A stretch of DNA of 64,000 nucleotides, from positions 4,068,248 to 4,132,247 of the forward strand of contig NC_049979.1 of NCBI RefSeq assembly GCF_000003815.2, in the 5' to 3' direction. This document shows, one piece after another, positions 1 to 64,000 of the stretch. The position numbers and the translations under genes were made by a program. The notes below the pieces were generated by a model, which saw nothing but the letters and a program-made list of their open reading frames with translations, was not told the DNA's origin and made no database searches. Each line of letters opens with the position of its first letter. Position 1 is the stretch's first letter. Source of the stretch: Branchiostoma floridae. Lineage: Eukaryota; Chordata; Leptocardii; Amphioxiformes; Branchiostomatidae.

Positions 1-389
1 AATAGTTACTCAAGCATCTTGATAGATCTTGGATAGATCTTGGAAAGTCCACTACATTCTGCTCCTTGTCAAGTACACAGTGGGCAGCTTGACAGACAAT
101 CTAAGTGAAAAATTTGTACTGGACCACTCCCTTGCAGGAAGGTACAAATTTGCTTCAGATGGTGGCAGAGAAACGAGCTGGTGACTTTCACGGCCTAATG
201 CCCCCATCTCACAGCAGGAAAGCCAATCCGCTCAGGAGTCTGCGAGATCTACATCACATTTTCTGCAGCAATGCGGCCGGAGTTCTCTTGGTCACAACAC
301 AATTTTTAAAAGCTCAGCCTCAGGCCATGTTCGCAGGTCCAGGAGCCAATGTGATGTAGTGGATTTTGAGGTGAAAAGAACCCTCGAGT

Positions 390-565
390 TAGCCTGGGTA
401 CCATTCGATTTCTACCAGGGCTCCTTGCAGTCGCTGCAAGCTTAAGGTAATAACCATTCCCAGATTTTTTTAGGGCAGCGGGTGCAAGGAGCCCCAGTAG
501 AAATTGGATGGAACCCAGGTAGTGAGTGCATGGAGCCCCAGTAGAAATTTGATGGTACCCAGGTA
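390..565. mobile_element. Foldback element with duplicated right arm
   Basis: Left arm TAGCCTGGGTACCATTCGAT then TTCTACCAGGGCTCCTTGCA. The right side holds two inverted copies of it (474-525 and 525-565), i.e. a partially duplicated arm. Confidence 0.55.
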
Positions 566-1663
566 GCAAGTGCAGGAGGTCATCCATCCTTCCATCTGGT
601 AAGTAGGGTAAAAAAGGAGCTTAAATGCCAGGAGACCAGACCTTAAGTGTCATAAGACAAGGGGCAGGAGAGTTCCCTGCCACAGGGATTCCATAGAGAT
701 GCTCTCCTGGTCTGGGGAAGGGATTTGGCTGGAACTCTAACTGAAACCTGGCATTGAACATGGGACATGATTAAATCAAGATGTCTTCAAGATGTCTCAA
801 GTACAGGAAGCCACGACCTTCACCTCTGACATAACAGGTTTAAGACTTTGCAGAAAGTCTTGAGACATGACAATACAGAGATTTGGGCACATCTACTGTA
901 ATACAATTTGGCATGGTGTACATGTCTTTTTTTTTTAGCATTGACTTTGTCTAATTTCTAATTTTAGAACGAAAGCCAGTAGATAACATACCAGAGTTTA
1001 AAACTGTGATACTAACAACTTCATTTTTTGTTGTATTCTTTTCTCACTGTAAACAATTTGGAAGATTGAAGGCCAGTTGTTTTTGCTTGTTTGTTTTACG
1101 CTACCTTTACGATAGCACAGATATAGACAAGACAGCACAGTTTGGACAGTAGTGGTAAATGCTGTGCGAGACCATACAGTAAGATTTAATCTGTGTTGTG
1201 GGATCTTTAACGTGCTAGACGCCTGGCTCTCCTCAAACACAGGACCTCTGGCTTGATGACTCCTGTCTAAACTGAGCCCCCCTCCCCTCCAGGTAAAGTA
1301 AGATAAACTAGAGTATGATTACATTAGGAAGTGTGTGTAAGGAAAAAGGTGCTTGGTGGTTTGTTCTTTCGCTGCAGGTTTTGTTGCACACAGAGGAAGC
1401 AGCTTAGACAGTCTGATTTGTGTCAGATGTAAGAGCCGAGGACACACCTCACCGGGCCCATTTGTAGCAGGGCAGACAAAACCTCAAGCAAAACAACTGG
1501 CAGGAAGAGCCACTTTGTGAAGTAAAGCTGGGAGAATGTGGTGGGCCACAGATAGCAAGCCTGGGGGAGACCCTGGGCTTTAGGTCTCATGCTATACAAA
1601 TTTGATAGACCGCTGAAGACATTTTTAAGGTTACTTGACAAAGAAAAAAAAATGCTGAACGAG

Positions 1664-1765
1664 CTATAGTCTGTGTAACACAAACTCTGCTGTCTGGCGC
1701 TGTAACTGTCCCCTCCCAACGGAAGGAGGCCGGCGAATGTTAGGCGGGCTGCTAGATTTAATCAG
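1664..1765 (+). repeat. Dispersed repeat, TAGTCTGTGTAACACAAACT family
   Basis: TAGTCTGTGTAACACAAACT then CTGCTGTCTGG.GCTGTAACT, GGAGGCCGGCG and GATTTAATCAGGCTAA. Other copies: 41671-41783 (plus) and 21485-21573 (minus). Confidence 0.75.
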
Positions 1766-3544
1766 GCTAAACAAGCTACATTGGGAGAAGGTAAGGTAAG
1801 GCACAAAATGAGTCTTCTGTTGTGTGAATCTTTATACGATGCAACATAGCCTTCCAAGAGACATTTCCCAACAGCTGCAAGGAGATGGGAACAGGCAAGG
1901 TGAGGTATAAGGATGGAACAGCAATGCAGTATACAGGTGAGGCAAGGCTGATGCCTGTATATAATATGATGAGGTAGTACTTAGGGTCAGACATTGAATT
2001 GCCCTAATTCTTCTAAGTTTGCTAAAATAAAAAGGAAGAAGAGACTACATGTGAAAGAGGGTCAGCATGCTCTTTACCGTAAGGCGTAGGCAGCCTACTT
2101 TTATTTCCTGTAATTCGTAGGGAAAACCATCTTATCTACGTAATTCGTAGCAGGGCGACCATTGCCTTCCTTGATTCAGCGTAATATGTAGGAAGTTCTT
2201 CTGAATTCAGCATAAATCGTTGGCGGGTCCCCCCATGCAGACCCTCGTGGAACAGGAATTTCAAGCTGATGTTGCCTCACAGAAACCTGCTGTTCTGTCA
2301 GTAGTCTGTGTAACTGAAAAGATACATCCTGAACCAGAAATGACAGGACTATATGGCGACCACCAGGAGCATGGGGGACAAGTGAATGAATACTGTAAAT
2401 TTACATATTTTTGCAGGACTAGATATCATGGAAGGTGGGGAAAGGAGGTGTCCCAGCTGGTGTAGAAAGGAAAGGAGGTTTGCTGTAGAAACAAGATTCT
2501 GTCGCACACACAAAAAAACACATCTTTCCGGTGTCATGATTTTGCAGTGGCCAGACTACATTGTAACTGTGAAACTATACCACTGCAACTATTACAAGAT
2601 TTCCAGTATCGCTACACCTCAGGCAGGTTTTCCTGGACCGGGTATCAGGTTACAGTTTCCAGACAGGAGAAATCTGGCAGGATGCTGCAGAATCTGAGAA
2701 ACCTGCGCAGACAATGGGACCTTCTCTTCTCCTGTACCAGCCTTCTCCATAACAAAGGAAATATAAACTTTTCTGGACAGATATGGGGGCAGGGTTCACA
2801 TACCGGCAGTAGGTCCAAATTCTACTTGATCCAGTTGGAGCTGTAGTTAGCTGCACGCGGATTCCTGTGGCGTGTTGTAAGTTTGGGGATCAGTGTCCAT
2901 TTACCAAAGGAAACTCATACGATAACTTAGACAGAGCATAGAGTTGGGGAAGTCATACAGCTGTCTTTGCCTTAGAGTTAGACAATGCCTTAGAAGGTAG
3001 ACGAAATATCTGTTGATATCTGTTGATATCTAAATAGTGTCAAGTCTCATCTTCATACCCGTTTGTTAATCTGCTTGTATCCACTTCTTTATATGTATGT
3101 ACAGCTGTAGAAGAAATTGAAAAGTTGCTGTACTTTTGTTGTGTCAATAAAGATTACTCTATCATAAGATGGACTGCATTTTGTGAAAGGAAGGCACATA
3201 CTTGATGAGGTAACTACAGTGCACAATTCCACTTTCAATACCAGGTCATACAGCCTCTTCCAACAAAGTATTTCATCTTCTTAGGCCCATAAAACCTCAC
3301 ATCACATTGTTGTTTTTTCTTTAGATATTGTCTCAAGAATTGTGCTTTATGCTTGACAGTATGACTGCTAATCTCCGAGCAGGCAATGCCAAATTGGCTG
3401 ACAAAATAAGCTGTCTCTGCATGGAGATAAGGTTCCAGAGGAATGCTGCATGTTTGCACAATATTGACAGTTGTGAGGAGCATGAAGGCGAAATCATCCT
3501 CAGCTCATAGCAGGAGTGGGCGGCGAAAAAATAAATCTTCACAT

Positions 3545-3745
3545 TCCTCCTTACACTTGGGGACGGGTCTTAAAACTGGCAAGACGCAAATATGGTATTA
3601 AGATGCTTCTGTGTCTTTCAGAGTGTTTGGACGGTCTTGTATTCCTCCTTACTCTTATCTTGGGGAAGCGTCTTAAAACTGTGAAGACATGAAGTTAGGA
3701 TTAAGACGCTCCAGTGTCTATCAGAGCGTCTGCACGGCCTCCAGT
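3545..3745. repeat. Two-copy tandem duplication (~105 bp)
   Basis: TTCCTCCTTACACTTGGGGA... GTCTTAAAACTG(G/T)..AAGAC followed by a diverged second copy at 3648. No coding potential. Confidence 0.7.
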
Positions 3746-5082
3746 AGTGCTGATATCAAGTCCTGTCCAGACAAAGTCTGCTCCATTGTGCCACTCAAAA
3801 AAGCCATCTTCACACTGGTCCTATCCATACATGTGCCGAGAAAAACTATGGGCGTGGGCGTGACTGCTTACAGAAACCATTAACAGTAGTGCAAACTGTG
3901 ACAATCTGAAGTAATCAACAAGTAACTGTTTGTGTGTGTTGCATTTCTAGCTTATTTCATTACTTGGGAGTCCCATCCAAGATCAAATCAGCATCATGCA
4001 CTCAAAGATTTCTTGGCAGTATATCTACTAGCACAGATACTCATCGTAATTCCAGTATATACTGTTACCAATTTGATGGGGCTATTTTACGAGCGAGTTT
4101 ATTATTGTGTATCATGCTCTGCCAAATTGGCACGGCATCAGTGGCTCTAACTGTGCTTTATGGCTTTTGAATTGACCCTCCTGACACTGAGCTGTACGTG
4201 TCAACTGCCTGAACAGTTTTTTTAGTATGTTTCTGAGCAGTCTGTATGTCATATTCTGTATAGACTATAGACTGACTGACAGTCTCTCATGGCAGCTGCA
4301 AGATGACAAGAGAAGATAGGGTCACTTTTGGAAAGTCTCAATTTTTACTGGGAATTGAACTTGCAGATTACCAAATAAGGAAAGCGACAACAGCAACGGA
4401 ATGTTCTACCTGATTCCTGACGTCAGAAGAAGGTACAGAAAAACGGCCGCAGGAAACATGAAATATTGATGAGCCGCAGCAGCCTGAGGCAGGTTATGGT
4501 CCTGAAGGAGGGAGGAGGCCAGATCTGGCTGGGCGCCATGTTCTATTGACCTACTTCTTACCTCTCTATTCGGACATCCCTGTTGGATACATTAACCAGT
4601 ACTGCTGTTTATTTAAGTAGACTTAGCTTTGACTTTGACAATGGAAAAGTGATTGAATTTTTCCCTCGTAATAAATCTTGCCTCTATAGTTGACTTCCTC
4701 AATTGCTGGCTCAAAATAAACCATTTGTTCTTTCATCCGGTGCCCAGTGACACATTTGACTTTACAGGTTGAGTACCTTTGAACTTGAAGTGAAAACGTC
4801 TGGAAATCTAGTACAAACAGAATTTTATCTCCCATATGTTTTCTTCATTCATTCCACGATTTACGGGTTTCCCTGGCACGTGCCCAACTGTAATGCAAAC
4901 TGAACATTTGATGCAGTTTTGAAACACTTCCCAATTTTCTAGCAGATGTAAGAATTTGAGTGTTGTTCTGTGTTTTACTCCTATTTAGGAGAAGGCAATA
5001 CAACACAAGAATAGAACACTAAGCATTATAAAACAGGTGTAAAATGCAGAGAACTTTACTCAGGTGAAAATGAGTAGCTAGG

Positions 5083-5305
5083 TCCATCCCTCAGACAGGA
5101 CGTTAAATGGAGGTCCCGTGTTTGGGGAGAGCCACACCCCAAGTACGTTAAAGAACCCGCCGCACTTATCGTAAAGAGTAGGGGTCCTTCCCGGTGTGAG
5201 TGGATCAAACCTACAGACTGGTCTCCGGGTTGACATCTTGAAAAGGTGTTATGTCACCTGTTATGTCAATCCTTCCACAAAGGTGGTAAATCTAAATAAA
5301 TAAAT
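5083..5305 (+). repeat. Dispersed repeat, GAGAGCCACACC family
   Basis: GACGTTAAATGGAGGTCCCG, GGGGAGAGCCACACCCCAAG and CACTTATCGTAAAGAGTAGG. Diverged copies at 13129-13275 and 53480-53600 on the plus strand and 1195-1260 on the minus strand. Probably the 3' part of a SINE. Confidence 0.65.
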
Positions 5306-5603
5306 ATAGTAGATTGAACAGGACCCCTCCATCTGCTTGGAGATGGCCTTTTAAGTGTAGGTGACAACAGTTGTATTGATTAGAGGCACTTCCTCCCTAC
5401 CCAGCCGTGACCAGGCACTGTTATGTAACCAACGCTACTCAGAAGGCAGCTAACCTACATGGACCACAAGGGTCACTCTGGTGTGTGTACCTCCAACTTC
5501 CTCTTCCCCTTCTGTCTGGGGTGATTAATGGCCTCTTCTTTTTTTTCCAAGGTTAAGGCCACAGCAAGTAAATTTTATGGATGACATCAGCGCGCCCATT
5601 AAT

Positions 5604-6909
5604 TACCTTTGCCAGAATGGCTAAGGTTATGTTTTGGGCTTGTGAGTCTGTCTGTCTGTCTGTCTGTTAACAGCATAACTCAAGAAGCCTTGGATGGATC
5701 CCGATAATATTTGGTAGGTGGGTAGGGGTCGGGAAAATGAAGGTCAAGTTCGATAATGGGCCCCCTAGCGGCTTGCTAAGGTACTGCAGCAGAACCTCAA
5801 TTTTTGATATCTCGTGTTCTGGACATGCTGTGATCATGATTTTTAAGTGGTAGATAGCCCTCGAGGCAGAGAGTAAGTGCTGTGAGTTTGGGCCCCCTAG
5901 CGGCTTTTTTGGAACTGCAGGCGCCGGTTTCCTTTCAAACTTTGGGTGAGAATAACTCTACAACGTGTTGACGGATCGTCATGATTTTTGGTATGTAGAT
6001 AGAATGAGTGATGACTTACATAATGGTATACTAATTATGCAAATCAGCAGCTAATTTGCATAATTAATGAGGAAAAATTATAAATCCACTACATTCCATG
6101 ATAGGACTTTCAAACTTGTCACATATGTAGCTGGGAAGGAGAGAAATGTCGACAGATATCAATTATGCAAATGATGACCTCATTTGCATAATTAATGAGA
6201 AAATATGAACATGTTGACGGATCATCATGTTTTTTGTATGTAGGTAGCGTAAGTGAAGACCTACATAATGAGATAACAATTATGCAAATCAACAGCTAAT
6301 TTGCATAATTAATGAGGATATTTTATAAATTCACTACATTCCATGATAGGGTTTTAAAACTTGTCACATATGTAGCTGAGAAAGAGAGAAATGTCAATAC
6401 ATATTTATCATGCAAATGATGATCTCATTTGCATAATTAATGAGAAAATATTAACGTGTTGACGGATCGTCATGATTTTCGGCATGTAGATAGCCTAAAT
6501 GAAGACTATATAATGTGACACTTATTATGCAAGTTAACAGCTAATTTGCATAATTGATGAGGAAAAGTTCATAAATCCACTGCATTCCATTATAGTACTT
6601 TCATCAAAGTTGTCACATATGTAACTGAGAAAGAGGGAAGAGAGTAAGAGGTGTATTTAAAGACTTTGAAAGAGAATAAGTCAAGAATGGATCAAAGGAT
6701 CATCATGATTTTTGGTATGCTGATAGCTTAAGTAATGCTTGATACAATTTGATATCAATTAATTGTAAATTGGGATCTAATTTGCATAATAAATGCCGAA
6801 ATTTTATAAACCAACTCCAAGCATTTAATTATAAAGAAAATGACATGAGTAACGCATTTGTCTACAGACATCATTCTACATAACAAACCTGGTTTATTTG
6901 GCAAAGGTA
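5604..6909. repeat. Octamer-rich repeat region with 11-bp inverted ends
   Basis: Starts TACCTTTGCCA (5604-5614) and ends with its inverse TGGCAAAGGTA (6899-6909). Inside are 3-4 diverged ~290-bp units with GTTGACGGATCGTCATGATT, ATTATGCAAATGATGACCTC and ATTTGCATAATTAATGAG. A tail copy lies at 62170-62310. Also holds (GTCT)n at 5646-5669. Confidence 0.75.
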
Positions 6910-8195
6910 TGTGTTCGTGGAACTCTAGTTTCTGTCTGATTTCAGGAAAAAAAAAAAGAATTTAACTTCATTTGTATTACTGTAAATGCAGAAATTTTAG
7001 ACAAAATATTAGGAAAAGAGACATTTATGTTGCCATTACATGAAAAATTTCTGAATATTTAAGACTAGAGGACTGATTCAGAAGTAGGGAAAATGCTATC
7101 AAAAAAAAAAAAAACTCCAAAAGTTTCAAAAGGAATCCGTGAATAGTTTCATCAGGTTGGTATGTCACTGAATAAAGAAAAGAGACTCTTTTTAACAACA
7201 CTTGCATATTTCCATCGGCATTTTTGGGGCCGTCTGTCACCTTCCTAAGGATACAATTGCGGAGACATCGATGGAAATAAAGTAAGGGTTGTAAAAAAAA
7301 AAGTTTCTTCCACAACAGGAATTATCAGCCCTTTGTGTGGGGGTGTGCAGACCTTGCTCCAAGAAAGGAGATCTGGACCTTAGATCTATATTCAGGAATG
7401 CTTCAAGGACTTCCCCTAATACATGATGAGGCGGAAAGTTGCCTTGTCAGAGCTTTCAAGTCTATCGACCCCTCATCTGCATGCGGCATTGGTCTGGGGA
7501 ACCACAGAACACAAAGGCAGGGCAAACCGTCTGTGAACCGCACGGGTGACTCGGTGACACAACCTTTGTCTGGGTGGTTTCCGTGAGGCTCTGCTTCCAC
7601 GGCAATGTCCTTTGACTGATATAAATCACACACCAACTGATTTACCTGCAGATACCTGCACTTCTTCTGGCCGTGACACATCTGTTACATCATCGTAATG
7701 TAACTATGATACAGGGAGGACTTAAGTTACTGAGCTTTTGTGGGAAGACACTTTTGTAGATAAGGCTTACTGCTCAATGTGTTTTGTTGAAAAATTCAAT
7801 CTTAATAATTAATGACTTTTGTCTACATACAACTACAAGTGACCAGATCTACATACATCATTACATGTAAGACCCACCTGGCCACTTTTTGGTGATCATT
7901 TGGAAAAATTTTCCATTGACACAAGCATTAAGAACCCAGTTTATAGTGACCACTTGTCCATATAGGCCAGATTTTATCAGGCCTGTGAGGCCTGATCTTA
8001 CCAGGATTTTACCAGGCATTCAGGTTGAACTTTACCCAACTGCTATATGTTCTAGAGCCCATGTGTCTGACAGCACATGTCTATCTGTATACTGTAAATG
8101 CATTTGAGTTTTCAGGGATTTACTTTCATGGTAGCGGAAAATGGAGTATTTGCGGTGGTCTTAACCTCGCGGCAGCACCATAGACTGTAGTTATA

Positions 8196-8302
8196 TACTG
8201 TAATGGAAAAATGTTCGCGGTGGTTTTATTAGTTTGTGGTGAAGCGGCCACCGCGAAAAATACGAAAATAAAACCACCGCGAACATTTCTGCATTAACAG
8301 TA
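8196..8302. mobile_element. Foldback element with CCGCGAACATT arms
   Basis: Palindromic 107 bp: TACTGTAATGGAAAAATG then TTCGCGGTGGTTTTATT at left, with the inverse at right ending CATTAACAGTA. A diverged piece of the same repeat precedes it (8090-8170). Confidence 0.65.
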
Positions 8303-8761
8303 TAGCAGCTGGTTACTGGAACACAGTCACCATACCAGCAGTACTGCTAAACCATCTAACACACACTTAAGTGGGTCAAGGACCCACCAAACCTAACAAT
8401 ATACCGTATTTTCAAACAAATTCAAAGGTAGGCTGTTATCTTGGGCCTCCTCGTCCAAATATTTAGGCAGACCCGCCTCAACACCCATAGATTTTCTTAA
8501 TGAATCTATGCCCCCAACCAAAATAAGACAAACATTGCCGCCTTGAACAATCCCTTTCTGGACTTGATGGATTTCCAAGAACAGGCCCTTGGTCTATTGC
8601 AAAACAAGGCGGCTATCTTTTACCCTTTTTACTTTAGACCTCTGATCTGGTGCACATATACTAGTATAGCTAAAACAGACAAAAGTAAATGTAGTCCCAT
8701 AGCCTTTTTGAGGACGTAGATGCAGTGGGACAGAGGCTGCATTTATGTCCTTATCACCTTT

Positions 8762-8925
8762 TACCTCCCCAAAGTCCCATTTTTACACCAGGGTGGAGTG
8801 AGGAATATCGTTTTAAGTACCTTTCCTGAGGGCGGAACATTCGTAGTATATCAAAAGATTCAAACCAAGGACCTTTGCACTCTGAGCTAAACAGCCTAAC
8901 CACTACACCACCGTACCATATATAG
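8762..8925 (-). mobile_element. tRNA-derived SINE
   Basis: On the minus strand the head reads GGTGGTGTAGTGGTTAGGC (A-box like), then AAAGGTCCTTGGTTTGAATC (B-box like). The body is GCCCTCAGGAAAGGTACTT..ACGATATTCCTCACTCCACCC. The same head and body pattern appears at 45312-45432. Confidence 0.65.
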
Positions 8926-10876
8926 CTATATATAGCTAACGTAAACAAAAACACATCAATAAGGTTTGCAGTCAGGAAGCAGGAGACAGGTACACATCAA
9001 AGGCACACCCGATCCCTCAGTGAGGTTTACTCCCTTTGATTTCCGTCTTCAGAAGATGCGCACGCCTGTAACCCACACCTGCCGTGAACAGGTGGGCTGT
9101 TTGTGGAACTTACCTGCGCAAGGCTGAGACACTGATACAGAGCAGGGCTCAAAATCCTTGGAGTATGGATCATACTAAAAGTGTTGAGGAACCATTGCTA
9201 TTTCTTCTTTTATATTACCGTGGTAAGAGTCAATGCAACTAATAACAATCCACATATACCGACATGATACTTTTTAGGACATTTGTGTATTCAACCTAGT
9301 ACATGGACCAGTGAAGTTTAGGTGCAGGAAGACAACAGAAATAGCTGCACAGCTCCAATTTTACCTGCACTAACCTGCATATGCAGGTGGTATTTTGAGC
9401 CCTGACAAGGCTGAGACACTGATACAGAGGAAGGAGGTTGTGTATCTATCACAATATCAGGAACCTCAGTCATAGAGCACGAGCAGTGTCCTGTTGACAG
9501 GGAAGTCCACAAACCACAACAAACGTCCAGGGATTGGGTTTGGGTTGGATGCACGGCTTGATATACCCTGGGAAGCACTGACATCTTTATATAGGGCAGA
9601 TCCAATTTTAAGTAGATCTTTAAACTTTCACAGTAGTTTCAATTTCTCAGTGGCCATTCTCCATCATGAATATGGATTTTGAATGTACATTAATTTACTA
9701 AGTTGTACTATAGAATTGTTTCAACTGTGAAGTCAAAACACCACATAAATTTCCCCCCCATTGAACAGTAAAAAAAAAATTACAGTGAAGGTCAAGAATT
9801 TTACAGTATCCTGATAGGACATGACTTTGTGGGAAATGTATTCTCTTTCTTTCTGTCATCCTGTGGTCCAATTTTCTCCCAGCCAGTTTGATGTAGAGTT
9901 CTTCCCCATACTGTTGTGCACTATCTTTATTTCCAAACTGTTGTGTGGTGTAGAACTCTTCCCCATACAGTTGTGCACTATTTTTCGTCTTCATCATACT
10001 ATTCTTTCTCCAGTTCACTCACTCACTCACTCACTATCCATTGTTTGACTATACTGCTGCTGGGATCCCTGACACAGGGGTAGGCAGCAGTCGGCTGGTC
10101 TTCACACCGTGCTTCCCTGCGGCTCTGTCCATTGGGTCGACCCGTTAGGACGCACACCTTGATGTCCCACACTCCATCCAAGTTTTTCTCTGTTTACCAC
10201 AACCCCTGTTGTCTGACAATTTTAGTTTGGTGATGGTGTTTAAGATCCATGAATGCATTATTCTTCACCCTTTTGATACGGCCTCCCACTGATCAGTATC
10301 CTTCTGCTGAGGTCTGTTGTTGAGGAATGGGAGTCCTGCAAGACTGAGCAAAGTGCAGCTCCTTCCTTGAGACATGCCCCTCCCACCTGAGGGGGTTCTT
10401 GGGCCTTTGATCTTGCCTGGTCAGCAGTGAAGACTTTGTTTTAAGGAAAACAGCTGCAGAAACTTGAGACAGCTGTCCGAAGGTCATGACCACCTTAATG
10501 GTAGAAAAACGACTGACATGATTGTAGCTTTTACTTAGGAGCCTTTGAATTATATATATATCAGTCTTTTCAAGTTGGCAGGAGATTGCATTTGGCATTA
10601 CTTTTCCTTGAAATCAAATTATCTTCCTTAATTTATATTTCTGTAAGCAGTGACACCTATAGCTGCAGTGTAATGTAAACCAGCCCTGAGGAAGGTGACA
10701 GACGGTCACCAAACATTGGTGGCAATAAAATGACAGATGGGTAAAAAGAGTCTCTTCATTCATTATCTTCATTATTAGTTACAAAATCACTGTTATACAA
10801 CATCAGTATTGGCCCATAGATACAACAGACCTTCAGGTGTAACACACAAACTTTACAGGAACACCATGCAGCAGCT

Positions 10877-10967
10877 TAGCCTGGTTACCACACCCCAGCC
10901 CCATCTCAAAAACAGCCCTGCACAATAGATATTTTTAAGATCGGGCTGGGGTGTGGTATCCAGGCTA
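10877..10967. mobile_element. Foldback element, TAGCCTGG family
   Basis: TAGCCTGGTTACCACACCCC at left and GGGGTGTGGTATCCAGGCTA at right around a ~40-bp centre. Related ends recur at 390, 17609 and 57351. Confidence 0.65.
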
Positions 10968-12072
10968 GCGGCAGCATAAACATCAAACGAGTTATCACAG
11001 CTCAGATATGACCTGGGTGGTCTTACCCAGAGATTTCTGTCAGAACATGGCACCACTGACATCACTCATGTTCTGGGGAGGCTGGGTTAGAGGGCAGACA
11101 GAGAGTACCACCATTACCACAATCCCACAGCGAGATGGCCTGTGAACATGGCTGGGAGCAAGATAGACTGCCCCGGTAGTTTGATTTCCAAGAGTGTCCA
11201 ACTAAATCTCTGCAGTGTATCTTGTCCATACTGGTCGTATGGCCAACTGACAATCAGTGGGAGTAAAATAACTGGTGTTTCTATAGTGGCTGTATCGTAC
11301 AGGCAGGAACAAGTTAAAAAATCACTATCAATTTCTGGAGAAATGCTCCTCGCTCCAGTCGGTCTACAACAACAAGCATCAAAGATTTAGGACTATTTAA
11401 AAGTCTGATACTGAAATTCTCAAATTCTGCCCAGTAACTATCATTTCATTTTCACAGATAACATAGTCTTGACTAGCATGCAAGCTTCCTCTTTGTGATG
11501 CCACAAATACAACATTGAGTAATATGGTTGCTACAGGCATGTAACCTTGATTTGTTGTTAAAAACAAAATGTTGATTTATTGTTAATGCAGATCTAATCA
11601 GTAGGCCTTGAACAGAAGTGTATATGGGGGAGAGGAACAAGAATTGTGTACTAGAGGGGGGGTGGAACACATTGACTGTTGTTTGACCTTGCTGTGACCT
11701 TGCCTGCAGACAGCGACCTTCCCATGATTTATTTCCTACCTGGGCAGGGCAGGGCAGGAAGACATGGTTTGCATCATCGCAAATGTTGTTCTTTAGGATT
11801 AACTTCCATGTCTCACAGGCCTGAAGACAGATTGAGGGCATGGGACAAGAGAGAGCAAATCCTACTGTGGTACAGTCTCAAACCTGACCAAGAAGTCCAC
11901 TCAGGGGACAGATACAATCGGTTTTATGTGGACAGGTGGTCACTATAGACTATATAGACAGGATTCTTAATCTTTTGGTAATGCTTGTGTCATGGGGTAA
12001 ATTAAAGGAACTACCAAAAAGGCCCAGGTGATATATTATAGGAGTGGTCACTTGTAGGTTTTCAAACAAATG

Positions 12073-12246
12073 CAGTAGAAGCCAGTTAATTGTGCAACGG
12101 ATTAACGCACACTTCTGTTAACTGCACGGAATCCCCAAATCCCAAACCAGTGTGGTCCAGCTAGATAACTTTGCATTATTGCACCAGTCGGATAATTGCA
12201 CGAAATTCACTGGCAAATAGACCGTGCAATTAAGAGGCTTCTACTG
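12073..12246. mobile_element. Pogo/Tigger-like MITE
   Basis: Termini CAGTAGAAGCC...TTAATTGTGCAACGG and the inverted CCGTGCAATTAAG.GGCTTCTACTG. CAGTAGAA-type ends beside a TA dinucleotide are typical of pogo/Tigger elements. 174 bp, no coding. Confidence 0.6.
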
Positions 12247-13128
12247 TACTTCTTTTGGTGTCATGTATTTTTCCTATTGATAGAGGCATTTAAAATTCAG
12301 AGTTCTGTACAAAACTTTGAGTGGTCTTTGACTGCACTGGTGCCTTTGTCAACAATATTAAAGTTGACAATAGAAAATTGTGTTTCTCCATCTTTTCCTG
12401 CCGTGCCTGGTTCCTTAAACTGGGTGGTTTCACTATAAATGCACCCAATAAAATTCAGCTAGTGTAAACTATCTGGCTTCAGTCTCTCACTGACTGCCAT
12501 ATTTACTGGTGTTCAAATAACTGTCACAGTACCAGGAAATACCACATCTGAATCTGAGGCACATTAAAGGTTGACTGACAAATAGCACAATGCTGAGGAA
12601 CTAGTTTGAAATCTTTGAAATCTTTATTAACATACCATGTTGCAGACATTTAGTTATGTCTGAATTACGTTGGTATTCACATGTGATCCTCCAGGGAGAA
12701 ATAAACTGTAAGTTAAGTACATCAACTTATAGTTCAGCTGAAGGTGACAAGCTTGGGCCACTACGTGCTGCTGACTCCACCCCATCACACACAACCCCAC
12801 CATCACTACTCTTTTCAAAAGACTTGTGTAAGATTTAAAGGGATTATCATGAAAGCAACAGTGTTTCCATGGGCTGTTGAGTTGTGCCCACATACACGGC
12901 TTTCCTGTTAGTTTTACCTGAGATTATAACAATTCAAATGGAAAAGCAAGAGATTCCGACCTTTCAAGCACAACAATAAAGAGATTTGGAGAGTTAGCCT
13001 GGCTATATGTGCAAGGCTTCCTCAAATGGTACTCGGTAACCACTGGGGCAGAAGTAAGCTAAACCAGGTAAGAATGCAGGCTAGAAAATGCCCCAAAATT
13101 AACCATTGAGTAAGTAAGAACTAAACCA

Positions 13129-13275
13129 TGTTTGAGGAGAGCCACACATCAAACATATCACCCTAATCAAAAAGGGCTGAGGTCCATCCTGGTGTGAGTG
13201 CATGGGTCAAACCTTCAATTCTGGCTGTACGCATCTTGTACTTTAGTAACTGTACAAAACTGGTGCTACCTAGGG
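13129..13275 (+). repeat. Dispersed repeat, GAGAGCCACACC family
   Basis: TTTGAGGAGAGCCACACATC, then GGTGTGAGTGCATGGGTCAA and TTGTACTTTAGTAACTGTAC; same order of words as at 5083 and 53480. Confidence 0.55.
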
Positions 13276-14084
13276 CACCTTGCATCTGGTCAGTGCACTT
13301 TGCACTAGGCCTATAAAAGCGAGGACATGCTGTACTATGCTCATTCGAGCCCATTACACTGAGGAAGCCACACGGCCAAACATGTTTGTTGTGTGTCGGT
13401 TCGAATAAAGTTCTTAAACGGGGAACATGCGGCTCCAGCGTCTTTTCTGAAGATGTGGCGTAAGTGTGAATGGTTGGCTTGAGGTCTCCTTCTCCACATA
13501 TATCTACTGTACAAAACTGGTGTGTTACACCTCAAGGCAGTTTACCAGTAATGCGAAACAACGAAAAGAAACACCTAGTAGTAAACTACACACAGTAGTG
13601 AAAAAGTTTCTGGGACATTGGAAGGTTTGGTCCATGCTTTGCCATGCGACACATTCTGCTGACTTCTGTGTAAACAAAAAGCTAATGGACTGTATCCAGT
13701 GCTTTTGTATCCCACGAAACTTCAGTACATCTCTAGTAAAAACACTTTCCACTGCGACCGTAGCGAGACGAAGATGGTTGGCACTTTCTGTAATCTTCCC
13801 GGTGGAGTGGGTTCCAATGGTTTCCCTGGTGCATGGCAGGACATACAGGCATTAGTCATGGTGGGGCTAACAGACCAAACACATCCTTGGGAAACTCCTC
13901 CTTTCCTGTACATGTTTGGATAACCTCAACAAGACAAAGTCTCAGGACTTACCCAGGACATGCCTGATATTGCTGGGCTAGTGGGGTATCATAAGGAAAC
14001 TGCACTGTAGGTCCTTTCAAATTCCAAATTCTGGCATTTCATTGCAGTAAAGCATCCATAGGATCTTTACAGAACAGATACGGT

Positions 14085-14248
14085 TAATAAAGTTATGCCA
14101 AAAAGCAGTTACTCAAGCAACTGGATATGATTTTGGAGACGGCCAGATGTTTCAGACACTGACAAAAGATAGTGGATACTATCTGAAACATCTGTTTCCA
14201 AAATCATATCCAGTTGCTTTAGTAACTGCTGTTTGGCATATCTTATTA
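14085..14248. mobile_element. Foldback MITE (GCAGTTACTCAAGCAACTGG family)
   Basis: Two ~65-bp inverted arms (TAATAA.GTTATGCC...GCAACTGGATATGATTTTGG) around a short centre. Degraded relatives with the same arm words occur at about 52490-52635, 54355-54385, 56100-56190 and 60570-60640, mostly in KIF6 introns. Confidence 0.7.
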
Positions 14249-14558
14249 CCTGTATGTCTAATCTTAATTGTGGTATTAAAGTTAGTCTTTTTATTACAGT
14301 AAAAGGTTCCCCAGAAGACCACTAAGGGAGCCAATAAAATTGGTCTATGTGGACAGGTGGCCACTAATACTGTAATAGACATGACTCTTATTCTTAACGC
14401 TTGTGTAATCACTCTAGGAGAAATTATTCATGGGACCTTTATAAACTGGTTGCACCAGCCAAATATCCTTACATAGAGGTTGTGACAGGTTTGAATGTAT
14501 TACACCTTAACCCTCTCCCTGCAGCCTACACCTGTGAACAACACAAATCTGGTGGTCG

Positions 14559-14733
14559 CTAATCTCCAAGCAGATCCTACAATGGCATAAGATAGTACCA
14601 AACTGGCCAAGGAGTGTAGTCAGCCAAGAGGTGTCCAATTGCCTTGTAGCGAAACACACTCCTAAGCCGGCTTCACTCCTCTGCCAGCTTTTGATACTAT
14701 TTTATGCTACCGTAGGATCTGCTTGGAGATTAG
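14559..14733. mobile_element. MITE, CTAATCTCCAAGCAGATC family, copy 2
   Basis: Same termini and interior as 60963-61137, inverted. About 175 bp. No clean target duplication is visible here. Confidence 0.75.
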
Positions 14734-16329
14734 CTAAGGGCTACCTTAGTACGAGGAAGGTTAAAAGTGGCCACCATGGGACCCAGAGAAGCTGACAGAT
14801 GTCTGCAGAACCAAGCAGAGTGCTGCGGACCATTATACGGCATTGATTTTATCTTTCCCGTCTGCTTCCAAATCCCAAAATTGCTGGAGGCCCAATAAAA
14901 AAATTGACCAGCCCACTAGATAAGCACTTTACAGTCTGTGATTGGCCCATCTTTCAGTCAAACAAAGAAAATTTACCATCAGAGAAAAAGCAGGCTGCCC
15001 ACAAGTACATACAGGGTACTGCAAACTCATTTACATGTAATTTCAATGTGTGGTAGTGGGTGTATATTTCACAGTATAAGGAAAAACAAGGTTTTTGCTG
15101 TGTTATAAAGTTAATGATTCAGAGACAATTCAGGCATTCAAGATGCCTTGAATTCTAAGCGAAGCAACCATTTCAAAAACCCTGAAAACCACCATGAACG
15201 GTACACTATTTACTTCATATTCACAGTGCGGACGTTATGATGTACTCTAACTCATGCTGCCCCCTGCTGACAATGTGCAAGCGGAACTAATTTCCCCACT
15301 AATCTAACTGCCTGATTGCTCAGATGAGAAGGTTTCTCCCCACAGCAGCAGCATAATGAAGTGTCCATGGCAAATTGCAGGCATCCATTCTGGCTGCCTC
15401 CCAGAGGGACGGAGGTAAGTCAGGTGTGACAGTGGAAGTTCTAGTTCTAGTCCATAATCTGCAAACTTCCTGTTAGGAATATCACGCAGATGGAGGAGGT
15501 GCAGCGACTGGACTACCTGTGTGATGACAGCAACCTGCTCTTGAAATGTGTCCATTGAGGGGCTGTCACAGTGTGGGCAGAGAGGCTGCTCCACTCGGGA
15601 ATTGGGGAATTGTAGGGACAGAGGAAGTCAGGTGTGACAGTGGACCTGTCTACAGCCGACCATGCATGGACAGGCTGGCTGGGGAAGCAGGTGCAGAGCT
15701 CTCAGCAGGTGCTGCTGGGCCACAGTGTTAAATAAAACTTTACGGTTGTCATCCTCACTCACTCACTCACTCACCATCAGCCAGTCTGGACATATTAGGC
15801 CACACCAATCTAATTTCTTGGTTCACGGATTTTTTCATAAAAAATATGGAGCAAGAGGGCGAAATAAAAATAAAAATTGTAAAATGGTTGGGGTAAAGGT
15901 AAGGGCTAATCCAAAACATAAAGAATAAAAAGTTTTCAGCTTGAAAAAAGTACAAAAACACTATTACTGTACAGTAACAGCACTTGTTCGTTGAAAATTA
16001 CAAAAGTAGTGTCAGTTTTTATGTTTGTCCCATTCTTCATGAATGAAAAATATAACTTCAATAATAATACCCACACTTTAAGGAGCTTATAATATAAAGG
16101 CCAATTTGCTACACCAGAAAGTTGGTGAATGGTTTCATTAAAGGTGAAAATTTGCTGAGTGGTAATTTTTTTTTTTTTTCAAAAAATAGGAACGAGCAAA
16201 TCCGTGAACCAAGAAATTAAATTGCTGTGGCCTTAGGACATTATTAGGACATGGTGCTTCAAACTTCAAACAAAATATGGCCATGTAATATTGCGTGTAT
16301 TAATAATCATAGCACAGAAAGAAAGAGAG

Positions 16330-16449
16330 ACACACACACACGTACACACAGGCACACACACACATGCATGATCTAAGGCACAGACATACACACACACAGA
16401 CAGACAGACTGACAGACATACACACACAAACACAGTCATACACACACAA

Positions 16450-16480
<31 letters not shown>

Positions 16481-16491
16481 GAAACACATAC
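16330..16491. repeat. (CA)n/(CAGA)n microsatellite
   Basis: About 160 bp of ACAC with CAGACAGA interruptions. All open frames through it are simple-repeat artefacts. Confidence 0.98.
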
Positions 16492-18893
16492 AGACAAGGC
16501 AAAGCAACACTCCACTCCCTTGGGTTATAAAATCAATGAGGAAATGTCAGACTTCAACAATTTTTTTTTATTATCTGGGCAGCTCATAGATTTACATGGG
16601 TCACATTTCCCTATTGTAAAATTCATGTTGCTTCAAGAGAGATGGTTTGTAAAAGAGAAGAAGCAGGCTTTCCATAAGAGTACTGTAAATTCATTTACAA
16701 CCAACTCTAGACTACCAGAGCTACAAGTTGTATATGGCCTTGCCGTGGAACGTAAACAGTTCAGGATAGCTGTTTATCTTATTTTATGATACTGAAAACA
16801 AACCATTGGAGGTTCCCAGTAAACATGTCGACAGACAGAAGGCCGGAGTTATAAATCACGTCAGATCAGAACCCAACTTCACTTCCAGGTAGCCTGGCAA
16901 CAAAAGGGATCAGATGACCTTGTAGCTAGGCAACTGAAAGCTAGAAAAGTTTCCTATACTGCTTTGGTATTTTTCCTTTGAATATATATTTACTCTACAT
17001 ATTATTATCAGTTCCTGCAATGTGTATTTAGAACTGCACAACATGACTCTACACCAGGTCATGAACACCAACAACTTGGCAGGGGTCATAGCCCTTGGAT
17101 TGAGGGTCACCCACAGGTCATCTGAGGTCATCACAATCAATTCTTATTCCAAGGGTGCCCAAGTAAACACTTACAAGGGCAAACAATGTCTTGTTTACCT
17201 GAGAAATATTCAATATTTTCCAGATATGCTGTGCAAACTACAACGTTCTTTCTGGTTAACACGCTTGGGCTTGTTCTGGCCACGTATGTCTCGAACACTG
17301 GATTCTTTACATCAAAATGTCCCCAGATTGTCCCAAAGTACACTGTGAGTTGTCAAGAGACAAATTTTGATGGCCAGCTGCAGTGGTCATAGATCTAGGG
17401 ATGCTTTGAGTGGCGACTTCCCTTGCAAACTTCTGCTGTCTGTCACCACTGGGACAGACAAGCCCAAGGTTATTTGGACAGGAAGGTGAGGAGGGATGTC
17501 CGACCACGCTTAGGTCATGACCCCTGACCCCGAGGTCAAGAGGTCAGATGCAGCTCATGACTAGGAAATGTGCACCAAACAACACTTTTGGGCTGAAGCT
17601 TTGCAAGCTAGCCTGGTACCCAAACTTATCATAGCTGCCAAATCTCCTTTGTTTTTGTGGAGACTTGGCAGGCTCAGTAGGTTTGGATACTAGGGTGTTT
17701 GCAAGCAAGATCGAAACAGGCTAATAAATTACAACAAAAGGGAACAAGTATATTTTCTTCAATGTGTCATCCTAATCAGCTTCATCATTCATGCCAGCTC
17801 TGATACATGTGTAGTTACATGTACCATTCCTGACTATAGTATAGTATAGAGGAAGACGAAGCCAGGACACCACATAGGCTCATCAAATGCCGTGGAAGCT
17901 TAGAGTTAGAGATTGACTTGACCAGGTTTATTGTCAACAGCAATGTAATTTCTGTATAGGTCACCACTGCATTTACTTAAGCACAAAGCTACCAACCAAA
18001 AACAACTTGAAAGAAAAGTGACCATAAAACTTTTTCATCAGGATTTTCAAAAGGCGCAACTGTTTTGATACACTCGGAGTCTCTCCAGAGATGTTTTTTT
18101 TTACATTCTATTTTTTTTATCATTTCTTTATTCTACTTTATTTCAATCCAGTATAGAACTAACTCTCCACTGTGGCCATCCATACCAGTGTCTGCCACGT
18201 CTACATTTCGCTACAATCAGTGTTGCACGTCTCAGTCAATGTCGCATGTTTACCCCACAAACAAACGTGACGCAAGTACGCCGACCTCAGGTGACCCCAA
18301 CATACATCTAAACTATACTGAGTCTGACTTTGATGACTCGGTATTCAACAAGGCGGTATTTAGTTTGCAGAGTTGCAGCCAAACTTTGCACTATGGCAGT
18401 CCATTATAACACACTACAAGCCCGAGTACCACAAAACCACTCTGTGAGGCACGTATGTTTCAACAGCAGTGCTGTGTATTTCACAATTGGGAATTTCCCA
18501 GCCAAACGAATGGGTCACTCCACACAATAGGCGACCAGTCTTGGAAACAACTCGGACGGAATGCCACACCGCCGCTCTTTCCGACCGTGAAAAAGCTCGA
18601 CTCTCTTTTGTCCGAAACATCTTTCAGCCGGGCGGTGTTTCCAAAACGGGAGACGGTGGGAAGTTCAAAGTCAGCAGACAAAGTGGAGTAATAGATATCC
18701 ACTACAGAGGGGATGGAGAGAATATCGTGATGTGTTCCCATACAATCTACTGTGGGTAGAAACAAGGGAGAGAGAGATGAAAACAGAAGAGTTTCCACTG
18801 GGATATAAACATATACAGAAAGGTGTTTGCAAAAAGTTTTCTCTCAACATATAATCCCTCTGAAGCACTTTCCAACACAAAATTCAAACTTAC

Positions 18894-19041
18894 CGGAGTT
18901 ACCCAACTTTTCAACGTTCCAACTCCAGTCTTTGTCATGGAATAATCTATTGCTTGACTAAAATCATTCCTTGACAAAGACTGGAGCTGCACAGTCGAAA
19001 ACTGTTTCCCCAGTTGTATAATCTGAGGCTCAAGCACTGTC
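18894..19041 (-). other. Unidentified exon-like ORF with GTAAGT donor
   Basis: ATG at 19041-19039, 49 codons (MTVLEPQIIQLGKQFSTVQL then QSLSRNDFSQAIDYS, MTKTGVGTLKSWVTP), then CCG|GTAAGT at 18894. A hairpin (18923-18986, CTCCAGTCTTTGTCA arms) lies inside the frame, which argues for a repeat origin. No family recognised. Confidence 0.2.
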
Positions 19042-19429
19042 ATTTTCAAATTGGTGACAGATCCAGAAGTTTAAAGGAATGCCTCTCATTCTTGGAAAGG
19101 TACCTGATCTGTTTACAGATGACAAAGACTTCTACTTCTTATCAATTATAGGACATACTACAGAAATAAGTGCCTTGTTTGACGTATCATTTTACACTTA
19201 ATGGCAGTTTCATCTCACTGGTAGGTGAGAAAATCAAATATTTGCCATCAATTACAAACCCATGGATTTCATGTCTTCTGACTGAGGTTCTTTCTTTGGT
19301 GTTTTTCCTTGAGAATTTAATTGGGAAAATTCTCCCACTTAGCATTCCCTGTCCCGTTTGACAAGTTTTCAGCATTCCAACAGGAACAGTTTGCTGCAAA
19401 CAGGAATGTCTTGCTAATCAGCAGTGTCA

Positions 19430-20050
19430 GACTGACAGGACTGCTAACCCCTTCTCACCCCCTCCTGACTGCCATACTGCCCCCCACTCAGAGTCAGACT
19501 GTACCACTCCAAAAGCTGCCTCCTCCCTACCCTAAGTAGCTCCCCACCCTCAACAAGATGCCCCTCCCCACCCAGCATAGCCCCCCACCCTTGACAAGTT
19601 GCCCCTTCCCATCCAGAGTTGTAACCCCCACTCTAGACCAGCTGTCCCTCCCCACCCAGAGTCAGACTGCCCCCTCAACAAGCTGCCCCTTCCCACCCAG
19701 CATAGCCCCCCACCCTTGACAAGTTGCCCCTTCCCACCCAGAGTTGCAACCCCCACCCTAGACCAGCTGTCCCTCCCCACCCAGAGTCAAACTGCCCCCA
19801 CCCTCAACAAGCTGCCACTCCCCACCCAGCATAGCCCCCCAACCTCGACAAGCTCCCCCTCCCCCGAGTTGCAACCCCCACCCTAGACAAGCTGCCCCTC
19901 CCCACCCAGCGTAGTCCCCACCCTTGACAGGTTGTCCCTCCCCACCCCCTGCCCCAATCCTGACAGACTGCCCCCCTCCCCACCTGACTCCCCCCTCCCC
20001 ACTGGACCCCAGTACACAGATAAGGATCAGCCTGCTCCAGGACATGCCTC
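19430..20050. repeat. C-rich minisatellite (CCCCACCCAGAGT / GACAAGCTGCCCC)
   Basis: Imperfect units of about 60 bp, strongly C-rich on the plus strand: CCCTCCCCACCCAGAGT and CACCCTTGACAAGTTGCCCC. The minus strand is G-rich with many GGGG runs. Confidence 0.9.
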
Positions 20051-20240
20051 CTTGTTATGTACAAAACTGTCGCCCATCACCCAAACTCCACAGTAACCTT
20101 CTCGCAGCTACATAAACAGGATACCTAGCATCACAGAATGCCAGCTAAGCCCCCACAGCGGGGCGCCAGCCAGTGCGGTATGGGGGTTCACATAGCGGGC
20201 CCAAGCACCGCGATGCTCACATTCCTGTGTCATGCCTGGA

Positions 20241-21223
20241 TCCTTCACAGACAGGCAGAGCGTTGGTAAATCAGGGCCTGTCATACACAGACAGGCAGAG
20301 TGTTGGTAAATCAGCGCCTGTCATACACAGACAGGCAGAGTGTTGGTAAATCAGGGCCTGTCATACACAGACAGGCAGAGTGTTGGTAAATCAGCGCCTG
20401 TCATACACAGACAGGCAGAGTGTTGGTAAATCAGCGCCTGTCATACACAGACAGGCAGAGTGTTGGTAAATCAGGGCCTGTCATACACAGACAGGCAGAG
20501 CGTTGGTAAATCAGGGCCTGTCATACACAGACAGGCAGAGTGTTGGTAAATCAGCGCCTGTCATACACAGACAGGCAGAGTGTTGGTAAATCAGGGCCTG
20601 TCATACACAGACAGGCAGAGTGTTGGTAAATCAGGGCCTGTCCTACAGAGGCAGGCAGAGTGTTGGTAAATCAGAGCCTGTCATACACAGACAGGCAGAG
20701 TGTTGGTAAATCAGGGCCTGTCACACACAGACAGGCAGAGTGTTGGTAAATCAGGGCCTGTCCTACAGACAGGCAGTGTTGGTAAATCAGGGCCTGTCAT
20801 ACACAGACAGGCAGAGTGTTGGTAAATCAGGACCTGTCCTACAGACAGGCAGTGTTGGTAAATCAGAGCCTGTCATGCACAGACAGGCAGAGTGTTGGTA
20901 AATCAGGGCCTGTCCTACAGACAGGCAGTGTTGGTAAATCAGAGCCTGTCATACACAGGCAGGCAGAGTGTTGTAAATCAGAGCCTGTCATACACAGGCA
21001 GGCAGAGTGTTGGTAAATCAGAGCCTGTCATACACAGACAGGCAGAGTGTTGGTAAATCAGGGCCTGTCATACACAGACAGGCAGAGTGTTGGTAAATCA
21101 GGGCCTGTCATACACAGACAGGCAGAGTGTTGGTAAATCAGAGCCTGTCATACACAGACAGGCAGAGTGTTGATAAATCAGGGCCTGTCCTGCAGACAGG
21201 CAGTGTTGGTAAATCAGGGCCTG
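20241..21223. repeat. 40-bp satellite, about 25 copies
   Basis: Unit TCATACACAGACAGGCAGAG then TGTTGGTAAATCAGGGCCTG, with G/C variants in the last word and a shorter 34-35 bp variant (TCCTACAGACAGGCAGTG) in the second half. GCCTGTC and GACAGGC form an inverted pair within each unit. Confidence 0.97.
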
Positions 21224-21484
21224 CCAACTCACAGAACAGTCAGCTAGGCTAAGAATTTACATGGGGCACTGTCCAGAAGATTTAGTAGTAATATAGGACA
21301 AGGGGCAATTCCAGTTGTCTCACTTTGGCACAGTTCTGGGGTAACAGTAGAAAAGCTGGTCCTACTTTAAAAAATACTTTCAGCCTTCATATACTGCAAC
21401 TCACTCAATGGCCTGACACTACCACCATCCATCTCAGGTAGTAGCATCATTTACACTATGCTCCATTGGAAACAGTTGAAATAG

Positions 21485-21573
21485 CCTGATTTAATCTGGC
21501 TTATAGCAGCCTGCCTGGCATCCGCAGGGATGGGCCAGTTACAGCCCGGACAGCAGAGTTTGTGTCACACAGA
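21485..21573 (-). repeat. Dispersed repeat, TAGTCTGTGTAACACAAACT family
   Basis: The reverse complement reads TAGTCTGTGTGACACAAACT, CTGCTGTCCGGGCTGTAACT and AGATTAAATCAGGC, matching the two plus-strand copies. Confidence 0.7.
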
Positions 21574-21904
21574 CTACACTTGAAATATCTCCCTGGGAGA
21601 CTTCTTGGACAGTGAAGGAAGAGAAGAGGTTGGTAGTCCTGAGCCTGTGTCAGTACCCATCAGCACCAGGGAAGGTCAGCTGTCATTTCCTCACCATGGT
21701 GACAGGACCAGCCAAACTGGAGACTGGATGGATACAGACTGGCACTGATGTGATGACTGTAGACTGTCAGGGAGTTGCTAGACAGCGTGTATCAGAGTGC
21801 TGCTAGACAGAGTGTATCAGAGCATTGCTAGACAGTGTATCAGAGTGTTGCTAGACAGAGTGTTGCTAGTGAAACAACAAGGGAGTAGAAACAGAAAATA
21901 ACAA

Positions 21905-21985
21905 GATGCCGACACCAGGGATCGAACCCGGGCCAGCCGATCACAAATCCAACGTGGAAACCGTTCGGCTAAAAGGCTCAAGCTG
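21905..21985 (-). mobile_element. tRNA-like sequence (pseudo-tRNA or SINE head)
   Basis: The minus strand holds TTAGCCGAACGGTTTCCACG (A-box like) and GGGTTCGATCCCTGG, a good B-box with a 5-bp T-stem. The acceptor stem cannot be closed in the normal way, so it is unlikely to be a working tRNA gene. Confidence 0.5.
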
Positions 21986-23419
21986 CTTGGTGTCTTCAGT
22001 TTAGCGTTCCTTGAATCCCGCTGTCACACTAGACAGCATGGATTCTCCTTTGCTATAGAATCTACACTTGCATTGTATGGCACTCTTTAATTCCAAAGAG
22101 AGCTGCAAGGGGAACCCAAACAGACTAGACCAAGTAGTTGCTATCTTGTAAGCCATTTGCTTTTTGTACAATGTTTGCATGTGTTTGTATTATGATACCA
22201 AGCTAGCTGTTTCAAGGGACTAAAGCCTAGTATAGCTAGTACAGGTCCCTCAGAGTCTATACTTATGAGTGTCTGAAGTAACATTTCCTTGAGGCTAAGT
22301 TGGCCCTAGTAACAAGGAGCTGGTCTGTGTGGGTGGTGGTGGAAACAGTCTGGCATCCAAGCTAGCTGGAAAAGGCTATTTTTATCAAATCAATCAAAAG
22401 CATTAGCTCAACTTTCACTTGCTAGAGACAACACAGATTTGTGCTAGCTCATATGTGCCAGTCAGTACTGTTTTGCTAAGGTAACATCCATCCAACATAA
22501 CCAGTTGGCAAGGCTCAAAAACCAAGGTTAAACACGGGCAAGTTGATCAACGGGAAGTTTGTGTGACCAGGGCCAAAGACAACAAAGCCTGAAGGCAAAC
22601 CAGCAGAAAAACAACATCATGCTGCGTTTTTCTGACTCTGAATGGAGAGGACGCTTGTGTGGAAACCCACAGATCAAGTTCACTGCCACAGGCACATCAT
22701 TAAGAGAGACAGTGTACAAAATACTTTTCTGAGCCAGGTTGCACAGTGTGCACCTGGGGCAAAAACTTGGTTGCACAATTGAATTTCAAGTTGCACCACC
22801 TACAATTCACTATTGAAAGTGTCCATCTGCCAAGAAATCTGCAATTAGTGGCATGTTTAGCTGATATGAAACGAAGCTGCCCCGATATCCATTATTTTTT
22901 CCAAGTAAATTGACAACAAAATCAAGTTCTGAGACTCAAAATCTAAGTTGCACCCTGTGCAGCCTGAGTTTAGAAGTTAGCAAGTTGCACCAAGCAAAAA
23001 GTAGTTGCAATGTGCAAGTGTGCAAGTGGGTATTTTGCACGCTGGAGAGAGGAACCACGCTGTACAGCTATAGCCACATCTATGTACTAGGCAAGGCTTT
23101 GTGTGATCCCCAGTGAGCCAAGTCTCACATAACATCTAAACTCCACCAAACCAGCCATGGTGACCCAGGGCAGCTAATAGAAAGGCTTGGCCAACCTCCA
23201 ACTTGGCAAGGGAAGAAAGTTTTTCCCTTGTTGAGTACAATGTGTTTATGTTTAATTGATGTCATTTACAACTCAGCCCATGGCTGCAACATATCCTTGT
23301 GACTTGTCCAAATAAACCAGGAATTCATTCATTCGTTCATTGACTTGGTGTTGACAAGAATTTCCAAAATATTTTCCTATGAACTAGAAACCTCAGATAA
23401 ACATAGCTTCATTATTAAC

Positions 23420-24100
23420 TTAAAGACGACTCAGCTACGATCATACAGAACCTCAGACATAGACTGAAGAGAGCACCAGCATCATCTGTTTTATCTCAGC
23501 CAGCCCCACATAACCAGCATACCCCATACATACCCTCAGACAAAGACTCACCCAGGTAGGACCCCCCATGCCCACCCTCAGACAAAGAATGAACACTAAA
23601 AGTAAAACAGAGAACCAGTATCATCTGTTTTATCTCATCTCAGCTGGCACAAGCCCCACACAACAACTAGGATCCTTCTCCATACAGACCCTCAGATAAT
23701 AGCCCAGTCCAGTTAGGATACCCCCATACAGACCCTCAGATATTGACTGAAGGCTAAAACATTGAACAAGCCTCATCTGTTTGATCTCATCTCAGCTGGC
23801 ACAAGTACCACAGAACAGCCAGGATTCCCCATACAGACCCTCAGATAATAACTCAGTCCATTAAGTATCCCCTCCATACAGACCCTCAGATAAGGACTGA
23901 AGGCTAAAACATAGAACCAGCCTCATCTGTTTTACCTCATCTTAGCTGGCACACACCCCATACAACAGGATCCTCGCCCCAACACATACAGACCCTCAGT
24001 CCAGCTAGGATCCCCCCATACAGATCCTCAGATAAGGACTGAATGCTAAAACATAGAAGCAGCCTCATCTGTTTTACCTCAGCTGGTACAAAGCCCCACA
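23420..24100. repeat. Diverged ~125-bp tandem repeat
   Basis: About five copies containing CATACAGACCCTCAGATAA, GACTGAAGGCTAAAACATAG and CCTCATCTGTTTTACCTCA. Unit lengths vary. Confidence 0.85.
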
Positions 24101-24845
24101 CAACAGCCAAGGGTCACCTCCGAGAGGGACATGAATTAAGGCACAATAGTAAATCACACAACCTCTGAACCTCCCCTGCAGAAAACACAACCAGAGATTT
24201 CTACTTTCCCCATTCATCCTCCTGACAGACTGATGGAGCACCACATGGGGTCTGCCACAGTCATACACTAAAGTAAATATACATCAACTGTGCTTCAGCT
24301 GATAGTGGACACTTGGCAAGAAATAAAAAGGCCGGAACTGCCAGGGTGAGGCTCACTTATTTCTGTCTGTATGGAGAGATAACAGAGCCTTTTGGTGCTG
24401 TGCAGACCTATAGTTAAGATCCCCTGTAGAAGTAGTGAAACAGTAAGACATATCGCCCTTTGTCCTGCCTTTGTTTGTGGTATAGTGCTGACATAAGAGA
24501 AACGTGTGGTAGCTATAGTTAGCCGTATGTACAATGTATAATAATAGACATACCTGTTGTAGAATGTAGCTATAGTTAGGGACCTGGGTAATGGTAGATA
24601 GACCAGCGCTACATAAGTGTAGCTATAGTTAGGGGCATGTATGATAATAAGAGACTGATAATAATAGAATAGACCTGTGGTACACTGTAGCTTTAGTTAG
24701 GGGCAAGTACAAATGTATTATAATAGATAGACCTGTTGTAGAATGTAGCTATAGTTACTTAGGGACCTGCGTTTTGATAGGTAGAGCCCTGTTCTGCAAA
24801 TACTCTTGGACATGTATCTCTTGACACAGGTGATGGTGTACTTAC

Positions 24846-24935
24846 CCTTTTCTTGCTGCAGTACAGTTGCCATTTCTTCTCGGGCGGCAGATTGAGCATA
24901 TTCTGTCGGTACGGGGCTGTGAGGTCCAGTTCATC
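24846..24935 (-). CDS. DAAM: DAAM second coding exon
   Basis: Thirty codons in phase 0: [20 protein letters not shown] then [10 protein letters not shown]. The acceptor is TTTGTTTCAG and the donor GTAAGT. Strong match to human DAAM1 DELDLTDKHREAMFALPAEK. Confidence 0.92.
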
Positions 24936-27900
24936 CTGAAACAAAAAGAACAGTCAGAGATGGCAGACATCGCCCCCTCACAACATTGTGTACAATCAAA
25001 TTAGAAATAGAATTAAACTCTTTTGCAAAAAAGGAAAGTGATCTTGATCCAGTTTTTAGCTCTCTGAAGAGCTAGTCCTCCACTGATTGTGCCAGACACG
25101 ACTGATTGTGACAGAGAGGACAGACGCTATTGTCATTGTTGGCTTGGCAAAATCTCTTATATGTTAATTTCTGGTAGATTTTTAAGCAATTAAGTACATA
25201 TTTCTCAGATATGTTGATGACAACTAGACATCCAGGTAAACATTTCATGATATACAAAATAAATGAAGAAACTTAAAGATCATTTGATGACTTTATCCAT
25301 TTTATTTATTTGCTTCATCTACACAGACAGTCAGGCAAGCATATAATATAATTGCCGTCCCTGTTTGCTAATGTCACTTCCCAGTTTTCTTCCCTCCCTT
25401 GGACGGAAGTAACATTTGGACTTGGAGGGATCAAAATTCATTTGCGCAATTTTTGACGTCACATCTTTTAGCAATGAACTTGAGCTTGCTAAGGTCGGCA
25501 AGATATAAATAGGTTCCGGCCCTCCCGCAGGTCGGATCGATCCTACCCGCGGTTGGGCCGTACCTCGGGCAATACAGAATAGCCTGAATTATATTCTATA
25601 TCTATGCACCTAGTATTTCCAGTCCTGAATAGGGATGATGTATATATGGAGAATAGAAGAAGCACCTATGGCTGGGTAGTATCAACAACACAGTCTAGTT
25701 TACACACAAGAGGAAGTACACCCCCACCCCCTGCCAAATAACTGCTCTGAAGTACGAAAGCAGAGCTGCAAGTTCCAACAGCCACTTCCAACTGTCGTGT
25801 TATCATCAGGACAGACACAGAACATGGTCTAAAGTCTGTCAACTTCCCAGGATTCCCTGTCTCCTTAATGTGAGAAGAAACAGACTTTTCTGAAAGTTCA
25901 ACGCAATATTTGTGTTGTTTTGGATGTCAGAAACATTTCTTTAACAATTGTAGACATCTGTTCTTGAATACTACCGATATTTTACAAAAACTGCTTTAAT
26001 CCCTGTGAAATTTACATATCAACTAAATCAGTTCATGGAAGGATGGATGATATTTGATACGTCTATTATGCGTAGAAGATGTGGTCTTTTTCATTTTCGT
26101 AACCACAAACTGAAATGTAGAACTTACTTAGTTATCACTGGCACATAAATAATGCAATGCCTTAAGCCATAACATCTATTTTCACAAAGCTAAAATTTGG
26201 TTAATCAAACTAATGACAAACTAAATCAGTTGGTGCTATGTTCCAAATTATCATTGCACATATTTTGTCCTTTATATAATCCCAATAAAAGCACATCCCA
26301 TTATGACCCATTTGATAATTGACTCCAAAGCCATAAAGGCTGTCTTTTAAAGCATTGTCACTAATCCCTGGTTATCACTGAATTGCACCATAAACAGACT
26401 TTCAATGGTGGGGAGGGGTATTGAAAGAGCCCTGATGTGTTAGGCCTGTTTTCCGCCAGACAGCAATCGCTTAGCAACCATATCGTCAGTATTCTCCAAG
26501 CAGAGGTTGGGTCGGGGGATAGTAGTGGTCGGGATTTTTTACCGTTCCCTCCAAAATCCTGGCCACTACCATCTCCCAACACAGCCTCTGCTTGGAGAAT
26601 ACACAATCCTTAATGTGATCAAAATTTTACTTGTGCGAACGTTGATTCCATTATTACTGTCCAGAATATGATGCAAGATATACCAGTATGATTTAAAAGA
26701 CAACACACAAATGTAAAAGTTATCTATGAAATTTGTTCAGCATTCTGCCAAATCTTTACTTAGCAGTTGATTGGCACTATCAGCTTCTTGTGGAAAGAGG
26801 GTCTGCGCTTTAGGACTATACTATAGGACCTCTGTTAATAGAAAACCAAGAGCATTCTACGTAACAATTGCCTACGTAACTAGCCTCTTTTAATCACACT
26901 TCTATACGTTCTGCCCTACATTGCCAGCGCCGATTTAGCTTTTTTCATTTGCATTATTTACTGTTTACACAGACTACCAATCGCCCAGTGATTCTAAAAA
27001 AGATATGTTATGATTTAAATTATGATTACGTAACAACTGTAAAATGCTTTTTGACCACAAAAGCCAGCCCCGCATGTAATATATCAAGGCCCTGAGTCTG
27101 ACTTCATTAGCAGATTTCCAGAGCACATCCACAGCTGATGATCCCCACGAATTATTTGCTAATTTGCCAAAGAGTCTGCCTCTGCATAAATCATTAATAT
27201 TCAGGACACAGATGCACTGGGAAATTAGCAGAAGGGCAGTAATACACATAATGTAATTAACCAATTTCTTAATTTCTTATAATAATGGATTATACTAAGC
27301 ATCCATTACAAGTAAATGCACTCTTGGAACAGCATAACTCCGTCGTAAACGGCCGGAGAAGATCATTGTTGCAGCGTGTTAAAGAAATACTTGATTATAG
27401 TGGATATTCTTATCTCTGGTACTCTGATAACTCACTCTATGACCCTGTATATGTATGTAATATGATAAGGAACAGAATTACCAATATGTATATCCAGACG
27501 TCTCTACATAACATAAGTATAGATACCGGTAAGCTGAGATTCTACAAAACTTGTAAATCTGTATACGCTAGAGAGAAATACTTAGAACTAGTTGATTTCG
27601 AGCTGCGCTCCGCAATAAGCAAAGTCAGAATTAGCGCTCATCCTCTAGAAGTGGAAAGAGGGAGATACAAGAGATTACCAGTGTGTGAAAGGATTTGTAA
27701 ATATTGTACATCTAAAGCAGTGGGAGACGAAACACATTTCATTTCCAAATGTTCATTCAACGAAACCGAAAGAATCAACCTGTTTAGAGAAGTCACAAAG
27801 ACTTATCCCAACTTCCCCACATTGACAGACAAACAGAAGGCCACTTTTCTCTTGAAATCGCAGAACCCACAAATTTTAGAAAATGTGGGGCTTTTCGTCT

Positions 27901-30900
27901 CCCTCTGCTTCCAAAAAAGAAGTCAAACCCAACCTGCTTAGAAATAGCCAACACTAGTATTAGATTAGAACATTGTTTATGACTGTCCATTGTCACTATG
28001 TGTATACTATGTACTTGCAATTAGCCCTCGGGCACGAACTTGCAAATAAACTTCTTCAATTAACCAATGCAGACAATTTTTTATCTCTCATCAGATAGTC
28101 CTCTATTTTCAGACCAATCATCAGAATGTAATAAAAAACAGGCAGCTTCATGCATACAAATATGCACTATGAATGGACTGAAATCTGAAATCTGGGTCAT
28201 CTGTGGGAGAAACAAAGAAAGAGCCCAACGAAGAAACTCTGCAAAGGTTGCACCGTTTTCCTCTTTTTCTTTTACCCCACATGATGAAGAAATCTGAACT
28301 TGGAGTCGGTTCAACATTTCTTACAATTTGACAGCAAGCCTAAAAAATTGTTTCTTTGGTAAAATTTGCTATCTATAAGATTCATTCATAAAATATCAGT
28401 TATAATCCCTTCATAAATGTTCATTTACATATTGTGAGTTGACATCCTGATATTGCACCTTGATGGTCATTAGAAAACTGTTTATATTTATTTACTTATA
28501 TTCATTTTCTTAGTAAACTGTTTGTACAGACCTTGAACAAAAAACAATCAGTTATAATTTATTCAGAGATTTGCATTTGATATCCTGAAAAGGAACAACA
28601 GACTTTCACTTTCATTCGCAAATTTCAGAGTTCATATCCTGTTGTCTACATTTGTTAAGTGTTTGTGCCAAGCTTGAACTTAAAAATATTTGCATGCCTT
28701 AAATTTTTATTTGAAATCCTGGTATTATGGTGAAAAGGAATAACAGACTTTTACTTTTCATTCATAAATGTTCATTCATAAATTTTGAGTTGATGCCCTG
28801 CTGCCTACATTTGTAAATTGTTTGTGCTGAGCTGGAAGTGAAAACCAGAGTGTGCTGAGGCTGGCTGGGTGTGAGCAGCAGGGCTGGGTGGGATACTAAT
28901 GGAAGTCAGCTGTAAATCTGGTCTGTTTAAACTGTTTGTAGCAGGATCAAAGTAACAAGGCTGTGTAAGGCGGCAGAGTACAGTATTTATCCGCGACCCC
29001 CGGAGTCAATGACGTGGGGGTAAAAAAGTAGTGCGGCCAAAATCTGGAAGCGCCTGTAAACACTGTAATGTGAAATACAGCGGGGGATGAGCTTTGCTAT
29101 ATGGTAGTATAAGGAGTCGACTTTCAGGTGGTATGTGTAAGTTTATGATGTTTGTTCATTTGGTGTATAAATGCGCGTGACCTTTACAGCTGCCTGCCTC
29201 GGTGAGTCGGCTGCAGTTCCGGATGTCCCCGCATGACCCCATTTCAAAGATTGCGTGAAATTTTTAAAAAACGACAACTTTTTTTGCTTTTCAGTTATTT
29301 TGTAGGTTATATCCTCGACTTCAACATATTAGTTTGTCGCGCTTCAGAAGTGCACCCTGGTATGATTTTATCCGCGTCGATGTCAGTCACCTTGTAGTCC
29401 TTAACTATAGGAATCCCCATAGGCCGAAAACTGTACTCTGCTACCTTGAACCACCGCGGGTATTGGCCAGGAATTCCCAACGACCTTATACTCGGGCAAA
29501 ATCTCATAGTATGTTGACTATTGACGTTAGCTGACTTGAAATAAACCATTTCTTCCATCGTCAAAACTGCCGTTGCCATGGCAACCGTTGCTATAAGCGC
29601 CGCCTATGCTTAACTATGGGACTTAGCGTGGAATTGCCATTGGCCAGGATCCCGTCTCCCCCCCCCCCCCTTTTCTGTCGCAAATGACGTTACTGATAAC
29701 CCCAAATGGCTCAGAACGTTAGAATATGCACAGAGGACGTCATTTTAGAGCAGAAAACCAACCGGAATCATAAATTTGTGCAGCTAACGGGACCACTGAC
29801 AGACCCCTCAGATAAGCCTTGTACGGAGCCTACCCCTATGCAGGGTGCAGAAGTACAAAGTTGGCGATATCTCAGCAACCGCTTGTATGTCTGGGCAAAA
29901 ATTTGGTACAGTTCTATCACTTGACTAGTTTTATTGTATGAATGAAAAGAAATCCAAGTTCAAGTTCGCTTAAGGCGGCAGAGTACAGTATTTATCCGCG
30001 ACCCCCGGAGTCAATGACGTGGGGGTAAAAAAGTAGTGCGGCCAAAATCTGGAAGCGCCTGTAAACACTGTAATGTGAAATACAGCGGGGGATGAGCTTT
30101 GCTATATGGTAGTATAAGGAGTCGACTTTCAGGTGGTATGTGTAAGTTTATGATGTTTGTTCATTTGGTGTATAAATGCGCGTGACCTTTACAGCTGCCT
30201 GCCTCGGTGAGTCGGCTGCAGTTCCGGATGTCCCCGCATGACCCCATTTCAAAGATTGCGTGAAATTTTTAAAAAACGACAACTTTTTTTGCTTTTCAGT
30301 TATTTTGTAGGTTATATCCTCGACTTCAACATATTAGTTTGTCGCGCTTCAGAAGTGCACCCTGGTATGATTTTATCCGCGTCGATGTCAGTCACCTTGT
30401 AGTCCTTAACTATAGGAATCCCCATAGGCCGAAAACTGTACTCTGCTACCTTGAACCACCGCGGGTATTGGCCAGGAATTCCCAACGACCTTATACTCGG
30501 GCAAAATCTCATAGTATGTTGACTATTGACGTTAGCTGACTTGAAATAAACCATTTCTTCCATCGTCAAAACTGCCGTTGCCATGGCAACCGTTGCTATA
30601 AGCGCCGCCTATGCTTAACTATGGGACTTAGCGTGGAATTGCCATTGGCCAGGATCCCGTCTCCCCCCCCCCCCCTTTTCTGTCGCAAATGACGTTACTG
30701 ATAACCCCAAATGGCTCAGAACGTTAGAATATGCACAGAGGACGTCATTTTAGAGCAGAAAACCAACCGGAATCATAAATTTGTGCAGCTAACGGGACCA
30801 CTGACAGACCCCTCAGATAAGCCTTGTACGGAGCCTACCCCTATGCAGGGTGCAGAAGTACAAAGTTGGCGATATCTCAGCAACCGCTTGTATGTCTGGG

Positions 30901-33900
30901 CAAAAATTTGGTACAGTTCTATCACTTGACTAGTTTTATTGTATGAATGAAAAGAAATCCAAGTTCAAGTTCGCTTAAGGCGGCAGAGTACAGTATTTAT
31001 CCGCGACCCCCGGAGTCAATGACGTGGGGGTAAAAAAGTAGTGCGGCCAAAATCTGGAAGCGCCTGTAAACACTGTAATGTGAAATACAGCGGGGGATGA
31101 GCTTTGCTATATGNNNNNNNNNNNNNNNNNNNNNNNNNNNNNNNNNNNNNNNNNNNNNNNNNNNNNNNNNNNNNNNNNNNNNNNNNNNNNNNNNNNNNNN
31201 NNNNNNNNNNNNNNNNNNNNNNNNNNNNNNNNNNNNNNNNNNNNNNNNNNNNNNNNNNNNNNNNNNNNNNNNNNNNNNNNNNNNNNNNNNNNNNNNNNNN
31301 NNNNNNNNNNNNNNNNNNNNNNNNNNNNNNNNNACTTATTAGTTTGTCGCGCTTCAGAAGTGCACCCTGGTATGATTTATCCGCGTCGATGTCAGTCACC
31401 TTGTAGTCCTTAACTATAGGAATCCCCATAGGCCGAAAACTGTACTCTGCTACCTTGAACCACGGCGGGTATTGGCCAGGAATTCCCAACGACCTTATAC
31501 TCGGGCAAAATCTCATAGTATGTTGACTATTGACGTTAGCTGACTTGAAATAAACCATTTCTTCCATCGTAAAAACTGCCGTTACCATGGCAACCGTCGC
31601 TATAAGCGCCGCCTATGCTTAACTATGGGACTTAGCGTGGAATTGCCATTGGCCAGGATCCCGTCTCCCCCCCCCCTTTTCTGTCGCAAATGACGTTACT
31701 GATAACCCCAAATGGCCCAGAACGTTAGAATATGCACAGAGGACGTCATTTTAGAGCAGAAAACCAACCGGAATCATAAATTTGTGCAGCTAACGGGACC
31801 ACTGACAGACCCCTCAGATAAGCCTTGTACGGAGCCTACCCCTATGCAGGGTGCAGAAGTACAAAGTTGGCGATATCTCAGCAACCGCTTGTATGTCTGG
31901 GCAAAAATTTGGTACAGTTCTATCACTTGACTAGTTTTATTGTATGAATGAAAAGAAATCCAAGTTCAAGTTCGCTTAAGGCGGCAGAGTACAGTATTTA
32001 TCCGCGACCCCCGGAGTCAATGACGTGGGGGTAAAAAAGTAGTGCGGCCAAAATCTGGAAGCGCCTGTAAACACTGTAATGTGAAATACAGCGGGGGATG
32101 AGCTTTGCTATATGGTAGTATAAAGAGTCGACTTTCAGGTGGTATGTGTAAGTTTATGATGTTTGTTCATTTGGTGTATAAATGCGCGTGACCTTTACAG
32201 CTGCCTGCCTCGGTGAGTCGGCTGCAGTTCCGGATGTCCCCGCATGACCCCATTTCAAAGATTGCGTGAAATTTTTAAAAAACGACAACTTTTTTTGCTT
32301 TTCAGTTATTTTGTAGGTTATATCCTCGACTTCAACATATTAGTTTGTCGCGCTTCAGAAGTGCACCCTGGTATGATTTTATCCGCGTCGATGTCAGTCA
32401 CCTTGTAGTCCTTAACTATAGGAATCCCCATAGGCCGAAAACTGTACTCTGCTACCGTGTAAGACAAGCTGAGCTGATGGGGTGGGAGGGGGGCAGGGGA
32501 AATAAACTGGGGCTGCCCCACTTTACTGTACATCTCCAAATGTTTGCAGCAGTTTTATGTTCCACATTGTTTCACTGCAACCTGCACCGGCAAATATTTG
32601 TTTTGTAATCCTCCTGTACTACAGGATTGTGTTATTTGCAAACTTCAGACACTGTGAAAGCATTCTGATCTCTCGCACCACGACATAAAACCACTGTAAA
32701 AATTTATGCATTTATGGTATATCTGGCAAGCTGGAGCTATCATCAATCTGTCAGTGGCAGTGTCACTCTGGGGACAAACACTGGGCTGTCTGCCCATCCT
32801 GGGAGGGGCATTATTCACTGCGCTGTCTTACAAGTCTTTATTTACTGTTTGTTTGTGCCTTTATTTTGACTCCTTTGACTACTTTTACTGTGCTGTCTTA
32901 TTACTCATAATGATCCTGGGAGGCTTTTTATTTACTGTGCTGCCTTACAAGTCTTTATTTACTGTACTGTCTTATAACTCATACATAGTGGTCCTGTGCG
33001 GGTTTTTATCTACTGTGCTGTCATATAACTCATAATGATCCTGGGAGGCGCTTAATTCACTGTGCTGTCTTACAAGTCTTTATTTACTGTGCTGTCTTAT
33101 AACTCATAGTGATCCTGGGGTCTTTAGTCCCTGTGCTGTCTTAAAACTCATCTCATGACCATTTCCAAAATTGAAAATCATATCCAGCCGCTTTTTGGAC
33201 TCATAGTCGTCCTGGGAGGGTTTTTATCTACTGTGCTGTCATATAACTCATAATGATCCTGGGGGGGTCTTCATCCACTGTGCTGTCTTACAAGTCTTTT
33301 TTCACTGTGCTGTCTTATAACTCATAGTGATCCTGGGAGGGTCTTTAGTCCCTGTGCTGTCTTACAACTCAACTCATGACTATTTCCAAAATGAAAATCA
33401 TATCCACTAATCCAGCTGCTTTTTGGTGTAACTCATAGTGGTCCTGGGAGGGTCTTTAGTCACTGTGGCATCTTATATTTTGTAATTCTAGTGTTGTCCC
33501 ACATCTATGCACACTGGGACACTGACGGTTCCAACTTCACAGCACTGTTTTCCTTAAATTATATCGTTACCACTGTCAGCTACATGTTGTAGTGAGAGTG
33601 GGACTGCTCTTCACTTGAGTTTAGCTTTGTCCTGCAAATACATTTGCAATACCTTACGTTTCATCAGGAGGAGATGTACTGTTTTTGCTCACTACTCTTT
33701 AATCTCTCATTTGGTGAGAGTATGATCATTCCTAAGTTTGGTTTACCCCAGCTGTAGCTCCTTTTGCATGAGTGGGAAATGTTTTTGCTAACAATTCTTT
33801 AATATTTGACTAAGTAAACACTTTCAGCTGGTGATAGTAGGATCACTGCTGTGCTTGTTCCTGCCTTGCTGCCCACTGCATGGTGGAGCGGTTCCTGATT

Positions 33901-36362
33901 CCTGACACCAGGTCCAGCCTAGGTAAATCCCCCAAAGCGGGGTCACCTGTTTCCTAAGCAAAGCAACCTGAGAACCAGAGATTTAGGCCAACAAGATTGA
34001 GCAAAAGTCAACCCAAACCACAATAGGCAGTCTCACGGCATGAAAGGCTCTTCAAACCAGACAGTCCCCCGTGTTTGCTCAGAAGACAGAAACATAGTCC
34101 TCTCTTATGTAAAGCTTTTACAGGGTCTTCCCTCTCACACAGAAGAGGGGCCATGTTTACATTGCCATTGTCAGCAACGACCAATTTAGAACACAAGAAA
34201 ACAAGAAAAGAAATGACAGTAAATACTCCACTGACAAACGTTGCGCCCGTGGGCATTGAAATGTGTTAAAGACCAATTCACAGCACAAGGAAAAAAAGAA
34301 AGAAATGACACTAAATACTCCAATTGCCAGCCAAATGACAAAGAGATTGTGGGCATTCAAATGTGTCCAATTGATTGAAGGCTTTTATACAACTTTGTTT
34401 CACTAAACATCCTGCTTTCTGCAATTTGATACTGTCAGTACGAGAATGGAGCCTCTTCTGTAGATTATAGCCGACATCCCCGGATTGGAAGTAGCCAGTG
34501 CACCCACAAAAGAAGGTATATCCCAGCAACAAAGCCAGACCAGCTCAAAGGATGGAGGACATTCTATTTAGTATTTCATTCAGGGCCTGACCTCAATCTT
34601 TCAGCAGAGGTCAGTCTCAGCGCTGCCCCTATCTGATGTACCCACCATCACGAGACTCACTGTGTGAGTGTAACACCCTGTGATTTGCATGGGTATGAAA
34701 GGACGACTGTTGGTAGCAATAGAGGGCAATATTACTTCCTACCCTGCCTCCACTCGCCTAGAACTTAGTAGAAGCCAGACGATTTCGAAGTCTTACACAG
34801 GCTAGCTCCTGGGCTCCAGGGCCTACACAGGCCAGCTCCTCGGCTCCTGGACCAACGCCTTTCCAAGAAATTTTACCACAGCCCCCGAGCTAGCTGGGTC
34901 TAACTCAGAGAGGCTGTTTTAAACTTTACTTGGAATCATGTTAGCTCTAGAGCCAAAAAGCTGTCTGGTATCCAGGGTAGCTCTTGTGCAGGCCCTGGAA
35001 ACGGTCTGGTATACAGGCTAGGATACCAGGATACCTGTGTAGGCCCCGGAAATGGTCTGGTATCCAGGCTAGGATAACTGTGTAAGCCCCGGAAACGGTC
35101 TGGTATCCAGGCTAGGATACCAGGATACCTGTGTAGGCCCTGGAAACAGTCTGGTATCCAGGCTAGGATACCTGTGTAGGCTCCAGAAACGGTCTGGTAT
35201 CCAGGCTAGGATACCTGTGTAGGCTCCAGAAACGGTCTGGTATCCAGGCTAGGATACCAGGATACCCGTGTAGGCCCCGGAAACGGTCTGGTATCCAGGC
35301 TAGGATACCAGGATACCTTTGTAGGTCCTGGAAATAGTCTGCAGGACCTGGCCGCTGACAGTTCTGTAGCAGACACTGACATTCACCGCAGCGGGGAGGC
35401 CGCCAATGAGGGTGACCTGAGCCTGCAAGGTCAGGACCTTTCCAACTAAACACAGGGACTTCCCTGACTGGAGCAGCAGTTTGGGATGGTGGTGCTGAAT
35501 ACATGTCTGATACACCAGACTGTACAGCTTTGTCACTCAACCAGAGAACATCACTATCAATTATAGGTTACCAGCGTTTGTGAAGGGCACCACCAGCTAT
35601 GAAGACAGCCGTCTGACAGGAGGTTTTGCTACATATGTGCGATCTACTGCAGATCTACTGTAAATCAAAACAACAAACCTTTATGTTACTTTCTTTACAA
35701 TATAGCTTAAAAGATAATTTGTGTTGACCGAAGTCATTCAGAAGGAAAGTTGTACTGTAATTGCCAGTACATTTTGGTTAACAAAATTAAGTCAAATTTT
35801 AGTGTGTGTGTTAGAAACTACAGTTCAACTTTCGTTCTATCATTTAGCACTTTTGTGTTTGTGGTCATCCACCAGGACATAATATTGACAAGCACCCTTA
35901 CTGGGCCTTTGGCAATTAAACTTGCCTGGTGTCTGACACAAATAAAGTAAAACTGAAACTTACGTAATATAAAATGGATCAACCAACTGGATAAGTTCTC
36001 TAAAGGTTGTTTGATTTATCATACCATCATGTAATGTTCTACCTGGATGTATAACCTTATTCGATGTAAAACTGAAACTGAAAGCACTTGGATTTTTCAG
36101 CTACCGCCTACACGGTTCTGAAAGTCTGTGCCAAGCATTGATTGGTCAATAATGGGATTGATTTACGCGCAATCAGCACTTACCACCAGCTCGTTGAACT
36201 TGGCATTGAGCTCCTCGGGTGGCGGCATGGGCGGGATGGCCATCTCCACGGGGTGGAGCGCGATCCCGTTGTCCAGCGCGTACGTGATCTCTGGCGCCTC
36301 ATCATTACGCCCCAGGCAGCTGCAGCAGCCCCCTCGCTTCTTACGCGGCATGGCTTCGTCTC
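24846..36362 (-). CDS. DAAM: DAAM formin, 5' part of gene (coding exons 1-2 visible; gene continues to the left)
   Basis: Dishevelled-associated activator of morphogenesis is a diaphanous-type formin that links Wnt/PCP signalling and Rho to actin nucleation. Only the extreme N-terminus is visible. Exon 1 gives 56 residues ([10 protein letters not shown]..., [26 protein letters not shown]) and exon 2 gives 30 residues ([21 protein letters not shown]). Joined in phase 0, they align with human DAAM1/2 (PEITYRL; MPPVEELDVMFSELVDELDLTDK; AEKKWQIYCSKK). The FH3/GBD, FH1 and FH2 domains would lie to the left. I did not recognise the next exon in 1-24845, so intron 2 may exceed 24.8 kb. Intron 1 is 11.2 kb. 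Confidence 0.9.
26489..26602. mobile_element. Foldback MITE with related GTATTCTCCAAGCAGAGG ends
   Basis: A near-complete palindrome of 114 bp: GTATTCTCCAAGCAGAGG at left and its complement at right. It shares the TCTCCAAGCAGA terminal core with the previous family but has a different interior. Confidence 0.7.
27271..28062 (+). mobile_element. 5'-truncated LINE, 3' end of the reverse-transcriptase ORF
   Basis: Contains the C-terminal part of a non-LTR retrotransposon ORF2 (27285-27941), a short 3' UTR and an AATAAA at 28045-28050 just before the apparent end. The frame is closed upstream by TAA at 27270-27272, so the RT catalytic region is missing. Confidence 0.7.
27285..27941 (+). pseudogene. 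LINE ORF2 C-terminal fragment (218 codons)
   Basis: The open frame carries the hallmark block [14 protein letters not shown] (115-128) followed by a zinc-knuckle-like cysteine/histidine set (C134, C138, C141, H151, C156; DETHFISKC). This block is common at the end of invertebrate non-LTR RT ORFs. The reverse transcriptase YxDD and endonuclease regions are absent, so it is a dead fragment despite its length. Same strand as KIF6, inside DAAM intron 1 in antisense. Confidence 0.75.
29391..29579 (-). other. Exon-like 63-codon ORF in array unit 1 with X-box at its ATG
   Basis: Starts [20 protein letters not shown], continues [17 protein letters not shown] and ends KDYK at a GTGACT donor (phase 0). 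Product not recognised. The exact palindrome GTTGCCATGGCAAC (29572-29585) spans the start codon. Copies: 30396-30584 (identical) and 31400-31588 (three amino-acid changes, length kept). Could be a first exon of an unknown gene or an alternative DAAM start; could also be chance. Confidence 0.3.
29572..29585. promoter_or_regulatory. RFX X-box palindrome (unit 1)
   Basis: GTTGCCATGGCAAC, a perfect match to the X-box bound by RFX factors, which control ciliary genes. Repeated at 30577-30590, and as GTTACCATGGCAAC at 31581-31594. Confidence 0.6.
30577..30590. promoter_or_regulatory. RFX X-box palindrome (unit 2)
   Basis: Identical GTTGCCATGGCAAC at the same unit offset as in unit 1. Confidence 0.6.
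31114..31333. other. Assembly gap (220 N)
   Basis: Run of N inside unit 3 of the 1005-bp array. The sequence resumes at exactly the unit offset expected from unit 1 (364 for AGTTTGTCGC), so the gap size fits a normal unit. The copy number may nevertheless be wrong. Confidence 0.99.
31581..31594. promoter_or_regulatory. RFX X-box (unit 3 variant)
   Basis: GTTACCATGGCAAC. The one substitution keeps the GTNRCC..RGYAAC consensus. Confidence 0.55.
32780..33460. repeat. Minisatellite, GTGCTGTCTTATAACTCAT
   Basis: Irregular 45-70 bp units of GTGCTGTCTTATAACTCATA and GTGATCCTGGGAGGGTCTTT. Two copies of CATTTCCAAAATTGAAAATC-type MITE debris are embedded (33163, 33384). Confidence 0.85.
34960..35340 (-). 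repeat. ~60-bp tandem repeat, GGTATCCAGGCTAGGATACC
   Basis: About six copies. On the minus strand each reads ACCAGACCGTTTCCGGGGCC then TACACAGGTATCCTGG. This resembles the end of the exon-like ORF at 35313-35536 (ACTATTTCCAGGACCTACAAAG|GTATCC), i.e. donor-side junction copies. Confidence 0.85.
35313..35536 (-). other. Unidentified exon-like ORF in DAAM intron 1
   Basis: Open frame reading [20 protein letters not shown], then [15 protein letters not shown] and [17 protein letters not shown], ending ...TYK|GTATCC. Composition is protein-like, with alternating hydrophobic beta-type strands. Possible acceptors are TTGAG|TGACAAAG or GTACAG|TCTGG. I do not recognise the protein. The ~60-bp junction-like repeats directly follow, which in KIF6 mark real exon edges. 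Confidence 0.3.
36184..36362 (-). CDS. DAAM: DAAM first coding exon
   Basis: The acceptor TTTGTACAG precedes 36362. Eleven UTR nucleotides follow, then ATG at 36351-36349 and 56 codons to 36184, ending in phase 0 at GTAAGT. The basic/cysteine-rich start ([13 protein letters not shown]) and PEITYALDN match DAAM proteins. Confidence 0.92.
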
Positions 36363-38200
36363 CTGTACAAACCTACATGAAAAACACAACAAATCAACAC
36401 TATAACGTTATACATTACATATGTATGTTATACTCTATACATTTCCAATATCAAGACATATCTTTTGTTACAATGAATTAATGAAGACATTGTACAACTG
36501 AGCTAAGTACAGGTCACAACAAATCATATTGGTACAACTACAACAGTACAAGTATGTAGTGATATCATATAGGTTCTGCTTCTTCTCACTTTGGTAATGC
36601 TGAAAATATAGGATTGTCTGGGTTTAGCTTAGCTTTAGTCAGTTTATCAAAACGCATGAGGTATACAAATTCTTCAGTACTACTCATGAATACATGATCA
36701 TACAAAGTGAGGGAATTTACTTTCTACATAAGTACACTCTCCACCATTCCAACAAATCATTACTCCAGGTGTAAACATACCAATGGGTTAATTGTTTAAC
36801 GAAGCGGAGGTATTTTGAACATTTCAGCTACGTTGAAAAACTGGTATTGAGCGGTTGATGGCCATTTGAGTGCGCCAATAAAATGACAGACATTACGTGG
36901 GGCTGTCGGTTCTGGACAGAAGCCAGTAATGACAGGATAAGATTGTATGTAGCCCCCCACCGTGTAATAACACCTTTCTTCTGCCTTTAAGTACAGGTAT
37001 GCTCCACCTGTGCGCACCTGTGTGCCTACCTGGCACAGGTGAACCTCAGGTGAGACCGAGGGACACAAAGGACCATCTGAGGTGTGGCAGTGACCATAAC
37101 ACGACGTGATAACGCGTGAAAAACACCAGTGACTGCTGTCCTTTCATTCTCCCCACACCATACAGCCGTGAAATGTTATCCCTTTGTGCTTGGGGGGCTG
37201 GAAACAATCGTTATTGTCCCAGCGGGCGATACACATTTTGGAGTTCTGCACTTCGTCCAAACCGCCACAACATTATTTTATACATGTGTATTTATAGTCT
37301 GTGGCTAGATGGAATAATTATGATTAGCCAAATAGAACTAGGTTGCAAAGTCTATCATGTACTCTATACTCATCTGGCACATATTATACAGTCTACAGTA
37401 TAATTTTGGTAAATTTCTACAGTACCTTTTCCTGAAACCTATGGAGCCTGATACTAAAGACTGTACAGCCTAGGTCAAGGCTTACTCACACACAGGAAGT
37501 GCTCAGATTGTGAAAGATACCGGCGGGGCGATGAAACAGGGTTTCAGCCTGGTCAAGTATTATCAGAACAATGTTGGGTTGATTGAATTGCCCGTTGTGA
37601 AACAAGATAAAAATTTTCCAAACATGTCTCATAACCTCATAGTTTCCTGAATCCAACGGAAACCCGACAAACACAAAGTCTCCCTTTTCGAAGGGTTGGT
37701 GGAAAAAATAGCATCGTATTTGACAGGAAGGAATCTCGGTTGGGAGACAAACACAACATTCTTGGTGAGACAGAAAATGACTGGGACAACATTTGAACTG
37801 CGAGTTGAGCTGCGAGCAGACTGTTCCCATAACGAACTTGCGATGTAGTCAAACAAGAAATTAGAAAATAAACATTGACACGCTCGGGAACTGATTGCAG
37901 ATAAAAGTTTGTGTAATTTCGAGTCTGCGTTCTTGCGGCCCAGCCTTAGATCTGGCTTAGGACAGGCTCAAAATAGTCATTAGAATTGCCCAGATTTTCC
38001 AAAGGCCGATTTCACGTACACAAAGACACACATGTCAAACGGTAGGCTGAGGGAAAATGGAGCCCCGTGAACAAATCACCAACCGATTGGCCGGTCAGAT
38101 CGTCTGACAAAGAAATACTCACTCGGCGCGCCGGCCCGTCACCGAAGCGAACGGCCCAACTGTGTGGCTACTGTGGCCGGAGGAAGGAAGGCTGACTTAC
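36363..38200 (-). other. Intron in the DAAM 5' UTR
   Basis: Bounded by the donor at 38200 and the acceptor at 36363. I see no coding exon inside. Most of it is AT-rich unique sequence with no recognised repeat. Confidence 0.5.
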
Positions 38201-38300
38201 CGGCGGTCTAAGTCATCGTAGCGTCAAATTTCGTGCCCTCCCTCCTCAGTCAAAACAGGTAGACTGCTAAAATTGGTGCTCACAGTCGGACCGAGTCGGA
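38201..38300 (-). other. DAAM: DAAM 5' untranslated exon (3' boundary firm, TSS approximate)
   Basis: On the minus strand CCGCCG|GTAAGTCAG gives an excellent donor with the exon ending at 38201. The only visible acceptor that could follow is the one at 36362. A second donor (CGA|GTGAGT, exon end 38123) could be an alternative. The right-hand end given is nominal; transcription probably starts within the CpG-rich block at 38200-38500. Confidence 0.5.
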
Positions 38301-38600
38301 AATGACGGAATCGGGAGGTGACGTCATATTCGCTAAACTTCGGAAGTACGATCGGAGGAGCTCGTAAAGTCTCGGTAAATTTCGTAAGATCGATCGGCAG
38401 AGTTCGTGGAGTCTCGCGAAGTCTCGTCTTTTCTCGCGATAAGTACTGAGGACGGTAAGTTTCGCGCATGCGTAATGCTGCATTCCAGACAAGATGGCGG
38501 ACCACTTGAAAAATGTTTGGAGATTCGTGTAAACATTCTCGTTGTTTACGTTGATTTTGACCGACTATAAAGGATCTGTCAGTCCGGACTACTTATGAGC
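38300..38600. promoter_or_regulatory. CpG-rich bidirectional promoter between DAAM and KIF6
   Basis: About 300 bp dense in CpG between two divergent gene starts. Visible motifs: a perfect CRE palindrome TGACGTCA (38319-38326), an ETS-like CGGAAGT (from about 38341), two TCTCGCGA motifs (38412-38419, 38432-38439), an NRF1-like GCGCATGCG (38464-38472), a YY1-like AAGATGGCGG (38491-38500), and paired forkhead sites in inverted orientation, GTAAACA (38529-38535) and TGTTTAC (38543-38549). The forkhead pair is next to KIF6 and fits FOXJ1-type control of cilia genes. Motif identity is seen; function is inferred. Confidence 0.65.
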
Positions 38601-38618
38601 AATCTGCAGATTGTGTAG
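38595..38618 (+). promoter_or_regulatory. Short upstream ORF in the KIF6 5' UTR
   Basis: ATG at 38595 followed by six sense codons and TAG at 38616-38618, in frame with the KIF6 start 16 nt further on. It marks 38634 as the true start and could dampen translation if the transcript begins upstream of it. Confidence 0.45.
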
Positions 38619-38633
38619 AGGGCATCCATCAGC

Positions 38634-38693
38634 ATGGTGAAACAGACGATCAAGATCTTTTGCCGTGTGAAGCCCACAAAAGGCAAGACCGGG
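38634..38693 (+). CDS. KIF6: KIF6 coding exon 1
   Basis: Twenty codons, residues 1-20 (MVKQTIKIF...KGKTG), ending in phase 0 at a GTGAGT donor. The sequence begins the motor domain and matches the vertebrate KIF6 start closely. An upstream ATG at 38595 is in frame but closed by TAG at 38616-38618. Confidence 0.93.
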
Positions 38694-41600
38694 GTGAGTA
38701 ACTATGAGAAACGGATGTGACAACTAAGTAACTACAACTTGTAGTACAAGTACAGTGTCTTTGGAATCCATCACACCCGTTCATTCTTAAACATTGGTGT
38801 GCGTTACAGAGGATGGTGTAAGCATACAGGGTATATCAATAAAAAGTATTTGACCTTAACTGTATATACTTACTAATAAGTTACTATAGAGCGATGTTGT
38901 CAGAAGTTGTACTTTCCACAAATCTTTGTAAGTTGCACACAACATCTGTAATTAATCCTCAGTCAAAGAAACTTCCTAACGAGATCGAACAGTTGAAAAG
39001 TCAATGTGACATTAAGATCATCCATTTCAACGACGCGACAGGTGTTTCCCTTAGCAACAAAGGCCAAAGTATGCCTCCCTAAAGCACATTGTTTGGACTC
39101 CTCCTCCTGCCTAATATCCATAGGGAGGAATTCTCTTTGTGTTGGAACCATCGCCCTCTTTAAACTTTAATGGAATACTATAAAAGGATTGCCTACATAC
39201 AAACACAACAGAAGAGCCGTCCTGTGACAATGGTTGACACCAGCGAGATCAAGATGTATGTAGCTTGACCTGCATCTTGAAACAGGCATTACTCTAAGTC
39301 TAAATAAATGCTTCTGTTCTGGCTCCGCCTATACTTACTCAAGGCTAATCAAACATCTGCAGATGTCTAAGACCAACAAAAGACTATTGCTACTTTTATA
39401 TATATATACCCTCCTAGTTAAGAGTAAACAAAAAGAACACCCTCTCACTCCGATCAAGCTCACTCAAAACTTCTCCAAGTTTGTGCCAATTTAACTGTTC
39501 TTGTCTTCCAGCGATGATCAAAATAATGAAGACTCTTTCAAAGGGTTAAGAGCAGATAGAAAGCAGATGCTTATCATATGAATAACTTTTTATATAATTT
39601 GAAAGCTATTTCAGTGTTTAGAGCAGGTGTCAAAACGTACATGTTGTCCGTAAGACTGACCAGGAGTTTTCTCTGATGTTTCAGCTGTATGAAGTAGATG
39701 AAGACGATTCAGGTTTACCCAAACTGAGCTTCTTTGTGCCGAAGGACCAGTCTCAGATCGTCAACAACACCAAGGAAGAATATAACTTCAGGTGAGGTCT
39801 AGCAAAAAATTTAAACATAACTTTTGTTTCTTGGCCTGAGCTCAAGCTGAAATGCTCAGCTGCATATGTGAAGAACTTGGAACAATACAGAAATGACTTA
39901 TTGCCCTACTGTGTACATTAGAAAAGGATTTTTGAAAGTATTTTTTAAAGAGATTACATTGTAGTTTTTGCTGCAGCTGTAAGACCTTGTAAGTCTTCGG
40001 ATTTATCTGTTGTTGTTTTTTCTGTTGAAAAAATCATAAAATTGCAGTAATGATATGAATGAAAAGCCCAAAGGGTTACCCACCCTCAGCTATTAGATTC
40101 ACCTGAATACAAACTAATGACTAGGTTTCTATACAACTGTTAGTTGGTGTGTGAAAGTATGATGTAATTGATGTTCATTACTACATGTTCAGGTTCCAGC
40201 GAGTGTTTGAGCAGCAAACCAAACAAGAGGAGGTTTTTGAGCACGTTGCACAGCCTGTCATCGACAAGTAAGTCATACGCGTTTGGTATAAACAGGGCTA
40301 ACGTTCATGCATGCCCTGTAAAAACAGCCCAGGCATAAGTTTGAAATGGTGTAACATGTTTGTTTGTTTGTTTGTTTGTTTATTTTCATACACCTGGGTA
40401 GCCTATTCAGTGCTAGTACACTGTAAGTTGTAATGAACAAGTTTTTGCCAAGGAAATGCTTGAATCATGTCGAATACATTTCTGTAAAGCACAATATTAA
40501 GCTTAAAGTTAAACATATAATATTACAGGATGATGTATGTCATGTAGAATTCATCTCTGTAAAACACAATATAAAGCTAAAACATATAATATTACCTACA
40601 TGTAATAGTGAGAGGTCTGCCACCTCCTTTGCTGTGAAACTGATATGTACTGCTTCCATACAGATCATTTGATAGTCTTTTCATCTTTTATATATGCAAT
40701 AAGTTATGACATGCATTTGTGCTTTTTCTAGATGCTGCTAAAATTAGAATGACCAAAGAAAGCAAAACAACTTACCTTCCTTTTTATCCTGTTTTAGTGC
40801 TATATCCGGCTATAACGGCACCATCTTCGCATATGGACAGGTGAGGTTCTTAATCAAACTTCTTGTAAAACACTTGTAGTTGAAGAATGCCAGGATAAGG
40901 AATTGACTGTCTGATGCAGGACATGTATCAAATCTGCTTAGCAGACAAGCAGAACTGTTCTGAATAAGGAAACTTCAGCTGTGCTATGGTTAAACACCAC
41001 CCTGAGGACTCAGCGTTCATGCTCACAAGCCACTAGTCTGTGTGTGTGTGTTTTATAAGGAGGTACTGTGACTAATATTGTCACTTTCCTGCACAAAAGC
41101 CACATCAAACTGTCCGCCCTGGTCTGCAGGAGTCCCGGAAAGATCAGGGTCACCCGGGGTCAGCAGGATTTCCCTTTTCCCTGTTTACTTCCTGCCGTGG
41201 TCGTCCCTCCTGTCTGACATGTTTACACACTTTCTGTACTCGGTCAACACAGAGACAAGCAGGGTCACACAAGATCAATGGCCCCATGGCCACAGGCCAG
41301 TGAGAAGTTGGCTCGGGCCAGTGGAAATGACCATGTACTGGCCCTCTAGGGTCAGTAAATTGTTGAAAACTTTGTCCAACCCTGGACAAGAGGCTGATGA
41401 CTAGTGTGAGCCCGGTACTGGTCTGAGACAGGATAGGGTTGGGTGTGTAGTGACTAGTGGTCTCTTGTAAGAGTGAGTTTATATTACATTATAGCATATT
41501 TACCTATGATGTAATCTACGTAGTTAAGAGTGAAAATAAATGTCTCTTTTTTGTGCGGCTCAAGTGTATACGATCAAACCTGTACAAGTGGCAACCCCTG

Positions 41601-44600
41601 CAAAAATGCCTTCTGGCCATTGTGACCACTGTTTGCTGGTCCATACCATTAATTTCCCATTAACCAAAGCATAGTCTGTGTAACACAAACTCTGCTGTCT
41701 GGGGCTGTAACTGGCCCCTCCCCACTAGGAGGCCGGCGGATGTTGGGTGGGCTGCTATAAGCAAGATTTAATCAGGCTAACCGAAGCAGTGAGAATCCTG
41801 TCTACAGTGGCCATTTTCTCCAAGCCTCTTGAGTAGTCATTATACACACATGTTTGACAGTTTCATAGCCATATTTAATTGCGCTTCTATACAGCCACCC
41901 TACATTGGCTGTGGGGAGGGGCCAGCCAGTTCCAGCCCTGGACAGGGGAGGTTGCATTGCAAAGACTAACAGTTTTCGTTGTACATAAAATCTCACAGAC
42001 CTGTTAAGACTGTACAGGTTACAGTAACTTAAGATATGATGTTTCATTGTCAAGTCTGAACCTTTTACTACAGCAGTAAGACATGATGTTTCTCCCATCT
42101 CCTACAGACCGGCAGTGGAAAAACCTTCACCATCACGGGAGGCGCGGAGAGATATGCAGACAGAGGAATCATTCCGCGGACACTCTCGTATCTGTTCGAG
42201 TACTATGAAAAGGTAGTATACTTTTACTGTTCATGTAGTAAAGTAATCATATACAAAAGCTCTATGCAGTCAACTGGCATTTTGGATGAGCACAATCTTC
42301 AATGATTCATTTTGAATTAGTACAAACATACACATTGTGCTTAAAAATCCCTTAATGGCCAATGAGGCTTTGGGGCTGGTGAGATGAGCAGAAAGATGTG
42401 TGGAATGCTTGTGAGTGATGACATCGTGAATTAGCATGAAAATGCTGTCAAGTTTTATTTTAATTATGATGATGGATGCTGAACTTGATAGTGTACGATT
42501 ATTCTACAAGTACATGTGCATGTGTAATGAAACTGTGTGTGTTGCAGATAGATTCTGTCTTGTGCATGTGGACAGGTTAAAAAGTAGCTTTGCGGGAAGC
42601 TAACACTGGACGAGGTAGATCTGATTTACATGTTTGCCTGCAGCACCCAAAGTTTCCCTACATGCCCAATGTGGGCTGGTCTGTAGAGGTAGTATTGAGC
42701 AGGACTGTGTAGGTTGAGAGTTACCTTGTCCCTGCAGCACCCAGAGTTCACGTACACGACCCACCTGTCGTATCTGGGTTGGTGAGACTGAGTAGGGTAG
42801 GGGGAGAGATTGATTAGAACTGTGTGGGTTGAGAGTTACTCAATCCTTATCCCTGCAGCACCCAGAGATCACCTACACGACCCATGTGTGGTATCTGGGT
42901 CAGTAGGCAGGGATTGTGTAGGATTGATAAGAGTTGAAAGTTACCCTGTCCTTGTCCCTGCAGCACCCAGAGTTCACCTACATGACCCACGTGTCGTATC
43001 TGGGTTGGTGAGTAGGGTAGGGGGAGAGATTGATTAGAACTGTGTGGGTTGAGAGTTACTCAATCCTTATCCCTGCAGCACCCAGAGTTCACCTACACGA
43101 CCCACGTGTCGTATCTGGGTTGGTGAGTAGAGTAGGGGGAAGATTGATAAGAACTGTGTGGGTTGAGAGTTACCCTGGATCTTTCCCTGCAGCACCCAGA
43201 GTTCACCTACACGACCCACGTGTGGTATCTGGGTCAGTAGGCAGGGATTGTGTAGGATTGATAAGAGTTGAGAGTTACCCTTTTCTTTTCCCTGCAGCAC
43301 CCAGAGTTCACCTACACGACCCACGTGTCGTACCTGGAGATCTACAATGAGAACGGCTACGACCTGCTGGACCCCAAACACGAGGCTGCTAAGCTGGAGG
43401 ACCTGCCGTGAGTCTTGCTTTTAGGCTTAGGTTACAAACAGGGGCCCGGCTGTGCAGCTTTTGGAAGCGAAAAAAATGATAGAAAAGACAAAAATTCACA
43501 AAATGTCAAAATAAGACTCAAGGGCATGATTTGTGTATATTTCTAGGTACTACACATTTAATTTTTCGTTTCTTAAATTATCCTGTTCGGGCCCCGGTTT
43601 GGAAATGTAACATAGGCTTACATCAGGCACACTGAACACTGAAATTATAAAACAAACGATTCTCTATGTGTCCTAGAGTCATGAAGTAGAAATGTTTTAA
43701 AAAGACTAAAAGAACATTTTGAGACTTGCAGAGGTTTTTTTTTTCAGTTTTCACCATGAAATATGCTTTTTATTATGTATTAGAGCTGTACAGCACAAAG
43801 GTGTAAACAGCGAAATTAAAACATTACATAAACTTTGTTTCTCCTCAATCAGCATAGTAAGATAACCGCAAAAGTAAGAATTTACAGTTGAATCATTTGA
43901 TTTAAAGAATTCCAAATTCCTGTTAAAGACAGAAAGACATGTTTCAAATGCTTCCATTTACACTTCACCTAATTTTCATTGATCATTTCATGAATGGTTT
44001 CACCAGGTTGGTACGTCACTGAATAAAAAGACTCTTTTTTTCACAACCCTTGTTTATTTCCACCAATGTTTCGATGACCGTCACCTTCCTTAGGGCAGTT
44101 CTGACTGGTTCACATATGTATGACTGCTTCTGTAAGTAGTAACACCTACATTTTGTATAGCTGTAGTACAATGTAAACTAGTCAGAATTGTCCTGAGGAA
44201 GGTGACAGGCAGTCACCAAAACGTTGGTAGAAATGAAACAAGAGCTTTGAAAAAAGAGTCTTCTTATTCAATGATGATTGCAAGAAAAGACACCAAAAAA
44301 GGAACGTCCTGTCCTTCCACAAGAAGGTATCCCTGATGGAAGACACAGATCAGAACATCCACCTGAAAAACCTGTCTGTTCACCAGGGTCAGGGGCAGGT
44401 TAGGGTCAAGGTTAGGGTTAGGGTCAGAGTCAGGGTCAGGATATTGAACTCTTGCCCCCCTCCCCCACTACAGGAAGGTATCCCTGATGGAAGACACTGA
44501 CCAGAACATCCACCTGAAGAACCTGTCTGTTCACCAGGCCATGAACGAGGAGGAGGCGCTCAACCTGCTCTTCCTGGGAGACACCAACAGGATGATCGCT

Positions 44601-47600
44601 GAGGTCAGCAAAATACAACATACAAACTTACTGGCACATTTGACCAATTGCTGATGTTACGCATGATTTTACGTTTGGAAGTGATTGGTCATTATTGATC
44701 CTGAAGGTCATTGAAAATTTGACCCATATGCCCCTTAGTTTTGGAAGAAAGTTCTTTTCCGTCCAACTCATTGTTTTGGAGTCCATGTTGTTAATTTTTG
44801 CCGTTGAAGCTTTTATATTCATCAGCTAAATCAGTTAATATAGTGTCAGGCATCTTTTCATATAATTTTTAGAAGCACATAACCATAGCTTCTCTATAAA
44901 CTAGAGTGGATGCATATTAGTGACTGTGCATTTTGTCTGTACATTAGCACAAGACAGTGATGCGTTGTTTTTGGTCTTTTCTGTGTGTGATTCTAAATAA
45001 AGGCAATGCAGCATTGCTATACAGTCTCAGTGCTGCTATCTTTGTCGAAGGACTAGAAAGCAGCATGGGTACTGGGGTGAAGTCTGCCATCTCTGATTGC
45101 CTTATATTTTCCCCCCAGACTCCGATGAACCAAGCGTCGACGCGGTCCCACTGTATCTTCACTATCCACCTGACGGCGCGGGAGCCCGGCTCCGCAACCA
45201 TCCGCCGATCCAAACTGCACCTGGTGGACTTGGCAGGGTACGGACTGTTTGTTTGTTTGTTTGTTGATTGTTTATTAACACTTATACAGCAAGTTGTTAC
45301 TTATACATTATAGAGTGAGATCGCGTGACGCAGTGGCAGCATGTTTAGCTTTGGACCGAGACATCTTGAGTTTGAATTCTGCCATGTCACCCATCTTGTG
45401 CCCTTCGGAAAACCACTTTACACAGCTTTCCTTACTTCGTTTGTTTGTTTCTTTGTTGATTATTTACTTGCATTTATGCAGCAAGTTCATCTTGCTGGGT
45501 TTGCCCCTGCAGACAGTTTATTTGGTCACCAATGCTCAGCTGTTCATTCTTCTTCACAACAGCACATGGGGAAAAATAGATTTGGAAACATCCAGTACCT
45601 TTCATGAAAATTGTTCTTGCTTACATACTAGCATATCTTGCTGGGTTTGCCTCAGGAACAAACAGTTAATTTGAATATCGCAGAAGCACAAAGCAGTGGC
45701 TGGATACATCACATCAACTTACTTTTCATAAAGCCCCATTAGTTGTTGAAAGCTGTGCTCAGCTGCTCGCTCCTCTCTGCATAAGGCCATGTTGATTTGA
45801 TTATATGGATGACATCCTCCGGGAACTCCAAAACTGATGCGAGCGAGCGAATAAAAAAAAAGTTTGGCCAAAAAAAAAAGTTGCCTTCAGTATGAAATCA
45901 AAGTGGCCAGGAAGGTTGAACATAGGACTAAACACACATAGTATGGTATACCAACAGTTAGGTGTAGGGACCAGTACATCATACGGGTGCAAAACATTTT
46001 TTTCTTCTTGGACCAATCCGAAAAAAACAGACCTGAAAAAAAACCCAGAGGAACAGGTTTTGCCTATTACAAAATGGACACACTATGTCGGCAGCCATTT
46101 GGGGTCTAACCGGGGGGCCAAGAAGACAACAAGAGCGAAGTCAAGTAGAGTTTATAGTCAATTGCACCAAGTTTCTACAGTCAAAGGTACAGAGACAGTT
46201 AGCCTTTATTACATGGAGATGGGATTTTGAAATGCATTGGGAGTCCAATAATCTACCAAACAGATTCCTTTGTAGCAAAATTGACCAATTACCATTGTTT
46301 TGAGTATTGCCAGTTCTCAAGTTTCCACAATCAGGTCCAGGTTCATGTCCGGACCTTGAAATGATCCTCTGGACCTGAATTTTCTGTACTGGTACCTCCC
46401 CCTACCATCAATAGATTTTTTTTCTTTCTGTCCTTTCACATCTTATTCTTTGACTTTAGATTCATTTTGGCATTCTATGGCATTTAGTTATCTGTTTTCT
46501 GATACTTTTTTTTCAATCTACGGAATATTTGTGCTCATTTTACAGCTGCTTTGCACAATTTATTGTGTGGTCGAAAACTTTCTTTTTTTTTGGAAATGGC
46601 AGAAAATTGGTGCGAGCGCGGATGTCATCCATATAATCAAATCAACGTGGCCTAAACTCGGAAAGTTTGTTATTACTGATTGCTGCGTTTACCAGCTTGT
46701 TTAACAGCTATTCTGCATGAAACCCAGGATGAACTTAACATTGTGTCCCGTGTCTCTCCCCACCCCAGGTCTGAGAGAGTAGGTAAGACGGGCGTCGGAG
46801 GAACTCTTCTGGCAGAGGCCAAGTACATCAACCTGTCACTGCACTATCTTGAGCAGGTACGGCAACTGGTGCTATAAGAGATTGTGGGGGGGGGGGGTGG
46901 ACTAAGCTAGCTAAACATTACAACAGCTTAGAGGAACTGTAGTTGGGTCTAGAGAGAAGAACTCCCAGTTGTAATGGGATCCAAAGGATGATAGTTTATC
47001 TTTTATGGTACGTTTTGAATCTGTCACTCTGCAAACATAGGTTCAATCTTCCACTGCACTGTTATTGTTGTTTCAACTACAAACACCCCAAAATGCCTCC
47101 TTTCCCCACCTACCACAAAAGTCAGTCAAAATGAACTCAGTCTATAGTACCAGTCAGCACCTGCCATTTTGTCTTTGGACAGAATTCTGCTTCACTTAAT
47201 GGAAAAAAAATTAAAGACAATTTTCCCGTCAACCACAAACATCAGTGGGTAAAGATGTAGAAATATCCAAGCATTTGAGCAAACCATGCCAAAACACCGT
47301 CCAGGAAATTGAAGAATGACTGACATTTGCATACATCAACCCAAATTTCGGATTTTTCTGTTGATTGGAATTGGGATACCTAGATGGCTGGAGCCCCAAT
47401 CTTCAATATGCTGTATAATTTTATGCGCAGGTGATCGTGGCGTTGTCGGAGAAGTCTCGGTCCCACATACCGTACCGGAACTCCATGATGACCTCCGTGC
47501 TGCGGGACAGCCTCGGCGGGAACTGCATGACCACCATGATCGCGACCTGCTCTGTCGAGAAGAAGAACGTAGATGTGAGTAAAAACCACGGTTAACTTTT

Positions 47601-50600
47601 TTGTGGCCTTGATGTCCTGTCAGACCGCCTAAAGAAAATAGCTTCACCTTGTGTGTTGAATGCTTCATCAGCAGAGTACGCTTATTACTCTGTGACACTG
47701 GAGGGTAACCTCCAGTAACAGAGTATTGTAATCACTTTGTGCGTTGAGTGTTCGCACCTGTATCTCAATGTTCCGTATGCCGCAATCGCATGTGGATTGG
47801 CATGTCGCCTGTACTCGGTTAGGAAATGATGCACGTTATTTTTTTTTTGCCGAAGCTGTTTTTATTTTGGATGTAATAATTTCAGTTTTCACCCCTACGT
47901 CTTCGGTATATTGGTCCAGGTCTTCGTTATGATCGTGCTTGTGGTCATTGGATATCGTCAAGCAGATGTTGTCTTCGTCGAAAATTGACAACAGCTGTGC
48001 TACCTCGTACCCGGGAAAAGTAGGCATTTGATTGACAGGGGTCTTTAAAGGAACATAAAAGCTGGTTCTCAATGTGCCAGGAAGATAACTATATTCCAGA
48101 ACAGCTGTTGGAGATGAACTCTGCGATAAGGTTTTGTCAACAACTCGGGAATAAGCAGATACTAACGTAAATACACAATTTTAACCCACTGAACCCACTC
48201 CCAGGTGTCTACACTCTATGCAGACGCAGACTTAGCGATAAGGGGCCAGAATATGTACAAGGACAGAGGCGGTTATTTAGGTACAAGGCTCATGTCCCTA
48301 ATCAGAGCTTAACATACAAGTCAAGCAGGGTGGTGGCATTGTGACGATCTCCACGCAGACGTTGGGAAAAATCGTAACTATTTGTAGCAGGAACGATTTG
48401 CACTAGCACGTACCATATCAAGAGCCCGTTTCTACACATGAATTCTGGACCAGTGTTAATTTTCGCATTTGTTGTCGTTCGTTTGAGACGCTGATTTTGC
48501 TGTTCATGCGTACAGGACTGTGGAAGTGAGTTTAAATTTGGAAGTGATAGGTATGTTAGCTTTTAAGTAAGTTTTTGGCAAAGGCGATGATGTGTTCTGT
48601 ATGCGATATAAACACCGAGTCATACACCACAGAAAACATCACAACCAACACAAACCATAGTTAGGTCACAGAGTATGTTACCTACGGTCACTTGTTTTGT
48701 TTAGACTAACAACATTTCTCCATGTTTGCAGGAGTCCATCCTGACCTGGAGGTTTGCTAGAGAGGGCTTAGTTGTTAATGTTAGAGGTTAGGGGTTAGGG
48801 TTAGTATGTTTTTACTAAGAATATTCTCTATGTTTGCAGGAGTCCATCTCGACCTGCAGGTTTGCCCAGAGAGCAGGTAGGCCATTGGACTCGATATGGC
48901 GAAACGCGAAGCGCGAACATCGCCATATAGGGGCGAAACGCGCGGCGCATATCGCCACCGGGGGGCTAAAAGCGAGTTCTCGATTTTCTCCCCCTGAAAG
49001 CGGTAGCGCGAAGTGTAATACAAATCATGTGCTAATCATCGCGCTTAGCGCCATCACGGGATGAAACGTGACATCTCGATTTTCTCCCCCTGGATACGGC
49101 AACGCGAAGCGTAATGCAAAACCCGCATTGACAACCAGTTACGAATTTGTCCACCGTTTACATTTTTTACGAAACACGTATCGTAATTGGTTTGTTTGCC
49201 CTTCTTATACATGTCCTTATACCATGTCCTTTCCCGTCTTTCTGGACGCCTTCCCCACATGCGATTCCCTGTTTCATTTTCGTTCAGACGATGTACGTGT
49301 GTAAAATCACATGTGTTAATTTTTCCTATTAATTACCCATAATAACGTATGTGTTATGTTACTAATTTGAGGATTGTAAAATAACCTATACAAATGATGA
49401 TACCGGTGCTTGTGATTCTGTTGTTAGACGCCGGCGACGCACACAGTTTTGTGGGCATCCTGTACGGATCCGCCAATAAGACGACATCCAATATCCCTTC
49501 AAAGTGTATATTTAGATTGATACCCCCTTCTTATCACTTTTGTTTTAAAACACTACCCATGTACAAAAATGTACCAGTTAAAGGGAGAAAACAATGTTTG
49601 GTGCATTTCCTACGAGGCACACAAATATTTCCTTCTACCGACAACTGATGCTAGACCGTCATGCATTGCATGACAATAGGAAGTGCTGTCAAAATTGATT
49701 GATTTTGCGGTCGGCGCGGCACATATGATAGTAGATCAAAGGACCGCCGCCCAGTACAACTCTGATGTAGCGAACTTCTGACGTTCTGTATTGGAATTCC
49801 CACGATTTAGGGGACATTCTAATAGTAATAGCTGGGGGAGAATCAAATAAACTTTTTTTTCAAAAGTTGAGTAATTTGACCAGCTTCCTTTGTATATAGC
49901 AATACATACATAAAAATATGTAGCAACATTTAACAACCGTATGAATTATCTAAATTGGCATTTTGTCTGCTTCAATAACTTAACCAGGATAATCACCCGT
50001 GAGACCTTTATCCCCTATAAATATTGACCTTCCCAATTTTTACCGGCTACGCTCAGAAGACTTTAGAAGAAGAACCAAACCAAACCGAACGATAATGTAT
50101 AAACGGTTTTGTATTACGCTTCGCGTTGCCGCATCCAGGGGGAGAAAATCGAGATGTCGCGTTTCACCCCGTGATAGCGCTAAGCGCGATGATTAGCAAA
50201 TGATTTAATTACGCTTCGCGCTACCGCTTTAAGGGGGAGAAAATCGAGAACTCGTTTTTAGCCCCCCGGTGGCGATATGCGCCGCGCGTTTCGCCCCTAT
50301 ATGGCGATGGTCGCGCTTCGCGTTTCGCCATATCGAGTCCAAGAGCCTACCTCCAGAGAGGGCTTAGTTGTTAGGGTTAGAGGTTAGGGGTTAGTGTTGT
50401 TTGTACTAACAGTATTCTCTATGTTTGTACTAAGAGTTTGCACTAAGGATATTCTCCATGTTTGCAGGAGTCCATCTCGACCTGCAGATTTGCCCAGAGA
50501 GTTGCTCTCATCAAGAACGATGCTCTGCTCAACGAGGAGGTGGATCCTAAACTGGTGGGTATAACAGCGGGACAGGCGCACCTCTGATGCAGGGTTGGAC

Positions 50601-53600
50601 AAGTTTTCTAAAATTCACTTGTCCTATCGGGCGAGTACACACAAAAACTAGTTACCTGGACCAACTTTTCACTTGCCTGAAATTTAAATGACACTTTTCT
50701 ATGTATTTTCACTTCCAGCGATGGAATTCTTATTATTGGCTCTCTATGTCGAGCAATGCTTCATGTCACGACTGTGAAAGGTAGCAAATATATCGAAATC
50801 TCTGTCGAAGGAAAAAATCTTGCTTGCCCGGTGGGGCAAGTGGGGTAGGACATGCGCTTGCCCGATCAGCACTTTCACTTGCCCTGGACAATAGGGCTAG
50901 TGGACTCGTCCAACCCTGAGATACCTTCTCAACCACCAGTCTCCATCCTAGGGTTTTACTCTGATGTTAAACTGTAATTTAAATACTGTGCAAACAGTGG
51001 TGGCAAAGATACTTGAAGAAGGGTAGTATCAACCCTGCAAATTTTGAAGACTTAACCTATAGCTACAGTTGACATCTCAAGATTAGAAACTGGATAGAAT
51101 AGCTACAAGCTGAGGCATAGAGAACAACAACAGGACTTGCCTCTGCACCAGTAGACTGGCCTAACTCTAAGAGTGTCTGTCCACCATACCACTGTACATT
51201 GTGTCTGTTCACTGATTTCATTGGAGCTAAACTGGTTGATTCGATTTGATTTATTTATTTTGCACATTTTTAAAAAGACAACATAAACCAAATTAAAGGA
51301 AGCAACAAAACGTGCAGGGGGAGAAAAAAGCCATGTGGCTTGTACATGCTCTTCCCCTGTCAAAATTTAATAATCATGATACAATTTAACAACTCATAAA
51401 GTAATAAAGATTGAATAGATATGAAAATTATACATTAAACAATGATATAACACAGTGCATTATCATGCCCAATTAACAAAATGGAACAAAATGATGATAG
51501 TTCAATAATGGTTTAAGATCACTTCTATGTCCTGAGAAGTTAACAAAGATGCAAATTGAATCCTCTTCAGATGGTTCTGAGACTGAAGAAGGAGATCGTG
51601 GAGCTGAAGGACCAGTTGTCGCTGGCAACGGGGGAACAGCCGACGGACGAGCTTTCTGGGGAGGAGACAGACAGGTGAGGACAGCACATCCTCCTACACA
51701 TATAAATATTACCCTTATATATGCGAGATCCCTTTTGAAAACTGAAAGGTCTATTTTCTGATTGAGGTATGTGGGTTAGGGTTAGGGTGGGTTAGGTGAG
51801 AGTTAGGTTGTCGGTTAGGATGTTTCAGGCTGTGATGTATAGGTTATAATGTGTTTTGGTGTTTGTGTTTCCCCAGACTACACCAGATAGTCCGTGGGTT
51901 GGGGTTAGAGTGTGTTAGGTGAGGGTTAGGTTGTGGGTTAGCATCTTTCAGGTTGTGATGTTTGTGTTTCCCCAGACTGCACCAGATGGTGCATGGGTAA
52001 GTGGGTTGGGGTTAGGGTGAGGGTTAGGTTATGGGTTATGTTGTGGGCTTTGACTTAGGCTGTGGGTTAGGGTGTGGGTTATGGTGTGGGTTATGGTGTG
52101 GGTTAGGTTGTTTCAGGTTGTAATGTATTTTGATGTTTATGTTTCCCCAGACTAAACCAGATGGTGCGTGGGTACGTGGAGGACACAGACCCAGATGCCA
52201 CACTGCCCGTCGGAGCTGACATGAGGAAAATCAACGAATGTTTCAGAATATTTAAAGTGAGTAACTATCCAGTTGCCTGTCATGACTGACTGCTTTTTGG
52301 CAAAGATCTGTCATTGATGATGAAAGTGCCATGTTCCAACCCTGCCGTTGACAGCGACTAGTTCTGGAGAGGTATGCTGTCATAACTTTGTTTACCGGCT
52401 AAGAGCAATCCATAACTCAAAGAATTCTCAGAATTCAAAGTAACCAAACTGAATGATACGTCGTCGATGAAGGCTAGACATCCAAGTACTAAGATACGCC
52501 AAAAGACGTTTCAGACAGTCACTTTCGTCATTGACACTGATGTTTTCGTCAATGTGACTGACAAAAGACTCCTGATAGCTGTCTGAAATGTCTGACCGTT
52601 TCCCAAATCATATCCAGTTGCTTGAGCAACTACTTTCTTGCAATGATCTGTTACCGACAATGAAAGTTCCATTGTATTGTCCCTGCCGTTGACAAAAACT
52701 GGTTCTGATGAGGCATGCTATCATAACTCTGTTTACCGGCTAAAAGCAATCCATAACTCAAAGAGTTCTCAGAATTCAAAGTAACCAAAGATCTGTTAAC
52801 ATTGCTGACATGTGACATGTTCTGTCCCTGCCGTTGACAGAGACTGGTTCTGGAGAGGCATGCTGGGAAGCACGGAGGCGTGAGTAACGGAGCTGTGGAG
52901 GAGGAGGAGGAACCGTCCGTCAGTGAGGACAGCGGGCTCGGCAGCGCACCCTCCACGGCAGGGTCAGCCGAGGTCAAGAAACTCAAGGACCTGCTGCAAC
53001 AGCGAGACAACGAGATCAGTATCCTTCGCATGGCTTTGACTTTGACTTTATTTGGATCCAACATTAGGTTGACATTTCTGTTAACTATTCTTCCTGTGGT
53101 CCTACACATGAAGTACATCACTACGATATCACATGACAGGGATACTAAACTAAAATACATCAGATTTAGATAAAATGAGATTAGTATCCTTCGTATGGCT
53201 GACTGAAGGGAATGTTAAAACTTAATGAAAGCTTCATATTTCACAGGAATTTCGACAATTTACGACAATTTTTGTTTCCAGATCAGCCCACTGGTTAGGT
53301 GTTTTATCGAGACAATTCTAGGTGGGAAGGTGGCCTTGTGGTGGGGGTTATATTGAGTTTGAAACTATACTTTCTTTGTTTGAATCCCTAGCAGGCCCCA
53401 AGTATTTCATCACATGACTCAAATGAAAATAAACTTTGGTAAGGGATATCATCTCAGATAGGACATACAGCAGGTGCCCAATGTTTAAAGACAGCCACAC
53501 CTCAAGCACGATAAAGATCCCACCACACTTATCATAAACAGAAGGGGTGTATCAGTGGATGAAACCTTACAGTCTGGTCTTGCGCAGTTTGTACTTGCTG

Positions 53601-56600
53601 CGCAAAACTGGGGTGTTGTGCCTGAAGGTGGTTTCTTCTTCTTCTTTGCGATTCAAGGACAATCACGTCCTGGGAAACAAGGTGCAGCTTGTGTGGCAGG
53701 TGGTGGTGCACAAAACGAAACAAAAACGAATTGAAAAATAAAGTGAGCTAAGCTGAGCAACTATGTTCAACAAAAGGGGGCCCTACAGCTGGGTTTTGGC
53801 GGGGAGGCCAAGGTGACTAGCCTCGCCCGGTTTACTAGTTATGCAAAACTGGTGTTTATTGCCCCTTGACCCTCGACCCCCAGACATCCTGGTGAACATG
53901 CTGAAGAAGGAGAAGAAGCGGGCGCAGGACGCGGCGCTGATGCTCGAGGAGCGGGGCATACCATTCAGCACGGGGGAGGGGACGCAGCCCAACGGGCCGG
54001 GCAGACCGCCCTCCTCCAGGAGCAAGCACAGAAACAGGTGAACTGTGGCAGCATCTACACAGTTTTGATTGTCATTATCATATCTTTAGTTGCAAAGTTT
54101 AAGCTTTGTCCCAACACAAAGAAAGGAACTCACCATAAAGTTGGGTTAGAACAAAGCTTAAACTTTACAACTATGGATTCTACCAACAAAGATGATCTTC
54201 CATTCGAATATTATCGCATCTTGTCCTGCTGAATCCAGTCCTGGGCCTTCTGGCAGGCCTCAAACAGCTCCCAATTCGTGTTAAAACTTAGGGCCTTGAA
54301 AAAGACAAAGAATGCTTGTTCTATGTCAATGAAGGTGAGACAACTATGTAATAAGATATGCCAAATAGCAGTTACTCATAAGATAAGCAACTGGAAATTC
54401 ATACCCTTTAATAGGCTAATTGGAAGGGTACAATCAGTAAAAAGGTAACAAGTAACTATTCTGTAGGTATATCTTATATTTCTACATACATTACTGGGTG
54501 TGTGTGACTTTTTCTTTATGATTACTGCTTGCACTCCAGTTGTTTGAGCCCTTGTTGTTGGCTGTCGTAGGGAGGAAAGGTCCAGAGAGAGTGTGAGCGT
54601 CAGCAGAAGTCTCAGCCAGCCAGATTCAAGGGAAAAGGAGACCACGCCTCCGTACTCACAGAGCACGACTGTACGACTCAGGAAAATAGGTACGTACACA
54701 GGGCACATTCTGGTTGTCTTCTTGCAGGCAACAGTATAGTTGATGCCTGAATTATTTCCTTGTTTCCTTTTCTTTGCAAATAAAAGTGCATTGTACTCTA
54801 TATCTTAATATCTCTGCGGGAAAGGAGTTTTTTTATCTGTGCTATCATTATTAGTTTGCAGTTTAAACGGTTCTGCAGTACTGCAGAAAAACAATAGAAA
54901 TGTTCATTCATATTGTTATGAATTCACATTTGAGAGGCCAGCCTGAAAACTTTGAAAACAAAACATTTCAAGATTAAAAAAAAAAATTACAGAACATCGT
55001 CAGAAGTTAGCTGCAGTTCATAAACAGGGTGGTAGGTGTCATTGCTGCGTGGTTGTGTTCCAGGAGGGGAGATGTCCGTGGGCAGGCAGGAGGCGTTTGA
55101 GATTTTCAAGCGGGACTACGAACACAGCGTCACCGTCGATGACCAGAAGGGTCTGCTCAAACAAAGGTAACGTACTAACAAACTAACTAACTAAGGCAGG
55201 TCAGACTGACTAACTAACTAACAGAAGGGTCTGCTCAAACAAAGGTAACGTACCAACAAACTAACTAAGTAGTGCAGGTTGGACTAACTAACTAACTAAC
55301 TAAAAGAAGGGACTGCTCAAACAAAGGTAACGTACCAACAAACTAACTAAGTAGTGCAGGTTGGACTAACTAACTAACTAACTAAAAGAAGGGACTGCTC
55401 AAACAAAGGTAACGTACCAACAAACTAACTAAGTAGTGCAGGTTGGACTAACTAACTAACTAACTAAAAGAAGGGACTGCTCAAACAAAGGTAACGTACC
55501 AACAAACTAACTAAGTAGTGCAGGTTGGACTAACTAACTAACTAACTAAAAGAAGGGACTGCTCAAACAAAGGTAACGTACCAACAAACTAACTAAGTAG
55601 TGCAGGTTGGACTAACTAACTAACTAACTAAAAGAAGGGACTGCTCAAACAAAGGTAACGTACCAACAAACTAACTAAGTAGTGCAGGTTGGATTAACTA
55701 CTAGTAACTAACTAACTAAAAGAAGGGTCTACTCAAACAAACTAACTAACCCTTGGCTAGTTAGACAATTCTCGCTGTGTGTTTCACTGATAGATTGACA
55801 TGAATGATGGGAATTTGGTTACATTTGCCAGGTGGCTAGATTGGAATACAAGGTTTAACATACTTTGGGAATACTCATTTTACATTTTCAAGAAAAGTTG
55901 TTCAGATTTTGGTGTTGTTTCCTTGCAGATACTCAGAGGCAAAACAGCTGGGAGAGAAAGTCAACTCCTCCAGGGTGCAGATCAGTGAGTAACCTCAGCT
56001 TCTGTTTCTAGTTAGATTTTTTTTTACTTACACATCTACCATTGGGACAAAGTAAACAAATACATGTACTTTGTTGATGAGGGTTGGACTCAGAGAAAAG
56101 ACAGTCACAGAAGAAAGACAGGATGCTGACTGAAACATCTGACTGTTTTCAAACCTTATCTCGTAACTTTGTCTGAGTAAAGAAATTCTTGTGTCTTTTA
56201 AATTATCTTAGAACGTCACTTGTGTACACTGACAAGACGTCAGATTGGGACACCAGACATCACCAACACAGGGAGGATCATTCTGTATATCAGCATGAAT
56301 ACTGGCACATATTTTTTCTAGCTTCCCCCAGTCAAGTGCTACCTTCCCTGTTACATTAGATATACTTTCCGCAGAATGTATGCAAAGTGTATATACTTTT
56401 AAGTGATACTACACATGTCCCAACCCGTCTCAGTCCTGACTGTTTGTTTGTTTCAGATCATGTAAAGAGTCTGATCCAGCAGCACAGAATGGCCAGGGCA
56501 GCCCAGGGTATCAGCGATGATGTTGGGTTCTCGGAGGAGCCAGATGAGGAGGAGCAGCACCTGAGGCAGCAGATGGAGGACGAGAAGGCCAGGTGAGGTT

Positions 56601-59600
56601 AGGGGTTAAAGGTTAGGGGTTAGAGGTTAGGGGTTAGGGGAGCCAGATGAGGAGCAGCAGCACCTGAGGCAGCAGATGGAGGACGAGAAGGCCAGGTGAG
56701 GTTAGGGGTTAGAGGTTAGGGGTTAGGGTTTAGAGGAGCCAGCTGAGGAGGAGCAGCACCTGAGGCAGCTGATGGAGGACGAGAAGGCCAGGTGAGGTTA
56801 GGGGTTAGAGGTTAGAGGTTAGGGGTTAGAGGAGCCAGATGAGGAGGAGCAGCACCTGAGGCAGCAGATGGAGGACGAGAAGGCCAGGTGAGGTTAGAGG
56901 TTAGGGGTTAGAGGAGCCAGATGAGGAGGAGCAGCACCTGAGGCAGCAGATGGAGGATGAGAAGGCCAGGTGAGGTTAGAGGTTAGGGGTTAGAGGAGCC
57001 AGATGAGGAGGAGCAGCACCTGAGGCAGCAGATGGAGGACGAGAAGGCCAGGTGAGGTTAGAGGTTAGGGGTTAGAGGTTAGGGTTAGAGGAGCCAGATG
57101 AGGACCTGAAGCAGCAGATGGAGGACGAGAAGGCCAGGTGAGGTTAGAGGTTAGGAGTTAGAGGTTAGGGGTTAGAGGTTAGGGTTAGAGGAGCCAGATG
57201 AGGAGGAGCAGCACCTGAGGCAGCAGATGGAGGACGAGAAGGCCAGGTGAGGAAATAAAGACAGAGTTTGAACACCTGTAGCAGGCATCTGTCCACCTTG
57301 ACAGATGATAGTAACACTCTGAATTAAGGCCATTTACAATGTCTTTGTAGTAGCCTGGTATCCAGCTGTATTATAGCTCCGAGTCTCTTCTGTCCTCTAC
57401 GCAAATATTTGCGTAGTGGACAGAAGAGTCTCGGGAGCTATACAGAAGAGACTCGGGAGCTACAATATGGCTGGTACCAGGCTATCTTTGTAGGCCAATG
57501 CTCGCGGGGCAATCGTGGCCACAATTTGGGCACAAGAAGTCAGAGTTTTCAAGTTGCTGTCTCTCTTTACATTTCTGTTGTCTTAAATTTTGAACACCTG
57601 TACACTGCAATTTAATGCAAATGCATTTATTTTTGGGGTGGGTCTAGTTTGCATTAGGGGAGTAACGGAGGTTTTCTCAGTGTAATTCATAGTTTTCTCA
57701 ATGTAATTCACAGTTTTCTCAGTGTAATTCACATGCAGTTTTCTCAATGTAATTCAGTTTCCTCAGCGTAATTCACAGTTTTCTCAGTGTAATTTTTGGC
57801 CATTTGACATCACACCAAATCTATAGATATCTCCATTGAGATACAATTTCATCTTTTCCACTTCAGCTACAAGGTGACGTTTAACCGCCTGCGGGTTCTG
57901 AAGACGGAGATCGAGCACCTGCAGCACCTGCTGGAGAAGGCGCGGCTGCAGATGCAGAAGGACTTCGAGCTCTGGTGGGCGGAGCAGACCGTCAACGCCC
58001 ACGCTCCGGTAGGTTCCTTATACAAACAAACACCGTCAACGCTCACACTCTGGTAGGTTCCATACAAACAAACAAACACTTCAACGCTCACACTCCAGTA
58101 GGTTTCATACAAACAAACAAACACCGTCAACGCTCACACTCTGGTAGGTTCCATACAAAGAAAACAAATAAACAAATAATTGAACCCTTAAAGACCGTCA
58201 ACGTTCACACTCCTGTAGGTTCCATACAAACAAACAAACAAACAAACAATCAAACCCTTACAGACCGTCAACGCTCACACTCCGGTGGGTTCCAAACAAA
58301 CAAACACAGTCAACGCTCACACTCCAGTAGGTTCCATACAAACAAATAAATAAACAAACTCTTACAGACCGTCAATGCACACACACCGGTTGGTTGCAAA
58401 CAAACAAACAAACAATCAAACCCTTACAGACCGTCAACGATCACACTCCAGTTGGTCCATACAAACAAACAAACAATCAAACCATTACAGACCGTCAACG
58501 TTCACACTCCGGTAGGTTCCATACGTTGTCAAACAAACAAACAAACAAACAATCAAATTCTAACAGACTGCCAACGATCACACTCCTGTAGGTTCCATAC
58601 AAACGAATAAATAAACAAACCCTTACAGACCGTCAACGATCACACTCCAGTTGGTCCATACAAACAATCAAACCATTACAGACCGTCAACACACACTTCG
58701 GTAGGTTCCATACAAACAAACAAACAAACAATTGAACACTTACAGACTGTCAACGCTCACACTCCGGTAGGTTCCGTACAAACAAACAAACAAAAAAGCA
58801 AACCCTTACAGACCGTCAACGATCACACTCCAGTTGGTCCATACAAACAAACAATCAAACCCTTACGGACCGTCAACGCACACTTCGGTAGGTTCCATAC
58901 AAAGAAACAAAAAAACAAACCCTTACAGACCGTCAACGCTCACACTCCAGTAGGTTTCATACAAACAAACAAACACCGTCAACGCTCACACTCTGGTAGG
59001 TTCCATACAAACAAACAAACAAAAAAACAAACCCTTACAGACCTTCAACACTCACCTCCGGTAGGTTCCATACAAACAAACAAACAATCAAACCCTTACA
59101 GACCGTCAACGCTCACACTCCGGTAGGTTTCATACAAATAAACAATCAAACCCTAACAGACTGCCAACGCTCACACTCCGATAGGTTTCATACAAACAAA
59201 CAAACAAAAAAACAAACCCTTACAGACCGTCAACGATCACACTCCGGTAGGTTTCATACAAACAAACAAACAAACCCTTACAGACCGTCAACGATCACAC
59301 TCAGGTATGTTCTATACAAACAAACAAACAATCAAAACCTTTGAAACTAACGTCCGCCGACATGATATCCCCAAATACCTTTTTTTTAAAGAACGGATAT
59401 AGGTTACCCAACAGATAAAGGTGAACTAGTGTTACCTCCTTTTATGCCTTCTACATGTATGTTGATAGTTTACCAGCAGTGCATAACACAGCTCATCCTA
59501 GTCCGTAAACTACCTTATAGTCAGCAGTGCTTTCATAGAGACAGTCTCTGTAGATCTAAAAGTAGTGTTTTTCCCTTCCCATTCCCAGAAACCCCCTCAG

Positions 59601-60895
59601 GAGCCTCCTGCGGCCTGGAAAACCCCTCCCATCTCCCCCATAAAGCAGCAGCCCTCCTCCCGAAAAATGGCCGCCAACTTCTCCATGCACCCGACACAGG
59701 ACCCCGGACCGTCCCACTCGCACCAGGGGGGGAGCAGAAGGAGGCATGGGTCCTTCACAGATAATCCCGCGGCAGACGGAGATTCACTCAGGGCCTCACA
59801 CAGTTACCATGGCAACCTGGATGCGGTGGGGCTTGGTCACCATGGCGACAGGAGACTGTCGTCTCACAGCGACAGTAGCGGCTCACATGGGCGGGTACCC
59901 AGACACAGGGAGGTGTTGGAGGACTCCAGGTAGGATCTTGGGCCATGTTTTCAGTTCTTCTAGTCATTTAATTTTTTTCCATGGATGATTGGGCAAGGTT
60001 TGTGTGAGCAAGAAGCTTTTTGAAAGCTCCTTCAATGGTGTAAGGAAATTCAAGATCACCCATGTTCATATAGAATTCAACACGGAGTATTCCGTATCAC
60101 CCGAGGTACCAGCCCAACCGCGGGTAGGATCACCCCACGGCCAAAGGACAGACTGGAACCAAAGATGATGCAAAATACACTGTGTTGTATTATATTTTAG
60201 TCATAAACGCCCGGGAAAAAACAATGTGAAATGCACCAGAGGTTGAGAAAACTTGGAACCAAACCAAAAATTTTAACAATAGCAATTACGTCTGAATCTG
60301 GTACCTGAATTTGAATGCTAACAGTGTCCCTGACCCCCTCCCCCCCAGGTCGGCCGCCCCTGCCATTCCCCTCACAGGAGATGCTCGAGCCGATGCTGAC
60401 ATCATGGCCTTCTTCAAGGCACGGCAGAAAATCCTACAGCAACAAGGTACTCATTTTATAGTCAGACTGAACTACTGCACAATTTTTTCCTGTCATCGGC
60501 CCATTCATTGGAGAGTAAGACACACAAAGACGGAGAAACTTGTGCAAAAAAGAAGCCAACTTGCATTTTCCCGCAGTCAGACATCTGTTTCCAAAATCGC
60601 ATCAAGTTGCTTGCTATTTGGCGTATCTTATTTCCTTGATGTCTAACCTTCATCCACATTTAAAGCCATTTGAAACAGAAGGAACAAAGGAAGAAGTTCG
60701 AAAAGAATCGTGAGAAAATCACACCAAGGGACCCAAAAGTAGTAAAAATGCCTGTCGTTGACTTTTATAAGAGAACACATATAATATGAGGCGATTTAAC
60801 CTGACAATGATACTAGTAGTGAAAATTTGTATGGTACATTATGTTATGCAGTTTATATACAGTTTTTAAACTTTTTTTGTGCAGGGAAGAGATGA
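38634..60895 (+). CDS. KIF6: Kinesin-like protein KIF6 (kinesin-9 family), complete spliced CDS of 23 exons
   Basis: Joining 23 exons with consistent GT-AG sites and phases gives 2616 nt including the stop, about 871 residues (human KIF6 is about 814). The N-terminal motor domain covers about residues 1-345: start [10 protein letters not shown]-loop GQTGSGKT at 94-101, switch I NQASTRSH at 214-221, switch II DLAGSE at 247-252, and [10 protein letters not shown] in place of the INKSL motif of most kinesins, a KIF6-type signature. Coiled-coil segments follow (about 357-385, 470-510, 600-720), including [16 protein letters not shown] and [12 protein letters not shown]. The conserved C-terminal block [20 protein letters not shown] sits at about 842-861. 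Kinesin-9 motors act in motile cilia; vertebrate KIF6 is linked to ependymal cilia and spine development. An in-frame stop at 38616 upstream supports this start. Exons 22-23 are the least certain part. Confidence 0.95.
39685..39791 (+). CDS. KIF6: KIF6 coding exon 2
   Basis: Residues 21-56 ([10 protein letters not shown]...EEYNFR). A TTTCAG acceptor precedes it and a GTGAGG donor follows; it exits in phase 2. It corresponds to the IYSIDEDE segment of vertebrate KIF6. Confidence 0.92.
40193..40267 (+). CDS. KIF6: KIF6 coding exon 3
   Basis: Residues 56-81 ([19 protein letters not shown]...), the motor segment before the P-loop. GTTCAG acceptor, GTAAGT donor, exits in phase 2. Confidence 0.92.
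40798..40840 (+). CDS. KIF6: KIF6 coding exon 4 (start of P-loop)
   Basis: Only 43 nt, residues 81-95 ([14 protein letters not shown]). The P-loop GQTGSGKT is split between this exon and the next. TTTTAG acceptor, GTGAGG donor. Confidence 0.93.
41671..41783 (+). repeat. Dispersed repeat, TAGTCTGTGTAACACAAACT family, in KIF6 intron 4
   Basis: Same order of words as 1664-1765, about 85-90 % similar by eye. Confidence 0.75.
42108..42212 (+). CDS. KIF6: KIF6 coding exon 5 (P-loop)
   Basis: Residues 96-130: [12 protein letters not shown], then [19 protein letters not shown]. It holds the nucleotide-binding lysine of the P-loop. Phase 0 at both ends, with CTACAG acceptor and GTAGTA donor. Confidence 0.95.
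42644..43297 (+). repeat. Acceptor-side decoy copies of KIF6 exon 6 (intron 5)
   Basis: Partial copies of the acceptor (CCCTGCAG) plus the first ~40 nt of exon 6 (CACCCAGAGTTCACCTACAC) start at 42644 (diverged), 42738, 42859, 42964, 43079 and 43193, at 94-121 bp spacing. The true exon starts at 43298. Most copies end in TGGGTTGGTGAGT or similar, giving a potential donor about 44 nt after the acceptor, a length that would shift the frame. Confidence 0.93.
43298..43407 (+). CDS. KIF6: KIF6 coding exon 6
   Basis: Residues 131-167 ([20 protein letters not shown]...LEDL), holding the kinesin SYLEIYNE motif. It is the last and only full-length member of a series of partial copies at about 105-120 bp spacing in the preceding intron. 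Only this copy continues into [19 protein letters not shown] donor. Confidence 0.94.
43990..44275. mobile_element. Inverted repeat with hammerhead-like arms (Penelope-type remnant)
   Basis: The right arm holds CCTGAGGAAGGTGACAGGCA then GTCACCAAAACGTTGG. The left arm is its inverse (CCAATGTTTCGATGACC, GTCACCTTCCTTAGGGC). Related arms occur at 7190-7275 and 10685-10760. It sits in KIF6 intron 6. Confidence 0.5.
44323..44386 (+). repeat. Decoy copy of the 5' half of KIF6 exon 7 (intron 6)
   Basis: 64 nt, ~95 % identical to the start of exon 7 (AAGGTATCCCTGATGGAAGA...CTGTCTGTTCACCAG). The acceptor here is CACAAG rather than CTACAG. It is followed by GGTTAGGGTTAGGGTCAG-type repeats up to the real exon. 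Confidence 0.9.
44474..44603 (+). CDS. KIF6: KIF6 coding exon 7
   Basis: Residues 167-210: [17 protein letters not shown], then [25 protein letters not shown] acceptor, GTCAGC donor, phase 0 exit. A partial copy of its 5' half lies at 44323-44386. Confidence 0.94.
45119..45237 (+). CDS. KIF6: KIF6 coding exon 8 (switch I, switch II)
   Basis: Residues 211-250: [18 protein letters not shown] (switch I, N214 to H221) through KLHLVDLAG (switch II starts at D247). CCCCAG acceptor, GTACGG donor, phase 2 exit. Confidence 0.95.
45312..45432 (+). mobile_element. tRNA-derived SINE in KIF6 intron 8
   Basis: GTGACGCAGTGGCAGC (A-box like), CTTGAGTTTGAATTCTGCC (B-box like) and CCCTTCGGAAAACCACTTTA body. 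Same family as 8762-8925, in plus orientation. Confidence 0.6.
45785..46652. mobile_element. Non-autonomous PIF/Harbinger-like element
   Basis: Inverted termini GGCCATGTTGATTTGATTAT...GATGACATCC on the left and the reverse complement on the right, in KIF6 intron 8. It is flanked on both sides by TAA (45782-45784 and 46653-46655), a 3-bp target duplication. GGCC ends with a TWA duplication are typical of PIF/Harbinger. About 868 bp, with A/T homopolymers just inside each arm and no transposase. Confidence 0.7.
46769..46856 (+). CDS. KIF6: KIF6 coding exon 9
   Basis: Residues 250-279: completes DLAGSER, then VGKTGVGG...[15 protein letters not shown]. The [10 protein letters not shown] helix distinguishes KIF6 from the INKSLxALG of most kinesins. 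CCCCAG acceptor, GTACGG donor. Confidence 0.94.
47431..47574 (+). CDS. KIF6: KIF6 coding exon 10
   Basis: Residues 280-327: [20 protein letters not shown], then [20 protein letters not shown], the microtubule-binding loop and helix region of the motor. Exactly 48 codons, phase 0, GCGCAG acceptor and GTGAGT donor. Confidence 0.95.
48732..48873 (+). repeat. Two decoy copies of KIF6 exon 11 start (intron 10)
   Basis: GAGTCCATC(C/T)(T/C)GACCTG(G/C)AGG copies at 48732 and 48840, each after ATGTTTGCAG, each losing homology after GAGAG. The linker is GGCTTAGTTGTTA then TTAGGGG-type repeats. The second copy is interrupted by the transposon at 48874. Confidence 0.92.
48874..50352. mobile_element. Non-autonomous DNA transposon with ~250-bp inverted repeats, hAT-like (8-bp TSD)
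   Basis: The left arm 48874-49123 and right arm 50105-50352 are near-perfect inverted copies. The outer part reads AGGTAGGC..TTGGACTCG then ATATGGCGAAACGCGAAGCG. The flanks are CCAGAGAG at 48866-48873 and 50353-50360, an 8-bp target duplication as in hAT elements. The left end would start CAGGTAGG and the right arm lacks the matching final base. No transposase ORF is visible in the ~980-bp core. It sits inside a decoy copy of KIF6 exon 11 in intron 10, and the sibling copy at 48732 shows the empty site. Confidence 0.85.
50468..50554 (+). CDS. KIF6: KIF6 coding exon 11 (end of motor, neck)
   Basis: Residues 328-356: [17 protein letters not shown], then [12 protein letters not shown]. The motor domain ends here. 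Two truncated copies of its first ~34 nt lie upstream at 48732 and 48840, but only this copy carries the full ORF and a donor (GTGGGT). Confidence 0.94.
51571..51674 (+). CDS. KIF6: KIF6 coding exon 12
   Basis: Residues 357-391: [20 protein letters not shown], then [15 protein letters not shown]. It starts the first coiled-coil after the motor and matches vertebrate IKRLQKEIQELKDEL. CTTCAG acceptor, GTGAGG donor. Confidence 0.92.
51776..52150 (+). repeat. Decoy copies of KIF6 exon 13 start with TTAGGG-like linker (intron 12)
   Basis: CCCCAG|ACTACACCAGATAGTCCG at 51877 and CCCCAG|ACTGCACCAGATGGTGC at 51976, with the real exon at 52151. The copy at 51976 also ends in GG|GTAAGT, making a complete 21-nt micro-exon shape. 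Linkers are GGTTAGGGTTAGGGTGGGTT. Confidence 0.88.
52151..52256 (+). CDS. KIF6: KIF6 coding exon 13
   Basis: Residues 391-426: [20 protein letters not shown], then [15 protein letters not shown]. The VGADMRK motif is shared with vertebrate KIF6. CCCCAG acceptor, GTGAGT donor. Two short copies of its start precede it in the intron. Confidence 0.92.
52338..52725 (+). repeat. Decoy copies of KIF6 exon 14 start (intron 13)
   Basis: CCTGCCGTTGACAG|CGACTAGTTCTGGAGAGG at 52355 and a second at 52696 whose acceptor AG has become AA. The real exon is at 52841. A foldback fragment lies between the two. Confidence 0.85.
52841..53018 (+). CDS. KIF6: KIF6 coding exon 14
   Basis: Residues 427-486: [13 protein letters not shown], an acidic low-complexity stretch ([12 protein letters not shown]), then [14 protein letters not shown]. 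The donor is A|GTATCC, a weak site, but the join to exon 15 restores [16 protein letters not shown] as in vertebrates. Confidence 0.88.
53173..53205 (+). repeat. Donor-side copy of KIF6 exon 14 end (intron 14)
   Basis: AATGAGATTAGTATCCTTCG repeats the real exon-intron border GAGATCA|GTATCCTTCG about 155 bp upstream. One short diverged copy only. Confidence 0.6.
53480..53600 (+). repeat. Dispersed repeat, GAGAGCCACACC family, in KIF6 intron 14
   Basis: AAAGACAGCCACACCTCAAG, CCCACCACACTTATCATAAA, then a tail ending TTTGTACTTGCTGCGCAAAA. Possibly preceded by a degraded tRNA-like head at 53325-53395. Confidence 0.55.
53884..54037 (+). CDS. KIF6: KIF6 coding exon 15
   Basis: Residues 486-537: [20 protein letters not shown], then a Pro/Ser/Gly/Arg-rich tail. 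Ends at AG|GTGAAC. Conserved coiled coil followed by divergent linker. Confidence 0.9.
54571..54689 (+). CDS. KIF6: KIF6 coding exon 16
   Basis: Residues 537-577: Ser/Arg-rich linker [19 protein letters not shown], then TTVRLRKI. Poorly conserved region. Support comes from phase, the GTCGTAG acceptor and GTACGT donor, and the matching KI/GGEMS junction with the next exon. Confidence 0.82.
55064..55166 (+). CDS. KIF6: KIF6 coding exon 17
   Basis: Residues 577-611: [20 protein letters not shown], then [15 protein letters not shown]. Strong match to the vertebrate EAFEIFKRD segment. Donor GTAACG. The last ~20 nt plus donor are repeated downstream at about 82-bp spacing. Confidence 0.92.
55221..55745 (+). 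repeat. Donor-side decoy copies of KIF6 exon 17 (intron 17)
   Basis: GAAGGG(T/A)CTGCTCAAACAAAG|GTAACG repeated with 82-bp period; GCTC words at 55233, 55315, 55397, 55479, 55561 and 55643, plus a degenerate last copy near 55726 without a donor. Linker is (CTAA)n with AAGTAGTGCAGGTTGGA. The real exon edge is at 55166. Confidence 0.95.
55929..55984 (+). CDS. KIF6: KIF6 coding exon 18
   Basis: A 56-nt exon, residues 611-630 ([18 protein letters not shown]). Matches vertebrate FSEAKALGESIN. TTGCAG acceptor, GTGAGT donor. Confidence 0.9.
56457..56592 (+). CDS. KIF6: KIF6 coding exon 19
   Basis: Residues 630-675: [20 protein letters not shown], then [19 protein letters not shown]. The vertebrate counterpart ends EEKLRSQLEEEKRR. 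The last ~55 nt and the GTGAGG donor are repeated seven times downstream, so which donor is used should be read from RNA. Confidence 0.9.
56593..57250 (+). repeat. Donor-side decoy copies of KIF6 exon 19 (intron 19)
   Basis: Seven copies of the last ~55 nt of exon 19 (GAGGAGCCAGATGAGGAGGA...GAGAAGGCCAG) each followed by GTGAGG. Copy ends: 56695, 56791, 56887, 56969, 57051, 57137 and 57246. Linkers are TTAGGGGTTAGAGG repeats. The copy ending at 57137 has an internal deletion. Confidence 0.95.
57351..57484. mobile_element. Foldback element, TAGCCTGG family, in KIF6 intron 19
   Basis: TAGCCTGGTATCCAGC at left and GGCTGGTACCAGGCTA at right. The interior is itself palindromic around GCAAATATTTGC with a duplicated AGAGACTCGGGAGCTA motif. 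Confidence 0.6.
57867..58008 (+). CDS. KIF6: KIF6 coding exon 20
   Basis: Residues 675-722: [20 protein letters not shown], then a coiled coil ending [11 protein letters not shown]. The WWAE motif matches vertebrate KIF6. Donor GTAGGT. Its last ~22 nt plus donor are the unit of a ~22-copy array downstream. Confidence 0.93.
58009..59335 (+). repeat. Donor-side array of KIF6 exon 20 edge, about 22 copies (intron 20)
   Basis: Unit of 45-70 bp: ACCGTCAACGCTCACACTCC(G/A)|GTAGGTTCC, then ATACAAACAAACAA and (AATC)AAACCCTTACAG. The exon-derived part and donor are kept in most copies, while the AAAC linker varies in length. Confidence 0.95.
59589..59929 (+). CDS. KIF6: KIF6 coding exon 21 (low-complexity tail)
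   Basis: Residues 723-836, the longest exon, rich in Pro, Ser, His and Arg ([19 protein letters not shown] near the start). Little conservation. Accepted because the open frame, CCCCAG-type acceptor and AG|GTAGGA donor fit the phase on both sides. Confidence 0.85.
60349..60446 (+). CDS. KIF6: KIF6 coding exon 22 (conserved C-terminus)
   Basis: Residues 836-869: [20 protein letters not shown], then [12 protein letters not shown]. Closely matches the vertebrate KIF6 end (SIPLTGDSQTDSDIIAFIKA). Donor GTACTC. If not spliced, the frame would run on past 60446 into unrelated sequence. Confidence 0.88.
60885..60895 (+). CDS. KIF6: KIF6 terminal coding exon 23 (short)
   Basis: After a T-rich tract and GTGCAG acceptor, the frame gives GKR then TGA at 60893-60895. 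It is chosen because it ends the protein two to three residues after QQQ, similar in length to the vertebrate tail. Very short, so the acceptor choice is tentative. Confidence 0.6.
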
Positions 60896-60962
60896 TAAAG
60901 GATAGAGTTTCATCCTGGGTCTCCAGCCTAGGGAGGACAAGCAGATGCTGCTATGGTTTCCT

Positions 60963-61137
60963 CTAATCTCCAAGCAGATCCTACAGTAGCATAAGATAGT
61001 ATCAAAAGCTGGCATAGGAGTGAAGCTGGCTTAGGAGTGTGTTTCGCTACATGGCAAATGGACACCTTTTGGCTGACTACCCTCTTTGGCCAGTTTGGTA
61101 CTATCTTATGCCATTGTATGATCTGCTTGGAGATTAG
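60963..61137. mobile_element. MITE, CTAATCTCCAAGCAGATC family, copy 1 (in KIF6 3' UTR)
   Basis: Inverted repeat ends CTAATCTCCAAGCAGATCCT and its complement, with arms extending through CATAAGATAGTA. Flanked by GTTTCCT on both sides (60956-60962 and 61138-61144), a 7-8 bp target duplication. A second copy is at 14559-14733 in the opposite interior orientation. Confidence 0.8.
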
Positions 61138-62101
61138 GTTTCCTCATCCTGCTGACAGTGGTGCTCAATGATCATGATGATCTGTCGTTAGTTGCTGAAG
61201 CTGAAACACTGCTGTCAGTGACTTTGGAATTCTACCATGTACTGGAATTCTACATCTACCACCCACATTTTGCAGAATTCTAAAATCTGGTGGCAAACTC
61301 TATGAAATTTCCCCAGTCTTAGGTGATACATTTGGGTGAATAGTCTTTTGACCAACAAACCTGCCTGCAATGCCATCATCACTCACCGGTGATGCTGAAG
61401 CTGCGTAAGATTGCAATTCTGGAACTGTTGTCAAATTACAGTTCAGATCCCAATGCTTTTAAGGTCTAGCAAAAGACCTAACATATCAGCAGGTACATGC
61501 ATACAGTAAATACCAGTTAGGTACAAGTGGTTTTAAAGTAGAATTGTGAAACCACTGTAAGACTAGGATGGTAGCACCACATGCCTACAAAGCTGGTGCA
61601 TTACAGACACTGAAGGGTGGTTTTACTGCCTCAGATACAGATAATAAGAAAGCTACGTTGAGGACTGGTCTTATCGTAGTGGGAACTGTGCCTGGTGTGT
61701 CAAGCTGCAAAGCAATCACAAGAAAATGTATATAAGGTAGTTAACAAGAGTTGTAAATGTATTTTTTATGTATTTTTAGACCTGTAAATACACGGATCGT
61801 TTGTTGGTGTACAGTTTATGATTGCGTTGAATTATATAGGGTTGTAACAGCTCACATTTGCCAAACGGGTGTGCCTTCTCGGTAAGTATTTCTGGCATCC
61901 AGACAGCTGAAACATATCAGATCGACCTGCGATGCAAACTCGTGTTGTCAATCTTTGTTGAGTAAAACTATTTTTACATCATTCTATATTCGCAAACATT
62001 TCCAATTTTCTCATTTTTCATGTATGGTAAGGATTGTTGTAATGAACGATTAAGTATAACCACCAGAGCCACACTTAGTGACACAAGAATTACAAAGGGA
62101 A

Positions 62102-62107
62102 AATAAA
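62102..62107 (+). terminator. Candidate poly(A) signal for KIF6
   Basis: AATAAA followed about 25 nt later by T-rich sequence (GGTTTTGTTTTTC). First canonical hexamer on this strand after the KIF6 stop; not confirmed by any transcript. Confidence 0.45.
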
Positions 62108-62125
62108 TGAACCTGTCATTCGCAA

Positions 62126-64000
62126 AGGTTTTGTTTTTCATTTCTTTTGTTGACTTATAGTCCCCACCAGACTTGTTAAATATTGTTGAATATAAATTAT
62201 TAAAATAATGACCTAATTTGCAAAATAGAACCTTATTTGCATAAATGAAAAACTATAGTTTAAAATCATTTGGCAAAGGTATGAGGTTGTGGATCTCTAG
62301 TTTTAATATAAGATTTTAAGTTGTTGCTTGCTTCGGGAAAGTTATATAATGGAAGTAAATGCACTCAAGCAATTAGACACCAAGGACTCCACCTGATTTT
62401 GTATTTGTACAATCATTCATTCAATGGACACATTGACAGTAGTCTGCCTCTAGCTAAACTGTATAAACTTGACCAATTGTTTCCTGATTAAAATGCATTT
62501 GAAATCTGTACACATCAACTGCATGTTGATAGAATACATTATACACCCACAATACAATACAATCACAGTCACCTGGGAATTTGTGTCATAAGAAATGTAC
62601 ACATCAATAAAAATTGCCACTGAAATGACTTGGCCATGGTACGGGTATATACAGAGAGTAGCTTACACAGTCCCTAAGGCTGTTGGGAAGAAGGCGCCAT
62701 TCATGTTTTTGTCATCAGTGGGAAAAACTCATTCTTAGGCCACAGCAATTTGATTTGTTGCTTCTCGGATTCCCCCTGTACGGATACTGTACCTTGGAAA
62801 CCAGACTTAAGCCAGGGTCGGCAGGGAATCTGTTTGGCAGCCGAGGCAGGTCTTCCCGAGGACCTTAAATGAGCACTCCGGGGAGGAGTCATGCAGGGAG
62901 AGTTGCTGGCCTAGTTAGGACAGTAAGAACTACCTTGGCTGACAAACAAATTCTCTGCCCACCCTGGCTCAAGTCTGGTTTCCTGGGTACTGTAATGCAA
63001 AAACTGCACGACCAACAAACACTGCACGAAAACACAGTCTCACTGGCATGTTTGAAATCTGAAATGCTTTCCCCTCAGCCAATTGTTTTCATCATATCCT
63101 CTTTCTTCATTTTTTGTTGTTGTTAGAAATTGTTCAAGAACCAAAACCATGAATTGATATGGCGTCACATGCCCTACATGTCAGAGTCTTATGGGTTGTT
63201 TTAACTATCAGCTCGGCTGTGCTACTGACGTACATGTACTATAGTAGATTATTAATTTTGGATATTACAGAGTAATTTCCATCAAGTTCTATGATTGTGA
63301 ATGTTTGCACATTTAGAACGATCTTCCATCAGTGCTTTGGAGACTGACTTGGCACATCTTGTTTCATACAAAATTCTAGTTCTAGTTGACACTGTTATTG
63401 GAAGGGTTGAGGTTTTTTTGCTATCCTCTACAGTTTGAAATAGTTTTCCCTCAGCTTCTTGGCACAGCCATGCTTACTATGTATATGACAATAGAGTATA
63501 TGTATAGGACGCTGCATGTGCCTTTAATAACATCAATGCTCTGCTCACCATCATCATCAACACTCTGCTAAATTTATAAAAGGCAGCAGGCACATTTTAT
63601 GTGGAATTTGGAAAGCAGGCTTCGATTTAGGCTAAACTACACTCTACATCGAATGCACTGATTACGTTTACGTTGAATTTGAGCTGTCTGCCTATGAATT
63701 ATGTGGAATCCAAAGAATAGATGACATCCTACAGAAAAAGGCAAGCAGGCACACATTAAGAAGGCTTATACCTCAGAGCTGGATAGAAACAGTGGGCAAT
63801 GTAATAACTTTAGACTAAATTGCTGATATCACACATGTTTGTAAGGTCACTTTGCCTAAATTATTGGTCATTCAAACATGACGATGGCTGGAGTACAGAT
63901 GGCTGAAAATTCAGTGCAAGTTTCTTTGCTGTGATCAAAGTTAACTTTGGAGACCTACGAGTTTTGGTATGATTCCCAGCGTTTGTAATGCCTGCCAAGG
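62126..64000. other. Sequence downstream of KIF6, no gene recognised
   Basis: AT-rich. 62170-62310 carries the same repeat tail as 6780-6930 (TTTGCATAA..., GGCAAAGGTATG, CTCTAGTTT). A foldback element lies at 62785-62994. No ORF has exon-like borders or a recognisable product. Confidence 0.5.
62785..62994. mobile_element. Foldback element with ~57-bp arms
   Basis: Left TACTGTACCTTGGAAACCAG...CTGTTTGGCAGCC; the right arm is the complement with ~85 % match, ending GGTTTCCTGGGTACTGTA. No ORF of note. Confidence 0.65.

Follow-up and report, generated by a model that had tools for sequence, protein, structure and literature searches.

Why do so many introns of one amphioxus gene hold copies of the exon edges that border them? 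The question arises in the window, the 64-kb stretch of DNA analysed here, which contains a complete, in-frame model of a KIF6-type kinesin gene with GT-AG borders in 22/22 introns and a predicted protein matching Kinesin (6.7e-101) and KIF9 domain (6.3e-49) in Pfam. Arrays at splice edges in amphioxus are called "mirages" and, as far as the available excerpts of that literature go, are known for Adh3, two globin genes, PGBD5, and others, which bears out an earlier note's mention of intron-boundary minisatellites in amphioxus Adh. The KIF6 arrays are probably mirages too: DNA including an exon edge would have undergone local tandem duplication, slippage or unequal exchange would have expanded the copies, and these would have been tolerated. 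We base this reading on the duplications themselves, their one-sided geometry, the signs of turnover, the near-neutrality of changes private to KIF6 copies, and the cases in neighboring genes.

To detect exon-edge copies, we used probes of exon sequence alone, up to 70 nt from each edge, which were aligned against the adjoining intron, the other 21 introns, 60 shuffles, and the reverse complement. Significant copies were found at 8/44 KIF6 splice junctions, five on the acceptor side (5A, 6A, 10A, 12A, and 13A, numbered by intron) and three on the donor side (17D, 19D, and 20D), and the reverse-complement control flagged 0/44. These are exactly the eight introns named in the earlier note, which had reported tandem copies in all of them; this holds for seven, intron 6 having one copy and no array. 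The weak single copy also listed for intron 14 did not stand, since it scores 16 when other introns reach 26. In each of the eight introns, the copies are partial, directly repeated, and confined to one edge, and a total of 48 span the intron–exon boundary, with both exon-edge and intron sequence (Table 1). All lie within introns, flanked by exons whose reading frame is intact. The real exon is always the outermost member and alone carries the full frame, as had been claimed, because the geometry of any one-edge duplication gives this. The inverted-repeat element in intron 10 sits inside the second array copy, with CCAGAGAG at both flanks, and the array is older than this 1.5-kb element that inserted into it.

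Table 1. Positions of the two genes and of the repeat features in KIF6 introns (numbering of the window)
Feature	Position	Strand	Details
KIF6-type kinesin gene	38634..60895	+	23 coding exons, 871 aa; open frame, GT-AG introns
Intron 5 acceptor-side array	42630..43297	+	6 copies of exon 6 start; exon-edge probes
Intron 5 copy junctions	42644, 42738, 42859, 42964, 43079, 43193		Real exon 6 at 43298
Intron 6 acceptor-side copy	44319..44387	+	Single copy of exon 7 start; 94% over 69 nt; AG lost
Intron 10 acceptor-side array	48698..50467	+	2 copies of exon 11 start, junctions 48732, 48840
Inverted-repeat element in intron 10	48875..50352	.	Arms 48875-49123 and 50105-50352
Intron 12 acceptor-side array	51766..52150	+	2 copies of exon 13 start, junctions 51877, 51976
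Intron 13 acceptor-side array	52266..52840	+	2 copies of exon 14 start, junctions 52355, 52696
Intron 14 weak donor-side match	53174..53193	+	20 nt; below significance
Intron 17 donor-side array	55145..55741	+	82-bp unit; 6 copies with junction and 1 without
Intron 19 donor-side array	56534..57252	+	7 copies of exon 19 end; GGTTAG-rich
Intron 20 donor-side array	57985..59341	+	22 copies of exon 20 end; AAAC-rich spacers
DAAM-type gene, in-window coding exons	24846..36352	-	36352-36184 and 24935-24846; remainder left of window

The arrays show signs of the concerted turnover among units that characterizes mirages. The inner units of intron 17 are near-identical, and intron 5 has alternating unit types, one of which is also present before the real exon. 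When compared to the real 42-nt edge, the intron 5 copies climb in identity exon-ward (33/41, 39/42, 39/42, 40/42, 41/42, and 41/41), which together with the alternating units is consistent with exchange within the array. Private differences in KIF6 copies amount to 35 nonsynonymous vs. 19 synonymous, with P values against neutral drift of 0.016, 0.064, and 0.17 at transition weights of 1, 2, and 4, respectively; on these sequence counts, private changes look close to neutral. Speaking against the tolerated-duplication view, differences from the exon that are shared among KIF6 copies are mostly synonymous (2 nonsynonymous and 7 synonymous). They fit change on the exon side, but this synonymous excess is absent in the neighboring DAAM-type gene (12 nonsynonymous and 5 synonymous, in ungapped and partly misaligned comparisons).

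We propose that a short DNA stretch happening to span one exon edge would be duplicated locally, through a presumed molecular step that yields the first duplication, and that the additional copies, sitting in the intron, would multiply through slippage or unequal exchange, swap sequence among themselves, and then drift. They would be tolerated because the outermost copy stays joined to the rest of the exon: since this copy is the whole exon, splicing of the messenger can proceed unchanged, with the intronic copies probably ignored. Exon definition is the likely reason why splicing would be undisturbed. A difficulty for this view is that the real site does not always stand out by its local splice motif: in a crude count, 27/48 KIF6 copies score as high as the real site or higher, and correct splicing must therefore depend on some other feature, or may go wrong. 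Published mirages, in the excerpts available, share the same anatomy, which supports the tolerated-duplication view.

Might the copies instead be functional, as decoy splice sites or optional micro-exons? In favor of this, the splice dinucleotide is retained in 45/48 copies (the exceptions being the intron 6 copy, 1/2 copies in intron 13, and 1/22 in intron 20), the short splice motif is identical in 28/48, and 13/22 copies in intron 20 have a 21-nt in-frame segment after AG, 12 of which are then followed by GT. In a raw count, splice-dinucleotide positions are changed in 3/96 cases vs. 152/1248 elsewhere (P 0.004), which would suggest conservation, provided that copies were independent. However, when the fewest changes per column are counted, there is no excess conservation of splice dinucleotides (3 changes seen and 5.1 expected, P 0.25), and function is at odds with the near-neutral private changes. 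The tracts upstream of the 21-nt segments in intron 20 are pyrimidine-poor (5 or 6 of 12), and in introns 5, 6, and 13, 0/9 copies match the real acceptor in pyrimidine count. In addition, the globin authors write, in the part of their paper available, that Adh3 data and their own RT-PCR suggest regular splicing. A functional role is thus very improbable, and an assembly artefact is slightly less probable still. Near-identical units do make copy number uncertain in introns 17 and 19, and one globin mirage was apparently misassembled in the draft genome, according to an excerpt of PMC3087553. Nevertheless, the units carry private changes, one array holds an inserted element, several genes have arrays, and the PGBD5 repeats were confirmed by resequencing, as its authors state (PMC3902484).

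We then asked whether so many arrays are a peculiarity of KIF6. They are not, since the DAAM-type gene has exon-edge copies at 9/44 junctions, one of them with at least 40 copies; none of its three junctions within the window has copies, the arrays occurring only further down the gene. In these two adjacent genes, 17/88 junctions thus bear copies, and the figure for further genes lying up to 100 kb from the window is 5/53 roughly placed junctions. Random 10-kb stretches, one from each of four other contigs and too small a sample to judge, contain seven distinct exon-like places by codon score, four on one contig and three (one weak) on another, with no local-repeat cluster in either of these two stretches; the third has no exon-like place, and high codon scores in the fourth fall in repeats unlike exon edges, which were left uncounted.

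The earlier note had suggested a process starting at splice junctions, which is only partly sustained. By coarse base coverage, local repeats occupy 26% of intron interior (arrays themselves included) vs. 7/44 junctions, and since intron interior outranks junctions by this measure, we adopted array-level controls instead. For KIF6 and DAAM pooled, 15/39 local-repeat clusters span an exon edge, where the expected fraction for 100-bp units is 0.07 (P 2e-8), rising to 0.13 on the assumption that edge copies stay recognizable twice as long (P 6e-5); in a hand count of KIF6 alone, 8/11 clusters are at edges (P 3e-5). The excess over random placement of tandem duplications nevertheless depends on assumed unit length and detectability, with P ranging from 2e-13 to 0.32, and with 250-bp units and two-fold detectability it is gone (P 0.32 for both genes together, 0.72 for KIF6 by itself with 7/13, and 0.27 for DAAM by itself with 8/26). 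Edge arrays in excess of simple random placement are not obviously given by chance plus tolerance, an observation that goes against the tolerated-duplication view. A mutational process might target splice junctions, for instance by way of transcription-linked DNA structures or the change in chromatin between exon and intron, so that duplications would start there more often; we regard it as a minority reading, because the excess shrinks or vanishes with long units and longer-lived edge copies, the evidence comes from two adjacent genes chosen since one drew attention, and the nearby genes and the exon-like places elsewhere are lower or without local repeats. It is similarly doubtful that junctions are preferred starts by several-fold over nearby intron, about one junction in seven bearing a trace in this region. 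If this were true genome-wide, an exon-edge mutational process would keep placing splice-site copies in introns, from which changes in introns and exons could arise.

A more specific possibility is that duplications are seeded, via microhomology or replication trouble, by short GGTTAG tracts of telomere-like sequence close to exon edges. In the window, 51/55 sense-strand GGTTAG motifs lie within, or at most 60 bases from, the KIF6 arrays of introns 6, 10, 12, and 19, and 0/8 CTAACC motifs fall in or near those four arrays. The tract pattern has 11 matches genome-wide, 5 of them in KIF6 intron 19, and one of the five other places is a duplicated exon-like edge, but the remaining four consist of telomere-like repeats extending over roughly 230-700 bp, with no exon edge visible. 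The motif was picked after the arrays were seen and is absent from 4/8 of them, introns with and without arrays are not distinguished by G-quadruplex score, and breakpoint microhomology was assessed by eye alone. Among the nine array introns of DAAM, only intron 10 has more than two GGTTAG. Seeding by such tracts is therefore improbable, and as a general seed they were rejected, the pattern being striking in KIF6 and not repeated in DAAM.

How do these arrays relate to what has been described? In the excerpts available, published mirages likewise consist of direct repeats of part of an exon edge, splice site included, which lie in the adjoining intron on the acceptor or donor side, with similar unit size and signs of turnover; what differs here is that there are eight in one gene, that a per-junction rate was measured, and that copies number 1 to 22 in KIF6 and reach 40 or more in DAAM. 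The comparisons that follow likewise rest on partial texts. Lancelet PGBD5 has imperfect tandem repeats of 60 bp and 108 bp over splice sites (PMC3902484), but these are two arrays in one gene, where the authors suspect misled annotation. Introns of amphioxus VCBP3 contain whole exons or parts of exons in copy, which resemble adjacent coding exons and in some cases include splice sites (PMC2632668), although they are given as data not shown and concern a polymorphic immune-type gene family. Tandem genomic duplication within a gene is also reported to underlie intron gain in potato RdRp (PMC4974935), but the outcome there is a new intron, whereas the KIF6 copies lie within introns. In humans, tandem repeats alter gene structure by minisatellite expansion at gene boundaries, some exon–intron (PMC2812944); those cases are recent paralogs in segmental duplications, with exons lengthened or putative new introns, whereas in KIF6 parts of exon edges are repeated in many introns of a single gene. 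Neither a genome-wide mirage survey nor KIF6 mirages were among the matches listed in searches of mainly open-access literature, and the passages on tandem repeats in PMC4284660, PMC4967905, and PMC2206037 describe no mirages. Mirages in single amphioxus genes are thus already known, and what is new is their number here and their presence in neighboring genes. The proportion of affected junctions in the two adjacent genes, with the nearby cases, suggests that mirages may be a common genome feature rather than curiosities. If so, they would bear on how the splicing machinery skips near-identical sites, on the published model of mirages feeding intron gain, and on gene prediction, because the copies retain splice signals.

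Ten selected open frames, including one beside an array at 34963-35341, gave no Pfam match over the curated cut-off, and a 37-residue peptide from that array matched no PDB entry at E values of 10 or below. We dropped this array as a candidate mirage of another gene, since it lies in DAAM intron 1.

All 22 introns of the KIF6-type kinesin gene are GT-AG, and its protein matches the Pfam kinesin motor (6.7e-101) and KIF9 domain (6.3e-49), the closest solved structure in a structure search being KIF9. We take the gene to be KIF6, following the earlier note and the vertebrate protein, and the minus-strand gene with which it is arranged head to head (window 24846-38693) to be DAAM, from a human bait sequence; human KIF6 and DAAM2 are presumably neighbors as well.

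We searched for exon-edge copies in KIF6 by probing the adjoining intron with the terminal exon sequence (at most 70 nt) of every one of the 44 internal edges. The probes consisted of exon sequence only, because intron low complexity had to be kept out. For comparison, they were also aligned to the other 21 introns, to 60 shuffles, and to the reverse complement. Copies were found at 8 of the 44 edges, the acceptors of introns 5, 6, 10, 12, and 13 (scores of 75, 115, 63, 38, and 38, respectively) and the donors of introns 17, 19, and 20 (46, 118, and 38), with a top control score of 29 across these eight edges. On the reverse complement, none of the 44 edges was flagged in the same test. These are exactly the introns in which the earlier note had described arrays, an observation that is confirmed in detail; the weak copy it listed in intron 14 scored 16, under the controls. 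Excluding that match, there are 48 junction-bearing copies (6, 1, 2, 2, 2, 6, 7, and 22 in introns 5, 6, 10, 12, 13, 17, 19, and 20), and in 45 of them the AG or GT is intact. Splice-site strength was gauged crudely, from matches to the consensus at donors and from the number of pyrimidines at acceptors; on this measure, the score of the real site is equaled or exceeded by 27 of the 48 copies, and by none of the nine in introns 5, 6, and 13.

Main features, in window coordinates unless stated otherwise; the window is G000:C1:4068248-4132247 of a 513-Mb assembly
Feature	Position	Strand	Description
KIF6-type kinesin gene, complete	38634-60895	+	23 coding exons, 871 residues, single open frame
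Inverted-arm element, KIF6 intron 10	about 48875-50352 (arms 48875-49123 and 50105-50352)		about 1.5 kb, arms of ~250 bp; within second array copy
DAAM-type gene	left of window, reaching into it	minus	23 introns
DAAM intron 4 array	G000:C1 about 4056066-4059151 (fetched stretches L013 and L014), left of window		

KIF6 is not special in carrying such copies. We examined ten 10-kb stretches either side of the window and applied the same test to DAAM, with intron 13 left out as uncertain and four exon joins set by hand; intron 21 probably conceals a missed exon. Copies were present at 9 of 44 junctions (4A, 5A, 7D, 8D, 10A, 17D, 18D, 19A, and 23D, where A and D are the acceptor and donor sides of the numbered intron), a count that leaves out the borderline 6A, 12D, and 19D. 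The 19A acceptor had first been set on an upstream copy, and copies were again present once its position was corrected. In intron 4, the beginning of the following exon is repeated in at least 40 near-identical copies at intervals of about 40 or 60 bp. Away from exon edges, DAAM intron 2 contains a 40-bp minisatellite of about 25 copies (window 20246-21223). A roughly 1-kb tandem unit occupies window 28381-32490, which includes a 220-base N gap (31114-31333); its assembly copy number is uncertain.

For the other flank genes, 34 coding segments were found by codon score, of which 26 were used together with one from the open-frame list; eight were dropped as doubtful, one of them in a repeat array, and the repeat column was visible during this choice. 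Splice sites were set by score, several being weak. Among 53 testable junctions (54 placed), five were flagged: 1) one in an SLC3-type gene, 2) three in a PLEKHD-type gene, two of them on one exon whose donor is poorly placed, and 3) a doubtful one in a BRF1-type gene, past clear coding sequence. No junction was flagged in BTBD-, TEX30-, or legumain-type exons, all these names being our own reading of the translations. Together with KIF6 and DAAM, 22 of 141 junctions were flagged, or 21 if the doubtful BRF1-type junction is excluded. In a small sample of other contigs (four random stretches of 10 kb), seven exon-like places were seen, in two of the stretches, none with local repeats.

Tandem copies spanning intron-exon boundaries have been termed mirages in amphioxus. 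A globin paper describes them in BflGb6 and BflGb9 and cites other loci including Adh3, which bears out the boundary minisatellites mentioned for Adh in the earlier note; it reports that repeat numbers differ between two haplotypes, cites somatic instability for Adh3, and states that splicing is seemingly undisturbed, with a route to intron gain proposed (PMC3087553). Two further papers add PGBD5 as a mirage gene, citing troponin C (PMC3902484), and mention partial exons with splice sites in VCBP3 introns (PMC2632668). Since mirages had already been published for other amphioxus genes (BflGb6, BflGb9, Adh3, and PGBD5), the KIF6 arrays are of a known kind, and relative to these accounts it is their density that is new.

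The KIF6 copies are most likely accounted for by local duplication, array turnover, and tolerance: a local tandem duplication would take in one exon edge, the duplicated copies would then undergo turnover, and the arrays may be tolerated because the outermost copy is still the whole exon. In intron 5, likeness to the 42-nt exon 6 edge is greatest in the copies closest to exon 6, and unit types alternate, one being also present ahead of the real exon 6, as expected if units exchange sequence. The inner units of intron 17 are almost identical. The element in intron 10, whose longest frame is at most 92 codons, is flanked on both sides by CCAGAGAG; the array predates its insertion, since the joined flanks restore the match of the second copy to the first (score of 122, versus 40 and 88 for separate flanks).

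Duplication might also be drawn to splice junctions, the earlier note having suggested a process that starts there. Under random placement over KIF6 with tolerated outcomes only, 15% of duplications are expected to span an edge. By hand count, an edge is spanned in 8 of 11 KIF6 repeat clusters (P = 3e-5); when repeats within the inserted element are included, the count is 8 of 13 (P = 2e-4). If edge copies stay recognizable for twice as long (two-fold detectability) and units measure 60 to 350 bp, these P values become 4e-5 to 0.03 and 2e-4 to 0.11, respectively. A mechanical count, which scored the intron 10 array as interior (split by the element) and missed DAAM 18D, placed 7 of 13 clusters at edges in KIF6 and 8 of 26 in DAAM. 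For the pooled 15 of 39, P is 2e-13 (60-bp units) or 2e-8 (100-bp units) without added detectability, and 6e-5 (100-bp units) or 0.32 (250-bp units) with two-fold detectability; median unit lengths are 96 and 118.5. An excess of edge arrays in these two genes, which were not chosen blind, is therefore likely and partly supports the suggestion; it is model-dependent, the pooled P spanning 2e-13 to 0.32 with unit length and detectability and the excess being lost at the upper end.

Substitutions were tallied in 44 of the 48 KIF6 copies, ungapped and to limited exon depth. Private differences, found in some copies, number 35 nonsynonymous and 19 synonymous (P = 0.016, 0.064, and 0.17 against neutral drift at transition weights of 1, 2, and 4). 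Differences common to 80% or more of the copies in an array, the single intron 6 copy included, number 2 and 7 (P = 0.0005 to 0.003), a pattern consistent with the exon itself having changed under constraint. This last result was not repeated, because the DAAM tallies (private 49/13, shared 12/5; 16 copies outside the intron 4 array, with some indel misalignment) show no departure from neutrality. Splice dinucleotides in KIF6 changed at 3 of 96 positions versus 152 of 1248 others (P = 0.004, the copies not being independent); counting the fewest changes per column, 3 were seen versus 5.1 expected (P = 0.25). At the sequence level, we saw no good evidence that the copies have a function.

Sense-strand GGTTAG occurs 55 times in the window, 51 of them within or at most 60 bases from the arrays of KIF6 introns 6, 10, 12, and 19, and none of the eight CTAACC lies in or within 60 bases of these arrays. 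The association was not seen in DAAM, and we regard it as local. Genome-wide, a longer tract pattern matches 11 times, five of them in KIF6 intron 19; its other five places are four telomere-like arrays and L008, a stretch of another contig. There, an open frame followed by GTGAGG is duplicated over 121 bp (94%), which looks like a further exon-edge case with a putative coding frame.

The KIF6 arrays are split by side (42213-59588): the five on the acceptor side occupy introns 5-13, and the three on the donor side introns 17-20. So clean a separation has a chance of 2 in 56 and was spotted after the fact. In intron 20 (58009-59341), an AG is followed by a 21-nt in-frame segment of the type TVNAHTP in 13 of the 22 copies, and then by GT in 12, which remains a curiosity apparent at the DNA level.
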